Assembly: GCF_028583425.1 (NCBI RefSeq)
Contig: NC_072805.1
Location: 11,480,001 to 11,544,000, forward strand
Direction of reading: 5' to 3'
Source: Eublepharis macularius
Lineage: Eukaryota > Chordata > Lepidosauria > Squamata > Eublepharidae
DNA length: 64,000 bases
Shown here: positions 1 to 64,000 of the stretch, in pieces
How the letters are laid out: each line of letters starts with the position of its first letter
Position numbering within the stretch: the first letter of the stretch is position 1
The notes under the pieces: model-generated
What the model was told of the DNA's origin: nothing
Database searches by the model: none
The model's input: only the letters and a program-made list of their open reading frames with translations
Translations under genes and position numbers: made by a program

Positions 1-339
1 TAGCTTGGCAAACTAATCCCAAAAGATGCACCATAGTAATGAGATGCCCCTTAATATTAGTGACAAATGTCAAGAGATTCCTTTCTTCCTATCCCTCTCC
101 CATCTTTATTAGACTTCCAGCTTTCTCCCCCTTCCCTTTGCAAATGATCTCCTAGTTCACAAACAGGTGCTTTCTTTGAAGATCCAACAACAGTATTCAT
201 AGTTATTAACAGGCAGTGTATCTTTAAGCACCATGTGTTGCTGACAAAAAGAATCAACTTCCGGCGCTATGAGTTTCTAGCAGTATCAGCATGCCCAGAA
301 GAATTGGTTTGGCATGGAAAGGCAACGTTAATTAATTAG
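1..339. other. No recognisable gene
   Basis: AT-rich sequence with a pyrimidine-rich stretch at about 75-140. Only short chance reading frames are present and no repeat family is recognised. Confidence 0.5.
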
Positions 340-575
340 GATCCCTACCGTTCATCCAAGGAGGAAGATTAGATTTTGAAAGGCGGCAGACCCAGGTTCA
401 AATCCCCGCTCTGCCATGCAAGGTCACTGGGTGACCTCGGACTAGCTACTCTCTTGCACCCTAGCCTACCTCACAAGGTGGTGGTTGTGAAGATAAAATG
501 GAAAAGGAAAGAATGATATTGTAAACCACTAAGAGACCCCATTGGGGAGAAAAGTGGGATCTAAGAATGGAATCT
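340..575 (+). mobile_element. tRNA-derived SINE
   Basis: A pol III B-box-like GGTTCAAATCC lies at 395-405. It is followed by the CORE-like phrase 'cactgggtgacctcgg', a 'cctacctcacaaggtg' block and 'ggttgtgaagataaaatgg', the order seen in MIR/CORE-type and many reptilian SINEs. The 3' part (gtggga, ctaagaatgg) runs into a hairpin at 561-621. The sequence is diverged from related copies elsewhere in the window, so it is probably not young. Confidence 0.65.
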
Positions 576-621
576 AATGCATGGCGCATTAACTGCGCCA
601 TGGATTAAATTCCATTCTAAG
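561..621. repeat. Imperfect hairpin, 28-bp arms
   Basis: The arm starting 'ctaagaatggaatctaatgc' (561) is complementary, with about four mismatches, to the arm ending in 'ccattctaag' (621). A loop of about 5 bases separates them. It adjoins the 3' end of a SINE and may be an independent fold-back remnant. Confidence 0.6.
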
Positions 622-1510
622 CAGCAGTTTCTGTGTTTCTAAGGAACTCAGAGTAGCTCTCACATGGTAAGGGGGGGGGGTGTCTCTAACCTAGGCAGCA
701 TCTAGGACGAGAGACCTACTCAGCTTGCAGAAGCAGAGCTGTGTCATGTCAATCTTTGGGCGCATCATGCTAATTCATACCCTAAGGAAGAAATCCTTAG
801 TAGGACTACTTATATGTAAGTCCCATTTTATTCAATGGTAATTACTCCTAGGAAAGTATACTTAGGATTGGCCTGTAAATGTTGTCATGGAGCCCATCTG
901 TGAATCCACAGCCCTTGCACTCACACAGATACACAACAAACACTGAAAATTAGGACCTGCATTGCCTCCTACCCCTCACCTCCAGTGAGCAACACATTGC
1001 ATAACCTAGTAGCAAGCAAAAAGGCTTTTTTAATGGGTTGGTAGTACATACATGGGGCTGGTCAGTCTGTTATAGGCCCCTGCAGGCACAGCAATTTGAA
1101 AAGGATTCCCGGGAAGGGGGGGGGGGCGGTCACAAGAATGAGCCTGAAATTTACTCCATTCGCTTGGTAGACTGAAGCGGTTTCAAGCCCTCTACAATGT
1201 GAAAAATCAAATTATTGCTGCCTGCCCCAGAACTCATTAAAAATAACCCTGGTTCATAGTCAGAGAAGGGAGGCCAGTCTGGCATCTAATTTCCAAAGCA
1301 ACCACTTCACCACAATGCCAGATCTATTAGAACAAGCACTTTAAGTAGCTTGAGGGTAAAACACTGTTTCACTCACTGCAAATGGGGGAGAGGAAACAAT
1401 GGGGTGGGTACGGTTTGCAAGTGAGGTACCAGAAGAAGCAAGGCTCTCCCCCTCAGCCTCTCTTTTAACTGCTTGCCACAAATGAAAAGACCATCTTTTG
1501 CACAAGGTTG
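622..1510. other. No gene seen; diffuse repeat remnants
   Basis: Non-coding sequence with two G-runs (about 671-680 and 1117-1127). A segment at about 810-870 contains 'ttcaatggtaattactcc' and 'ttaggattg', a dispersed reptilian repeat also present near 51845 and 56720. Nothing else is recognised. Confidence 0.45.
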
Positions 1511-1514
1511 CACT

Positions 1515-1731
1515 GAGGTTACCAACCTCCAGGCGGGGTCTAGAGATCTTCTGGAATTACAACTGATCCCCAGACTACAGAGAGAAATTCTCCCAGAGAA
1601 AATGGCTGCTTTGGAAGGTGGAGCCCAGGGTCTGATACCCCAGTCGGGGCCCTGCCTTCCCCCAAACCTGCCCTTCCCAGGCCGCACCCCCATATCGCCA
1701 GGAATGTCCCAACCTGGAGTTAGCAACCCTG
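1515..1731. mobile_element. MITE-like non-autonomous DNA element
   Basis: The left end 'ggttaccaacctccagg' and right end 'cctggagttagcaaccct' are inverted relatives. The interior holds 'gaattacaactgatcccc' and 'gaaaatggctgctttgg', a sequence that recurs in reptile genomes as a short element with 'agggttgccaac' ends. Related, more decayed pieces lie near 52260-52470, 58640-58720 and at both ends of 60513-61575. The superfamily is not assigned. Confidence 0.5.
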
Positions 1732-1839
1732 GCTGCGGGCTTGAGGGAGCCTCCCCGCACACAGCGGGCCACAAAATGCCCGCAATGGAACTTAAGCGAA
1801 CCACCAGACAACTTCGCAAACCAGAACGGTGCGCGTGCT

Positions 1840-2560
1840 TATGGGCAAATACCCTGGGAAAGGACTTGGAGGCGCAGCTTAAGTCGGCCGGGCCGCGCAA
1901 GGGCCACCCCTCGTCCTCCTCCCCACCCCAGCCCGGGGCCCCGCCGCGCGCCCGCTGAATCCCGGCGGAGGGCGGCCAGGGCTTTGAAGGGCTGATTGAA
2001 GGGGGCCTAATTAGCCCTCGCCAGGCCCGGGGCAATTAAAAGGGGCAAATGAAAGGCTCGTTAGCGGGAGCGGCTGCAGGTTGGCGCGCTCGCAGTCGGG
2101 CGCCCCGCGTTTACCCGCGTCCTGCTGAGGCGGCAGCTGCTGCAGCTCGTGCCTGGCACGCACTTCCATTTCCCTCCTGGGCGCGGGCGGCGGCGGCGGC
2201 GGCGTTGGGGCGGGAGAGCTTTGTACGGTCCTCGGAGCGGAGGCGCTGGGAGGGCCGCGGCAGGGCGAGGCGAGGCGAGGCGGCGCAGGAGGCGGCGGGG
2301 CGCCTCATCAAGGCCACCTGGGCTGCCTGGCCTGCGCCCTCGAGGGAAGCCCTGGGCGGGGAAAGCGGCTGGCTTCCCGGGGCCTGGCCCCCAAGCGGCT
2401 CCCCGAAGAGAAGTGAAGCTCGCTCCGCTTTTTCTTCAGGTGTGGAACCCAAAGCGCCTTTGCGACCAGCGCGCAGCAACTGCTGAGATGCGCCCCCTCC
2501 CCGGTCCAGCCTCCCCAGGGAAATCAGCCTGGCCGAGCCCTTAGGAGCGAGCCCTACCGG
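1840..2560. promoter_or_regulatory. CpG-rich block without a recognised gene
   Basis: About 700 bp of very GC- and CpG-rich DNA, including GGC-triplet runs at 2187-2205. Reading frames exist on both strands but look like composition artefacts (Ala/Arg/Gly runs) and none is recognised. Inside it, 2007-2045 is AT-containing and carries the palindrome CTAATTAG (2007-2014) and GCAATTAAA, which are homeodomain-type sites. It could be a CpG-island promoter or 5' exon of an unannotated transcript, or a regulatory island. The nearest coding sequence downstream is the NTAN1 retrocopy, about 1.3 kb away. Confidence 0.5.
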
Positions 2561-2569
2561 GTTTACTCA

Positions 2570-3500
2570 CAAGCAGGTCCCGCTTTATGCAATGGGGCTT
2601 TCTTACAGGAAAGTCACCCAGCCTGAAACGATTCCGGTTTCTTCTGCGGTGAGCTTCCCTCTCGCTGGGCTTTTGCTCATTTTTGGGCTCCTCCGTGGAA
2701 ATCCTCCGGCAGATTTCCTTCCATGTATTTAGGGATTTTCCTCACGGTATGAAATTTCTCTTTAGGCCTATGCTAAGTATGTTGGAAGAGGCTATGTGAA
2801 CTACAAACCACAAAATACATGCAGATGGTCACCCTTCTAGCTGACAATTGTTGCAGCTGGAGGAGTCCTTGCCAAAAGGTGTATTTGCAGGATACTCTAA
2901 AGAGCCCAGTTTGCACATCTCCAACAAGTTTGGGCTTACAGAGTAGTGCTGACTACTCTTCCTTCTGATACACATTGGACAAGCTGCTGTCTAGCCGCTC
3001 GCACTGCTGTGGACAAGTGTGGTGGGATGGCAGGAGCATCACTTCTGCTCAGACACTGCTTACCAGGATGTATCCTTGAGAATGTTAAGATTGAAATGTG
3101 CCTCCAAACTGAGCGTAAAAAAGATGCCCACAAGTGAGAGCCTGCAAGGACTCTTGGGGGGGCATCTCATCCCCCCTCCTGCCATGTCCTTCCCTGCCCC
3201 CCCATAGCCTCTCCCTGTTTTTCTGCTTCTTTCTCTCCTTCCTCACTGGCTTTCTTTGTCCTCGACTTCACTTTTCCCCATGCCCCTCCCAGCCTCTCCC
3301 TATAGTCCAGTTGCATGGTAGGGAACCTGCAATAACTTGCAGAGGATACTTTGCTTTCCCCTGTATCCCCTTCACCACACTGTTTCCTCTCTCCCTCCTC
3401 CTGGCAGCCTCCATATGCTTGCCTTTTCCTACATCCTTCTCTCCTTCAAACCCACGTAACAACTTGACTTTTATTGCCCCCCAATCTTCATCTATATTTC
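2570..3500. other. No recognisable gene; pyrimidine-rich tract
   Basis: Plain non-coding sequence. From about 3140 to 3490 the plus strand is strongly C/T-rich, which produces a long low-complexity reading frame that should not be taken as a gene. Confidence 0.5.
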
Positions 3501-3509
3501 TTTTTTCAT

Positions 3510-3700
3510 TTATATGCTGCCTTTCTCCACAAAAGGGACCCAAAGCAGATTACATCATTCTCCCTGCCTCGATATTATCCTCACAACACTGACAGGTAGG
3601 TTAGGCTGGGAGTGTGTTACTGGTTCAAAGTCACCTGGTGAGCTTCTGCAGCACAGTGTTGATTCAAACCTTTCTGAAACTGTAACCACTACACTGCAGT
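3510..3700 (-). mobile_element. SINE fragment, reverse orientation
   Basis: Contains 'tatatgctgcctttctcc', 'attatcctcacaacactgac', 'caaagtcacctggtgagctt' and 'accactacactgcagtgg'. Read on the minus strand this is the order of a tRNA-derived SINE: tRNA-like head, core, then a tail ending in a LINE-like 'ggcagcatataaat'. It lies just upstream of the NTAN1 retrocopy. Confidence 0.55.
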
Positions 3701-3818
3701 GGCTTTTGTTTGAAATGGCTGCTATTGAACAATAGCAAGCATACAAGTCATGTGGTATCAAGTTATTTAGTGGTTGCTTCTGGGCCTGGCCCCAATGAGT
3801 CTTCCCTTAAAGGTCAAG

Positions 3819-3830
3819 ATAGCCCTGGAA
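3819..3830. repeat. Left target-site duplication of NTAN1 retrocopy
   Basis: ATAGCCCTGGAA, repeated exactly at 4935-4946 directly after the A-tail. Confidence 0.8.
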
Positions 3831-4934
3831 GGGGACTCGCGGCTTCCTCGCAGCCCGGGCGCGATTTCCCCAGGATGCCTCTGCGGGTCAACGGGGAGCG
3901 GATCGACCCGTCGCGGCCCGCCCGGGAGCTGCTGCGTTTGTGCCCGGAGCTGGAGGAGAGAGCCAAGCTGCTGCGGAGCCAGCCTGCTCGAACAGTGGGA
4001 CCCCGAGGCCTTTTGTATGTTCAGCAGAGAGAGTTTGCAGCAACTACTCCTAAAGATGGGTCCATTTCTGTTCTGGGATCTGACGACGCAACTACCTGCC
4101 ACTTGGTAGTGCTCAGACACACGGGTAGTGGGGCCATCTGTCTGATGCACTGCGATGGGTCAGATACAGAAAAAGAAGTTTTATTAATTACCAACGCAGT
4201 CAGAGCGCTCTCTCCTAACACAGAATACGGAAGGTTGGAAGTACATCTCATTGGCGGCTTCAATGATGATCGACACTTATCCCAACAACTAACCCATCAG
4301 CTTCTTCGAGCGTTTGACCGCTTGCAGGACGATATTCATTTAGTGACATTCTGTGTGACAGAGTTGAATGACCGGCAGGAAAAAGGCAATCACTTTCCAT
4401 ACATTTATGGTATTGCTGCAAATGTTAAGACTGGAGAGATTTTCCATGCTTTTTTTCCAGACAAAGGACCAGAGGAGGATTTGCGGTCAGCCAGTATCTT
4501 AACAGGAGCTCAGATGGTTAACATTTATGACTCCAGAAAGGAGCAACTCTGTATTGGGCCTTACTTTTGGATGCCTTTCCCTCCGGCGAATTTCTGGCTA
4601 GACCAGGATGACCAGTACCTACTGCAGAACCTCTCCACATCCCCCCGGGCTGAGCCGCCTCATTTCATTTCTCACATCCGAGCAACTCTGCTGTGTCTGA
4701 AAGAGCATCCCTTCCCAGATCAGACCCTGTTCTCCAGCAGGAAGCCTTGGATCTATGTCAAGAATGAAGACGGCCTCTGGGAGAAGATTTCTGACCAAAT
4801 CTAACCTGAAGAGCAGAAACTGAGGCAGTATAGTTGTACCAAACAAGGAACTCACAGTCAGAGGCTAAGAAGGATTACAGAAATAAGATTGTAATATACA
4901 TAAACATTGTAAATATGCACATAAAAAAAAAAAT
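3831..4934 (+). mobile_element. NTAN1 retrocopy insertion unit
   Basis: The inserted cDNA runs from a short GC-rich 5'UTR (3831-3874) through the coding region to a 3'UTR of about 120 bp ending in an A-run (4923-4933). It is flanked by a direct repeat, ATAGCCCTGGAA, at 3819-3830 and 4935-4946. Extended outward it matches 14 of 15 bases. Lack of introns, an A-tail and a target-site duplication are the three marks of L1-type retroposition. Confidence 0.85.
3875..4804 (+). CDS. NTAN1-like protein N-terminal asparagine amidohydrolase, intronless retrogene
   Basis: A 309-residue protein in one uninterrupted frame; the mammalian protein has 310. NTAN1 deamidates an N-terminal Asn to Asp, the first step sending such proteins into the Arg/N-degron pathway. 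The start is the ATG at 3875 (MPLRVNGERI), which matches the family N-terminus; the frame is open for 55 more codons upstream but without homology. The conserved block LLYVQQREFA is followed by SDDATTCHLVVLRHTG, which holds the catalytic nucleophile Cys75 at its family position. GRLEVHLIGGF, ELNDRQE, HFPYIYGIA and the C-terminal KNEDGLWEKIS are also kept. Vertebrate NTAN1 is normally split into about ten exons, so this is a processed copy, supported by the A-tail and target-site duplication. No stop or frameshift is seen. It is either young or under selection; expression cannot be judged from sequence. Confidence 0.9.
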   Translation: MPLRVNGERIDPSRPARELLRLCPELEERAKLLRSQPARTVGPRGLLYVQQREFAATTPKDGSISVLGSDDATTCHLVVLRHTGSGAICLMHCDGSDTEKEVLLITNAVRALSPNTEYGRLEVHLIGGFNDDRHLSQQLTHQLLRAFDRLQDDIHLVTFCVTELNDRQEKGNHFPYIYGIAANVKTGEIFHAFFPDKGPEEDLRSASILTGAQMVNIYDSRKEQLCIGPYFWMPFPPANFWLDQDDQYLLQNLSTSPRAEPPHFISHIRATLLCLKEHPFPDQTLFSSRKPWIYVKNEDGLWEKISDQI

Positions 4935-4949
4935 ATAGCCCTGGAAAGG

Positions 4950-5610
4950 GCCCTGCCTCATCCTGCCCTACACTGACCGAAACCAAGACTGTAGTATTGG
5001 CTGAACTATTACAGTTGCCTAGCAACTGCCACTGAGGGCAACTGGTTAAAGCTACAGTTGCTCCTTTTATTATTTGGGTTTTTTTACCCCCTCCCCCATG
5101 TATTATTTTTCGATTTCAGATTTTTCTATGAACTTGGGCATTTTCCAGGCAGGTCTTGTCTGTTCACGGCTCCAGTCTTGGGATTTAAGTACGCTCAGAT
5201 CTTTGACACTTGGCTATTAGTATATAAGATGTATCCAGAGACTGAAGAAGAATACCTGCTCACCCTTCTAGCAGAAGTGGGTTTTTTTTCTGAGTCAGGC
5301 AACATTCCTGGGCTATATGAGAAAGTATACAGTGTAACTTTCATGTAGCTGCCTGGTAAGATGAACTTTAGAACCATTATGCTGATAAAGTACAAACCAT
5401 CTCAAAGCTAACCAGCTTGTTGGGTAGTTTAATAAAAGACAGGTCCTATAATGTTCTAGTAAGACCTGTTTGTTCAGGAAAACTTTCAGCAGTATACAAA
5501 TGGTGTCCTGAGTTGAGAAATTTTCAGAAAATGCATTTGGAGCTCTTCCGTGCACTCTTGAGGGGTGGGTGGGTAGGCCCTGTTGAACACAATGGTACAC
5601 CCTACTGAAT
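4950..5610. other. No recognisable gene
   Basis: Non-coding flank of the retrocopy insertion with T-rich stretches. Short frames on both strands show no family resemblance. Confidence 0.45.
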
Positions 5611-5613
5611 AAA

Positions 5614-6330
5614 TATTTAATTTATTAAACACATTTATATGTTGCTGTCCCCAAAGCAGTTACCGATTAATATTAAAACATTTAAAACATTAAAATAACA
5701 TGTAAAACATATATATAAATGCAGTAAAAACTTACAGGCCATTAAATACACACGCAACCAGGGAGGAAGCCAAAAGATTTTACTGGGGAGATGCCAAACA
5801 AAAAGCTCTTCACCTGCTGGCAGAAGACAATGGCAAAGGGAAACATGGTACTCCTGAGGATGAGGTTCAAAAGTTTTGGTGCCACAACCATGAAGGCCCT
5901 GTATTAGGTTGGCCTCCAAAGTTGACACGAGTGGTTCATATAGGAGAAGGCGGTCTTTAAGGTACGCTGGTCCTAAGCCAGATAGGGCTTTGAAGGTCAA
6001 TACCAGCACCTTGAGTTGGGCCCATAAGCCAGTGTAGATGGAATAAGACTGGAGTGATATAATTCCTATGACTCACTCCAGTCAACACTCTGGCTATAGC
6101 ATACAGTACTAGTTGCAGCTTCTGGAGCGTCTTCAAGGGCAGCCCCCCATAGAGCGCTTTGCAGTAATCTAACCTAAATGTTAGCATGCCATGCCTCACA
6201 GCGGCAAGCTCTTTCCTGCCCAGGAAAGGCTGCAGCTGGTTCACTAGCTGGAGTCTGTGAAAGGAATCCCTAGCAACCTCTGTTGCCTGTTTATCCAACA
6301 GAAGGCCTGGATCCAGCAGCCCCCTAAGCT
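5614..6330 (-). mobile_element. L2-type LINE, 3' fragment
   Basis: Minus-strand translation gives remnants of the reverse-transcriptase C-terminus: LVNQLQPFLGRKELAAV, RLDYCKALYGGLP and LQLVLYAIARVLTG. These parallel [12 protein letters not shown] and [17 protein letters not shown] in the better preserved L2 at 7257-8393. Downstream comes 'FKALSGLGPAYLKDRLL'. Frames are broken and divergence is high, so this is an old, 5'-truncated copy. Confidence 0.75.
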
Positions 6331-6519
6331 ACGGACCTACTTCTTTAGGAGGAATGCAGCCCCATTCTGGCACTCATAAATTTGGTCTGGACAGTGAATT
6401 AAATGGAAGAGTAGCTGTTCTGTGTCACTGGAGCTGACGGGGTGAGAGGCTAGTTTTAAAAGTCAAAGGTGCAATGCCAGAGCTCATCTGGCCCATCCTT
6501 TAAGGCAGTGAAAGAACAA

Positions 6520-6775
6520 GAATTATATTAATAATAATAACATTCAATTTATATACCACCCTTCAGGACAACTTAACACCCACTCAGAGTGGTTTACAAA
6601 TATGTCATTATTATCCTCACAACAATGTGAGGTGGGTGGGGCTGAGAGTGCTCTGAGAAGCTGTGACTGACTCAAGTTCACCCAGCTGGCTTCAAGTGGA
6701 GGAGTGGGGAATCAAACGCGGTTCTCTAGATTAGAGTCTCACGCTCTTAACCATTACACCAAACTGGCTCTAAGA
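6520..6775 (-). mobile_element. tRNA-derived SINE, reverse orientation
   Basis: Read on the minus strand it begins with the tRNA-like head 'gccagtttggtgtaatgg' (about 6770 downward), then 'ttaagagcgtgagactctaa', a B-box-like GGTTTGATTCC equivalent, 'gtgaccttgg'-like core and a tail ending 'ataaattgaatgttattatt'. The same family recurs at 45045-45300. The simple ATT tail at about 6528-6540 supports retroposition. Confidence 0.75.
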
Positions 6776-7255
6776 TTGTGATAATGAATATGAGCACTGG
6801 TAAATCTCCAGGAACGGACTACTTCTCTATTGAATAGTATAAAACCTTTTCAGATTTTTTATTTCTGAGATTATATCAGTAGTACAATGATATTTTTGAA
6901 TCTGATGTATTCCCAGTATCATTGCAGAATGCTTATATTACTGTCATTCCAAGCCAGGCAAATTTTTGACCTATTTCTTTGATGAATACAGATACTAAGT
7001 TATTAACTTACATTCTTACAAACCGACTTCAAAAGGTTATTAGAATTCTGGTAGACCAGGTAGGATTTCTACAAAGTGTGCAAGGATCTGATAATCTTAA
7101 ACTGGTCACAGATCTGATTGCATTAAATAGAAAGAGATCTGATCAAGTTGCTATTCTGTCACCTGATGGTGAAAAATGCTTGACAAAATATATTGGAAAT
7201 TTATTTTCTCTACATTGACTAAATTTGGCTTCCCTCATGAATTTCTGAAATGAAT
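6776..7255 (+). mobile_element. Old L1-like LINE, ORF2 part 1
   Basis: Broken plus-strand reading gives GKSPGTDYF, then PISLMNTDTKLLTYILTNRL, QVGFLQ and DNLKLVTDLI, the order of the fingers and palm of an L1/Tx1-type reverse transcriptase. The sequence stops at 7255 at the L2 (TACTT)n tail and resumes at 15967, where the next RT motifs follow in order. It is the oldest layer of the nested cluster. Confidence 0.7.
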
Positions 7256-7256
7256 T

Positions 7257-7298
7257 ACTTTACTTTACTTTACTTTACTTTACTTTACTTTACTTTAA
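7257..7298. repeat. (TACTT)n pentanucleotide tract, L2 3' tail
   Basis: About eight TTTAC/TACTT units directly at the 3' end of the minus-strand L2. L2-type LINEs often end in short simple repeats. Confidence 0.75.
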
Positions 7299-8393
7299 TT
7301 GAATTTTTATGCCGCCCATCTCCCGAAGGACTCAGGGCGGTGTACAGCAAAAGTAAAACATACAAATATAAAACACTAAGAATATAAAATAAACATATTA
7401 AATAATTTAACTCAGAAACAGGACAACTCAAAACACATTTAGGCCAGCCCCGCTTGTTGGAATAATAACGTCTTAAGGGCACGGCGAAAGGTGTGTAGAT
7501 CAGGGACCATACGGATCTCCAGGGGCAATTCCTTCCAGAGGGCAGAAGGCTCTCCCCCCGGGGGTCACCAGCTGACATTGTTTGACCGGCAGCACCCTGA
7601 GGAGGCCCTCTCTGTGGGAGCGTACTGGCCTGTGGGAGGCTATCGGTAGCAGCAGGCGGTCTCGCAAATACCTAGGCCCTAAGCCATGGAACGCTCTGAA
7701 GATGGTATCCAGCACCTTGAAACGCACCCGGAAGACCACCGGAAGCTAGTGTAGCTCGTGCAGGAGAGGTGTTACATGGGCACGCCGTGTCGCTCCCATA
7801 ATCACCCGCGCGGCCGCATTCTGCACTAATTGCAGCCTCCGGGAGGTCCTCAGGGGGAGCCCCATATAGAGAGCATTACAGTAGTCCAGACGGGAGGAAA
7901 CAAGGGCATGGGTGACTGTGCACAAGGCGTCCCGATCCAGAAAAGGACGCAACTGGTGAACCAGGCGAACCTGATAAAAAGCCCCCCTGGCCACGGCCGA
8001 CACATGATCTTCTAACGACAGCCGTGCATCCAGGAGGACACCCAAGTTGCGAATCCTCTCTGTGGGGACCAAAATCTCGCCCCCAATAGACAGCGATGGA
8101 ACCAGCTGGCTATAACGGGGCGCCGGAAACCACAGCCACTCAGTCTTGGAAGGGTTGAGTCTGAGCCTGCTTCTCCCCATCCAGATCCGCACGGCCTCCA
8201 GGCACCGGGACATCACGTTAAGGGCATCATTGGGGTGATCCAGGGTAGAGATGTACAACTGAGTATCATCAGCATACTGATGGTACTTTACCCCAAAACC
8301 ACAGATGATCTCACCCAGCGGCTTCACATAGATGTTAAACAGAAGGGGCGAGAGGACCGACCCCTGCGGCACCCCACAAGTGAGGTGCCTCCG
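7257..8393 (-). mobile_element. L2 LINE, 3' half (interrupted by L1)
   Basis: The minus-strand frame 8372-7746 reads [13 protein letters not shown], then [12 protein letters not shown] (the catalytic YADD), [43 protein letters not shown] and [12 protein letters not shown], the palm-to-thumb region of an L2/CR1-group reverse transcriptase. Codons 3' of this degrade into the UTR and the (TACTT)n tail. The 5' half continues at 14884, after the L1 insertion. Frame quality suggests moderate age, younger than the L2 at 5614-6330. Confidence 0.85.
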
Positions 8394-8395
8394 GG
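8378..8395. repeat. Left target-site duplication of L1 copy 1
   Basis: AAGTGAGGTGCCTCCGGG here matches 14884-14901 exactly over 18 bases. The last few G bases may belong to the element, so the true duplication is 15-18 bp. It lies within L2 sequence. Confidence 0.85.
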
Positions 8396-8771
8396 ACTTC
8401 CGGTTTGGGATTCATGGAGGTCTAACACAGCTCCATTCGCGGAGCTGACCGGACTGCCGTTTTAACCGGCCGGAGGGGTGAAATAGCCCGCGGCCGACTG
8501 CTCTCAGGCGGGGAGCAGGCAAAGAATGCTCAAGACCCTAGGGTGAGCTAGATCTCGGACGAGGGGGGGCTCTGCTCAACGAGTCTCCCCCCGATCCTTG
8601 AGGTCCCACCTTGCGACGGGTCGGCTATAATCTCTGCGGCAGTTTTGGGGCCAATTCGGCTGGCATAAGACCTACATACCCAAGCTTCGATTGGGAAAGG
8701 AAGCTGAGAGGAGAATTTAAGATCGAAACAGCGATTACAACCCGAGAAAAGTGAAGAGAAGGTAAAGATCG

Positions 8772-9176
8772 CTATCTTTTGATACGGGACAGATTGACAA
8801 AAACAGAGAGGAAAGAAAGTAGATTTTTAAACTGCAACAGACTAGTGAAAAGGAGGTGAAGACTCGGCAGGAGTTGTATTTTAAAAGAGACTAAGTTTAA
8901 AGAAGTTATTAAAGAAATCAGACTATTGTTTTGAATACCTGTGGTTTTGGAGCTGTGGGAAAAAGACACCATCGCGAGACCTGCTATGGGAAGACGGGAG
9001 ACAGGAAGTGCGTAACAACAATAGAGCGGCTGGAGAGAAGCGGCCCTTGCCGAAGGACAGGAAGTAGGGAATCGCCATTTTTGAAAGGGGAAGGGTCGCG
9101 GCTTCAGCGGAAGAGGAAGTAGGCCATTTTGGATTACAACAACATAGAGAAACCATAGAGAAAAGACGCCCGACAT
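8772..9176 (-). other. Antisense ORF in L1 5'UTR, copy 1 (134 codons)
   Basis: An ATG-initiated minus-strand frame (MSGVFSLWFLY...) lies wholly in the 5'UTR opposite to ORF1. An in-frame upstream ATG would lengthen it to 148 codons. The same frame is open in copy 2 (35224-35625, 133 codons), differing by substitutions and one 3-bp in-frame indel (YCCYALP versus YCYALP). The position recalls primate L1 ORF0, but no sequence relation is claimed. It may be fortuitous. Confidence 0.35.
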
Positions 9177-9303
9177 TTTGGACACTTTAAAATTTAATTT
9201 TGGCAAAGATTGGGACATTTGAAAAAAGAAAAACGTTTAATTTTACGCGACGGAGTTAAGGAAGAGAGCAGATTCGTGGGAGCGAGCTAAAGCAAGCCCC
9301 ACG

Positions 9304-10098
9304 ATGTCGAAAAAAGAGTGGCAATCGGCAATAGAAAATCTGGATAAAAATCTGGACAAAAAACTTGTAGATATGATTAAAGAACTTAAGGACACGAAAT
9401 TGGAGCTTATTAAAGAGGTTAAAGAGGTTACACAGACAGTAAAGTCGGAGCTGTCAGAAGTGAAAAAAGGTATGGAAACGATTCGTAGTGAATTACAAGG
9501 AACGCAGCAGAGAGTTAAAACAGTAGAAGACGCGATGGAGAATTTAATAGACACGCAACAAACAGAGATGAGATTGGTGAAGGGGAGGATGTCAGTTGCA
9601 GAAACTAAACACATGGAGAAGCAGCTTCGTTTTCGTGGTCTGCCAGAAGTGGAAGGGAAGTCAGCGCAAGAACAGATGACTGAGGTGTTGGCTGAATACC
9701 TGGGGAAGGAGGAGGAGGAAGTTGTGGCTATCCTAGATGTGGTGTACCGTGTGAACTCGAGAATTGCAACCCAGAGGAAATTACCAAGGGATGTGATTGT
9801 GCAGTTTACAACTAGAAACATGAAAGAGAGGATTGTGACAAAGCAGTTTCAAGATCCATTGGAGATTGATGGCAAGACGATCATTATAATGAAGGAACTG
9901 CCCAGATCAGTGTTATTGGACCGGAAAAAATATAAAGTGCTAATTCAGATTTTGAAGGACATGAATATCAGGTACAGATGGGAGCTACCGGAAGGAGTGT
10001 CCTTTGAGTTTGGAGGGGCAAAAAAACGCATCAGATCTGAGCGAGAGATGGAGCGATTTATTAAGGACAATGAAAAAGACTTACCAACAAAACTATGA
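9304..10098 (+). CDS. L1 ORF1 protein, copy 1
   Basis: The 264-residue protein is the L1 RNA-binding chaperone that packages L1 RNA into a cytoplasmic particle. Residues 1-110 are a charged, heptad-like coiled coil (ENLDKNLDKKLVDMIKEL, VKSELSEVKKGMETI, QQRVKTVEDAMENL). From about residue 110 an RRM-like domain follows (HMEKQLRFRGLPE, VAILDVVYRVNSR), then a C-terminal domain (RDVIVQFTTRNMKE, LPRSVLLDRKKY, FGGAKKRIRSEREMERF). The ATG at 9304 matches that of copy 2. The stop codon overlaps the ORF2 start (ATGA). No breaks are seen. Confidence 0.9.
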   Translation: MSKKEWQSAIENLDKNLDKKLVDMIKELKDTKLELIKEVKEVTQTVKSELSEVKKGMETIRSELQGTQQRVKTVEDAMENLIDTQQTEMRLVKGRMSVAETKHMEKQLRFRGLPEVEGKSAQEQMTEVLAEYLGKEEEEVVAILDVVYRVNSRIATQRKLPRDVIVQFTTRNMKERIVTKQFQDPLEIDGKTIIIMKELPRSVLLDRKKYKVLIQILKDMNIRYRWELPEGVSFEFGGAKKRIRSEREMERFIKDNEKDLPTKL

Positions 10099-13000
10099 AT
10101 ATGGAGTGTAAAGTATTATCTTGGAATGTAAATGGACTAAACTCACCGAATAAGAGGAAAAATATTTTTCATTGGCTACTAAAACAAAAATGTGATATTG
10201 TTTGTTTGCAAGAGACCCATATTAGAAAACAGGATGTAAAATATTTAAAATCTGGAAAACTGGGCAAAGAATTTGTAGCGGCCTCCAACAAGAAAAAAAG
10301 AGGAGTGGTGTTGTACATAAAAGAGGAGCTACAGCCAAAATTTGTTATGAGAGATGTGGAAGCTAGATTTGTAGCAGTGGAATGCAATTGGAATTTAAAG
10401 AGAGTGTTGGTAGTCGGACTTTATGCACCTAATGGTGCAAAGGAAAGCTTCTTTGAGGATTTAAGGAAGCATTTAGACGATCTTGCATATGACCAGATAA
10501 TTCTTGCTGGAGACTTCAATGGAGTGACAGACTTGGAACTAGACAAAAAGACTACAACAGCACAAAAGAAAAGAGGACTATTGCCAAAGCTCTTTTTTGA
10601 GTTGATTCAACAAGAGACTCTCGAAGATGTATGGAGGAGAGAATATCCTAAAAGTAGACAGTTTACTTTTTATTCTGCAAGGCATTTTACATTATCAAGA
10701 ATCGATATGATCTGGGCCTCAAAAGACTTAGCGTTATGGACTAAGGAGGTAGAAATAATGCCGATGGTAGGCTCAGATCACAACCCAATTATGTGGAAAT
10801 TCGGAAAAAGGAGAAAAAGGAAAACCTGGAGAATAAATGAGGACTTGTTACAGGAAAGAGAGAATATGGAAATACTGAGAAGAGAGACAAAGTTTTTTAT
10901 ACAATACAACGTGAATAAAGAAGTACCAACCAACAAAGTTTGGGATGCGTACAAGGCGGTTGTAAGGGGCATACTAATGGATTTAAATGGCAGAGCAAGA
11001 AAAAAGAAAGAGGAGAAAAGACAAGAGATTGAGGAGAAAATAAAAGCCAAAGAAACACAGTTAAAAAAGAGACCAGGGAAAAAGAAAGTATACCAGGAAA
11101 TTAAAATTCTTCAAGAACAGCTAACAGCAATGAGTAATAAAGAATTGGAGTGGAACCTTAAAAGACTGAACCAAAAAGCGTTTGAGGGTGCTAATAAACC
11201 TGGGAAATATTTGGCATGGCAATTGAAGAAGAAAAGGGAAAAGAAAGTAATAAATAAAATCTGTGAAGAAAATAAAACGTACTTGGAGCAGACTACCATT
11301 AGTAGAGCCTTTTATAAATTCTATGCTAAGCTGTATAATAAAAAAGAAGTAAACAAAGAATCAATAGCATCATATCTGGAGAAAACCAAACTTCCAGAAA
11401 TCTCGGAAGCTTGGAGAAATAAGTTGAACAGTGAAGTAACCGATGAGGAAATAAGCAAGGCAATACAATCTGCAAATCTAGGAAAGGCGCCAGGGCCAGA
11501 TGGACTTACGGCTAAATTTTATAAGACAATGGCCAATGAACTGGCACCATTCCTAAAAGAGGTGATGAATGGAGTTTTTAGGGATCAAAGGATTCCAGAT
11601 ACTTGGAGTGAAGCGAATATATCATTGATCCCAAAAGAGGGCCAAGACCTGACTAACGTGAAAAATTACAGACCTATATCATTACTTAATAATGACTATA
11701 AAATTTTTGCGAAGATATTGGCGGAGAGATTGAAGGGGTGGCTCTCGGAAGTCATAGAGGAGGAACAAGCAGGCTTTTTGCCAGACAGACAAATAAGAGA
11801 CAATTTAAGGACAGTGATCAATGCTATTGAATATTATGACAAGCGTTGTGACAAAGAGGTTGGTTTCTTCTTTGTAGATGCTGAAAAAGCGTTTGACAAT
11901 TTAAACTGGGACTTTATGTTTGCCACTATGGAAAAGCTACAATTGGGAGAAAGATTCATCAGAGCAATTAAGGAAATTTATAGAGACCAGACTGCAGCAA
12001 TTGTAGTGAATGATGAATTGACCAAGAAATTGACGATTAGTAAAGGAACAAGACAAGGTTGCCCGTTATCTCCATTGTTGTTCATTTTAGTATTGGAGAT
12101 TCTGATGATACAAATACGACAAGATGAGGAAATTCGAGGAATAAAAATAAAGGACTATTCATATAAGGTCAGAGCATTTGCGGATGACATAATGTTAATT
12201 GTAGAAGAGCCACTGGAGAACATGCCAAAAGTGATAGATAAGATCAAGGAGTTTGGAGACTTGGCAGGTTTCTTCATTAACAAAAAGAAGTCAAAGATAT
12301 TATGCAAAAACATGACTAAGCAGAAACAACAATTGTTAATGGAAACAACGGATTGTGAAGTAACAAGTAAGGTGAAATATTTGGGAATTGAGCTGACTGC
12401 AAAAAATATAGATTTGTTCAAGAATAATTATGAAAAACTATGGACTCAGATAGAGAGAGATTTGATCAAATGGAATAGATTGAACTTGTCATGGTTGGGC
12501 AGGATTGCAGCAGTTAAGATGAATGTGTTACCAAGAGTAATGTTTTTGCTACAGACAATACCAATCATCAGAGACTCTAAACAATTTGAAAAATGGCAGA
12601 GGAAAATATCAGATTTTGTTTGGGCAGGCAAGAAGCCTCGAGTGAAAGTAAAAGTTCTACAAGATGCAAAGGAAAGAGGCGGAATGCAACTGCCCAACCT
12701 GAGATTTTATCATGATGCAATCTGCCTAGTTTGGTTAAAAGAGTGGATGACATTAAAGAATAAGAAACTATTAGCCCTAGAGGGATATAAAAAATTTTTT
12801 GGATGGCACGCATACCTATGGCATGACAAAGTAAAGGTCAACTCGATGTTCCTGCATCATTTTGTAAGGAGAAGTTTATATACAATCTGGAAGAAGTACA
12901 GAATTTACCTACAAGAAGGAACCCCCTTGTGGGTGGTTCCATACGAGGTGATAGATCCGAGAGCTGTTGATAATGAACAACAATGTTTAACGTACAAAGA

Positions 13001-13856
13001 AATAACTAAAACTGAAGTATCTAAACTTAGAATAAAGACGCAAGAGGAACTATCACCTAACTATGATTGGTTCCAGTATAGACAGATTAGAGACTTATAC
13101 AATTCGGACTCTGCAAAGGGGGGCATACGAACAGAGAACTCGGAACTAGAGCAGACCCTTCTTAAAGAAGACAAGAAAAGAGTATCCAAGGTATACCAAG
13201 TACTGTTGAAATGGTATACTGAGGATGAGATAGTTAAAACACAGATGGTGAAATGGGCTATAAATTTCAACAAAGAAATAACAATGGAGGCATGGGAATA
13301 CTTGTGGAAAACTACAATGAAGATAACGACATGTACTAATATTAAAGAGAACATTTACAAAATGATTTATCGTTGGTACATGACACCAAAGAAGATTGCG
13401 CTAGGGAACTTGAATACTTCTAATAAATGCTGGAAATGTAAGAAACATGAGGGCTCCCTCTATCACATGTGGTGGTCGTGTGAGGTAGCTAGGCAGTACT
13501 GGGGGGAAGTAATAAGAGAAATGAGTGAAATTTTACAATTTCAAATAAATAAGAACCCAGAACTCCTGCTACTAAACTTGGGAATGGAGGGAATTCCAGC
13601 CCATCATAGGACGTTGATATTTTATATGACAGCAGCAGCCAGACTTTTGTATGCGCAAAAATGGAAAGTACAAGAAGTGCCAACTATTGAAGATTGGATC
13701 TACAAATTGCTGTACATGGCAGAAATGGATAAGATGACAAGAAAACTGAGAAATCTGGACTCAGGGCAGTTTAACACAGACTGGGAGAAGCTGGAACAAT
13801 ATCTGGAGAAGAAATGGGAGGTGGGAGGAAAACTGTGGCAGTTTGAGAACTACTGA
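10095..13856 (+). CDS. L1 ORF2 protein, copy 1: endonuclease-reverse transcriptase
   Basis: A 1253-residue intact protein for target-primed reverse transcription. The N-terminal apurinic-like endonuclease (about 1-235) carries SWNVNGLN, CLQETH, LAGDFNGV, SRIDMIW and SDHNPI. The reverse transcriptase (about 450-760) carries GKAPGPDGL, NYRPISLLNNDYKI, AGFLPDRQIRDN, FFFVDAEKAFDNLNW, GTRQGCPLSPLLF and the catalytic FADD at residues 695-698. The C-terminus has the Cys-rich CWKCKKHEGSLYHMWWSC. The start ATG at 10095 overlaps the ORF1 stop by four bases, suggesting reinitiation; a second in-frame ATG lies two codons on. No stop or frameshift is visible, so this copy could be retrotransposition-competent. 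Confidence 0.93.
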   Translation: MNMECKVLSWNVNGLNSPNKRKNIFHWLLKQKCDIVCLQETHIRKQDVKYLKSGKLGKEFVAASNKKKRGVVLYIKEELQPKFVMRDVEARFVAVECNWNLKRVLVVGLYAPNGAKESFFEDLRKHLDDLAYDQIILAGDFNGVTDLELDKKTTTAQKKRGLLPKLFFELIQQETLEDVWRREYPKSRQFTFYSARHFTLSRIDMIWASKDLALWTKEVEIMPMVGSDHNPIMWKFGKRRKRKTWRINEDLLQERENMEILRRETKFFIQYNVNKEVPTNKVWDAYKAVVRGILMDLNGRARKKKEEKRQEIEEKIKAKETQLKKRPGKKKVYQEIKILQEQLTAMSNKELEWNLKRLNQKAFEGANKPGKYLAWQLKKKREKKVINKICEENKTYLEQTTISRAFYKFYAKLYNKKEVNKESIASYLEKTKLPEISEAWRNKLNSEVTDEEISKAIQSANLGKAPGPDGLTAKFYKTMANELAPFLKEVMNGVFRDQRIPDTWSEANISLIPKEGQDLTNVKNYRPISLLNNDYKIFAKILAERLKGWLSEVIEEEQAGFLPDRQIRDNLRTVINAIEYYDKRCDKEVGFFFVDAEKAFDNLNWDFMFATMEKLQLGERFIRAIKEIYRDQTAAIVVNDELTKKLTISKGTRQGCPLSPLLFILVLEILMIQIRQDEEIRGIKIKDYSYKVRAFADDIMLIVEEPLENMPKVIDKIKEFGDLAGFFINKKKSKILCKNMTKQKQQLLMETTDCEVTSKVKYLGIELTAKNIDLFKNNYEKLWTQIERDLIKWNRLNLSWLGRIAAVKMNVLPRVMFLLQTIPIIRDSKQFEKWQRKISDFVWAGKKPRVKVKVLQDAKERGGMQLPNLRFYHDAICLVWLKEWMTLKNKKLLALEGYKKFFGWHAYLWHDKVKVNSMFLHHFVRRSLYTIWKKYRIYLQEGTPLWVVPYEVIDPRAVDNEQQCLTYKEITKTEVSKLRIKTQEELSPNYDWFQYRQIRDLYNSDSAKGGIRTENSELEQTLLKEDKKRVSKVYQVLLKWYTEDEIVKTQMVKWAINFNKEITMEAWEYLWKTTMKITTCTNIKENIYKMIYRWYMTPKKIALGNLNTSNKCWKCKKHEGSLYHMWWSCEVARQYWGEVIREMSEILQFQINKNPELLLLNLGMEGIPAHHRTLIFYMTAAARLLYAQKWKVQEVPTIEDWIYKLLYMAEMDKMTRKLRNLDSGQFNTDWEKLEQYLEKKWEVGGKLWQFENY

Positions 13857-14883
13857 AGTATAATAAAAGTATAATAGAGGGGGGTGACTTTACCGAGGGA
13901 GGAAGAGATAAATGTGAATTAATAAGCAGTTAACAGATTGATATATAAATAGATATATATAGGTTAATAGATAGAATATTGATAGAAAATAATTAACGAT
14001 AAGGTTTAAATATAAGGAGTGAATAACTAACAATATTTTCTTTCTTTGATAAGATTTATATGCACCAAACTGAATGTACAGAAGAGTCAAATTGATTGAC
14101 TATGTGATGTGCTATATAGAACTACCATAAAAAGATAGAATGAGGAATATATAGAGAATAAGTCAAATTGTTTGATTTGAATGTAAGATTTTTATGGTTC
14201 ATGATATATAGAAATATTTGAAACTGGAAAATGGGATAAATTGTTTATCTAAGATGAAAACAAAGACTTACAGTTTGGGTATATAACGAGAAAGGTAGTT
14301 AAGGATGTACTGCTTAATATAAGCTGAAACAATATCTGGAGAAGAAATGGGAGGTGGGAGGAAAACTGTGGCAGTTTGAGAACTACTGAAGTATAATAAA
14401 AGTATAAAAGAGAGGGGTGACTTTACCACCAAACTGAATGTACAGAAGAGTTAAATTGATTGACTATGTGATGAGCTATATAGAATTACCATAAAAAGAT
14501 AGAATGAGGAATATATAGAGAACAAGTCAAATTGTTTGATTTAAATGTAAGATTTTTATGGTTTATGATATATAGGTTTATGATATATAGAAATATTCAA
14601 AACTGGAAAATGGGATAAATTGTTTATCTAAAGACGTACAGTTTGGGTGTATAATAAGAAAAGTAGTTAAAGATGTACTGCTTAGTATAATGGAGAATCT
14701 ATATCTGTTTTAGACAGAGGAATTTGATAGAAGTAAGGGAAAAGGGACAAAGGGTGGGAAAGCTGTTGGAAGTCAAAAAAAGGGGGGGAAAGGGAGGGGG
14801 TTAGAAATGAAAAATTTGGGGAAAATTGAATGTAATGTAAAAATAATAATATTCTAACCCAATAAAAAAATTTTCAAAAAAAA
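13857..14883 (+). repeat. L1 copy 1 composite 3' region
   Basis: The ordinary 3'UTR (13857-about 14321) is followed by a second unit starting 'gctgaaacaatatctggag'. This again contains the last ORF2 codons and stop, then a 3'UTR lacking about 165 bp between 'gactttacc' and 'accaaactgaatg', and finally the A-tail. The second unit's 'gctgaaacaat' agrees with L1 copy 2, not with this copy's own 'gctggaacaat' at 13789. Confidence 0.8.
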
Positions 14884-15966
14884 AAGTGAGGTGCCTCCGG
14901 GTCAACCTCTGCCCCCCTGTCAGCACAAACTGCAAGTGGTCGGAGAGGAAGGAGGAGAACCATCGCAACACAGTGCCCCCCACTCCCAGCCCCTCCAACC
15001 GCCGCAGCATGACACCATGGTCGATGGTGTCAAAAGCCGCTGAGAGGTCTAATAGGACCAGGACAGAGGAGCAACCCCTGTCCCGAGCCCTCCAGAGATC
15101 ATCAACCAATGCAACCAATGCCGTTTCTGTACCGTGCCCAGGCCTGAAGCCCGACTGATACGGATCCAGATAGACATCTTCCTCCAGGTGCTGGGGAAGT
15201 TGTTGCGCCATCACACTCTCGACAACCTTCGCCACAAAACGAAGGTTGGAGACTGGACGATAGTTTGCTAATACAGCCGGATCCAGGGAAGGCTTCTTGA
15301 GGAGGGGCCTCATCAACGCCTCTTTTAGGGCCGCTGGGAAGAAACCCTCTCGCAGAGAAGCGTTAATAATTCCCTGGAGCCAGCCTCGTGTGACCTCCCG
15401 GGAGGCCACCACCAGCCAGGAGGGGCATGGGTCCAATAAACAAGTAGCAGCGCTAAGCCTACCCAGTATCCTGTCCATGTCCTCGGGAGTCACAGGGTCA
15501 AACTCTTCCCAGATGACATTCACACGACCCACCTCTGTCCCCCCATCTATACCCACCCAGTCAGAGTCCAGACCCTCCCGGATCTGAGCGATCTTGTCGT
15601 GCAGATATTGGACAAAATCCTCAGCCTTGCCCTGCAAAGGGTCTTCCCGCGTTCCCTGGTGAAGTAGGGAGCGAGTCACCCTAAACAGGGCGGCCGGGCG
15701 ATTATCTGCAGACGCGATCAAAGCAGAAAAATAATTGGATTTCGCCGCCTTTATCGCCCCTAGGTAGGTCTTAATATAAGACCGTACCAGTGTCCGGTCA
15801 GAATCGGAACGGCTGGCCCTCCAACCACTCTCTAGGCGTCTTTTCCGGCGTTTCATCTCCCTCAGCTCCTCAGAAAACCAGGGGGCCACTCGGGATCGGC
15901 ACCGGGTCAGAGGCCGCAAAGGCACGACACGGTCCAAAGCTCCAGCGGCCGCCCTATCCCAGGCAG
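14884..15966 (-). mobile_element. L2 LINE, 5' half (interrupted by L1)
   Basis: The minus-strand frame from 15937 reads through a region before the RT (APWFSEELREMKRRKRRLES, YLGAIKAAKSNYFSALI) and then the RT itself: LKEALMRPLLKKPSLDP, NYRPVSNLRFVAKVVESV, PYQSGFRPGHGTETALVALV and VLLDLSAAFDTIDHGVML. The 3' half continues at 8393 downward. The 5' end at about 15966 is truncated (the endonuclease domain is absent). The frame is well preserved, so the L2 was fairly young when L1 copy 1 entered it. Confidence 0.88.
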
Positions 15967-16250
15967 AATTAAAATTTTGTATTCATCCTCTGGATCTAGG
16001 GTACAGACCAATTGAATTTTTTCTGCACCATTTCCTCTTGAAACAGGCAGTAGGCAAGGTTGTCCTCTTTCTCCTCTCATTTTTTATTTATGTTTGGAAC
16101 CTCTGGCTTGTGCTGTTAGACAAAGTAATAATACACATGGCTTGATACATAATCCTTTAGAATTTAAAATTATTTTATATGCAGATGATCCTTTGTTATT
16201 TGTTTCAGAACCTCGGTCTTCCATTCCTGAATTACTGAGTTTGAGTATAC
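15967..16250 (+). mobile_element. Old L1-like LINE, ORF2 part 2
   Basis: Plus-strand reading gives ILYSSSGSRVQTN, FSAPFPLETGSRQGCPLSP, FYLCLEPLACAVR and IILYADDPLLFVSE, including the catalytic YADD. These are the motifs expected right after those at 6776-7255. Together they show one old L1/Tx1-type element split by the L2. Confidence 0.75.
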
Positions 16251-17414
16251 TCATATACTCCATTGCCAGACCCAGTCCCATAAAATATCACTTTCCCCTC
16301 TCTTGCTTCCAGGACTGGTACAGGCTTTCCCAGAAGTGACATCATGCTATCTCTGATGGCTGCCCGTCCATGTCCTCTTCTCCTTGCAGCTGCCTTCCCA
16401 GCAAAGAAGTGTGTTGCAGCAAAAATAAGTACAGCCCCGTTCACACTGGGAGGCTAAGCTTTCTCCGAAATGGATAAACGGGAACTGACTGGGGCAGTGT
16501 GCTAAAGGGCAAAGGGCAAGGCAGATGGGTTGTTGCAGAGCCCGTGCATACAATGAATGGTTAACTAAGTAGGACCTACTTCAGGGTGTAATGGGGGGCG
16601 GGAATGGCAGTGATCCCTAACCTAGAAATAAAGGTGTTATAAATACAGTACCCACATTTCATTTGTTTTCTAATGCTAGAGTACATGATATTTTAGAAAT
16701 GTTATTTAGAATCAATGCTGGATTTAGTTTCAGGCAGCAGGTGTGTTTGTTACTCAGGTCAGGAAACTTCTCTGCACCCCTCCTTTGATGTTACTGCTAG
16801 TTTCCTCTGTGGCATTGGAGTTTACTGCCAATTGGCAATGTGAGGTTGGATGTGGTGGGTGAGCTATTCCCCCCCCCGCCCTGGAGAGGCTTTCACTGTC
16901 CATCCTTCCACATTTGGCACCAGGAAGGGATTTCCTACCAAGTTAAATCAGCTGGTGATCCTGACACGTGTTACCTTGTTTGCTTCAACTACACGCCCCA
17001 ACAAGTAGTAGAGAGGCTAAAGGAAAGACAGCAATGCAGTACAGAAAAAAGGGTCTTCCTGAATGGTAATTGCTACAATGAATACAAAACACTATATACC
17101 AAAATAAATGGCCTTTTATTCAATGAAAAGTGCAATGTGCAAATATTAATATAATTAATGACAATACTCAGTGTTCATATTTACAGCACACTCTAATTAT
17201 AATATTATTTCTGTCTCAATACAATTTCATATCATCCAAGTCACTCCAAAGTACTGTCCGTCAATAACACACGGTCCGGTTTCTATTTCAACACCATATC
17301 TTCTCATGGGAGGTGTTCCTTCCCTGACGTGCAGTAAGCAAGATAGCCAAGTGGGGAAGCCGCCCCTCCTACTCAGCCCAACAAAACGCTCGCCGATTTT
17401 CTTTCGTAGACCTT
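16251..17414. other. No recognisable gene
   Basis: Non-coding sequence of mixed composition with a C-run at about 16869-16877. No repeat family or conserved reading frame is recognised. Confidence 0.45.
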
Positions 17415-17466
17415 GGCTGTTTCCACACTACTCACCTTCATCCGGAACGCTGTGGAACGTCGTGAA
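17415..17466. repeat. Left arm of 52-bp inverted repeat
   Basis: 'ggctgtttccacactactca...' is complementary, with a handful of mismatches, to 19363-19414. The pair brackets the BEL/Pao fossil. It may be the ends of a MITE or DNA transposon with terminal 'ggcc/tgtttccacac'. Confidence 0.65.
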
Positions 17467-17549
17467 AAAACCGTGTTTTCTGGAAGCAGCTGGGAAAGAT
17501 GCTGGCTTCCAGATAGCTCAACGTGCTGCCTTTCTCTCTCAACCCAGAT

Positions 17550-19330
17550 CGTAAAGGAATCCTTACTCACAGTTGGCACCAGTGAACTACACATGGTTCA
17601 ATCAGAAGCAAGATACATCTTTATTGGTCCAGATTTGTTGTAGACAAGCGGTAAATTCATTATCGCTGTTGCATCCTTGAGGGAAAGGGTCCCAACAAAG
17701 GGAGGAAGAGGACCATCAACTTTTAACACCTTCACAGGAAGCCTACAATAAACTTCTATATTGGAGGGGGGACTACAATTCCCATGAATACCAATTGTTA
17801 AAGGGACAGCACATAGTTCTGACTGCACAGATACGAGGCTTTCTAAGCTGTGGTTACAGTACACTCCCCACCTGGGATCCTATGGATTCCACCCCAACAT
17901 GCAAGCCAGTGGAGTATCCTAACAAGTCTAAGCATATATGTCATGCTACACTATTCTTATAACTAGGCAAATAAAGGCTGAATATAGCATATAGCAACAA
18001 AATGGCATGCAAAGCTTGAGCTTCAGTCTTCAAGATCAGTCTTCTGAACAAGCAGGATCACTTCGGTGACTGGTCTGGTGAAAATCTTCGGGCCGTCGTG
18101 TCTGGCTACACGAATGTCAATCTTGCGGACCAACCCGTCCGCGCTGGGTAGAACTCGATCTATAAGTCCATCTCTCTCTCTCTTTTCTCTGCAAGCTCCA
18201 CAGCAAGCACAGCACCGCATAGTTGCAGACGTGGGATGGTGTGTCCCTGTAGCGGGGCTAACTTAGCTTTCCCCAGGATGAAGCCCACGTGGACTGGGTT
18301 CTCCCCGCCAACGACCTGCAGATATGCCACGGCTGCAATCGCTTTCGTTGATGCATCTGAGAAGATGTGTAGCTCTCTGCGGGAGGCGGCGGCAGGTGAG
18401 ACTGGTACATAGGTGCGTGGGATCTGGATAGCTTGCAGGCAGTTGAGCGAACCTCTCCAGGCCTCCCATTCCTTTCTTTGGTCAGGGGGATGAGGCTCAT
18501 CCCAGTCTTTGGTGCCTAAGGAGAGGGTGCGTAGGAGGTGTTTTCCTTGGATGGTCACTGGTGCAGCGAACCCCAAGGGATCAAACAAGCTGTTCACTGC
18601 CGACAGGACTCCTCGTCGTGTGAACTGTTTCTCTTGGGCTGGTGCTTGGAAGATGAAGGTGTCCTTCTTCAGGTCCCAACTCAGTCCAAGGCTGCGTTGG
18701 AGGAGGGGAGTGTCGCCACCCAAGTCTCGATCCTGTAGTCCTTTGGCATGGTCTTCTGGAGCAAATGCTTCCAACACCTTAGTGCTGTTGGATGCGATTT
18801 TGTGCAGCCTAAGATTAGCTGCAGCCAGCATTTGTTGTGTTCTCTTTAGCAGGTCCACGGCTTCTTCTGGAGTGGGTAAGGACTTCAGTCCATCATCCAC
18901 ATAGAAGTCCCGTTCCACAAATTGCCTTGCGTCCAGGCCGTACTTCCCTTCTCCTATGCGTGCAGTTTGATGCAACCCATAGTTGGCAATTGCTGGGGAC
19001 GGTCCATTGCCGAACACGTGGACTCGCATGCGATACTCGGTAATCTTCTGGCTATGCAGTTCATCGCTGAACCATAAGAAGCGTAGGTAGTTGCGGTGAT
19101 CATCTCTGATGAGGAAGGAATAGAACATCTGCTGGATGTCCACCATGACGGCTACAGCTTCCTTTCTAAAGCCAGTTCTTCATGCAAGTCCAGACATCCG
19201 CCCTCCACAACTTCATCGTCCAAGCACAGTAAGTCAGCCTCAAAATGCAGTAGCTGTTCTCGTCGTTCTAATACCTCCTTGCTTGCCTTGGATTTGGCTC
19301 GTGCGAGTTTTGCGCGACATCATGCAAAAC
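17550..19330 (-). mobile_element. BEL/Pao LTR retrotransposon fossil
   Basis: Part of a BEL/Pao-type pol lies on the minus strand at 19146-18160: reverse transcriptase (FYSFLIRDDHRNYLRFLWF, FYVDDGLKSLPT), connection (SLFDPLGFAAPVTIQGK) and RNase H-like region (LHIFSDASTKAIAAVAYL). A short charged gag-like stretch lies at about 19330-19150, and a probable 3' LTR at about 17863-17550 (TGTACTG start after a purine-rich tract, AATAAA-type signal). It is broken: large internal parts (most of gag, protease, integrase) and the 5' LTR are missing, with a few further breaks. Age is probably moderate. Confidence 0.7.
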
Positions 19331-19339
19331 TCGCACGAG
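19298..19339. repeat. Perfect 16-bp-arm hairpin
   Basis: 'ctcgtgcgagttttgc' and its exact complement 'gcaaaactcgcacgag' flank a 10-base loop, at the inner edge of the right 52-bp inverted repeat. Confidence 0.8.
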
Positions 19340-19362
19340 AAGACGCTATCTTCTGCATTTTC

Positions 19363-19414
19363 TTCGCGATGTTCCGCAGCGTTCCAGATGAAGGTGAGTG
19401 GTGTGGAAACGGCC
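19363..19414. repeat. Right arm of 52-bp inverted repeat
   Basis: Complement of 17415-17466, ending 'gtgtggaaacggcc'. Confidence 0.65.
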
Positions 19415-19497
19415 CTTACTTTCTCAGGGGCTGTATCACTATACAAATATATATATCAGTGGAGTCAAATATATTATCAGTGGAGTCTATTGAGGGA

Positions 19498-19499
19498 CG

Positions 19500-19547
<48 letters not shown>

Positions 19548-19582
19548 CACTGTGTGTATATATATATATACACACTCCACTG
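19498..19582. repeat. (TA)n/(CA)n compound microsatellite
   Basis: Alternating TATATA and CACACA runs, with 'ctccactg' spacers repeated around it. Confidence 0.9.
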
Positions 19583-19968
19583 ATAATTGAACCTTTCTAT
19601 TAGTTAATACTCACTTATTTCCACTTCAAAACTTATTCATCGAGACAATGCCCATAATTCAGAACAGCACTTCCAGGTCTTATAAGGTTAAGCTCTACTG
19701 CCTCCTTGTGGATTTTACATATTCTTAAAGAAAACATGTCAAATCCAATTCTGCATTTAAACCCTTCGGTGTCATGGTTTTTAAATATCCAAAACATTTC
19801 CCTTTGAAGCAATTGATTTCCTGGACAGCCTCCCTCCCTATCTCTCACTACCTCCAAAACTGAAAATCTAATATCCCGTGCAGTATGTTGTGCCTGTAGA
19901 AAATGAGCTGTAAGAGGTGCTTCCATAACTCTCCTTATTTTTGACTGGTGTTCCTGAATATGTATCCT

Positions 19969-20210
19969 CAGGGCTTTTTTTCAGCTGGAATGTGGTGGAA
20001 CGGAGTTCCGGAACCTCTTGAAAATGGTCACATGGCTGGTGGCCCCGCCCCCTGATCTCCAGTCAGAGGGGAGTTTAGATTGCCCTCCGCGCTGCTCACA
20101 AACTCCCCTCTGTCTGGAGATCAGGGGGTGGGGCCACCAGCCATGTGACCATTTTCTCCGAAGGCAACCCACTGAGTTCCACCACCTCTTTTCCCAGAAA
20201 AAAAGCCCTG
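19969..20210. mobile_element. hAT-type MITE, copy A
   Basis: A 242-bp element with CAGGGCTTTTTTTC at the left and the complementary AAAAAAAGCCCTG at the right. It is flanked by 8-bp near-repeats (tgtatcct/catatcct, 6 of 8). The inside is a fold-back around 'ctgatctccag'. It inserted into the Penelope-like element. Copy B is at 24697-24933. Confidence 0.85.
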
Positions 20211-20862
20211 CATATCCTCACCGGTCGAGGTAATTTGTTACAAGGGCATTTAACTAAATAAACCTCCCCATGGGTATTGCAAGTCGAAAAGTTCTTAAAT
20301 TCCACTTTTCTCTCCAAGTGTTGAATAACTAATATCCTTCCCGGAATCACAAGGGAGCAAACACTGCAATTCCCACAGTTGAAGTGGCCAATTGGGCTGC
20401 CCCTAATGACTCCTCTTGATAGAATATCTGCTCTTACTAATATGTCTCTCAGATTTTTAGTTCTCTATCATGGGTTTCATCAGTGCAGCCAGGCAGATGA
20501 TGTACCAAATGCCAATGAGACCTAATTATATTGCTGATCTTGGATGCCCATGGGGTGAAGTTTATAGCCCAGTGTATCCTCTGTTCTTCTCCTGACTCTG
20601 TCATTTTTAATAGGTTACTTCTAGGGGTCTTATTTACCCGGGTGCATGCTCTGTGTATGGCAGTGCTGGAATATCCTCTCTGAGTGAAATTATCAACCAT
20701 TCTCTCTCTTTTCCTGGTGTAATCAGTCTCTTTTCTGGAGTTTCATTTAATCCTTAATAACTGACTGTATGGTATATTATTCTTTAACCGGGCTGGATGA
20801 TACGAGGTAAAGTGTAAGTATGAATTTTATTTTTTTTAATAGTATAAATTTTTATCTGTTTG

Positions 20863-21020
20863 ATGGTTGTTGTGGATTTTCCGGGCTGTATAGCTGTGGT
20901 CTAGGCATTGTAGTTCCTGACGTTTTGCCAGCAGCTGTGACTGGCATCTTCAGAGGTGTAGCACCAAAAGACAGAGATCTCTCAGTGTCACCTGTTTATG
21001 ATACTGTTTATGACACTCAG
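20863..21020. mobile_element. Short Penelope-type insert with 13-bp target duplication
   Basis: The 158-bp insert ('ggattttccgggctgtatag', 'ggcatcttcagaggtgtagc') resembles a dispersed reptilian sequence that I associate with Penelope-like termini. It is flanked by TTTTATCTGTTTG at 20850-20862 and 21021-21033, an exact 13-bp duplication, and lies inside the larger Penelope-like element. Confidence 0.65.
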
Positions 21021-22329
21021 TTTTATCTGTTTGTTTATGGTAAGGTCAAACAGCCAGTTTATTTTCAGTGTATTTATAAAATTACTACATCCAGAAAATT
21101 AATTTCCATGGGGTCAAAGGATCTAGTGAACTTGATATGGGAATCCAGGCAGTCTATCCAACTGGTAAATGCATCAATTAATTCCAGACTGGAAAAAATA
21201 AGGAAAATGTTGTCAATAGAATGCTGGTAATAAATGATCTCAGAATGATAAGGATTATTAGTTCTAGAGCACAATATACAGCACATTTCCATTGTGTTCA
21301 TGTAAAGGTTCGCAATTGTGGGGGCCGCTGGGCACCCCATTACAACTCCTCTTATCTGTAAATAATAATCAGAACGATAACGAAAAAAATTGTTTTCCAT
21401 AATCAAATCAGCTAAAGAAAGCATAAATGAAGTAGGAGGGGCTGGGTTTTCCCATTTTCTTAAAGCATCCTCAATGGCCAGTCTGGCCCCATCAAGGGGG
21501 ATGGAAGTATATAATGAGACCACATCAAAGGTGACCAGGAGAGATCCCTCAGGAATAGACAAAGTTTCTAGTTCTAAAATAAGTTGAGTGGTGTCCTTTA
21601 AGAAGGCTGCTGTCTTAAGGATCTCCGGTTGTAGCTGTTTATCTAGAAGTTAAGCCAAGGGCTCTAGCAACAAGTTCATGCCTGCTACTATGGGTCTACC
21701 TGGTGGTGGAAACTCGCCCTTATGGACCTTTGGTAAAATATAGAAAATAGGCATTTTAGGGTCCCTATTATATAAAGCCTTGTGCAGTGCAGGTGAAATA
21801 TCACCTGCAACCATGGCTTCATCCAATACAATTTTAATAAGATATGCCATTTACTTACTGGGATTCTCCTTGATCTGTCTACAACTGTTCTCGTCTTGTA
21901 ACTGTCTAAGTGGTTCCCTATCATAGTCCTCCGTGTTGAGGAGGACTATGCCTCCTCCTTTATTGGCTGGTTTTATGACTATATCTTTATCATTCGTTAA
22001 GTCCTGTAGCGCCTTCTGCTCTTTCTTAGTTAAATTGTGCCAGACTCTTATATTAGTCTTCTCAGCTGTTTCTATATCTCGCAAAACCACTCTCTCGAAG
22101 GTTTCTATACTAGAGTCTACAATTGTGGGGACAAACATAGATTTAGGTTTTATTAATGCTTTATTTTCAGTTGACAGTATTATCACCAAACATTTTTCTA
22201 AGTTTCAGCAAATGTATTAGCCTAAGAGGAACTATGGACAACTGTATGGTCCTTTGGAGCACTTTTGCAGTGGCCAAGGCCTCTGTTCCCCTAACAACAG
22301 CAATCCAAAGTTAAGATCCTTCAAAAGGA

Positions 22330-25300
22330 TCTGAAATGACCTAGATTTTGCAACTAGTTCCCTCTCCATGACCATACAAGGCCTCCTGGAATCCATCTCA
22401 GAGAGCCACTTAGCAGGTCAAGCTGAAAGCTGTTCCACCACAAAGACAGGCCATTTCCTAGCCAGCACTATGGCTGAAAAAGTGCTTGACGAGGTGCATT
22501 CAGCAGCATGGAAGATCAATTTAGACACTCTTCCCAAGAATGGAGGATGCGAGGAATACACGTGCCTGTTATCCTCCAGTGACCATGCATGTCTGGGCAT
22601 CCTTTGCAGTCATGACCTCTGCCGTACTGAGAGTCCCCTAGCGTCTGAGTTGGCAGAGAGCACTGCTTATGAGACTGAACAGATTATAATGGGCACATTG
22701 AAGGACTTGGCTGCTTCTGGCCAAACGTACCTCTTACCCATTGAATTGTGTGCAAGGATGAAGGCTCTTAGTGCGCGTCTGAAGCAGACTTATGCAGTCC
22801 TCTTTGGGACACCCCCTGAAAGATCCAGCTGATCGGTTCTTCTGAGATGAAGATGCTTCAGTAGAGAGAAGATATAGCCAGGAATGTCTTGAGCAGTGAC
22901 CAGACACAGATCAGTCAGGAAGGACTCCTAGAGAGTACAGAAACTTCCAGGCTCCTTCAGCTCTTTGAAGATATCTTCAATGGCTTGAGTACACAACCTA
23001 ACGAGGGTTTCTCTCCAACCAGAGCCAGTGGGGAAATGGAAAGAGGACTTCCTGGCCAGGTGTCAAAATCCATAGCAATAAAGCTGAGGAAACCACTTCC
23101 TCTCGTTAATCTCCCGGGAATGACCATGTACTCAGATGATGAAGAAGAGGACGAAGAACCAGCTGCATCTTCCTCCTCTAACACCAAGGAGCAGCCAGTC
23201 TGGGCCACAGTGGAACCTCAAGGCCAACTAAGGTCTGAGAACTCTGACACAGAATCCCAAGAGAGAAGAGGAGCCTGTTTTGCACAACTCCCAGAGGCGT
23301 TTCTGGAGAATGAAGATGGGGACCAAAACACTACCTTGGCTAAAGTCTTTAAAATGATGGAAGATGACTCTCAGCTCATTGAACTGGTAACTCTCACATG
23401 TAACTTTAAAGTTTATTTCTAAAACCAGATTGGAAGACCCTTTTCCAGCTCCTTCATCTCTGGTCCAGCAGAGCATCCATACACGGGGACGAGAGGAGCA
23501 GTCAACTGCCACAAGTCATGGTCAGTTCAGCAGCCAGGCTGCCATCTCGGATGTGAATATTAAGAATTTCACAAGTGAGCTGGTGAAAATGCTGTTTTTG
23601 AGTAAGTTGCATGTGCCATTCTACCTGATGCTCAAAGCACCAAAAGTAGGGAGCTGACTGTGCGCTCCATGGAGCCAGGAACATCCAACGGGGGGCCTCA
23701 GCCTACCATGGACAATCTAGCCCAAAGCAATCCACCTGGAAGCCACAGCCTTCCATTCAAGTCCACCCTGGCTAATGAGGTGGTACTATCTGCATTAGCA
23801 AAACTGGAAGCATTTGTAATACTGAATATAGAATCTCAATTCCATTCTGAGGTGTTGAACCCAAAACCTTCAACAAGTTCAGGGGTTTCTTCTAGCGTGG
23901 ACTAAGATGGCAAGGCACACAGCTTTTTGCCCTACTTTCTTGGATAGTAATTATAACTCCAACAAGGTCCCATCGTGTTTCTTGACTCTAGACGGATATA
24001 CTGACAAACTCGCCCAGGCAATCCTGAAGAGCATCAGACAGATGAAAGATAAAGAAATGGAGAAGATTACCTCTCCGCTATTCTTTTGTTTGAAAGCCAG
24101 TTTACTAATATGCTTTTAGACATTTTCAGTCCTCATGAACACTGGTCTGAAATGCAGCATCCCTTCAAAGAAGAATCATGTGTTTTAGAAAAGCTTCTTA
24201 GGAAAAATGTCGTTGATAGGAGAGATCTTAAAATCAGAGGCTATGATACCATGACAACTCTTCTCAATGAGATCTATGAAAAAACAAGGCTACATGTGGA
24301 AAATATCCCTTCTTCATCTTGCCAGGAGAAATGTCCAGGCTCTGGAACTGAATTCCAACTGCCCGAGGTTGCTACCATCCAAAGCCCCCTGTCCCAACCA
24401 GCCCTTGAGAAAAGCAATGAATTGCTTGTTGCCAATGATCGGATTAGGATAGCTCTTGAAGATCTGGGTTGTGCTCTTGCAGCGGCCCAGGGATCATTCT
24501 GTCAACAAATCCAGGCAGTCTTTCACAATGTTGTCCACAAGTCAGCTAAGCCTCTAGGACAGACAACTGGAAGCCCAGGCAGGGCACAGCTGAGGAGCCA
24601 CGTTTTAGACTGAAACAGGCAAACACCAGTTCTTCAGGAAATCTAACACTAAAGAGTCCCTCAATATAAAAATGAACGATTGGGCTGATCAACAACCAGG
24701 GCTTTTTTTCAGCTGGAACACGGGGGAATGGAGTTCCAGGACCTCTCAAAAATGGTCACATGGCTGGTGGCCCTGCCCCCTGATCTCCAGACAGAGGGGA
24801 GTTTAGATTGCAAGGGCAATCTCCACTCCCCTCTGTCTGGAGATCAGGAAGCGGAGCCACCAGCCATGTGATCATTTTCTCCGAGGGCAACCCAGTGAGT
24901 TCCACCACCTCTTTCCCCAGAAAAATAGCCCTGTCAACAACTGACAGCTTTCGAGGACTCTTCTCCTAAAGGCATAGCAGATCACCTAGTCCAAGACATT
25001 TTCCATCAGGCTGATAGCATTTCTCAGAGACAAATGGGATTCTGTGTGTTCAGTTGATGGAGGCTCACTTCCTGCTGATTGCTGCAGTTCTGGAGCTCAT
25101 CCAGACAGACATCGAAGAGGAGATGCTCACTTCCCAGCAAGTCATCCCATGTGAAGAATGTGCTGCTGCAAGTGACATGGTCAAGGAATCCTGCCTGATC
25201 TTAAAAAGGCCAAGAGATCTTCCAGCCGAGCACGAGGAGGACCTGCCAGAGGACACAGCTTCAAGCCTGCTTTCCACCAGAAGGGAGTCGCAGGAGAGCA

Positions 25301-25830
25301 TGCTGGCTGCTGCCCATGCTAGCTCTGCAGCGGAAACTCAGCAAGAGATGACTAAGATGCTGACAAATGCCGATTATGTCCTGATGTGTCAACCGTCAGG
25401 TGAAAATACTATTGCACATCAGGATTCCAAGACCCATAGTGAATCCAAAGATCATTGGCTGTCCAACGGTAGCATTCCTGCCTGCTACTGCTTTTAATAA
25501 TGACTGTTTATTTTATTGATTTATTCTGCTTTGCCTGGCAGGTTTGCTTTCCATTTTTTATTCTGCTTTTCATAGCTTGACGTTCATGTCTCAGATTCGG
25601 TGACTGATCTAGGCAGCTCCCCTTGAAACCAAAAAGATGCTACCAGGGGGATTTAATGGGGATGGAGGGGGGGGTAAGTGAAATACTCTGGAGTAGTCAG
25701 CATTCTCATTTGGTTCTTGCAGAGCCCAAGAAATCAAAGAAGAAGAAGAAATCAAATCCATCCTCCAGATGCTCTGTTGTTGCTGCTGCAGGCCCTAAGA
25801 AAAGGTATGTTGCTCTCTGCATGAGCTGAC
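22330..25830 (+). pseudogene. Decayed large coding tract, possibly fibrous-sheath (FSIP2-like) gene
   Basis: A run of plus-strand coding-like segments changes frame several times: 22368-22832, 22889-23422, 23430-23657, 23660-23905, 23907-24119, 24086-24613 and 25054-25497. Helical, acidic, repeat-like text such as TLANEVVLSALAKLEAFVIL, LDGYTDKLAQAILKSIRQMK, ESQFTNMLLDIFSPHEHW and VLEKLLRKNVVDRRDLK is reminiscent of giant sperm fibrous-sheath proteins such as FSIP2. This resemblance is from memory and uncertain. A hAT MITE interrupts it at 24697; across the insertion the reading (MNDWADQQ then LTAFEDSSPKGIADHLVQDI) continues in one frame. A Lys-rich exon-like segment with AG/GT borders lies at 25724-25804. 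Frameshifts and the MITE indicate a pseudogene. It could instead be exons separated by short introns. Confidence 0.45.
24697..24933. mobile_element. hAT-type MITE, copy B
   Basis: A 237-bp relative of copy A with CAGGGCTTTTTTTC and TAGCCCTG ends. It is flanked by a perfect 8-bp duplication TCAACAAC (24689-24696 and 24934-24941), the size diagnostic of hAT transposition. It inserted into the coding-like tract. Confidence 0.92.
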
Positions 25831-27220
25831 AAGCCTCCTTTCCTGTCAGGCTCTCTCACATGGTGCCAGGACAGCAACTACGCATCCTCTGGCCATTCAG
25901 CAGATAAGAAGTAATGGACAGACACACACCCCTCAGCCCACCATGGAGTCCTGTCAGGCACAGGGCCGTTGTCAGCACACTGGCCCACGATTCCTGCTTC
26001 TTGGCAGGCTCACTGTAGACTCTGACACGTTTACTAGGCTGTCCCCAAATTATTTCTGTCAGTTATTTCCCCTCTGCACAATGGCCTTAGGATGCAATGG
26101 GAAAGGAGGCAGAGATCCTACGCCTTGCAGAGATGCACACACCACACATGCCCCTGGGGAGACGCAATGCCTTGCAGAGGACATGCCTAGCCAAGCCAAC
26201 AAGATTGGAGGGCATGGCCCATGAGAGAGGCCAACTTGTCAGGCCAGAGAGGGAGAGGAGGAGGAGGGGGGGGCACCTGCCATTCTAAGACCCTCCTCTC
26301 TCCCCTTTAAGTCCACTAGGGTCCAGTTGGCCACTGGCAGAACGCAGGGGAGAAGAGAGGAGCTGACCCCACCCTTTCACAAAGTATTGTTGTGCTTTGG
26401 GTTGCAGTCATATGGTGCCTCCAGCAAGCAAGGTGGGTGCTTCTAGGCAGAACGTTGCTGCAAATGCCTGCTTGTGTCCTTGATTCAGTCTAGGGAGTCC
26501 TGCAGTTACTGCTGCAGGAGAAGGTTTTGCTCTGCTGAGGAATCGGGGGAGCAAGCAGCTCCTTGCTTGTGCCTCCGCTAACACATGACACCATCATGGT
26601 GCAAGGAATGGAAACTCTGCCACCTGCACAGCGGCATTCTTGGCTTATGCTACACGGAAGTGGAACCCGTCATTCAATGGAACATGGTACATCTGGTTTG
26701 TTGAAGATTTGTATGGTCGTGTAGATTTGAGTCGTTAATACAGCCTTTGAAAAAGCATAGCGAAACAGGTGGAGCTGGCAGTCTGTTGGGCGGAACCAAC
26801 ACTGCCAGCGTTCCCTGCAAGGCAAGAGACATTTGTTATACTGGCATCATAAAGCATAGAGAGGCAATTACTTACCTGTGCCCGCTGGGACCCTACGGTG
26901 GATTAATTCTTCTGGACCTGCAAAGGAGAAGACATAATCGGACTTGAATTGACAGACTCGTGTGGAATGTATTTAACAGTACTGTTAGGAAAACGAGAGT
27001 GTATTGATTGGATTATTTATTGGATGTTATTATCTGCTTATGACTATTTATTATATTGTATGTACTGTTGCACTTCTGTCACTTATGATTACAAAGTTTG
27101 ATGGTTATTGACTGTGACTGTGAATCACATTCCCCGGGAGGGTGACAACCTCATTTTGGTTGTGCAGGAGATCTGTGTGACAGAAGGTCACCTCAACCAG
27201 AAAGAAGCAGCCAGGACTAT
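25831..27220. other. No recognisable gene
   Basis: Mixed non-coding sequence with a G-rich patch at about 26250-26275. The stretch 26735-27090 ('gaaaaagcatagcgaaacag') resembles termini I associate with Penelope-like elements, but too weakly to call. Confidence 0.4.
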
Positions 27221-27229
27221 TACTTCCTG

Positions 27230-27420
27230 CTAGGGGTGTGCAGTTTGGTTCAGAATTTGGATTAGAATACCAAATTGATTCAGTAAAATCCGGATATTCC
27301 AAATCAAAGGCCAGGTCTTCCGAATTTTTACCAATTTTTTTTTTTAAAAAATGGTAAAATTCAGCCATGGTTTTCTATGGGAAAATCACTCTGAAAGATA
27401 TCTGGTGGGCTGGGTTTTTT
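27230..27420. repeat. Dispersed repeat starting 'taggggtgtgca'
   Basis: The start 'taggggtgtgcagtttgg' is followed by A/T-rich 'attcc/gaatt' sequence and 'tgggctgggttttt'. A second member starts at 62783 ('taggggtgcgca') and also reaches 'ggctgggtttttc'. Superfamily unknown. Confidence 0.5.
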
Positions 27421-27659
27421 TTTCATTTTTCAACCAAACTTCACCAAATTTGGCAAGAACCTACTCCTGATTGTCCTCTAAAGAACCGTCACATTTCATG
27501 AAAATAGGATACTGGGGACTATTTTTAAAGGGCCTCAAAGAAGATGTCCCCACCCATTCTCCTTATTCCATACTAGCAACAAAACCTGTTGTGGGGGGGG
27601 AGTACAACGGGCTCTAGGAAACTGACTTGGCTGCAGTCTGCTGAAGGCTGAATCAGCCC

Positions 27660-28075
27660 CAAATGGGCCCGATTAGGGAAGTAGGGCTGCCACGGAGCCC
27701 AGCAGTGCCGCTGGGGGTGGGGGGCACAACAGGACCTGGAGCATTCCTACGCTACGCAGACACCCAATTTGGCCCCAATTTGGGCAGCTACAGAGCCCAG
27801 GAGCACTGCCGGGGGAAAGGTAGAAAGGGCCCTGGTGTGCTCCTGTGCTATGCAGCCACCTGATACAGCCCCAATTTGGGCAGCTGTGGGCTGGAAGTAT
27901 GGAGAGAAGTGGAATGGACAGTGGAGTGCTACTGAGCTCCACAGCTGCCTGATCTGGATGGCTGCAGGCCAGGAGTATGGGGAGAGGTGGAATGGGCGGT
28001 GGAGTGCTCCCGTGCTCCACAGCTGCCCCATCCAGCCCCAATCTGGGCAGCTGTGGGCTAGGAGCATAGGGGGGA
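27660..28075. repeat. Imperfect minisatellite, about 80-95-bp unit
   Basis: Four or more diverged units share 'gggcagctgtgggct', 'aggagtatggggagaggtgg' and 'gtgctccacagctgcc', with starts near 27783, 27878, 27959 and 28047. The periodic frames on both strands are by-products. Confidence 0.7.
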
Positions 28076-28089
28076 AATATTGGGCACTG

Positions 28090-28700
28090 GTAGTTGGAAT
28101 GTTAAAAATTGCCCTTGAACCCCTGAAATGTTGTTGACTGATACTTTTTTGATTCCAAGAAAATTCCTGGTTATTGTTTTAAACATTATCACTGCTAAAC
28201 ATATACACTTTGCAAAGTTTAGGAAACAAAACTCTTTTCCTGATTTGTCTCTGTGCGGGGGGAAATTAAACAATTGTATTTGTGGAATAAGTTAACTATT
28301 ACGCAGAATGGTAAAGATTCTAAAGCCTTTAAAACTTTGTGGGACTCAGTAATCCATTATTTAGATGTAGCTTTCTGACTTATTTTTTCTTTTAATTGTT
28401 TGGTGTTTAGTTTGGAATTGAAATCAAAACATTTTAAAAAATTATTACATTTCTTAGGACTGTCTTTGTTACTGTATTATACTGTATTGTAATTGCTGTC
28501 TTTATTACTGCAGGGTGCCAGGCCAAGGCACTGGGGGGGCCTAGACTCTTGGTAGGCACACGCGGGACCAGGGGATGCAACCTCTGGCAGTTCTCTGATT
28601 TGAGGCCTGGAGAACCCTCCAGAGGGCAGTGCACAATGAAGGAGGAGCCAGAGACAACCCCTCACCAAGGCCACACATCACAATGTGCATGTGCAGCCAG
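28090..28700. other. No gene; possible old L1 tail
   Basis: At 28280-28375 the plus strand reads LWNKLTITQNGKDSKAFKTL then LWDSVIHYLD, resembling an L1 ORF2 C-terminus. The rest is unrecognised. Confidence 0.3.
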
Positions 28701-28702
28701 GA

Positions 28703-29925
28703 TTCATAGAATCATAGAATCATAGAGTTGGAAGGGGCCATACAGACCATCTAGTCCAACCCCCTGCCCAGTGCAGGATCAGCCTAAAGCATCTCTGACA
28801 AGTATTCCTCCAGCCTCTTCTTGAAAACTGCCAGTGAAGGGGAGCTCCCTAGGCAGCTGATTCCACTTTTGAACTACTCTGACGGTGAAAAGGTATTTCC
28901 TAATATCCAGCCAGTACCTTTGTGCTTGTAATTTAAGCCCATTGCTTCGCGTCCTACCCGCTGCTGCCAACTGGAACAGCTCCTTGCCCTCCTCCAAATG
29001 ACAGCCTTTCAAATACTTAAAGAGAGCAATCATGTCCCCCCTCAACCTCCTCTTCTCCAAACTAAACATTCCCAAGGCCCTCAGCCTTTCCTCATAGGGC
29101 TTAGTCTCCAGACCCCTGATCATCCTCGTTGCTCTCCTCTGACCCTCTCGATTTTGTCCACATCCTTTTTGAAGTGAGGCCTCCAGAATTGCACACAGTA
29201 TTCCAGGTGCAGCCTGACCAAGGCAGTATCGAGAGGGGCTATGACCTCCTGCGATTTCGATGCAATGGCCCTTTTGATACAACCCAAGACTGAGTTTGCC
29301 TTTTTTGCCACTGCATCACACTGACTGCTCCTATTTAGTTTACAGTCCACTCTTACCCCAGGATCTCTTTGGCATACTCTACTACTCAGAAGTGTATCCC
29401 CCATCCATTATTTGTGCTTCACATTTTTGTGGCCCCAATGTAATACTGTGCACTTATCTATGTTGAATTGCATCCTGTTCTCAACCGCCCACTTCTCCAG
29501 AGTATTCAGGTCTTGTTGAATTTTAATTCTATCTTCTTGGGTGTTTGCTACTCCTCCCAATTTGGTATCATCAGCAAATTTAATGAGCAGCCCTTCCACT
29601 CCTTCATCCAGATCATTGATAAAAATATTGAAAAGTACCGGGCCCAAAACCGAGCCCTGCGGCACTCCACTGGACACCTCCCTCCAATCTGATGAAACGC
29701 CGTTGACCACCACTCTTTGAGTGCGGTCCTCCAACCAGTTCCCTATCCACCGAACTGTCCTATAGTCCACTCCACAGTCTTCCAGTTTGCCCATCAGAAT
29801 GTCATGGGGGACCTTATCAAAAGCTTTACTGAAATCCAGATAAATCACGTCAACAGAGTTCCCCCGATCCAGTAAGCTGGTCAGTCAATCAAAGAAGGAA
29901 ACCAGGTTGGTCTGGCAAGATTCCT
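28703..29925 (-). mobile_element. CR1 LINE, 5'-truncated
   Basis: Minus-strand translation gives SVDVIYLDFSKAFDKVPHDI, VVVNGVSSDWREVSSGVPQG, LIKFADDTKLGG (catalytic FADD), NRMQFNIDKCTVLHWG, then QCDAVAKKANSVLGCIKR, LEYCVQFWRPHFKKDVDKIE and EERLRALGMFSLEKRRLRGD, the classic CR1 reverse transcriptase and C-terminus. The 3' end is the CR1-type 'gattctatgattctatgaat' (reverse of 28703-28725). A few frame breaks are present; moderate age. Confidence 0.93.
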
Positions 29926-29929
29926 GGGG

Positions 29930-30990
29930 TTCTGCCGGCCATCATCAGAGATTCTGCAAGAAATCCGCCAAGCAGTCTACATTTGTGCAACAATAAACAA
30001 ACCCAGATATCACCGTGAAAGTAAACCTTATATTGACTTTGGATGTGAACTCGATTTTGATGCTTAAGTAAACTTTATTTTGATTTGATATTTTGATATT
30101 TCAAAAAAATAGGTAATGCAAAAAAGAGGAAAAATTCTTCACATTTTTCATACAATGTAAGCTGACACACAGGTATATAGCAGATCTTCACAAATAAATT
30201 CTCTTGATAATAATTTAGCAGTAAGTGAATTGTGTTCCTCATTATCAACTTTTGTGGTTGGTAAACATTTTCATATGTAAGGGTTCCTTGCAATTTGAAA
30301 AATTAATTTAGGGGCTCCTCAATGAAAAGTAGATCAGAAAATACTGTGCTGGAGTAATATAATTTGGTGAAACTCCTGTTTCACTTTGTTGCTAATACCA
30401 ATTTCATTATCCAACTTGTCCCTCCCCTTACCCCAATGCTTCAAGTGGGTTGTCTGATTTTTGTTTAAAAGCTTTACATGTCCTTTCTTACTTGGGAGTT
30501 TTCTGCATGTTCAATTTTCCCTGATTCAGATTCCATTCTGCTCCTTTCGATTTCTTATGTTCCACACATGAAAAAGAAACAAGAGAGGCACAATCGAACT
30601 TACCCTGGCTTCCCCCCAAGTTTTTTCCCTGCACACTACAATGTGACTTTTTTAAAAAGCTGGTATTAAACTGGCAGAAATGCTTACAGAACTCTTTCTC
30701 CAGTATGGCTTATTTCCCACCCCCCTTTCCTTTCCCTGGGTGCTAATTGGTTAATCATCGGCGGGAAACCACTCGTACTATCCTCTACTTTCCGCACCCC
30801 TCCACTGCCTTTTTTTGAAAAATGGAAATAAGGGTTGTAAGTCTGGGATGCTTAATCACGTAGCAAATAGGCACGTATTTTCAGTATTTTCAGTATGGCT
30901 GTCTTCAAATGGCTGAATTCAAATTGGGAATTTGGTGATGATGCCAACTGTACACATGGAAACACTGCTGTTTAAAGAACGTATGGGAAA
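29930..30990. other. No recognisable gene
   Basis: AT-rich non-coding sequence. No repeat family or conserved frame is recognised. Confidence 0.45.
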
Positions 30991-31369
30991 GCCAGCCAGC
31001 CAACCCCCTTCTTTATTTTTTTTATAAATGGGGACAGTTGTAATGTATTAATGTTTCTTCATTCGAACAGTTTACGTACTGATGGCAGTACACATAAAAC
31101 TCTCCAGTCACTTTATATTGGACTTTTAATGTAAGGGTGTTGCGTGAAATGGCAAGCTGGCGGTGAAGGCAGACCACATGATGCAACTTGGCCAATGAGG
31201 TTGCTGTTAGCATGGGTGGCAAAGAGGAGCCATTTGCTGTTGAGCCACACACTTACTGAGGACTCTTGCAAGGTGGCGGCTCAAAAGCCTCTTGACGGCC
31301 AAGGCATTTCACGGCACGAGCAGGAGACTGGATGTCCTGGATCTATGGGGTGAGGAAAAGGCGCAGGAG

Positions 31370-32150
31370 GCTCTAGCTGTCTCTCATAGGAACATCAGTG
31401 TTTTTGAGAATAGTGACGCACAGGGCGGCCAGGTGGCATAACAGGATGGCCTCGGAGGGCAGGATAAAAAAGCCCTGCAGCAGGAGTACAAAAGGGCGGT
31501 AGCGCACAACGGGCACTTTGGGAACTCTCCTGCGTCTTCTCCCTTTTACTTCCAGCTGCACTGCATTCTCCAAGATGTAAGCATCAAGCCACATCGAGTA
31601 TCCAGGAGTCTGTCCTTCAAAATTGTGGAGGTGCAGCAAGGACAAATTATGGAGGGCTCCAAGGAGCTCTTTGGCCATGTCCTAGTCACCATTCACTTGC
31701 AGGGCATCAGCTCCTCTGCCCCATCAGATACTGGTGAGTGGATTGTGTGTGCTTCTTGAACTCCTTTCCCCCCACCCTCCTGCTTTGTTGACAGCAGGGA
31801 CACGGGGGGGGATTTCAGAAAGGTTTCCTTTTTTGAGGAATGGCTGACAAGGTAGTCAGACTCCCAGGTGCTGGACATCTGCTGTGACTGCAGAGATCAT
31901 TTGCCCTAGACAAAATGGGTGTTTTGAAGGGTGGACTGTTGAGCATTATACTCTGCTGTGGTATCACCAGTTAACAAAGTAAACCTTCTCCCGGAATTGG
32001 TTATGGTTTATCAGTTCTATGCTCCTAACAATGCACCCCCTCCCCACTCTGTTTTACAGGATCTACCCCAGAGGACCATTGTAGGGCTTCTATGAGTGTT
32101 CCTGAATGTGAAATAGGATCTCAATACCTGGAAGAAAATGCAGAAGCTGG
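31370..32150. other. Exon-like sequence, unrecognised
   Basis: On plus, an open stretch (SIKPHRVSRSLSFKIVEVQQ, IMEGSKELFGHVLVTIHLQG) ends at a donor-like 'gatactg|gtgagt' (31734). A second open stretch bounded by 'ttttacag|ga' (about 32059) and 'gaagctg|gtaggt' (about 32151) reads STPEDHCRASMSVPECEIGS. On minus, 31678-31373 is also open. No family is recognised. Proximity to the Myb/SANT gene suggests a second gene of the same DNA transposon, but that is inference. Confidence 0.3.
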
Positions 32151-33759
32151 TAGGTTAGCATCCTTCTGATAAGACCAGCTACTGTTGAGCAACGTAATCA
32201 CTGCAGGCTCAGGTTATGATTGCATGGTCTACCCATGTTAAGGCTGCATCTCTGTGGCCCACTTTATAGACATGTAGCAGTCTTGTGAGTTATCTGTTCT
32301 CCAAACTACTGAGCAACAATATTTCTTACCATCTGACCACTGTACAGGACATCCACCTGTGCGTACATGGATGAAGATAAGGGGAGACCTACTCATGCCA
32401 TCCCACAACAACAACGATTTCCAAACCAATTTATTAACCAGTATCGGGTAATGTTGGCTGCCCTACAAGGCCAACAAATTACTTTTGATGTAGTCCTGCA
32501 AAATTTGATCACCCTTTTCTTAACTTTCCCTTCAGATAAGGACTGCAGTCAAGGGCAGCCTAACCCCAGAAGGGTTGGATCAGGGACTAACAGAGGAGAG
32601 CAATGAACCGAAGCAGAACACACTTTATTAGTGTACATTGGCAATGGGAGCCAGAAGGCCAAATGGGTACTCAGCATACCAACCTCTACTTACTCATGCA
32701 CTGTGGCCTGATTTGGATTCTCTTGGCATGAATTAAAGTGATGCAGTCCTCCATCTTCCGTGGTCCACCATCAGGGATCCCAGGGAATAGCACAGAAGGG
32801 GTCAGGACCATTCCAAACGTTACACTATTAAATAAAGAAGTATACGTCAACCAAACACGCATTCTATTTTGTTTACATCAGAAATATTGTCCAAAAAATG
32901 CTACAGTTGAAAACCAATAGGTCAAACCATTTATAAACGTAACCATATACATCATATATTACAGTATTTGCAACCCTCCCGCCCCCCCCTTGAGGTTGAT
33001 GGTCCAGTTCAGCGAAAGCTGCCAGGACTCTGTCCAGGTTCCCCAGAAGACTTGATTTTCTTCCCTCGGCACCTCGATGTTTCTCTTCTGGATCCTGCTC
33101 TCTTCCTCTGGAGAGGCCACCCTCCCTCTCTGTCCTAAGGCAGCCGCCAATTGTGGCCCAGACAGTTGCCATGAGGCCTTCCATGCTGCTGGAGGAGACG
33201 GGTGATCCTGATAGTTCGGGGCCCTGAGCAGCAGCAACCCTTCCCTCTGCAGGTGCAGATATTCCTGGGACGGGCTGTGCAATAGTTAATGCAGGAAAGT
33301 TGGTAGAGACCCACACTGATTTCAGTTTGGAATTTGTGTGTGCCTGCTTGTGGGGTATTACTCAACTACAGGCAGACCTGGCCCCAGAATGTCCTTTACT
33401 GCCCCCTCTGCTTCCTCCTCTGTGATGTCAATACAGGTCCCTTCTTCACAGGCTGCGTGCTCCTCTTCTTTCTTCTCTTCCTCCTGCTGTGGAGATTCCA
33501 TGCTCTTTTCCTCTTTCTGATATGAACTTGCTGTATGAGAACAGAGAGCGCCTGCTTTGAAATTCAGCCACAATGCACGGATAGCAGACCAGCATTTTCC
33601 TCTTATTATGCATAAAGTGAATTGGAAGCTCATGCAACAGTGCTGAACTTTTAGATTACAAGCCCCAATAAAATATTGTTCCTTGTAGCTCAGGACTGGA
33701 GTTGATGGGCGGTGTTGAGATAGTGAGTCAAGAAGCATGTTTGTGTCTTGCTGTTTGCA

Positions 33760-34065
33760 TCTGTCATGTCATGTTACTAGAGATGTAAAAGATCTATTTG
33801 ACAGGTCCTGGATGATGCAAGAACATCACCTGACAAAGAAACTATGCTGAGATTGGACACTGGGAGGTGCTGTTGGGGCATATAAGCCAGCAGTGTCTTA
33901 TGCTGTGGTGGGCTTTGTTCCATCAGGCGAAGCACTTTGAAGCTGGGAACAAGACACTCTAAATAGTCACTGTAAATAAACAATAATTGCACCTAAGTGC
34001 TATCTGGTGTGGGAGCCTCATTCTTAGCTCAGCCACAGTTCTGAACTCGCTTTCCAACAGGCGGA
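33760..34065 (-). other. Possible solo LTR-like fossil
   Basis: The plus strand shows a TATA-like 'catataagcc' followed by 'gtaaataaacaata' (polyadenylation-like) about 100 bp on, in a block of about 300 bp lying in the intron-like gap of the Myb gene. No internal element is adjacent and the ends are not defined. Family unknown; strand uncertain. Confidence 0.25.
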
Positions 34066-34827
34066 TGGTCGACAATCAGACTTGGTTTGCAGGAACAAGG
34101 TCATAATTGTCTCCAGGATCATCAAACATCAGTGATGCCACTTTCTATCAATGGGGTAAATGAATATGTGAAATTGTTGCATAGCAGAGGAGGAAAAAAC
34201 CCTGTTCGCCCTAATGGGCCCTTTATGCATTTATGGTTCTGCGACTATTTGTAGGTCAAGACATGGGTTTTGTTGGAGATGGGATCCTCTGCAATGGGCT
34301 GTTAATCATCCTCCCTTATGAGTGCTCTGCGGCGTTACCCTTCCAATTTATTACCTGCAGGCACATAAGTTGGAGTGATGCACAGCACTCTGTCCCAACA
34401 CACAAGAGCCTCGTGTAATAACACTTAAGCAGGTTTAGAAGCCACCATAAAACAAATCTACACATCCCAGTGCAAGGCATCCCCCCGCCCCCCACTTTTT
34501 CAGCCACGAAAACGTGATCATAAATCTTGCCCTGATGATGGCGATCCTCCCACCAGGGGTGACCCATAGCCTCCCACAGATGCCTCGTGGAGTGTTGGTG
34601 GGGCATCTGGCAGTTTTGCCAAGGGGTCCTCTGCCATGCCTCCAGGGAGTCCATGAAGTCGCCCTTCACCCGCTTGAATTTTGTGCAGCATTGGTCAGCC
34701 GTGAGGGTAAAGCCGACTGCAGAGAGCTCCCAGGCAATGTGCCTGCACATAGCCCTGTTCCTCGGATGAGCGCTCGCCATTGTCGTCGTCGTCATCATCG
34801 GCATGCCCTGGCTGGATGATGGTCTTC

Positions 34828-34843
34828 AAAAGCAGGGTCACCT
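34828..34843. repeat. Left target-site duplication of L1 copy 2
   Basis: AAAAGCAGGGTCACCT here matches 40992-41007 exactly (16 bp; the leading A bases may merge with the tail at the right side). Confidence 0.85.
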
Positions 34844-35223
34844 TGGACTTCCGGTTTGGGATTCATGGAGGTCTAACGCAGCTCCATTTGCGGAGCTGAC
34901 CGGACTGCCGTTTTAAGCGGCCGGCGGGGTGAAAATAGCCCGCGGCCGACTGCTCTCAGGCGGAGAGCAGGCAAAGAACGCTCAAGACCCTAGGGTGAGT
35001 TAGATCTCGGACGAGGGGGGGCTCTGCGTAACGGGTCCCCTCCCGATCCTTGAGGTCCCACCTTGCGACGGGTCGGCTACAATCTCTGCGGCAGTTTTGG
35101 GGCCAACTTGGCTGGCATAAGACCTACATACCCAAGCTTCGATTGGGGGAAGAAGTGGAAAGGAGAACTTGAAATCGAAACAGCGATTACAACCCGAGGA
35201 AAGTGAAGGGAAGGTAAAGATCA

Positions 35224-35625
35224 CTATCTTCCGATACGGGACAGATTGATAAAAACAGAGAGGAGAAAAAGTAGACTTTTAAACTGCAACAGACTAGCGA
35301 AAAGGAGGGGAAGCTTCGGCAGGAGTTGTATTTGAAAAGAGACTAAGTTTAAAGAAGTTATTAAAGAAATTGGACTATTGTTTTGAATACCTGTGGCTTT
35401 GGAGCTGTGAGAAAAAGACACCATCGCGAGATCTGCTGTGGGAAGACGGGAGACAGGAAGTGCGTAACAATAGAGCGGCTGGAGAGAAGCGGCCCTTGCT
35501 GGAGGGCAGGAAGAAGGGAATCGCCATTTTTGAGAGGGGAAGGGTCGCGGCTTCAGCGGAAAAGGAAGTAGGCCATATTGGATTACAAAATCATAGAGAG
35601 ACCATAGAGAAAAGACGCCCGACAT
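35224..35625 (-). other. Antisense ORF in L1 5'UTR, copy 2 (133 codons)
   Basis: ATG-initiated counterpart of the antisense frame at 8772-9176 (MSGVFSLWSLYDFVIQ...), with the same start, stop and length apart from one codon. Confidence 0.35.
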
Positions 35626-35753
35626 TTTGGACCCTTTAAAATCAATTTATGCAAGAAGACCGGGACATTTGAAATAAAAAAGGTACTAAATTTAACGCCA
35701 CGGAGTTAAGGAAGAGAGCGGACTCGTGGGAGCGAGCCAAAGCAAGCCCCACG

Positions 35754-36548
35754 ATGTCGAAGAAAGAGTGGCAATCGGCAATAGAAAACCTGGATAAAAA
35801 ACTTTTGGAGGTGATTAAAGAATTCAAAGACATGAAATTGGAGCTGATCAAAGAGGTTAAACAGACAGTAAAATCGGAGCTGTCAGAAGTAAAATCGGAG
35901 CTGTCAGAAGTGAAGAAAGGTATGGAAACAATACAAAGCGAATTACAAGGGACGCAGCAGAGAGTTAAAACAGTAGAAGGAGCGATGGAGAACTTAGCAG
36001 ATACGCAACAAACAGAGATGAGGCTGATGAGGGGAAGGATGGCGGTTGCGGAAAGCAGACATATGGAGAAGCAGCTGAGATTTCGCGGCCTGCCGGAAAT
36101 GGAAGGAAAGACAGCGCAAGAGCAGATGACGGAGGTGTTAGCTGAATACCTGGGGAAGGAGGAGGAGGATGTTGTGGCTATCCTAGATGTGGCATATCGT
36201 GTGAACTCGAGAATTGCAACCCAGAGGAAAGTACCAAGAGATGTGATTGTACAATTTACAACAAGAAACATGAAAGAGAAGATTGTGACTAAACAATTTC
36301 AAGATCCATTGGAGATCGATGGCAAGACAATTATTATAATGAAGGAATTACCCAGATCAGTGTTACTAGATCGGAAAAAATATAAAGCGCTAATCCAGAT
36401 GTTGAAGGACATGAAAATCAGGTACAGATGGGAGCTCCCGGAGGGTTTGTCCTTCGAATTTGGAGGTGCCAAAAAGCGTATCAGATCTGAGCGGGAGATG
36501 GAGCGATTTATAAGGGACAATGAAAAAGACTTACCAACAAGACTATGA
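35754..36548 (+). CDS. L1 ORF1 protein, copy 2
   Basis: 264 residues, the RNA-binding chaperone, with the same coiled coil, RRM-like and C-terminal domains as copy 1. Relative to copy 1 the coiled coil carries a tandem heptad (KSELSEV twice, a 21-bp duplication) and lacks DKNL plus three residues further on, so the total length is unchanged. The stop overlaps the ORF2 ATG (ATGA). Confidence 0.9.
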   Translation: MSKKEWQSAIENLDKKLLEVIKEFKDMKLELIKEVKQTVKSELSEVKSELSEVKKGMETIQSELQGTQQRVKTVEGAMENLADTQQTEMRLMRGRMAVAESRHMEKQLRFRGLPEMEGKTAQEQMTEVLAEYLGKEEEDVVAILDVAYRVNSRIATQRKVPRDVIVQFTTRNMKEKIVTKQFQDPLEIDGKTIIIMKELPRSVLLDRKKYKALIQMLKDMKIRYRWELPEGLSFEFGGAKKRIRSEREMERFIRDNEKDLPTRL

Positions 36549-39500
36549 ATATGGAGTGTAAAGTATTATCTTGGAATGTAAATGGACTAAATTCACCGAA
36601 TAAGAGGAAAAATATTTTTCATTGGCTACTAAAACAAAAATGTGATATTGTTTGTTTGCAAGAGACTCATATTCGAAAACAGGATGTAAGATATTTAAAA
36701 CTGGGAAAATTGGGCAAGGACTTTGTAGCGGCCTCAAGTAAGAAAAAAAGAGGAGTGGTGTTGTATGTAAAAGAGGAGCTACAACCAAAATTCATAATGA
36801 AAGATGTGGAAGCCAGATTTGTAGCAGTGGAATGTACTTGGAACTTAAAGAGAGTGTTGGTAGTCGGAATTTACGCACCTAATGGTGCAAAAGAGAGCTT
36901 CTTTGAGGATTTGAGGAAGCATTTAGATGACCTTTCATATGATCAGATAATTCTTGCTGGAGACTTCAATGGAGTGACAGACTTGGAACTGGATAAAAAG
37001 ACTACAATGGCACAAAAGAAAAGAGGACTATTACCAAAGCTCTTTTTTGAGCTGATTCAACAAGAGACTCTTGAAGATGTATGGAGGAGAGAATATCCTA
37101 AAAGCAGACAGTTTACTTTTTATTCTGCAAGGCACTCCACATTATCAAGAATTGACATGATCTGGGCCTCAAAAGATTTGGCGTTATGGACTAAAGATGT
37201 AGAAATAATGCCGATGGTAGGCTCAGATCATAACCCAATTATGTGGAAATTAGGGAAAAGGAGAAAAAGGAAAGCATGGAGAATAAATGAGGACTTGCTA
37301 CAGGAAAAGGAGAATATGGAAATATTGAGAAGAGAGACAAAGTTTTTTATACAATACAACGTGAATAAAGAAGTACCAACTGATAAAGTTTGGGATGCTT
37401 ACAAGGCGGTTATAAGGGGCATACTAATGGATTTAAATGGTAGAGCAAGAAAGAAGAAAGAGGAGAAGAGACAAGAGATTGAGGAGAAAATAAAAGCTAA
37501 GGAAATACAGTTAAAAAAGAGACCAGGGAAAAAGAAATTATACCAGGAAATCAAAATATTGCAAGAACAGCTAACAGCAATGAGCAATAAAGAATTGGAG
37601 TGGAATCTTAAAAGGCTGAATCAGAAAGCGTTTGAGGGTGCAAACAAACCTGGGAAGTACCTGGCATGGCAACTGAAGAAGAGAAGGGAAAAGAAAACAA
37701 TAAATAAAATTTGTGAAGATGACAAAACGTATTTGGAACAGACTACCATTAGTAGAGCCTTTTATAAATTCTACGCTAAACTGTACAACAAGAAAGAAGT
37801 AAACAAAGACTCAATAGCGTCATATTTGGAGAAAATGACGCTACCAGAAATCTCGGACGCTTGGAGAAATAAACTGAATAGTGAAGTAACGGATGAGGAA
37901 ATAAGTAAGGCAATATAATCTGCAAATCTAGGAAAGGCGCCAGGGCCAGATGGACTTACAGCTAAATTTTATAAGACTATGGCTAATGAGCTGGCACCAT
38001 TCCTAAAGGAGGTGATCAATGGAGTTCTAAGGGATCAAAGGATTCCAGACACTTGGTCTGAAGCGAACATATCATTGATCCCAAAAGAGGGCCAAGATTT
38101 GACAAATGTGAAAAATTACAGACCTATATCGTTACTCAACAATGACTATAAAATTTTTGCGAAGATACTGGCGGAGAGACTGAAGGGGTGGCTTTCAGAG
38201 GTTATAGAGGAGGAGCAAGCAGGCTTTTTGCCAGACAGACAAATAAGAGACAATTTAAGGACAGTGATTGATGCTATTGAATATTATGATAAGCGTTGTG
38301 ATAAAGAGGTTGGTTTCTTCTTTGTTGACGCTGAAAAGGCATTTGACAATTTAAACTGGGACTTTATGTTTGCCACTATGGAAAAGCTACAATTAGGAGA
38401 AAGATTCATCAGAGCAATTAAGGAAATCTACAGAGACCAGTCTGCAGCAATTGTGGTGAACGATGAATTGACTAAGAAACTGATTATAAGTAAAGGAACA
38501 AGACAAGGTTGCCCGTTGTCTCCACTGTTGTTCATTTTAGTATTGGAGATCCTGATGATACAAATACGACAAGACGAGGAAATTCGAGGAATAAAAATAA
38601 AGGACTACTCATACAAGGTCAGAGCATTCGCGGATGATATAATGTTAATCGTAGAGGACCCATTGGAGAATATGCCAAAAGTGATAGATAAGATTAAGGA
38701 GTTTGGAGACTTGGCAGGTTTCTATATCAACAAAAAGAAGTCAAAGATACTATGCAAAAATATGACTAAGCAGAAACAACAACTGTTAATGGAAACAACG
38801 GACTGTGAAGTAACAAGTAAGGTGAAATATTTGGGAATTGAACTGACTGCAAAGAATATAGATTTATTCAAGAATAATTATGAAAAACTATGGACTCAGA
38901 TTGAGAGAGACTTGATTAAATGGAATAGGCTCAATCTGTCATGGTTGGGTAGGATTGCAGCAGTTAAAATGAATGTGTTACCAAGAGTGATGTTTTTGCT
39001 ACAGACAATACCAATCATCAGAGACTCTAAACAATTTGAAAAATGGCAGAGGAAAATATCAGACTTTGTATGGGCAGGCAAGAAGCCTCGAGTGAAAATG
39101 AAAGTTTTACAAGATGCAAAGGAAAGAGGCGGAATGCAACTGCCCAACCTGAGACTTTACCATGATGCAATCTGCCTAGTTTGGCTGAAAGAGTGGATGA
39201 CATTAAAGAACAAGAAACTATTAGCCCTAGAGGGATACAAAAAAATATTTGGATGGCACGCATACCTATGGCACGACAAAGTAAAGGTCAACTCGATGTT
39301 CCTGCACCATTTTGTACGGAGAAGTCTATACACAACCTGGAAGAAGTACAGAATTTATCTACAAGAAGGAACTTCTTGGTGGGTGGTTCCATATGAGGTG
39401 ATAGACCCGAGAGCTGTTGATAATGAACGACAATGTTTAACATATAAAGAAATAACTAAAGTAGAAGCATCTAAACTTAGAATAAAGACGCAAGAGGAAC

Positions 39501-40299
39501 TATCACCTAATTACGATTGGTTCCAGTATAGACAGATCAGAGATTTGTATAATTCGGACTCTGTAAAAGGAGGTATACGAATAGAGAACTCGGAACTAGA
39601 GCAGACCCTTCTTAAAGAGGACAAGAAAAGAATATCCAAGGTATACCAAGTACTGTTGAAATGGTATACTGAGGATGAGACAGTTAAAACACAAATGGTG
39701 AAATGGGCTATAAATTTTAACAAAGAAATAACAATGGAGGCATGGGAATACTTGTGGAAGACTACAATGAAGACAACGACATGTACAAATATCAAAGAGA
39801 ACATCTACAAAATGATCTATCGTTGGTACATGACACCAAAGAAGATTGCGCTAGGGAACTTGAACACTTCTAATAAATGCTGGAAATGTAGGAAGCATGA
39901 GGGCTCCCTCTATCATATGTGGTGGTCGTGTGAGGTAGCCAGGCAGTACTGGGGGGTAATAATAAGAGAAATGAGTGAAATTTTACAATTTCAAATTAAT
40001 AAGAACTCCTGCTACTGAACTTGGGAATGGAGGGAATTCCAGCCCATCACAGGACGCTGATATTTTATATGACGGCAGCAGCTAGACTATTGTATGCGCA
40101 AAAATGGAAAGTACAGGAAGTGCCAACTATTGAAGATTGGATTTACAAATTGCTGTACATGGCTGAAATGGATAAGATGACAAGAAAACTGAGAAATCTG
40201 GACTCAGGGCAGTTTAACACAGACTGGGAGAAGCTGAAACAATATCTGGAGAAGAAATGGGAGGTGGGAGGAAAACTGTGGCAGTTTGAGAACTACTGA
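36545..40299 (+). pseudogene. L1 ORF2, copy 2, two breaks
   Basis: The endonuclease (SWNVNGLN, LAGDFNGV, SDHNPI) and reverse transcriptase (FFFVDAEKAFDNLNW, FADD) match copy 1. A CAA-to-TAA change gives a stop at 37916-37918, just before the RT (SAI/Q at codon 458). A 7-bp deletion near 40006 ('aagaac|tcctgc' against 'aagaacccagaactcctgc') at a GAAC microhomology shifts frame in the C-terminal region, with a stop at 40016-40018; the original frame resumes at 40021. This copy cannot make a full ORF2 protein. Confidence 0.92.
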
Positions 40300-41007
40300 A
40301 GTACAATAAAATGTAGAGGGGGGTGACTTTACTGGGGGGAGAAGAGATAAATGTGAATTTATAAGCAGTTAGATTAACAGATATAGATATATATAGGTTA
40401 ATAAATAGAATATTGGTAGAAAATAATTAATTATAAGGATTAAGTATAAGGATTGAGTAACCAACAATATTTTCTTTCTTTGATAAGATTTGTATAATGC
40501 ACCAAACTGAATGTTTGAAGGTATAGATGAGTCAAATTGATTGACTATGTGAGTTATATAGAATTACCACAAAAAGACAGAAGGAGTAATATATAGAGAA
40601 TAAGAGAATAGAGAATAAGTCAAATTGTTTGATTTAAATGTGTAAGATTTTTATGGTTTATGATATATAGGTTTATGATATATAGAAATATTTAAAATTG
40701 GAAAATGGGATAAATTGTTTATCTAAGATGGAAACAAAGACTTACAGTTTGGGTATATAATAAGAAAAATAGTTAAGGATGTACTGCTTAGTATAATGGA
40801 GAATATATATTTGTTTTAGATAGAGGAATTTAATAGAAGTAAGGGAAAAGGGACAAAGGGTTGGAAAACTGTTGGAAGTCAACAAAAGGGGGGGGAAAGG
40901 GAGGGGGTTAGAAATGAAAAATTTGGGGAAAATTGAATGTAAATGTAAAAATAATGGATTCTAACCCAATAAAAATTTTTCAAAAAAAAAAAAAAGCAGG
41001 GTCACCT

Positions 41008-41060
41008 CTTCATACTGCCAAAAGGTGCCCCTGCTTCTTTTAGAGCCAGGTTGAGGCAAC
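41008..41060 (-). pseudogene. Myb/SANT-like gene, start of the DNA-binding domain
   Basis: On the minus strand it reads SKRSRGTFWQYEE and continues, through the L1 target site, into VTLLLKTIIQ at 34843 downward. The W-x2-YEE-x2-LLL pattern is the first helix of a Myb/SANT-like domain. L1 copy 2 therefore split this exon. Confidence 0.55.
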
Positions 41061-41740
41061 CATCCAGATGCTGCAACACATAAACGCTAGGGTTTTATTG
41101 ACTGGTGACCTGCCATTCAATTGTCTGTCAGTTATTGATTGGTGGCCCCTGCTCATGATCCCTCTATAGACATTGTGCTTGGCTCTTGCTTATTAGTACT
41201 GCAGTTATTGTTATTAATGACAAACAACTGCAATGGGTGCAAGAAAAGTCTGCAAGAGAATCAAGCACGGGAAAATAACTTTGAGGGTTTCCCTCTGCAA
41301 CCAATGACCTCTCCAGAACTGCAATAGTACAGTGGTGGGAACAGGACTGTCCAGTCAGTGAATATAGGAAGAGGGAGGAGAATGCTAATCACATTGGGTC
41401 ATAACACTGCAGCATTACAACATGTGTGTGAAATTTTGTTTTTTAAAAAATGATGTGCATTCTATTCCCTACAACACTCAGCTCAACAGCAACACAAATC
41501 TACATGTCCAGAAATAAAAATCAGATGCCAAATCATCTTGGCATCCGATAGCCCGTCCTGATGGTCTTTAAAGATGTACTGTTGACTATCGTACTTGCCT
41601 TGGGACCATGTTTTCAGAGGTTAAGAGAGTTTGGACCAAAGCATCGGTTAAGTCAGGACTGGGGTTTCTCTTAATGGAATCGCAAATGAAGATCTTAACT
41701 AGATGACATTTTACACCACTGAGATTGCATCACATCAACT
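41061..41740. other. No recognisable gene
   Basis: Flank of the Myb gene. No conserved frame or repeat family is recognised. Confidence 0.4.
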
Positions 41741-41744
41741 GTTT

Positions 41745-42310
41745 AATTTCTCCATATTGTTGGAAAAAATGTGGGGAACTTGGCACATATTTTCACTGCT
41801 GGTGGCTTTGTCCACATATAAATAAATTTTGGGGAAAATTCTGAACTCATATAGAACAAATCACTGGCTACCCTCTTTAGGCAAATCCAGAACAGATTCC
41901 ACTAAATCTATGGACAGATATTGACGCCTCAAAGGAAAGAGATTAAAAAGTCTAATTGGAATACTTTTAACAGCAGCAAAAGCCACAGTTGCAACAATTT
42001 GAAATGATCCAAAACCTCCCACAATCATGATGTGACAGAGATAAATATGTTACCACTACTTCATGAAGAAAGTTAGTACCAGAGTATATGGCTAGTAAAG
42101 GGCTTACAGCCAGACAAAGCATACCCATTTGACCTCTTTATATTGTAAATAGTATTCAACTGTATGTTAATCAAAAAACAGCTTAACTTATATACAAAAT
42201 CTGTATTATATATATCTTTTTTGTATATCGTTATATATCTAGGTTTCATTTAATTGTTAATGTTTAATTGTTAATGTTTAAAAAACCAATAAACAGTAAT
42301 AAAAAAACAC
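41745..42310 (+). mobile_element. Old L1-like LINE, 3' end
   Basis: Broken plus-strand reading gives CWKKCGELGTYFHCWWLCP then INKFWGKIL and LIGILLTAAKATVATI, which parallels the Cys-rich C-terminus of the intact L1 ORF2 (CWKCKKHEGSLYHMWWSC). It is followed by an AT-rich 3'UTR with 'aataaacagtaataaaaaaa' at about 42287-42306. 5'-truncated and old. Confidence 0.7.
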
Positions 42311-42429
42311 AGAGACAATAAAACAACCATTAACAGCTGGCCTGAAACAAAACTTTGATGCCTATAAAATCCACATCAAACAACAGTCTAAACAAGTAAG
42401 AACCAAGAGTTTGCCTGTAAAACCTTGAT

Positions 42430-42565
42430 CATAGATCCAGAGGAGTTAGTCGTGTTACTCTGTAGTTGCAAAAAGGTAAGAGTCCAGCAGCACCTTTAAG
42501 ATCAACCAACTTTATTGCAGCATAAGCTTTCGAGAACTACAGCTCTCTTTGTCAGATGTACTAAA
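42430..42565. repeat. Dispersed reptilian repeat ('cagcacctttaagatcaacc')
   Basis: Contains 'gagtccagcagcaccttta', 'ctttattgcagcataagc' and 'tttcgagaactacagctc', a motif set common in reptile genomes. Related shorter pieces lie at 44520-44570, 44866-44950, 52655-52728 and 53828-53893. Superfamily not assigned. Confidence 0.5.
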
Positions 42566-42737
42566 TAAGAACCACCTTCATCCTCCAGAAGCCAAATAAT
42601 GAGGAGGCTGACCTTAATGATTGGGGTAGGAAGTTCCAAAGTTTGGAGCCAATCCTAAGAAATCCCTGACCCACATGCTTATCAACCTTATCACTGTTAG
42701 GTAGGCATGCGGAGAAGACCAGTGCTGGTTGATTCAG

Positions 42738-42937
42738 AGCCAAGCTACAAGTGACGCCTGACACAGGTTGGACACTTGTTAGCTTCCCTCAAGTTTTGAT
42801 GGGAAATGTAGGCATCCTGGTCTTGCAGCTGTAATGGAGATCCAAGCTGTAAAACCAGGATGCCTACATTTCCCATCAAAACTTGAGGTAAGCTGACAAG
42901 TGTCCAACCTGTGTCAGGCGTCACTTGTAACTTGGCT
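42738..42937. mobile_element. Fold-back MITE, 84-bp inverted arms
   Basis: Arms 42738-42821 and 42854-42937 are nearly perfect complements ('agccaagctacaagtgacgc' against 'cttggct' end) around a 32-base centre. The high arm identity suggests a fairly recent insertion. No clear target duplication was found. Confidence 0.8.
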
Positions 42938-43059
42938 GGTAGACTACAGGCTGGTTCACATGTGTGAAAGTAGATTCCTGTGTCTTTACAGATTCCCTTA
43001 ATAAAGAGCACTGAAACACCAAAAAACCCCCACAATGGAGTTGCAAAACAGTACTAAAC

Positions 43060-43570
43060 TATGCCCACGTAATGAATTGGCACCGGGTTTATTGCTGTTT
43101 TGAGCTTGGTTTACTCTTGATCATCTTTCTCTCTGGGTGGAATAGGTTAAGCGGCTCAGCCACGGAACCAAGATTCTGTAATGAGCTCTTTAAATTGTCC
43201 AGAGTAGAGGTGATGTTTGTTTGTTCACCAGAAAAAAATCTCAAAGAGTTAAAGGAGCATGTCAGAGCTGGTGGCACTAGCTGGAGGTTGGAAGTGGTTT
43301 CATTCCCAATAATCTCTTAGGGAGTCTTTTGGCTTCTATGAGGTTGATGAAGCGTTTGTCTGTGCATAAAGCTGGCTCAGGGGTTAAGAGGGGGCTCTTT
43401 TGTTTGCCCAGTGACCCAGATTTAGTTGCTTCAATGAGATGCACAATACTTAGGTTGAAGTTGGAGTGTAGCACCAGTGTCCCCCCCCCCCTCCCGGTCT
43501 GGATGTCACTTCCCTCCGGAAAGGTAACTGGAGTTACAGGCTTCTTTAGATGCCAGAAATATTTCAAGCC
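43060..43570 (-). other. Coding-like minus-strand segment, unrecognised
   Basis: Two adjoining open stretches on minus (43567-43277 and 43277-43089) give HSNFNLSIVHLIEATKSGSL, FINLIEAKRLPKRLLGMKPL and ALTCSFNSLRFFSGEQTNIT. No family is recognised; it may be a fragment of a repeat or of a decayed gene. Confidence 0.3.
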
Positions 43571-43839
43571 TCTCTCCCTTGCGTAAGATTACACACGTTC
43601 AAAATAAAAGCACTGAAGGTGTTAAGTTAGAAATGTAGCGAAGCTTTTGGAACGTGACCACTACTGTCAGTGATGACCTACAAGCTGCCCCTAACAAGCC
43701 TCTTTAAAGACGCACCCAAGGCTCCCCTCCACCACTGAACGACTACGAAAAAACCGTCCAGAGGGGTACAAACGACTAAAGCGCTATTAAAACGGGCCCC
43801 AAGCGACTGAACGACGACCGTGAAGCAGCTTAACACTCC

Positions 43840-44430
43840 GCGCTTGTTGGGCCCGTCAGTCGTGTGACTGGAGCCGCGGGGGGGCGGAGTTCGCGCCCCG
43901 TGGGCGACGCGGAGGGGAGGCCGCGGCCAATCCGCCTCGAGGGGCGGGGCTTCCCCTTGGCCCCTCCCCTGGGCCTTCCCGGCATGCCCCGCGAGCGGCG
44001 CGGCCTGGCGCGGTTGCCATGGAGCGCGCGGCGGTGCTGCGCGTGAAGCGGAAGCGCGGCGGGGCGGCGCCGGCCGAGGCCCTGCTCTTGGCCTGCAAGC
44101 GGCTGCGGAGCGACCCGGGCGGAGGCGGAGGCGATGGCGTGGAGGAGCGCCTCTTCGCGCTGGTGGCCACCGTGGCCTCGGAGGTGAGGCTCAGCCGGGG
44201 GAGCCCTGCCGCGCGCGCCCCTCCCCTGTCCGCCCGCGTTGCCAGCCTCCCGGCGGGGCCAGTACAGGTCGGGGGGCGAGGGGGCGGCAGGGTAGTGGTT
44301 AGAGCGGAGGAGGGGCTCGGGCTCAAAGCGCCGCTCCGGGCCAGGCGGCCTCTGGGCTCCCTCCCCAGGCAGCTCCCTCCCCGGCTGCCTCCCCAGAATT
44401 GCCCAGCCCGGAGTTGGCCGCCTTAACAGA
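43840..44430. promoter_or_regulatory. CpG-island promoter of SLC7A6OS
   Basis: A dense CpG/GC stretch spans exon 1. In mammals SLC7A6OS shares a divergent promoter with PRMT7. Here no PRMT7 coding exon is seen on the minus strand, but a non-coding first exon cannot be excluded. Confidence 0.65.
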
Positions 44431-47400
44431 AGCACTAGCAGCCAGATCCCGCCTCCCCCGCCCCCCCCCCCGGTGCAAGCTTCTGAGTCCAACGGAGCGC
44501 TTTTATCAGGTTACAATAAACACGAGGCTCGTGGCATCTTTAAGGACTAACAACATTTTAATGAGTGGTTTTTATTTATTTACCCTTTCTCCTCTAGTCA
44601 GCCTCCGTCATTCTACTCGCTTGCATTTTATCCTCACAGCAACCCTGTAAGGGAAGTTGACCCGAGAGCTCATCCAGTGAGCTTTCATGGCAGAGTGGGG
44701 ATTTGAACCCAGGTCTCCCGGATCCTAACCTGGCACTCGAACCGCTCCACAAAGTGCCATAAGGTTCCAGGTTGTTATTGCTGCAACGAACATGGCACCT
44801 CCTCTTGGCATCTGCCAAACTAATAATGAATTCCAGATGAGCGGCTGTGCGATATGGCAGCAGCAAAATAAAACCGGAGTCCCGTGGCACCTCAGTGATT
44901 GACAGATTTTTTGTGCCAGCAGAAGCTTTTATGAATGAAAGTTCCCAAGGGAAGGGAAGGGACTGTGGCTCAGTGACAGAGCCTCTGTGCTGCATGCAGA
45001 GGGTCCCACTTTCAATCCTCCAGTTAAAAGGACCAGGCAGTAGGTGATGATAATAGTAATACCTGATTTATATACTGCCCTTCGGGACAATTTAACGCCC
45101 ACTCAGGGTGGCTTACAAAGTGTGTTGTTATTATCCTCCCGACAATCGCCCTGTGAGGTGGATGGAGCTGCGAGAGCTCCAAGAAGCTGTGACTGACCCA
45201 AGGTCACCCAAGCAGAGGTGGCTTCGAGCGGAGGAGTGGGACTCAAACCCGGTTCTCCAGATTAGAGTTCTACCGCTCTTAACCATTGGCTTAACTACTA
45301 CAACACATTGATATGAAAGGCTCCCACGTGAAACTCTGGAGAGCTGCAGCCAGTCTGAGTAGACAATGCCAATCTTGATGGTCTGATTCTGTATAGGGCA
45401 GCTTTGAAAATGAGAAAGCATATGCTGGAATATATTCCCTTAGTCTCGAAGGTGGCATTGAATTCCAGCGTCTCCCGTTAGCAGGGTCAGGTGGTAAGTG
45501 AGGAGAAAGAGCTTGAGTTGAGATCCTGCCAGTCTGAACCAAGAACATTGACTTTGACAGACCAGAGATCTGACTCTGCGCAAGGCAGCTAGCTGTATGT
45601 TCATCTAATCCAGTGGCTGGTTCTCATGGCACTTCCTTCACACTTCTGGGGCAAATGTGTGTGGTCTCTAGCATGCGCTTAGTGCTGGAAACCCTTGTTT
45701 TTCTTTGGGGTGCTTCTGGTCATGGCTACATATGCATATTATATTTTTACAAACGAGCTTCTAGGTCAGTCATTCAGATTGCTCTGTTTTTTTCCCTTTG
45801 TTCAGGATGAACCTGTGCAGAAGTACATCCAAGAAGCTATTACCAAAGAGAAAGCGGCTCAGCGCCTGCGACCCTCATTGGGAAGCGCCCAGAGAGTAAC
45901 TCAAGACCTTCGCGCATCCAAGCAAGCCAGAAGGCAGGAAAGCCGCTACCGCCTGATAGCCAGCCACCGTCCCACTTTCACCGAGGACAAAAGTGTGGCT
46001 CCTGCAGATCGGGCGGAATCCAATGAAAACAAGCACCTTTTCCCTGAAGAAAATAGGGAGACTGCCCAGAAAGAAAGCCACGGTCCTTCGGGCTGTTGTG
46101 GTGAATTTCAGTTATTTGATATCGTACAAGAGGAGGATGTGGAGACAGACCCTGGTGTGCCGCAGGTTGGTATTAAGCCTTGAGTGGTCTGCTGTCTGTG
46201 TTAAAATGCAGCATGCCGACAGTGTATACAAAGATAGCATATTTAGTATTTTGAAAACGAATGATCTCAGTACATTCTCAGAACTTTCGACCACATTTGT
46301 CTAGCTCGGAAAGGCGAACATTGAACTGAGAGACGGGTTGTGACATAAACGGCGGTGCGCAGGGGTATCTTTGGGAATGCTTGATGGTAGAACAGCCTGT
46401 AAGTAAGCCGGTGGGGGGTGGGGATAGATGTTTGAAACTAAAAGGTTTGCATCTGTTTTACTGCAGGGGGCTTTTCTTACCCTTTTGGGGCTGATTGAAT
46501 GGACTCCTACAGACAGGGCATGTAGCCTTTGGGCTGGACACTTGGAACAATCTACTGCGGAATTATGTGTAGAAGAGACTTCCTACTGACTACTTCTGCA
46601 GCAATAGAATTTGAGATGCTGGACTATAAAAAATAGTCCTGGATTCTTAAATGATTAACTCTTAATATGGATATTCTGCTCATCTGCCACTAGATGGCAG
46701 CAAGCGGCAGCACTATTCAGCTGCAGTGCAAAACACCACAAATTCTGTTGGTAGCTTTAGAGAAACAGATGAATTGTTGCACGTATTTTTCACAAACAGG
46801 AGCCCACGTCTTCCAATGGCCCAACTGTTGTCCTTGAGTGGCTCTTAAATTTTATAGACTGTCACTTGCTTATTTTTTGGTTAAAAATATGTTTGGTGAC
46901 ATTTGAGTTGGGGAACCAATAATCAAGCAGCATGTTTCCTGGATTTCTTTTTGAAATTGTCTTCTGAACGCCCACATTTTCGAAAGATTAAAGTTTACAA
47001 CATGAAGGTGTGTAGATTTCCGCGTGCTCCAGTCACATTCTACTTTAGAAATGTTTGTAAAGAAGTAAAAAAAAGAATGGGTGACAGGCAGATACAACAC
47101 TTGGTGTGTTCTTAAACAAGCTGCCTTTATCCCTTTCTTACCTTGTGAATCTATTTGTCCGGTACATAAAATAGTTTAAGCAAAATTTTTGAGGAAGCTT
47201 ACTAGGTAGAAGGGATCCCAGGTAGTAATTCGGGATTCACATATTTGTGTCTATTTTTGTGATCTTTGTATTCCGTGAGAAATGCATGAAGCATCTTATT
47301 CAATCCTAGCAGAAAACTGATGCTCCAGATGAGATTCTCTGCAATGCCGTGAAGATGATTCGTGAGCGTCTAACAGTATCCAACACTACTAAAGACGGAG

Positions 47401-48516
47401 AGCAGAACAGGGAGGAAGAGGAGTATGTCTATGATCTCTATTATATGGAAGCAATGCCCTCAGGCTGGATTGAGAACATACTGTCTGTACAGTGCTACAC
47501 ACAGGATTGTGAATTGGTAAGCGAGGTAAATAATGTCCCATTAAGGGCAAAAGAGAAGAACGAAAAGCTGTGCGGCGTTCAAGATGTCTGTAAATGTTGA
47601 ACTGGAACATAAATGTAAGAGTATAGGAACTTGTAACACATTGTTAGTCAAAACTATTTATGCAGCTACTATTTTAACTTGGGTATTTAAAATTCAGGCA
47701 TAACAAAATCATGGTTTATTACAAGAATGAATTTTGGAAGTCTGTGGGCTCTGCCCAAGGTCAGCCTTAGCATTCCCTGGTCAGCAGCGATTGAAGCTGG
47801 GTCTCTCTCGGCCCGCCATTGCAGGATGCTGAGTGATTTATCGTGTTTGCAATGGCTGTCATGCTTGATTGGAGGAAGTGAGCTTTCCCTCCTGAAAAGA
47901 GTGCCTTTTTGTTAACATGCAGGTGGATGACGAACATGTCCCAGAAGAAATATACGATGATGAAGACGATGAGAACAATGAGAACAACTGGCGTAATGAC
48001 TACCCGGATGAAGATGAGTTCTTTGAGGAAGAAGATAAAGATAGTGATAGGGAAGCAAGTGAGTGCCTTTTGACACTGACCATGGGGTTGCATGAGCAAT
48101 TGGTGCCTAGCATGAGCCCATCAAGAATGAACACGGTCTAGGAAAAAACCAACCAATCAACCAACCTTTTGTGAGCTGGCCTTTGGGGTATTAGGTTGGC
48201 TAGTACTTCTAGAATTCCTTCATTCTGGCAAATTCAGGACGTCAGTGGGAGCAACTAGATCAATTAAGCAAGAATTGCAAGGCCTTGAGGCCTGTCACTT
48301 AAGATGTCAGTTTAAAACAAAAACAAAAACTTTGACCAGAGATGTTATTATTGAAGGGGGTCTCTCACACGCCACTCAAAAATTTATGTATTTTTTTCTC
48401 TAGGTGGAAGCAGTGGTGAAGATAGAGGATACATCCGAAGAACGTGGGAGAAATACCAGTCTGATGTCCTACAGGAGTTTGATTATGATGGGTTCCGAGA
48501 ACTGGATTCTGAATAG
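44019..48516 (+). CDS. SLC7A6OS (Iwr1 homologue), probable RNA polymerase II nuclear import protein
   Basis: Five coding exons, 325 residues (human 309): 44019-44183, 45806-46165, 47313-47516, 47923-48058 and 48404-48516, all with GT/AG borders. The first three introns are phase 0 and the last phase 1. Yeast Iwr1 binds assembled RNA polymerase II and guides it into the nucleus. The N-terminus has the basic motif AVLRVKRKR (residues 5-13) followed by [14 protein letters not shown]. Exon 3 has [20 protein letters not shown]. Exon 4 has the acidic family signature [20 protein letters not shown] (about 252-271), and the C-terminus [20 protein letters not shown]. The ATG at 44019 matches the family start, in a CCATGG context. 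A CTCF-motif-bearing repeat lies in intron 2. Confidence 0.93.
44575..44760 (-). mobile_element. SINE fragment in SLC7A6OS intron 1
   Basis: Contains 'ttttatcctcacagcaaccc' and 'gagtggggatttgaacccag', the minus-strand core and B-box region of a tRNA-derived SINE. Confidence 0.55.
45045..45300 (-). mobile_element. tRNA-derived SINE in SLC7A6OS intron 1
   Basis: Same family as 6520-6775: 'tatatactgcccttcgggac', 'cccactcagggtggcttaca', 'tgactgacccaaggtcaccc', 'ggttctccagattagagttc', 'cgctcttaaccattgg'. Read on minus, the tRNA-like head comes first. Confidence 0.75.
46622..46862 (+). repeat. Dispersed repeat with CTCF-like motif, copy 1
   Basis: Lies in SLC7A6OS intron 2. About 240 bp align with the reverse complement of 57655-57902 (shared 'aaatagtcct', 'atattctgc', 'ctttagagaaacaga', 'ggctcttaaattttat'). 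It contains CCACTAGATGGCAG at 46687-46700, a close match to the CTCF core, in forward orientation. Confidence 0.65.
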
Positions 48517-51405
48517 TGCAGGGAACTTTAGGGCCCAGGTGACTGTTTGCGATGGCCTTTGAAGTCTGCATCACAACACCTGTGTCATTCATCATGGTGG
48601 GTGCTGTGTGGCTGCCTCACTGCTTATGGAAGCACTGGCAGTCAATTCAAGGAGAGAGAATATGAAACATTTAATAGGATTTTAGATCTCTCTCTGTCTT
48701 TGCAAATTCTGTCTGAAAAAAAGAGCAGTGGATATGAAAGACTTGTCAGGTGCCAAATTTTACCATAGTGGGATGCTCAAACCGAAAGGTACAGAAAAGA
48801 CTGGTTCCTGGAAGATACCCGTTTGTCTTCCATGGTCATTATTGCACGTTTACAGATCTGCTGTGGACTGAAGGAAGACGATGTGTCTAATTTGTTGATT
48901 TTCCCTTTTGCACTTTCCATTGCTGGACCACCAGTACTTGGTGTTTGAATATGTAAATATATAGACCCGTTTTCTTGAATTCTCTCACAAGCATGAGTTC
49001 ATCTGTTTCTTACCTTTAATATGGAAGCAGAGGTGGTGATTCTCACATGCCAGCTGACAGCCCAAGTCTGTTCTTTCTAGTTCTAGCAACGTAAGGGACG
49101 CTGACAACAATAGCCCCTTGCAGGCCTAGGTGCGCCAAGAGTTCTTCAAAATTTGCCATAGCAGAACTACTACTTCATCAGATGCTGTTTTGTAACAAGA
49201 GAAAAGCAACACCAATGAAGTTTCAGCCACCTTCATTTAATGTCCTGCATTTCTCATGCCTCCATAGGACTGCAGTTGCAATGCTAAGACGAGCCCTATA
49301 CACTGATGCTCAGTCTTTATGCTGGCGGGCCTTCATTCTCTTTAAGTCTGGAACAGAGGACTTGGTCAGTGTAGACAATAGCATTAGTGTGGCTGCAGTC
49401 TGAAAGATGGTCAGGAATTTAAAGCATCTAAAAGTAAATCAGTCTGTGCTACAAAGTCCCCTTAATTTTTGTCCTAGTTCAGCAAATGGGACCACTTTTG
49501 TAGAACTGTACATCCTGCATGCTTAGCTGCTTCCACAGGTGAAAATGTGCATTTAACACTTTAGAGCCTGTAGGATTTAATGGGCAAGGGGTTTTATCTA
49601 GCCATCCCCAAAGTGAATTTTCTTCAATGGCAATAGTCTGTGGAGTTTACCGTATGAAGAAGAGAGTTCTATGCAGTGTCACCTGTGTGCCTTAGATGAG
49701 AAGCCCAACACCACGAGTGCCTGCATAGAGCACTAGGAAATAGACATGATTGCCCCTCCTGCCAGCACGTGGAAGGGCTGTTTATTCACACAGGTCCCCA
49801 GATTAGGCACCATGTTTTCAAGGCTCGTTTATGGTGATTGGTAGAGGGGAGGTCTCCTTCTACCAGTCTCTGCCTTTCATGCTGCCTAAATGCAGTACCG
49901 TTTTTGACATATTAAGGCTGGTGCTGTGGGGGCAGAGAAACTGCATATAGAGGCTCTACACTGATACACCCCCCTCTCTCAGATGAGCTGGTGCTTTCAG
50001 GACTTACGCAATCTTAGGTAGGGAATCGCTTTTGTATTCTGTAGCAACTTCTCAATCAGATGAAAGTTATGGGGAGAAAAAATGTGACCATGCTGTTACT
50101 AAGTCATAAGAATAGAAGCTTAGTAGGGTTGAACAGAAATTACTCTTATATGAGAGTCATCTACCAAAACTGAAGTTAATTTCATGACAATGTAGTTCCT
50201 GCTCTGAGTATTTGTCCTGTTCCCTGCCATAATATAAAATAGTGGCAATTGTATCATTCAGACAAAAAATGTCAATATGAACGCTGGCGTAATTCCATCT
50301 TTAAGCATTGTCTTAAAGTAGAGAAACGCCAACTGGCTCCATTCCTTCCTAGAATTAGGCAACTGTGCTCCTTTCGATTCTAATCGTTAGGTTCTAGGAA
50401 ACCAGTCACAGAAAATTGCTTTATCCTCTTCATGGCTGTTTATATTTTGAAGAATCAGCTGGAATATTTTAATCAGCTAAGGTAGAAAAAGATGGAGAAA
50501 GGTAAAGAAGTTGAAGTTTGCAACTGTGTAACTAATAGGAAAGCTGCATGTAGCATCCAAGACGTTAGCTGGACAGAAACATCACTGGCCGAGAATACAG
50601 GAAGGCGGATTAATGTTTTTCCTTTCAAAACAGGGTTGAACTTTATTGCCTGTTTTGCAGTGATCACCAGATCATTCAAAGTCACGTTCAGCTTTGCTTT
50701 CTCAGGGCCAAACATCCCTAATGTGGAACTGACAGGTTATGTGCACATACACAATTGGCATAGGTAATGGAGTACCATTATTCTCCTTCACATTCCACAC
50801 CATGAGATCATGAATACCAGGTTTTCATTATTTTATTCCCCTCCCCAAATTCCTTACCACAGTGGTGTAAAAGTAGCCACAATCAATTGGATAATTCTGG
50901 AACTATCCAACGCAGTCTTTTTATAAAAGTTCCACTGTGACAGTATATTGGAGAGTAATCATCAACCAGAGAAACATTTTTACATGCTAAAGTGAAACAA
51001 AGTGTTCGGGGAACATTATGGTTTATATAATCTCTAACAAGCTACTGTTTGCCTGTACTTCCTAGTGTAAATGGACACTTTTGATTCCAACAGAGCCAAA
51101 ACAGAAGCTTAAGAGAGGTTCACATATCACATTTTTACAAGGTTATGCAGGGAACAAAATCTGATCCTTTTCTCCTACTTTCAGAGCCAAACTAATAGCA
51201 ACATGGGCTATCTAATCAGAATCTCCCACTCTGAAAAGTCTAACAGCCACTGGGAGTTGATAATTTTATATAGGACATGATGTTGTGAAGGATGTTTTAA
51301 CCTTTATCGCTTGCACCATTTCCACAGTCAAAATTCTTTCCTATACTTTTCTTGGCACTCCCATTAACCCCATGGAAGAAAACATACAATACCTTCGTGA
51401 TATCT
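48517..51405 (+). other. SLC7A6OS 3' flank and intergenic sequence
   Basis: The 3'UTR presumably begins here; no strong polyadenylation site was fixed. No other gene or repeat is recognised apart from ordinary AT-rich sequence. Confidence 0.4.
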
Positions 51406-51407
51406 GT

Positions 51408-51695
51408 GCAAGCACCGAGTCATGACTGACCCATGGGGGGATGTCACATCACGATGTTTTCTTGGCAGACTTTTTACAGGGTGGTTTGCCATTGCCTTCC
51501 CCAGTCATCTACACTTTACCCCCAGGAAACTGGGTACTCATTTTACTGACCTCGGAAGGATGGAAGGCTGAGTCAACCTTGAGCCGGCTACCTGAACCCG
51601 GTTTCCACCAGGATCGAACTCAGGTTGTGAGCAGAGCTTGGGCTGCAATACTACAGCTTACCACTCTACGCCATGGGGCTCTTGATATCTGTATT
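51408..51695 (-). mobile_element. Sauria-type SINE, copy 1
   Basis: Read on minus: head 'gagccccatggcgtagagtg', 'gtaagctgtagtattgcagc', a B-box-like GAGTTCGATCC, 'ggttgactcagccttcc', and a Bov-B-like tail 'gggtcagtcatgactcggtg'. Squamate SINEs sharing the Bov-B 3' end have this structure. Confidence 0.75.
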
Positions 51696-51789
51696 GCCCC
51701 TTCAAGAAACACGCACGGACAGGATCAAGTACCACCACCCTCATCTTGGATCAACTCAGCAGCTCCACACGGATGCTTTAAAAAAAAAT

Positions 51790-51880
51790 CAGGGTCGCTT
51801 TGCAATCCTAGGCAGGTTTACTTAGGAAAAGCATTCCATCTTATTTAATGGGGCTTACTCCCAGGAAAGTTTCAGGTGGG
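51790..51880. repeat. Dispersed repeat ('aatggggcttactcccagga')
   Basis: A short reptilian dispersed sequence, with relatives near 815-870 and 56700-56765. Confidence 0.5.
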
Positions 51881-51904
51881 TAGCAGTGCTGATGTGCAGT
51901 AGAC

Positions 51905-52076
51905 GAGCAAGATTTGAGTCCAGTTGCACCTTAGCGACCAACTAGATTTCCAGAGTGTGAACTTCCAAGAGCCAAAGCTCCCTTCGGCATATGCGACAAA
52001 GGCTTTGACTCTCAAAAGCTCATACCCTGGAAATCGAGTTGGTTTCTACTGTTCAACTGGACTCAAATCTTGCTCT
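51905..52076. mobile_element. Fold-back element with 22-bp terminal inverted repeats
   Basis: The left end 'gagcaagatttgagtccagt' and right end 'actggactcaaatcttgctc' are exact complements. The interior carries 'gactctcaaaagctcatacc', relating it to the repeat at 42430-42565. Confidence 0.7.
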
Positions 52077-52259
52077 CCCAGGAAAGTGTACTTTGAATTG
52101 CAGCCTTAATCATAGATCTCCTGTATCAAAACTAATGAGGTAACTATCTTGGGTTCTCTTATATGTATTTTCTCTTTATGGGTGATTTTCTTTAAAAAAA
52201 CCAACTTCAGATTTTCATGATCTCTCATGGAAATAGCCTGCGACCCTTTAAGAATAATT

Positions 52260-52470
52260 TGAAGGGTGGTATCTGAGACATTGGACACAGCTGAAGTCCC
52301 TGCCATCCGCCTCCAAATCTCCCATAATTTCCCAGAGGTAACCCTGCTGGGTATAATGCTGTAGAGTATGTCCTCAAAAGCAACTGTTCTCCAGTAGAGC
52401 TGTTCTCTGGTCTGGAAATGTTGTAATTCCTGGAGATACCTAGGATGTACCTGAAGGCTGACAACCTAAA
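52260..52470. mobile_element. Decayed MITE related to 1515-1731
   Basis: Shares 'ctcccataatttccca', 'ttctccagtagagctg' and 'attcctggagatacc' themes in the reverse order. Strongly diverged. Confidence 0.35.
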
Positions 52471-52804
52471 ACATCGATCATAAAATTTTTTAAAGGGGGC
52501 AGGAAACAGGTTGAGTCCAGTTTGAGCTCTCTGAATATTATATTCATCACACTTTTAGCTTGGTCAAATTCACTCTTCCTTTCAGGTCTTCAGACACTTA
52601 ACCCCGTCCCCCCATTATTTCCCAGAGGAACTTCAAAGCACAATGAAAGTGGAAGGACTAATCTTGGTTCTGAAGAAGTGAGCTGTGACTCACGAAAGCT
52701 CATCCCCTACCACAAATTTTGTTATTCTTACAGGCAGGCAGGACCATATTAACCCCTGGCTGGGCCCTTAAGCTTTCAGGTATTTCTGGCCCACTACAGG
52801 ACTT

Positions 52805-53190
52805 CAGTCTTTTACCCCACTACAGCTTTTATTTATTTAATTTTTAACCCGCCCTCCCCACAAGCGGGCTCAGGGCGAGGTACAACATTGGTTAAAATAC
52901 AGCTTAAAATCAATTATAAAAACAGGTAAAATACTGTGCCCCTTTTGGGGCAACTAGAGGGAGTGGACTCTCCATACCCCTTGTAGAGGGAGACCGGTGG
53001 AAGGCTCACCAATGATGGGCTAAAATTAGCCCCCACCATATGTCTGGCAGAACATCTCCGTCTTACAAGCCTGCCTAAATAATACAAGATCCTGGCGGGC
53101 CCGCGTGTCCTCAGAGAGTTCCACCAGGTTGGGGCCAGGACCCTGGTATGGTAGGTACTAGACCGCATTACAGAGCCCTATATCCATTTT
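52805..53190 (-). mobile_element. L2-type LINE 3' end
   Basis: 'cccgccctccccacaagcgg' and 'gctcagggcgaggtacaaca' mirror the L2 3'UTR at 7300-7340 ('gccgcccatctcccgaagg', 'ctcagggcggtgtacagc'). Minus-strand remnants include RVLAPTWWNSLRTRGPARIL. Confidence 0.55.
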
Positions 53191-53464
53191 AAGGTTCTCC
53201 TGAAGAATTCTATTCACAATTTTAAAAATATTATTGTGCCAGAACTCTTCAGGAAAGCACATCTGGGGGGTATAATTGTTCAATACTGTAATATTGTGGA
53301 GTGAATAAATTTTTTGCTTATTAAAAATATAGAACTTGTGGATAATTGTTTTAATATAAGTGACAAATTTCTTTCACTTCAATAAGGAAGCCATTAATTA
53401 TCTTATTAACAGAGGTTATGTAAGAGAATCAATTAATTGTAATTTATGTGGGAGAGAAAAAGGT

Positions 53465-53735
53465 GAAGGTGTGCAAGCACCCAGTCATTACTGACCCAAG
53501 GGGGGCCATCGCATCACGACGTTTTCTTGGCAGACTTTTTATTATGGGGTGCTTTGCCATTGCCTTCCCCAGTCCTCTACACTTTACCCCCAGGAAACTG
53601 GGTGCTCATTTTACCAACCTCAGAAGGATGGAGGGCTGAGTCAGCCTTGAGCCGGGTACCTGAACTTGAACTCAGGTCATGAGCAGAGCTTGGCTGGCAG
53701 TACTGCAGCTTACCACTCTGTGCCACGGGGCTCCA
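53465..53735 (-). mobile_element. Sauria-type SINE, copy 2
   Basis: Same order as 51408-51695 ('gttttcttggcagactttt', 'attgccttccccagtcctct', 'ggatggagggctgagtcagc', 'ccactctgtgccacggggct'). Confidence 0.75.
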
Positions 53736-53741
53736 TATGGG

Positions 53742-53761
53742 GTGTGTGTGTGTGTGTGTGT
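53742..53761. repeat. (GT)n microsatellite
   Basis: A short alternating GT run next to the SINE head. Confidence 0.85.
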
Positions 53762-53929
53762 CCCTCAGCAAAACCAAAATTGAGCCCCCCCCCCAATCCT
53801 TGCAGAGCCCCTAGGCTACAGCCCTGCCTGTGAGGCTAACAACATTTGTGGTAGTGGGTGAGCTTTCGTGAGTCACAACTCGCTTCTTCAGGTTGTTGTA
53901 GCTGTTGCTATTCAGGAGAGAGAGAAAAT

Positions 53930-55080
53930 GAAGATTGGCAGCGAAGGCGGCGCTTCCTCCTGCCCACCATGGCTCGTCCGGCGACGCGCCCTTGCCAGAA
54001 AAGGCGCCATCCAGCAGCAGCCCCGAGGCGGCGAGGAAGGCGCTGAGGAGAAATCCGCCCCGCGCGAGAGGCCAGGCCAGGCGGGCGCCCCCTGTTGCCC
54101 GCGAAGGCCGCGACGGTTGGGGCCTAGAGAAAAGCGCGGGCGGCCGGGGGGCGGGGGCGGCGCGCGCGAGGCGAGGAGCACCATGGGAGGCCGCCCCGCC
54201 CCGCCTCACCTGCGCAGGTGTGGGGGGCTGCGGGAGCGGCGAGGGGCGGGGCGGGGCGGTGGGAGGCCAACCCGGGTCCGAAGCGCCGTTTCCCGCGAGG
54301 CTCGGCTCGACCCTCAGTCCGCAGCGAGGCTCGTCTCCCATCCAGGGATCGCGGACCGGTTCCCGCCAGCAGCGGCGCCAGCGGAGGCCTCGTCCCGGAA
54401 GCCGTGAGGCGCCTTCTGCCTCGGGGCCTCTCCTCGGCGCCGGGGCCTCAGCGGCCCAGAAGGGCCAGGCAGCCTCCCGGGGGAGCGCGGGCCCGCAGGC
54501 GGAGGCCCGGAGCCCCCCGAGCCTGACGGGGCCGCAGCCCAGCGTCCCTGGGCCGCGAAAGGCGCCCCGCTTCAGGCGCAGGTGAAGAAGCGGCTCCGGG
54601 GCACGGCGGCGGCGGCGGCCTCTGGATCACGTCTGAATGCGCCCCTGCCTGGACACGCGTCTGTGGCGCCTCTCCCGGCTCTGCCTCTGGAGCTGCCACG
54701 AGGGGAGGGCAGAGGCTCCCTCAGGTCCGCCCAGCCCAGGGCGCTGCTGCGGGGCAGGACCCGAGCCCAAAGGGAAGGAAGGGCCACTGCCAGCTCCCCG
54801 GGAGGGACGCAGGAGACGGTGTGGGCGCCACAACCGAAGTGAGACGCGGCGCCTTCCCACTGGAGCAAAAGGGGAGCACAGCCGGGCAGGGTTAAGCGAA
54901 GCCGCCCCAGAGCCCAGGCAGAGCGATTGGGTTGCTACTTCCGGCACCTGGGCCCTCAGAGACAGAGCCAGGGCGCGCCAAACAGCCCAGTTGCCCTTCT
55001 GTGCCTCTCTCTGGCCATCCAATCCACCCACCTACCTACCTGGCCAGGTGTTGCAGTGCTTTGGCGCCTCCCTCCCTCGC
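53930..55080. promoter_or_regulatory. CpG-island promoter region of TMEM30B
   Basis: About 1.1 kb of very GC- and CpG-rich DNA directly upstream of the TMEM30B start. Long frames on both strands here are compositional. A 'ctgcag|gtaagc' (55081-55090) resembles a splice donor in the presumed 5'UTR, though it is not needed for the coding frame. Confidence 0.7.
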
Positions 55081-55114
55081 TGCAGGTAAGCCTCCTTGCC
55101 TGGCTGCCACCAGC

Positions 55115-56179
55115 ATGGCTGCTACTGCTTCCTCCTCCTCTCCTCCGCTGGCACACCACCAGCCAGACAACACGGCCTTCACGCAGCAGCGCCTGCCAGC
55201 CTGGCAGCCACTGCTGTCAGCGGGTACAGTGCTGCCCCTATTCTTCTGCCTGGGCGTGGCTTTCGTGGCACTGGGCTTGGGCCTCCACTTCTCCTCAGCC
55301 ACCATCCAGGAACTGGAGCTGGACTACACGGGTTTGGGCAACTCCAGCTGCGCCCGCTGCGCCAACCTGAGCCAGAGGCCCATCGGAGACCGCCCGTCCT
55401 GCACCTGTGAACTGCGCTTCACCCTGTCTCAAGCCTTTCCCGCCCCAGTCTGCCTTTACTACCAACTCTCCAACTACTACCAGAACAACCGGCGTTACAG
55501 TGTCTCCCGTGACGACCAGCAGCTCAGTGGGGATGCCTGGGCCCTTCGCAACCCCGTGGAGGAGTGCCAGCCCTACCAGAAGGACGCCAAGGGCACACCG
55601 ATTGCTCCCTGTGGTTCTGTGGCCAACAGCCTCTTCAATGACACCTTTGACCTCTTCTATGTTCTCAACAATGGCACCAAAGTCCAAGTGCCCCTTGACA
55701 AGCGGGGCATCTCTTGGTGGACCGATAGCAACATCAAATTTCGCAACCCTGAGCCCGTCAATGGCAGCTTGGCACAGGCCTTCAAGGGCACCGTAAAGCC
55801 CCCTAATTGGCCTTATCCAGCCTATGACCTGGGCAAAGGCAACCCCAACAACACGGGCTTTGTCAACGAGGACTTCATTGTCTGGATGAGGATCGCTGCT
55901 TTGCCCACCTTCCGCAAACTCTACTCCCGTGTCCGCCTGGGCAATTTCTCCACAGAACTGCCCCAGGGCAACTACTCCCTCAATATCACCTACAATTACC
56001 CCGTCCTTTCTTTCCACGGCAGCAAGAAGGTCATCTTTAGCACACTTTCCTGGATGGGGGGCAAAAATCCATTCTTGGGCATCACTTTCCTGGTTTTTGG
56101 CTCTGCCTGCATCCTCAGTGGCTTTGTCATGTTGGTGGTGCATATAAAATACCAACACCTCAGTGAGGCAGATGAGTAA
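55115..56179 (+). CDS. TMEM30B (CDC50B), P4-ATPase flippase beta subunit
   Basis: Single coding exon, 354 residues (human TMEM30B is also single-exon, 351). CDC50 proteins pair with P4-ATPases, help them leave the ER and support lipid flipping at the plasma membrane and endosomes. The N-terminus has the family signature [20 protein letters not shown] (15-34). Transmembrane segments lie at about 35-58 and 321-343, with a large lumenal loop between. The loop keeps the disulfide cysteines (SSCARC, SCTC, EECQPY, PIAPCG) and several N-x-S/T sites (NGTK, NGSL, NNTG, NFST, NITY). [26 protein letters not shown] and [12 protein letters not shown] are kept. The ATG at 55115 (cagcATGG) aligns with the family start; the frame is open 61 codons further upstream without homology. 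It is closer to TMEM30B than TMEM30A in the N-terminal block. Confidence 0.95.
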
Positions 56180-57470
56180 ACAGAGCAGTGAAAACCCCCA
56201 AGGTTCAGGGAGAACGTCTCAGGAAATGTCCAAGCCAGAGTCTTCCTATCACGTTCTCAGAATTAAGCCTAGTTTGTAGCTAGGGCAGGAATCCTACATG
56301 CACAGGTCTAGAATCTGTGGGCCTTACTTATGAATCAACATAGGCAGGATTGGAGTTTTGTGTGTTAATCACTTCTATGGGCTTTGAGGCTTATGCAGAT
56401 GTTTTGGGATTTACTTTTAAGATTCATTCTGAGGAAATGGGCATAGACTATTCAGCAGACGCAGTGCTTCGTCCAAGGGTGTTCCAAGTGATTGATGTGA
56501 ACCATATTGGACACTTGTGTTTCTCATAGGGGTTTTGCAAGTGAATTAGTGCTTTAATTAAGAACGTGGAATCTCCCATCCGGTTGAGTCCTTAAAGACA
56601 AATGTTCTCCCCAATGCTGGGCAAACAACAGATCCTCTTAGGAAAAATCAACTGACAAAGTTCTTAATAGGCTTCAAGAGCAATCTTAAACAGGTCTACT
56701 CAGCATTCTTCTCAGGTTTATTCAATGGCGCTTACTCCCAGGAAAGTGTTCTTAGGATTGCACTGTTTGGTACTTAGGCTTACATTCCTAAGCATTGCTT
56801 CCAGGATGAAAATTGTTGTGAACAGACTATATAAAGTTTTAAGGAATCTTTTTTTAAATGTCAGTCCAGAACTACTATCTTGATTTTTTAAAGCAACATT
56901 CTGTTTACTACAAAAAGTAATTCCTTTAAAAGCATTCATTGATGCTGATGAACAGTTCCTCACATGAGGTGGTGTGATGCATGCATACTAGTTAAGATGT
57001 CAGCAGATCTCAGAGTTGACTGTGTCAAAAGCCTGACACACTCATTTGTTTGATATTTCATTCTCTTGTTACTGTTGGATCGCAGAGTCTTTTGCCACCT
57101 GGGGTGAAGCTGCAGTCCTCAAATTGTCTGCAAACCCCAAAGGCAACTTGAGCGTATCCCTTTGCAAGCAGTTTCAGGATTGTGCCTGGGAAAAGCTCTC
57201 TCTTGCTCTCTCTCACACCACGGGAGCCTTGCAAATGATGCTCCTGTATGGTTGAGTCTCCTGTATGGTTGAGTCTCAGTTCAGTACATTTCCTCTTCTA
57301 TGTTTTAATAATGCAAAAAATGAAACTGTATGTGTGTGTGCTTGTGTCAGAAACAAAGTCTCTTCTACATGATATAAAATTATGTGTGTCATTTTCTCTG
57401 CCTTTCAAAAAATAGTTTGTAATGCCTTCAGATTTTTCTGACAAATGATCTTACAATAAATATTTTTATT
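56180..57470 (+). other. TMEM30B 3' region
   Basis: AATAAA at 57455-57460 is a plausible polyadenylation signal. A dispersed 'ggcgcttactcccaggaaag' repeat lies at about 56700-56765. No other feature is recognised. Confidence 0.4.
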
Positions 57471-57654
57471 CTATTTTTGTAGTAGTGAACAGTTGTGTAG
57501 CTAAATCTGGGGAAAGAGGGTAAGATGCATTTTCTTTCACTTGGAAGCATTTATGTTAAAAAAGCAATTTCTTTGCATTTGAATATATAGACAACAAAAA
57601 TAGACACAAATATGTAAATCCTAAATTGCTGTTTAACCAAACGACGTGCAAGAA

Positions 57655-57902
57655 ATGAACTCTATAATAAAATTTAAGAGCCAATCTAAGACAACAGTTT
57701 GGCCGTTGGAAGAAGTGGGCTTCTGTTTGTGAAAAATACATGCACCAATTAATCTGTTTCTCTAAAGGTACCAACAGAAGTTGTGGTGTTTTGCCCTTCA
57801 GCTCAATACTGCTGCTGCATGCTGCCATCTAGTGGCAGAAGTGCAGAATATTCACATTAAGAGCAAATCATTTAAAAATCAAGGACTATTTTTTAGACCT
57901 CT
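57655..57902 (-). repeat. Dispersed repeat with CTCF-like motif, copy 2
   Basis: Reverse-oriented relative of 46622-46862, at roughly 80% identity by eye. The CTCF-like CCACTAGATGGCAG is on the minus strand at 57835-57822, so the two copies point towards each other. Confidence 0.65.
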
Positions 57903-58635
57903 AGGTCAACACAATCTATTAACTCAGATGAGCAAACCATAAGGCCAAAACCAAAAGAAGTATATTATTTCTACATATACTCTCATAGTCACAAGTAGGA
58001 CTGCCAACATTTGAATAAGCTTAATTTTCTAACTTAAACGCTGAACCCTTTACTACATCATTAAACACATTATAGGATATGAATTGGTGCCAAATGATTA
58101 ACATTTAAGCAAAATAATTTTGAAAATAGTATGTAAGAGTACAGGCTAAGAGTCTTTTCAGTGCTCTCCAACTTCCCCCAATTTTCCCGCTGGAGAAACT
58201 GAAGAAGTCCTCAAGCGATTTCATGCTAAAGTGGAAACCCTTTGGCCTTAAGAAGAAACTCTTTGCTAGGTGCTTCATTTCAGTACTCCCCCCACTCCAA
58301 ACCTTCCTGTGAGAAGAACTGGTAAAAACGCCTCCGAAACGTTTCCCACACTCTGAATCTTTCCAGTTTCTTCCCCCATGCCCTCATGTCTCTAGAAAGA
58401 ACCCAAGGGGCCTTCCAGCTGGCATTTCTCAAAGAGCAAGCCTCCTGTGCCATAGAGTAAAACACACCGGGAACCCTCTTTCAGCAGCAGTCTGTGAGCT
58501 GGCAGGAGAGGCTCCCTGGTCCACAAGGGAAGAAAAAGTCATATTGGACACCAGCATGCCTAAAGAGCTCTGTTGGACCCAGAAGCTTACCCTATTGGGG
58601 CAGAGAGGGATAAAAAGGATTTGGACGCTGATGCT
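57903..58635. other. No recognisable gene
   Basis: Non-coding sequence. Short frames only. Confidence 0.4.
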
Positions 58636-58639
58636 TTTG

Positions 58640-58960
58640 TTAGGGTTCCTGACTTGGAGCTGGGAAATTCCTGGAGATCTGGGGAGGCAGCTGGGGAGGG
58701 CAGAGTTTGGGGAGCAGAGGGAGTCGAGTGGGTAGGGATTCCGCAGAGCCTGCCCTGCCATTCTCTCCGGGGGAATCGGACCGGGGCAACTTCTCTCCAT
58801 TCCAGAGCAGCACTTTGAGCCCGGGTCTCCCCGCCCTCTAACCGCTACTCTACCTCCCTCCTCATCCATTAACTCCCTGAACTGTAATTGCAGGGGACCT
58901 CCAGGCCCCTCCTGGGGGCTGTATAATCAGGAAATCACCCCCCTTGATTAGCTAAACACA
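58640..58960. repeat. Decayed MITE pieces related to 1515-1731
   Basis: 'aaattcctggagatctgggg' and 'ggacctccaggcccctcct' recall the 'ttgccaac...ctccagg' element. Too decayed to bound. Confidence 0.35.
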
Positions 58961-59004
58961 AATAGTAACAAAATTTAATTAAATAGTAATGAATAAAGTG
59001 TTAC

Positions 59005-59400
59005 AAAACATCTTATTTATTTACGTCCTCTATACTCCACCTTTCTCACTGAGACTCAAGGCAGATTACACAGTATGAAGTTAATACAATCAGTATCAAG
59101 TACATACATTTCAATACAATACCGTAAGGTAAACATACACAAGTTTAAAGACGTAGCTTTAGCAAGGATCCAAGACATAGCAGAGATACTGAAGCAAAAC
59201 ATAATCAGTTCTAGGACTCACATTAGACAGCATGGAACGATGGTTGTACATAGGAGTACATATTTAAAGCAGCAGATAACATGTGAGGCAAAAATGGTGA
59301 TGAAGTCTATGATCCTCAACTTGTTAATGAAGCACCTGAGACCCCATCCCTACAATGCAGCCCTCCCATTTGAGTAAAAAGCCATTTTGAATAGTTTGGT
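59005..59400 (-). mobile_element. Possible L2-type LINE 3' end
   Basis: 'ctatactccacctttctc' and 'actcaaggcagattacacag' resemble the 'gcccatctcccgaagg...cagggcggtgtacagc' of L2 3' ends. Old. Confidence 0.4.
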
Positions 59401-59585
59401 TTTACATGAAACAACAACAAACATATACATAAATAAACCATTACTTAAGTTTTCAGTTCATAGAAGCTGTAGAAATCCCTTAGGCTGCAATGTGAACAGA
59501 GAACAATTTGTAGGCGGCTGTACTCTACTCCCAACAGCTGGACCACAACAGGGAGCCAGCTGAAAGAGCCTATGGGATTACACCA

Positions 59586-59790
59586 CAGGGTAGTATAGTG
59601 GTTAAGGAGCCTGAGAAGGATCTGGGAGTCCTCAGTTCGAATCCTTACTGAGTGGCTTTAAGCCAGCAGCGATTTTGCAGCCTTGCCTACCTGAGAAGGT
59701 TGTTGTGAGGATAACGTAGGGAAAGGAGAATAATGTTAACTGAACTCCTTGGTGGCAGGATGGGATAAAAATGCATTTGATGGATAGACG
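59586..59790 (+). mobile_element. tRNA-derived SINE
   Basis: Head 'gtagtatagtggttaagg', B-box-like AGTTCGAATCC, 'ttgtgaggataacgtaggg' and 'ggatgggataaaaatgcat'. Related to the SINE at 340-575. Confidence 0.65.
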
Positions 59791-60264
59791 CAGGCACTGT
59801 AGGGGCTGTCCACCAGAAGTAGGGTTTAAAACAACCAGCACCAACAATAAAAAAACAGGTCATAAGCTTAGAAACAATTCTGAAGTAATTTTGCTGGAAT
59901 TAATCCAACATTACAATATAAAAGTGCTTTATTACGAGCCTGTTCTTGATTGCAAAAACTGTATGATAGACAGTCGAAGTCGGACAAAGTAGGAACGAAC
60001 TTTGGAGGAAAATCTGCCAAATTGTGAAAATAAAAAAACTGGACACGTATGGACATGCCCAGGGGAATGGAATGGTTGCCTAAACTAACAGGGGACTGAA
60101 AATGGGAGGGAGGTTGTTTGTTTTGGTAGTAACATCTATGGACATGTTTTTCAACACATATTTAATTATTGCTTAAGCTTTAATCCATTCAGCATGAAGC
60201 CTATATGATTTACTTGATGTGTGGTATAGAGAGACAGTGTGATGCAGAGGTTAGAATTCAGGAT

Positions 60265-60482
60265 TATTGGGGTAAGAGTGGACTGTAAACTAAACATGAG
60301 CAGTCAGTGTGATGCGGTGGCAAAAAAGGCCCATTCGATCCTGGGTTGTATCAAAAGGGCCATAGCGTCGAAATCGCAGGAGGTCATAGCCCCTCTCTAT
60401 ACTGCCTGGCTGCACCTGGAGTATTGTGTGCAGTTCTGGAGGCCTCACTTCAAAAAGGATGTGGACAAAATCGAGAGGGGCA
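60265..60482 (+). mobile_element. CR1 LINE internal fragment
   Basis: Reads VRVDCKLNMSSQCDAVAKKA, ILGCIKRAIASKSQEVIAPL and LEYCVQFWRPHFKKDVDKIE, matching the CR1 at 28703-29925. Both ends are truncated. Confidence 0.85.
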
Positions 60483-60512
60483 TGGTTGTGCCTACAGGGA
60501 CCATGTTGTGGA

Positions 60513-61575
60513 TCTAGGGTTGCCAGGTCCCTCTATCCTCCATCCAAGAGTGTTTGGACCTGGCACTTACCTATTGCAGGTCTGGTTTTAAGTGAACCAC
60601 AATGGGAAGGAGGAATGGAATGGCCCATAAATTTTCGGGTGGCCAAAGATGGTGCAGGAGACAAGGTGATTCCTAACCAGCACCGACAAAATCCCCAACT
60701 CTCGTCCCCACGTTCTCCCTAGATAAGGGTCATCTAACGGAATGTTGGGTATATTTTCCCTTTAATCTTTCTCTAGGTAGATTCCTGCCACCAGGAATAT
60801 TATATTCCAAGATATTTTATTGAAATTTCCCCTTTAGTAACATGCCCAAGCGTCAGGCTTCTTCGTGGGTCTATGTGACTCTGAGGATAGGAATGGGATA
60901 TAGGCATGATAGATACTCTGAGATATTAAAAAAGGAAACTATTTTTATAAGAAACATATCGGTTTCATATTATTTCTAGAACTTGATGGTTTCAAAAGAG
61001 TAGTTCTCAATTCTTAAAGTTCCTTTACTTAAACCCAGTTCTCTAAGGCTTCACACACAGATTGCCTGCTTTGGGTATTGATTTCTTTCCCAGTTACGAG
61101 TAAGACCTTTTTTCAGGCACGCACACAGTTTGCCTGCTTTCCCCTGACTGAATGTTCTTTCACAAACACACAGTTCAGGCTTCCACACAGGTTACATTTC
61201 TCTCAGACAACAGAAACAAGCTCAGGCTGCACACGGCTTGCCTGCTTTCCCCTGACTAAATATTTCTCTCAGAAATGCTTAAACATGCTAAGGGTGCACA
61301 CAGCTTGCCTCTCTTGCCCTGACTACATATATTTCTTTCTCAGTGATTAAAACCTGCATTGACTCGGCCCACCCTCTCAGTCATCAGCCAATCATATCAT
61401 TCACTCATCCCCCTCCTTCACCCCGACTCTTCATCTATACCACACCAAGTATTTAAAGACACATACATACATTTACTTAAAATCATTACAGGGGGAAAGT
61501 GATCTCTACGGCCTGGAGATCTATGGTAATTCTGGGAGATCTCCAGACACCACCTGGAGTCTGGCAACCCTGTCG
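60513..61575. mobile_element. Possible DNA element with 'agggttgcca' ends and internal tandem repeats
   Basis: The left end 'agggttgccaggtcc' and right end 'ggagtctggcaaccct' are inverted. Between them, 61045-61345 holds about four diverged copies of 'gcacacagtttgcctgcttt...ctgact', spaced 65-110 bp. It may be one 1.06-kb element or two MITE ends around other DNA. Confidence 0.4.
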
Positions 61576-62780
61576 GGTGTGTGCATGAAAGGTCTTCTTC
61601 TTTTGCTGCTTATATTCTATTTGCAAGGAGGTGTACAAGAAGCGAACCTTTCAAAGATTTTGCAGCGTGCAGTGAAGCACTAAGGCAAGAGCTTCATTAC
61701 TGTAAGAAATAAAAGAGCTGCAGGTTTAGGCAGCATCTGTCTTCTTACAAAATGCCGGTTTGCAGTAAGAAAAAGTCCCTCACCAATGAAGCATTGCTGT
61801 TAGAGTCTTTCTAAGAAGAACGGGAAAGAAGCAATACACTTTCTGATCCAAGCGCCTGCTCCAAAAGCAGGACAGTCCAGAGACCGTAATTCCACCCAAG
61901 GTCCAGGTCAACCAGCGCATGCACTCTGGTCCGGACCACAGTGGGCCATAGACAGAGAGCAGACATATCTCCAATGGCACGTGTTGACCAAAATGGTTCC
62001 ATGTCACTTCAGTGAGCTTAGCCACACCGCCCAAGAGAAAGCAAGAAGCAGACAGCAAACCACTTCCATTGCATTCCTCACGTAGGGATGCAAGTGTCAC
62101 CCCTCTTGATTTCCAAGAACTCAGTTCGTGGCCTCTCATCCCAGAGACCCCTCCCTCCAGATGATAAGTTCCACGGACACAAGGTCACAATGCCAGGGTT
62201 CCGGCCTCCATGGAGACCGAGGACTCTAAAAGATGCTTCCGTTGACCGTTGGGCTCAGAGGAGCTGCAGACGGAGTGGTATGCAGGTGCAGTTTGCAATT
62301 CTCAGCTCCTCAAAGATGCCCAGATCTGGGAGATCTGTAAGTTACCTGGAGTGTTAGGGTTGAGTGAGGACCCTCCTGCCATGCACGTGTGGACACCTGT
62401 TTCTACAAGACAGACAACATGCGTTCCTCTGACAAATGCAACCAGGGACCAGTGCCTGGATCAACGTGTGCTTTCAGACACACCTTCAGCTGCTCTTGTC
62501 TGATGGATGCTGGGCGTATTTTGCACCCAAGGGATAGAGATTAGACGTTTGTTTCTTGCCTCATCTCGTTTGTTTCTGATCTTGTCTAGGCTTCTTTGCT
62601 GCCCCAGATTTAGCCTGAGACACAGATGTAATTGTTATTTCTCATCAGGCTCCCATTCGTCCAGCCCTTCCGTTTTCATACAGGTATAGACCTCTTGGTA
62701 TGTGGCCTTTTAGTGTTTCTCTTCTTAATGGAGAACCTTATAAAACTCAAATGGTGTTTGAATTATCAGAGGATTTGAAT
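61576..62780. other. No recognisable gene
   Basis: Non-coding sequence of ordinary composition. Short frames on both strands show no family resemblance. Confidence 0.4.
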
Positions 62781-62782
62781 TA

Positions 62783-62880
62783 GGGGTGCGCACCGCTTTG
62801 GATTCGGGTATTTGAATTTGAATTACTTCGGAATGCTCCGTAAAGCATTCCAAAATCATTCCGGGGGCTGGGTTTTTCAG
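62783..62880. repeat. Dispersed repeat starting 'taggggtgcgca'
   Basis: Second member of the family at 27230-27420, sharing the start and a 'ggctgggtttttc' phrase. Confidence 0.45.
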
Positions 62881-63052
62881 CACCCACACCCACATCCACT
62901 CCCAACCTCCCCCCACTTAGCCCTCCCTCCCTATCAGCTGGCAGGGGGGATTCTCCCTGCCACCTGATAGTATAAAGGGCCTTGTCCTGCCACTTGCAAG
63001 CCGTAAGGCCCTTTAAAAGCCTCACAACACCCAGCCCCCCAGCCCCCCTTAC

Positions 63053-63285
63053 CTTTGCTTGGCTGCGGAGCACACGGCGGGGAGGTGCAGGCTTATGCCT
63101 GCATCCCTGCTGCCTCGTTCGCCTGCCGGTGTCGGAGACTGCAGCCTCCCCGATGGGCGTTCCGTTTGCCTGCTGATGTCGGGGTGGAGGAACTCCTCAG
63201 CCCTGACACTGGCGGGCAAACGAGGCTGCAGGGATGCAGGCATAAGCCTGCACCTCCCCGCCATGTGCTCTGCAGCCAAGCAAAG
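63053..63285. repeat. Large palindrome, 81-bp arms (first of a pair)
   Basis: Arms 63053-63133 and 63205-63285 are complementary with few mismatches and contain the inner palindrome 'gcaggcttatgcctgc'. GC-rich; the frames on both strands are by-products. Confidence 0.85.
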
Positions 63286-63370
63286 CAGCCGAATGGAGCG
63301 GGTAGCCTCCCAGCCCTCCATGCCACTTGCTTGCCCAGCAGGACAGGGAACGCGCAGCAAGCCAGCCGCC

Positions 63371-63573
63371 CCTCAGCAGGGCAGGTGAGTAGCGCGGACG
63401 GCCTGCCAGCTCTCCTTGCCATTCGCCTGCCTGGCTGAGGTGGGGGCCAGCCCGCGCCATTCACCTGCCCCGCAGGACAGGGAGCACGGCCAGCCGGCCC
63501 CCACCTCAGCCGGGCAGGCGAATGGCCAGGAGGGCTGGGAGGCCGTCTGCGCTAGTCGCCTGCCCTGCTGAGG
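63371..63573. repeat. Large palindrome, 78-bp arms (second of a pair)
   Basis: Arms 63371-63448 ('cctcagcagggcaggtgagt' start) and 63496-63573 are complementary with few mismatches around a 47-base centre. It lies 85 bp after the first palindrome. Confidence 0.85.
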
Positions 63574-63599
63574 AGCTGTGGGAAGCCTCTGCTCCACTG

Positions 63600-64000
63600 G
63601 TCTAGGACGAGTCCCGAGGTCAATTTCTATGTGTGGAAAGCATACACAAAATAAATATTTATCCCAAAGAAGAGTTTTCCTGAAATAATCTCAAAGCATT
63701 TAAGGGCTTCTCTTCAGGTATGTCCATGCAGATACGTTTGGAGGAAGTATTGCAGCATTACCTGTGATGAAGCAGGCTAGGCCTCAGCTTCGTGAACTGA
63801 AGTCGTAGGCAGGAGATCTCAAGAAGTTTGCAGAAATACGTCTGGAGGGCTGACGGGAGAGATAGGGAGGCAGAGGGATGGTAAAGCTTTACTCCTCGCA
63901 GGTGATCTTTCCTCATTGTGTCCCAGGGTCTTCTCAATTCTCTCCTCTCCAATTTTATGTCCCAACAGAAAAGAAGATGGCGCCAGTTCGAGCCAATGGA
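63600..64000. other. No recognisable gene
   Basis: Ordinary sequence to the window end. 'agaagatggcgcc' near 63972 is a YY1-like motif but isolated. Confidence 0.35.

Follow-up and report, generated by a model that had tools for sequence, protein, structure and literature searches.

An intronless NTAN1 copy

The window, by which we mean the whole 64,000-nucleotide stretch of Eublepharis macularius DNA that was analysed, contains an intact NTAN1 frame lying within what has the anatomy of a complete cDNA insertion. The insertion and the features around it are as follows.

1751-2750, no strand assigned: CpG island found by CpG scan, about 1.1 kb upstream of the NTAN1 copy
3819-3830, + strand: 5' target-site duplication (TSD) from alignment, exact over 12 bp; 3816-3830 with one mismatch in 15 bp
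3831-4933, + strand: full-length NTAN1 cDNA insertion (5'UTR, frame, 3'UTR and A-tail)
3831-3874, + strand: 5'UTR of the copied mRNA, 44 nt, CpG-rich, with a purine at -3 of the ATG (sequence)
3875-4804, + strand: intact NTAN1 coding frame, 309 codons, 930 nt (ORF list, Pfam, PDB alignment)
4805-4922, + strand: 3'UTR of the copied mRNA, 118 nt (sequence)
4923-4933, + strand: A-tail, an uninterrupted A11 (sequence)
4935-4946, + strand: 3' TSD from alignment, exact over 12 bp; 4932-4946 with one mismatch in 15 bp

The frame at 3875-4804 encodes 309 amino acids without an in-frame stop. Its product aligns with human NTAN1 (PDB 6a0e) over residues 1-307 without a gap, with Cys at position 75, and since the alignment is gapless there is no intron inside the frame. 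An earlier note on this DNA, which described a whole intronless 309-codon NTAN1 frame retaining Cys75, is borne out in this respect. Vertebrate NTAN1 is a multi-exon gene. In Drosophila, Ntan1 has introns (PMC9427837). The body of the copy, excluding the A-tail, is 1,092 nt long (44 + 930 + 118). In the last 40 nt of its 3'UTR there are two variant polyadenylation hexamers, AATATA (4893) and CATAAA (4899); the canonical AATAAA was not found there, which speaks against the retrocopy account given below. No second NTAN1 copy was detected in the window by blastn, whose only hits were two short ones, 17 and 19 nt long (E 0.71).

The exact 12-bp repeat flanking the copy, ATAGCCCTGGAA, occurs at 3819-3830 and 4935-4946, these two sites being its only occurrences on the + strand of the window; the other strand has none. 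A single T lies between the A11 run and the exact 3' repeat. Direct repeats of this length, together with an A-run ending the copy, had also been claimed in the earlier note, whose bounds of 3819-4946 prove to be the outer edges of the exact repeats. When stretched to 15 bp the repeat matches at 14 of 15 positions (3816-3830 and 4932-4946), the first two A of the 3' repeat then overlapping the A-tail. Read either way, its length falls within the range of about 7-20 bp for TSDs of L1-made retrocopies. Dating the copy by the TSD mismatch was considered and rejected, as one mismatch in 15 bp gives no useful bound.

The encoded protein

Comparison with Pfam assigned the protein to PF14736 (N_Asn_amidohyd) with a score of 379.9 bits and an E-value of 7.6e-114, the match running from position 2 to position 270 of the 270-position profile. 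Human NTAN1 scores 403.4 bits against the same profile. The lower value could reflect either lineage divergence or relaxed constraint, and the gap was rejected as a sign of decay, a reading that would call for comparison with the parent. The resemblance to the human enzyme extends over the full length of the alignment, in which 201 of 307 residues are identical.

The catalytic triad of NTAN1 (Cys75, His92 and Ser69) and the residues contacting its substrate are named in PMC7022378. At 16 of the 18 functional positions checked, the copy has the human residue: the triad is kept, as are all six substrate-binding residues (Gln51, Thr73, Thr74, Ser254, Thr255 and Glu260). Both differences fall in the pocket that receives the second residue of the substrate (positions 205, 208, 209, 264, 267, 268 and 271), where five of seven positions are identical and the substitutions A205S and T208I are present; these may already have been the parent's own state. 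Besides these two substitutions, the copy differs from NTAN1 in being a single exon. Positions 191 and 226, both Arg in human, are His and Cys in the copy, and here too the parent may already have had these residues. Since the triad and the six substrate-binding residues are kept, the product, if translated, is predicted to be a likely competent catalyst, and the purine at -3 of the ATG is compatible with translation.

Other approaches to the protein added little. An AlphaFold2 model built from the single sequence had a mean pLDDT of 36.7 and was uninformative. Scans for relatives with a few exact peptide patterns each gave 1 and 14 pattern stretches in viral contigs and 36 in genome contigs, none of them confirmed, and vertebrates are unlikely in either collection; tblastn of the protein against plasmids gave no match.

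Retroelements in the window and the origin of the copy

The window also contains two full-length, A-tailed elements, which we take to be L1, mainly from the architecture of ORF2, the A-tail and a weak Transposase_22 match, along with parts of other retroelements.

8378-14901, + strand: L1-like element A, full length, with an exact 18-bp TSD (8378-8395 and 14884-14901) and an A10 tail
34828-41007, + strand: L1-like element B, full length and of the same family as A, with an exact 16-bp TSD (34828-34843 and 40992-41007) and an A14 tail
7746-8213 and 14801-15856, - strand: ORFs resembling parts of one CR1/L2-like non-LTR element, with RVT_1 in the second and no Pfam match in the first
18160-19146, - strand: ORF with a Pao retrotransposon peptidase (PF05380, Pfam), a fragment of a BEL/Pao-type LTR element

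Over about 6 kb the two L1-like elements share 90.5% identity, which falls to 87% in the 3' part. Both ORFs of element A are open (ORF1 of 264 and ORF2 of 1253 amino acids, the latter with endonuclease and reverse transcriptase domains), so that it is possibly still mobile, while in element B ORF2 is interrupted. ORF1 of element B matches the L1 Transposase_22 family, though below the cutoff; that of element A gave weak Pfam matches, also below the cutoff, to unrelated families. The 3' region of element A contains an imperfect internal duplication (14063-14322 and 14427-14690) with a spacing of about 365-380 bp. The two minus-strand CR1/L2-like ORFs, which lie on either side of element A, are probably parts of one older element into which A was inserted.

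The association of A-tail and repeat at the NTAN1 copy was assessed against chance in two ways. In 500 single-letter shuffles of the flanks (3771-3870 and 4921-5000), a shared word of at least 12 was obtained once. The whole window, both strands included, was then scanned for A-runs of at least 9 having within a few bases an exact 11-mer with a second occurrence up to 7 kb upstream. Six A-runs of this length are present, and three of them are followed by an exact 11-nt word recurring upstream: those of the NTAN1 copy and of the two full-length L1s. At control positions lying 30-400 nt beyond these A-runs, upstream recurrence of an 11-nt word was seen in 1 of 120 cases, words made up of only one or two letters being skipped in the control and not in the scan itself. 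L1-mediated retrocopying is well supported because the copy and the two full-length L1s are the only structures of this kind found in the window.

The insertion points themselves are at most suggestive. Using the 15-bp TSD, that of the NTAN1 copy reads GGTC/AAGAT (the slash marking the insertion point) and those of the L1s read CCAC/AAGTG and CTTC/AAAAG, all having C/AA followed by A or G, a common form resting on three cases, and one to which alignment of the A's with the tail may contribute by construction. If the exact 12-bp TSD is used instead, the insertion point of the copy becomes CAAG/ATAG, unlike those of the window's L1s.

Absence of introns, an A-tail and a TSD are the described hallmarks of L1-mediated retrocopying (PMC7692494), and the NTAN1 copy shares all three with the processed retrocopies of vertebrates, to which may be added its full length and a genome carrying an apparently intact L1. 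Structurally it is no different from them. The repeat, the A-tail, the full-length cDNA shape and the two A-tailed L1s with TSDs all uphold the L1-mediated origin proposed in the earlier note, as does element A, with both ORFs open, the suggestion that L1 copies within the window show a plausible source of the machinery. An L1-type retrocopy is, we infer, practically certain as the origin of the NTAN1 copy. The alternative is that L1 was not involved, the copy being either a DNA-level duplicate that lost its introns or the work of another retroelement, CR1/L2-like or LTR. Candidates for the latter are at hand in the window, namely the reverse transcriptase ORF at 14801-15856 and the Pao-type ORF at 18160-19146. 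Against them, an A-tail with a TSD is the L1 hallmark, and the remaining such structures found in the window are the two L1s. In chicken, for which a 2011 survey counted 205,000 CR1 and no LINE1, there are 78 retrocopies. Across the chordates compared in that survey, the number of retrocopies follows the copy number of LINE1 and of no other LINEs, lizard being left out of the comparison (PMC3136929). We regard an origin other than L1 as barely credible.

The sequence of events that best accounts for the L1-made copy may be proposed as follows. The starting material would have been a spliced and polyadenylated NTAN1 mRNA, about 1.1 kb long, that was probably to be found in the germ line. This mRNA would have been reverse-transcribed and inserted by target-primed reverse transcription, with L1 proteins acting in trans. 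The insertion would have been full length, bringing its own short 5'UTR and 3'UTR and an A-tail and acquiring a target-site duplication, and would be recent enough for the frame, the catalytic residues and the CpGs of the 5' end to have escaped decay so far. Were the copy transcribed, with the upstream CpG island as one conceivable source, its product would be expected to act like NTAN1 and deamidate N-terminal Asn. Taken as a whole, this account of a young, intact, L1-made NTAN1 retrocopy seems to us reasonably probable.

A germline source is hinted at by transcript size. In mouse, an Ntan1 transcript of about 1.4 kb was found in all eight tissues examined, and one of about 1.1 kb was prominent in testis only (PMC9427837). 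A testis-type mRNA would fit the 1,092-nt body of the copy, a comparison made across species and on size alone, the measured transcript size including a poly(A) tail of unknown length. Phrase searches of open-licence papers on the exons, introns or splicing of NTAN1 returned nothing, nor did one on its testis transcript together with polyadenylation.

Age of the insertion

The time for which the frame might have stayed whole under neutrality was estimated by simulating decay of the copy's own frame, CpG mutability and indel rate being combined in four ways, with 1,000 trials per point. Depending on the setting, the whole frame survived in 42-67% of trials at a divergence (d) of 0.005, 18-50% at 0.01, 3-22% at 0.02, 0.4-11% at 0.03 and 0-3% at 0.05. 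Survival falls through the 5% level between d of about 0.02 and 0.04. A neutral NTAN1 copy is therefore probably younger than a divergence of about 0.02-0.04. The squamate substitution rate in PMC6050309 is printed as 2.4 x 10^9 per year and site, a minus sign having evidently been lost; at that rate, the divergence would correspond to roughly 8-17 million years. Since neutral frames have a useful chance of being whole only below about 0.02-0.04, youth alone is enough to explain the whole frame. The simulation thus supports the description of the copy in the earlier note as 'young or selected', although it cannot separate the two.

CpG content was considered as a further indicator of age. Within its first 224 nt the copied mRNA contains 20 CpG, with an observed/expected ratio (o/e) of 0.83 and without an excess of TpG or CpA (1.03 and 0.85, respectively); the adjoining 2751-3750 has 5 CpG in 1 kb. 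The rest of the copy (4055-4922) has ratios of 0.46 for CpG, 1.16 for TpG and 1.26 for CpA, not far from the window averages of 0.43, 1.18 and 1.14, and its 3'UTR contains no CpG at all. The CpG sign of youth is confined to the 5' end of the copy, and what the lower values elsewhere mean would depend on the parent's own CpG content. The CpG-rich 5' end could result from recent insertion, or it could be an unmethylated, possibly active 5' end or working promoter.

Neutral copy, selected retrogene or replacement

The whole frame of the NTAN1 copy is most likely due to youth. The main rival is a selected retrogene: purifying selection would be maintaining a transcribed, L1-made copy that supplies a second NTAN1 enzyme, perhaps with a germline bias, in line with the possible functional second enzyme of the N-degron pathway suggested in the earlier note. 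In its favour are the whole frame and the 16 of 18 functional residues shared with human, triad and six substrate-binding residues included, as well as the CpG-rich copied 5' end itself and the CpG island that lies 1.1 kb upstream and is, judging from its position, a possible source of transcription. Comparative surveys lend it some weight: in that of 2011, 217 of 404 lizard retrocopies (54%, whole frames being common in non-mammalian retrocopies) were intact and 136 were classed as functional retrogenes by Ka/Ks (PMC3136929), and species-specific squamate retrocopies have been found to cluster below a dN/dS of 0.5 (PMC13320880). Given these base rates, an intact species-specific lizard retrocopy is to be expected, and a working one would be a minority to even-odds outcome, according to the criterion used; pairs with dS below 0.05 are left out by the survey methods, so that the youngest copies are absent from the figure. 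The same sequence is, however, predicted by a young neutral copy. When neutral copies were simulated to d = 0.02, a fraction of 0.67 retained all nine catalytic and substrate-binding residues, whether or not the frame was whole, and for this reason the kept catalytic residues are no proof of selection. Retention of Cys75 was likewise rejected as evidence of selection, as an unaltered active site is to be expected in most young neutral copies. Moreover, two residues of the pocket for the second substrate residue are unlike human. On balance we consider a selected retrogene unlikely, though the most serious competitor to youth.

A more specific form of this rival, which we hold to be doubtful, links the putative testis-type isoform to the present copy: a transcribed, single-exon second Asn-amidase, possibly tissue-restricted, with the second-position pocket changed by A205S and T208I, the species then having two enzymes that split the work between them, or only the retrogene. 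Further still, the presumed multi-exon parent might have been lost, leaving the copy as the only NTAN1 of the species. A full-length enzyme with a whole frame would be consistent with such a replacement, and a case has been described for amphioxus SYCP1 (PMC5803294). There too the copy is a single-exon version of a gene that has introns elsewhere and lies near another possible promoter; the difference lies in the loss of the parent and the expression of the copy, which for NTAN1 would be conjectural. Against replacement, the uninterrupted A-tail, the near-perfect TSD and the CpG-rich 5' end suggest an insertion too young for the process to have been completed, and we judge it very improbable.

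No report of an NTAN1 retrogene or processed pseudogene was found in the open-licence papers searched, the search for the latter leading to work on SVA and a human low-copy repeat. Should the copy be no more than young and neutral, it would be one more among several hundred lizard retrocopies (404 in PMC3136929). If it were expressed and selected, the Asn branch of the N-degron pathway would have gained a retrogene, and the copy would offer a natural test of whether changes are possible in the second-position pocket. In addition, the window pairs a retrocopy with an apparently intact L1 in a non-mammalian genome.

Genomic neighbourhood

The remaining features of the window are as follows.

22368-22832, 24110-24613 and 45722-46183, + strand: three ORFs of 153-167 amino acids (ORF list)
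43501-44700: strong CpG island (CpG scan)
55115-56179: intronless TMEM30B (CDC50B) frame, 354 amino acids, best PDB match 7vgh ('Cell cycle control protein 50B')

None of the three ORFs has a Pfam match, or a PDB match at E up to 0.1, and they are possible exons of unnamed genes. Around the strong CpG island, the six frames of 42501-47000 read through stops yielded no Pfam family at E up to 0.1, and the island may be the promoter of a gene that is noncoding or has escaped recognition. The same procedure applied to 1-4001, again at E up to 0.1, found no family either, and a search of the whole window against Rfam at gathering scores gave no match.

By the match of its TMEM30B frame, the window is the TMEM30B neighbourhood. 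In human, the neighbour of TMEM30B is PRKCH, and we asked whether the CpG island at about 1.75-2.75 kb could be that of PRKCH; this was rejected, as first-exon peptide patterns are absent from the window, a weak test because the patterns are short. Near the TMEM30B frame itself there is a further CpG island, at about 53.7-55.0 kb.
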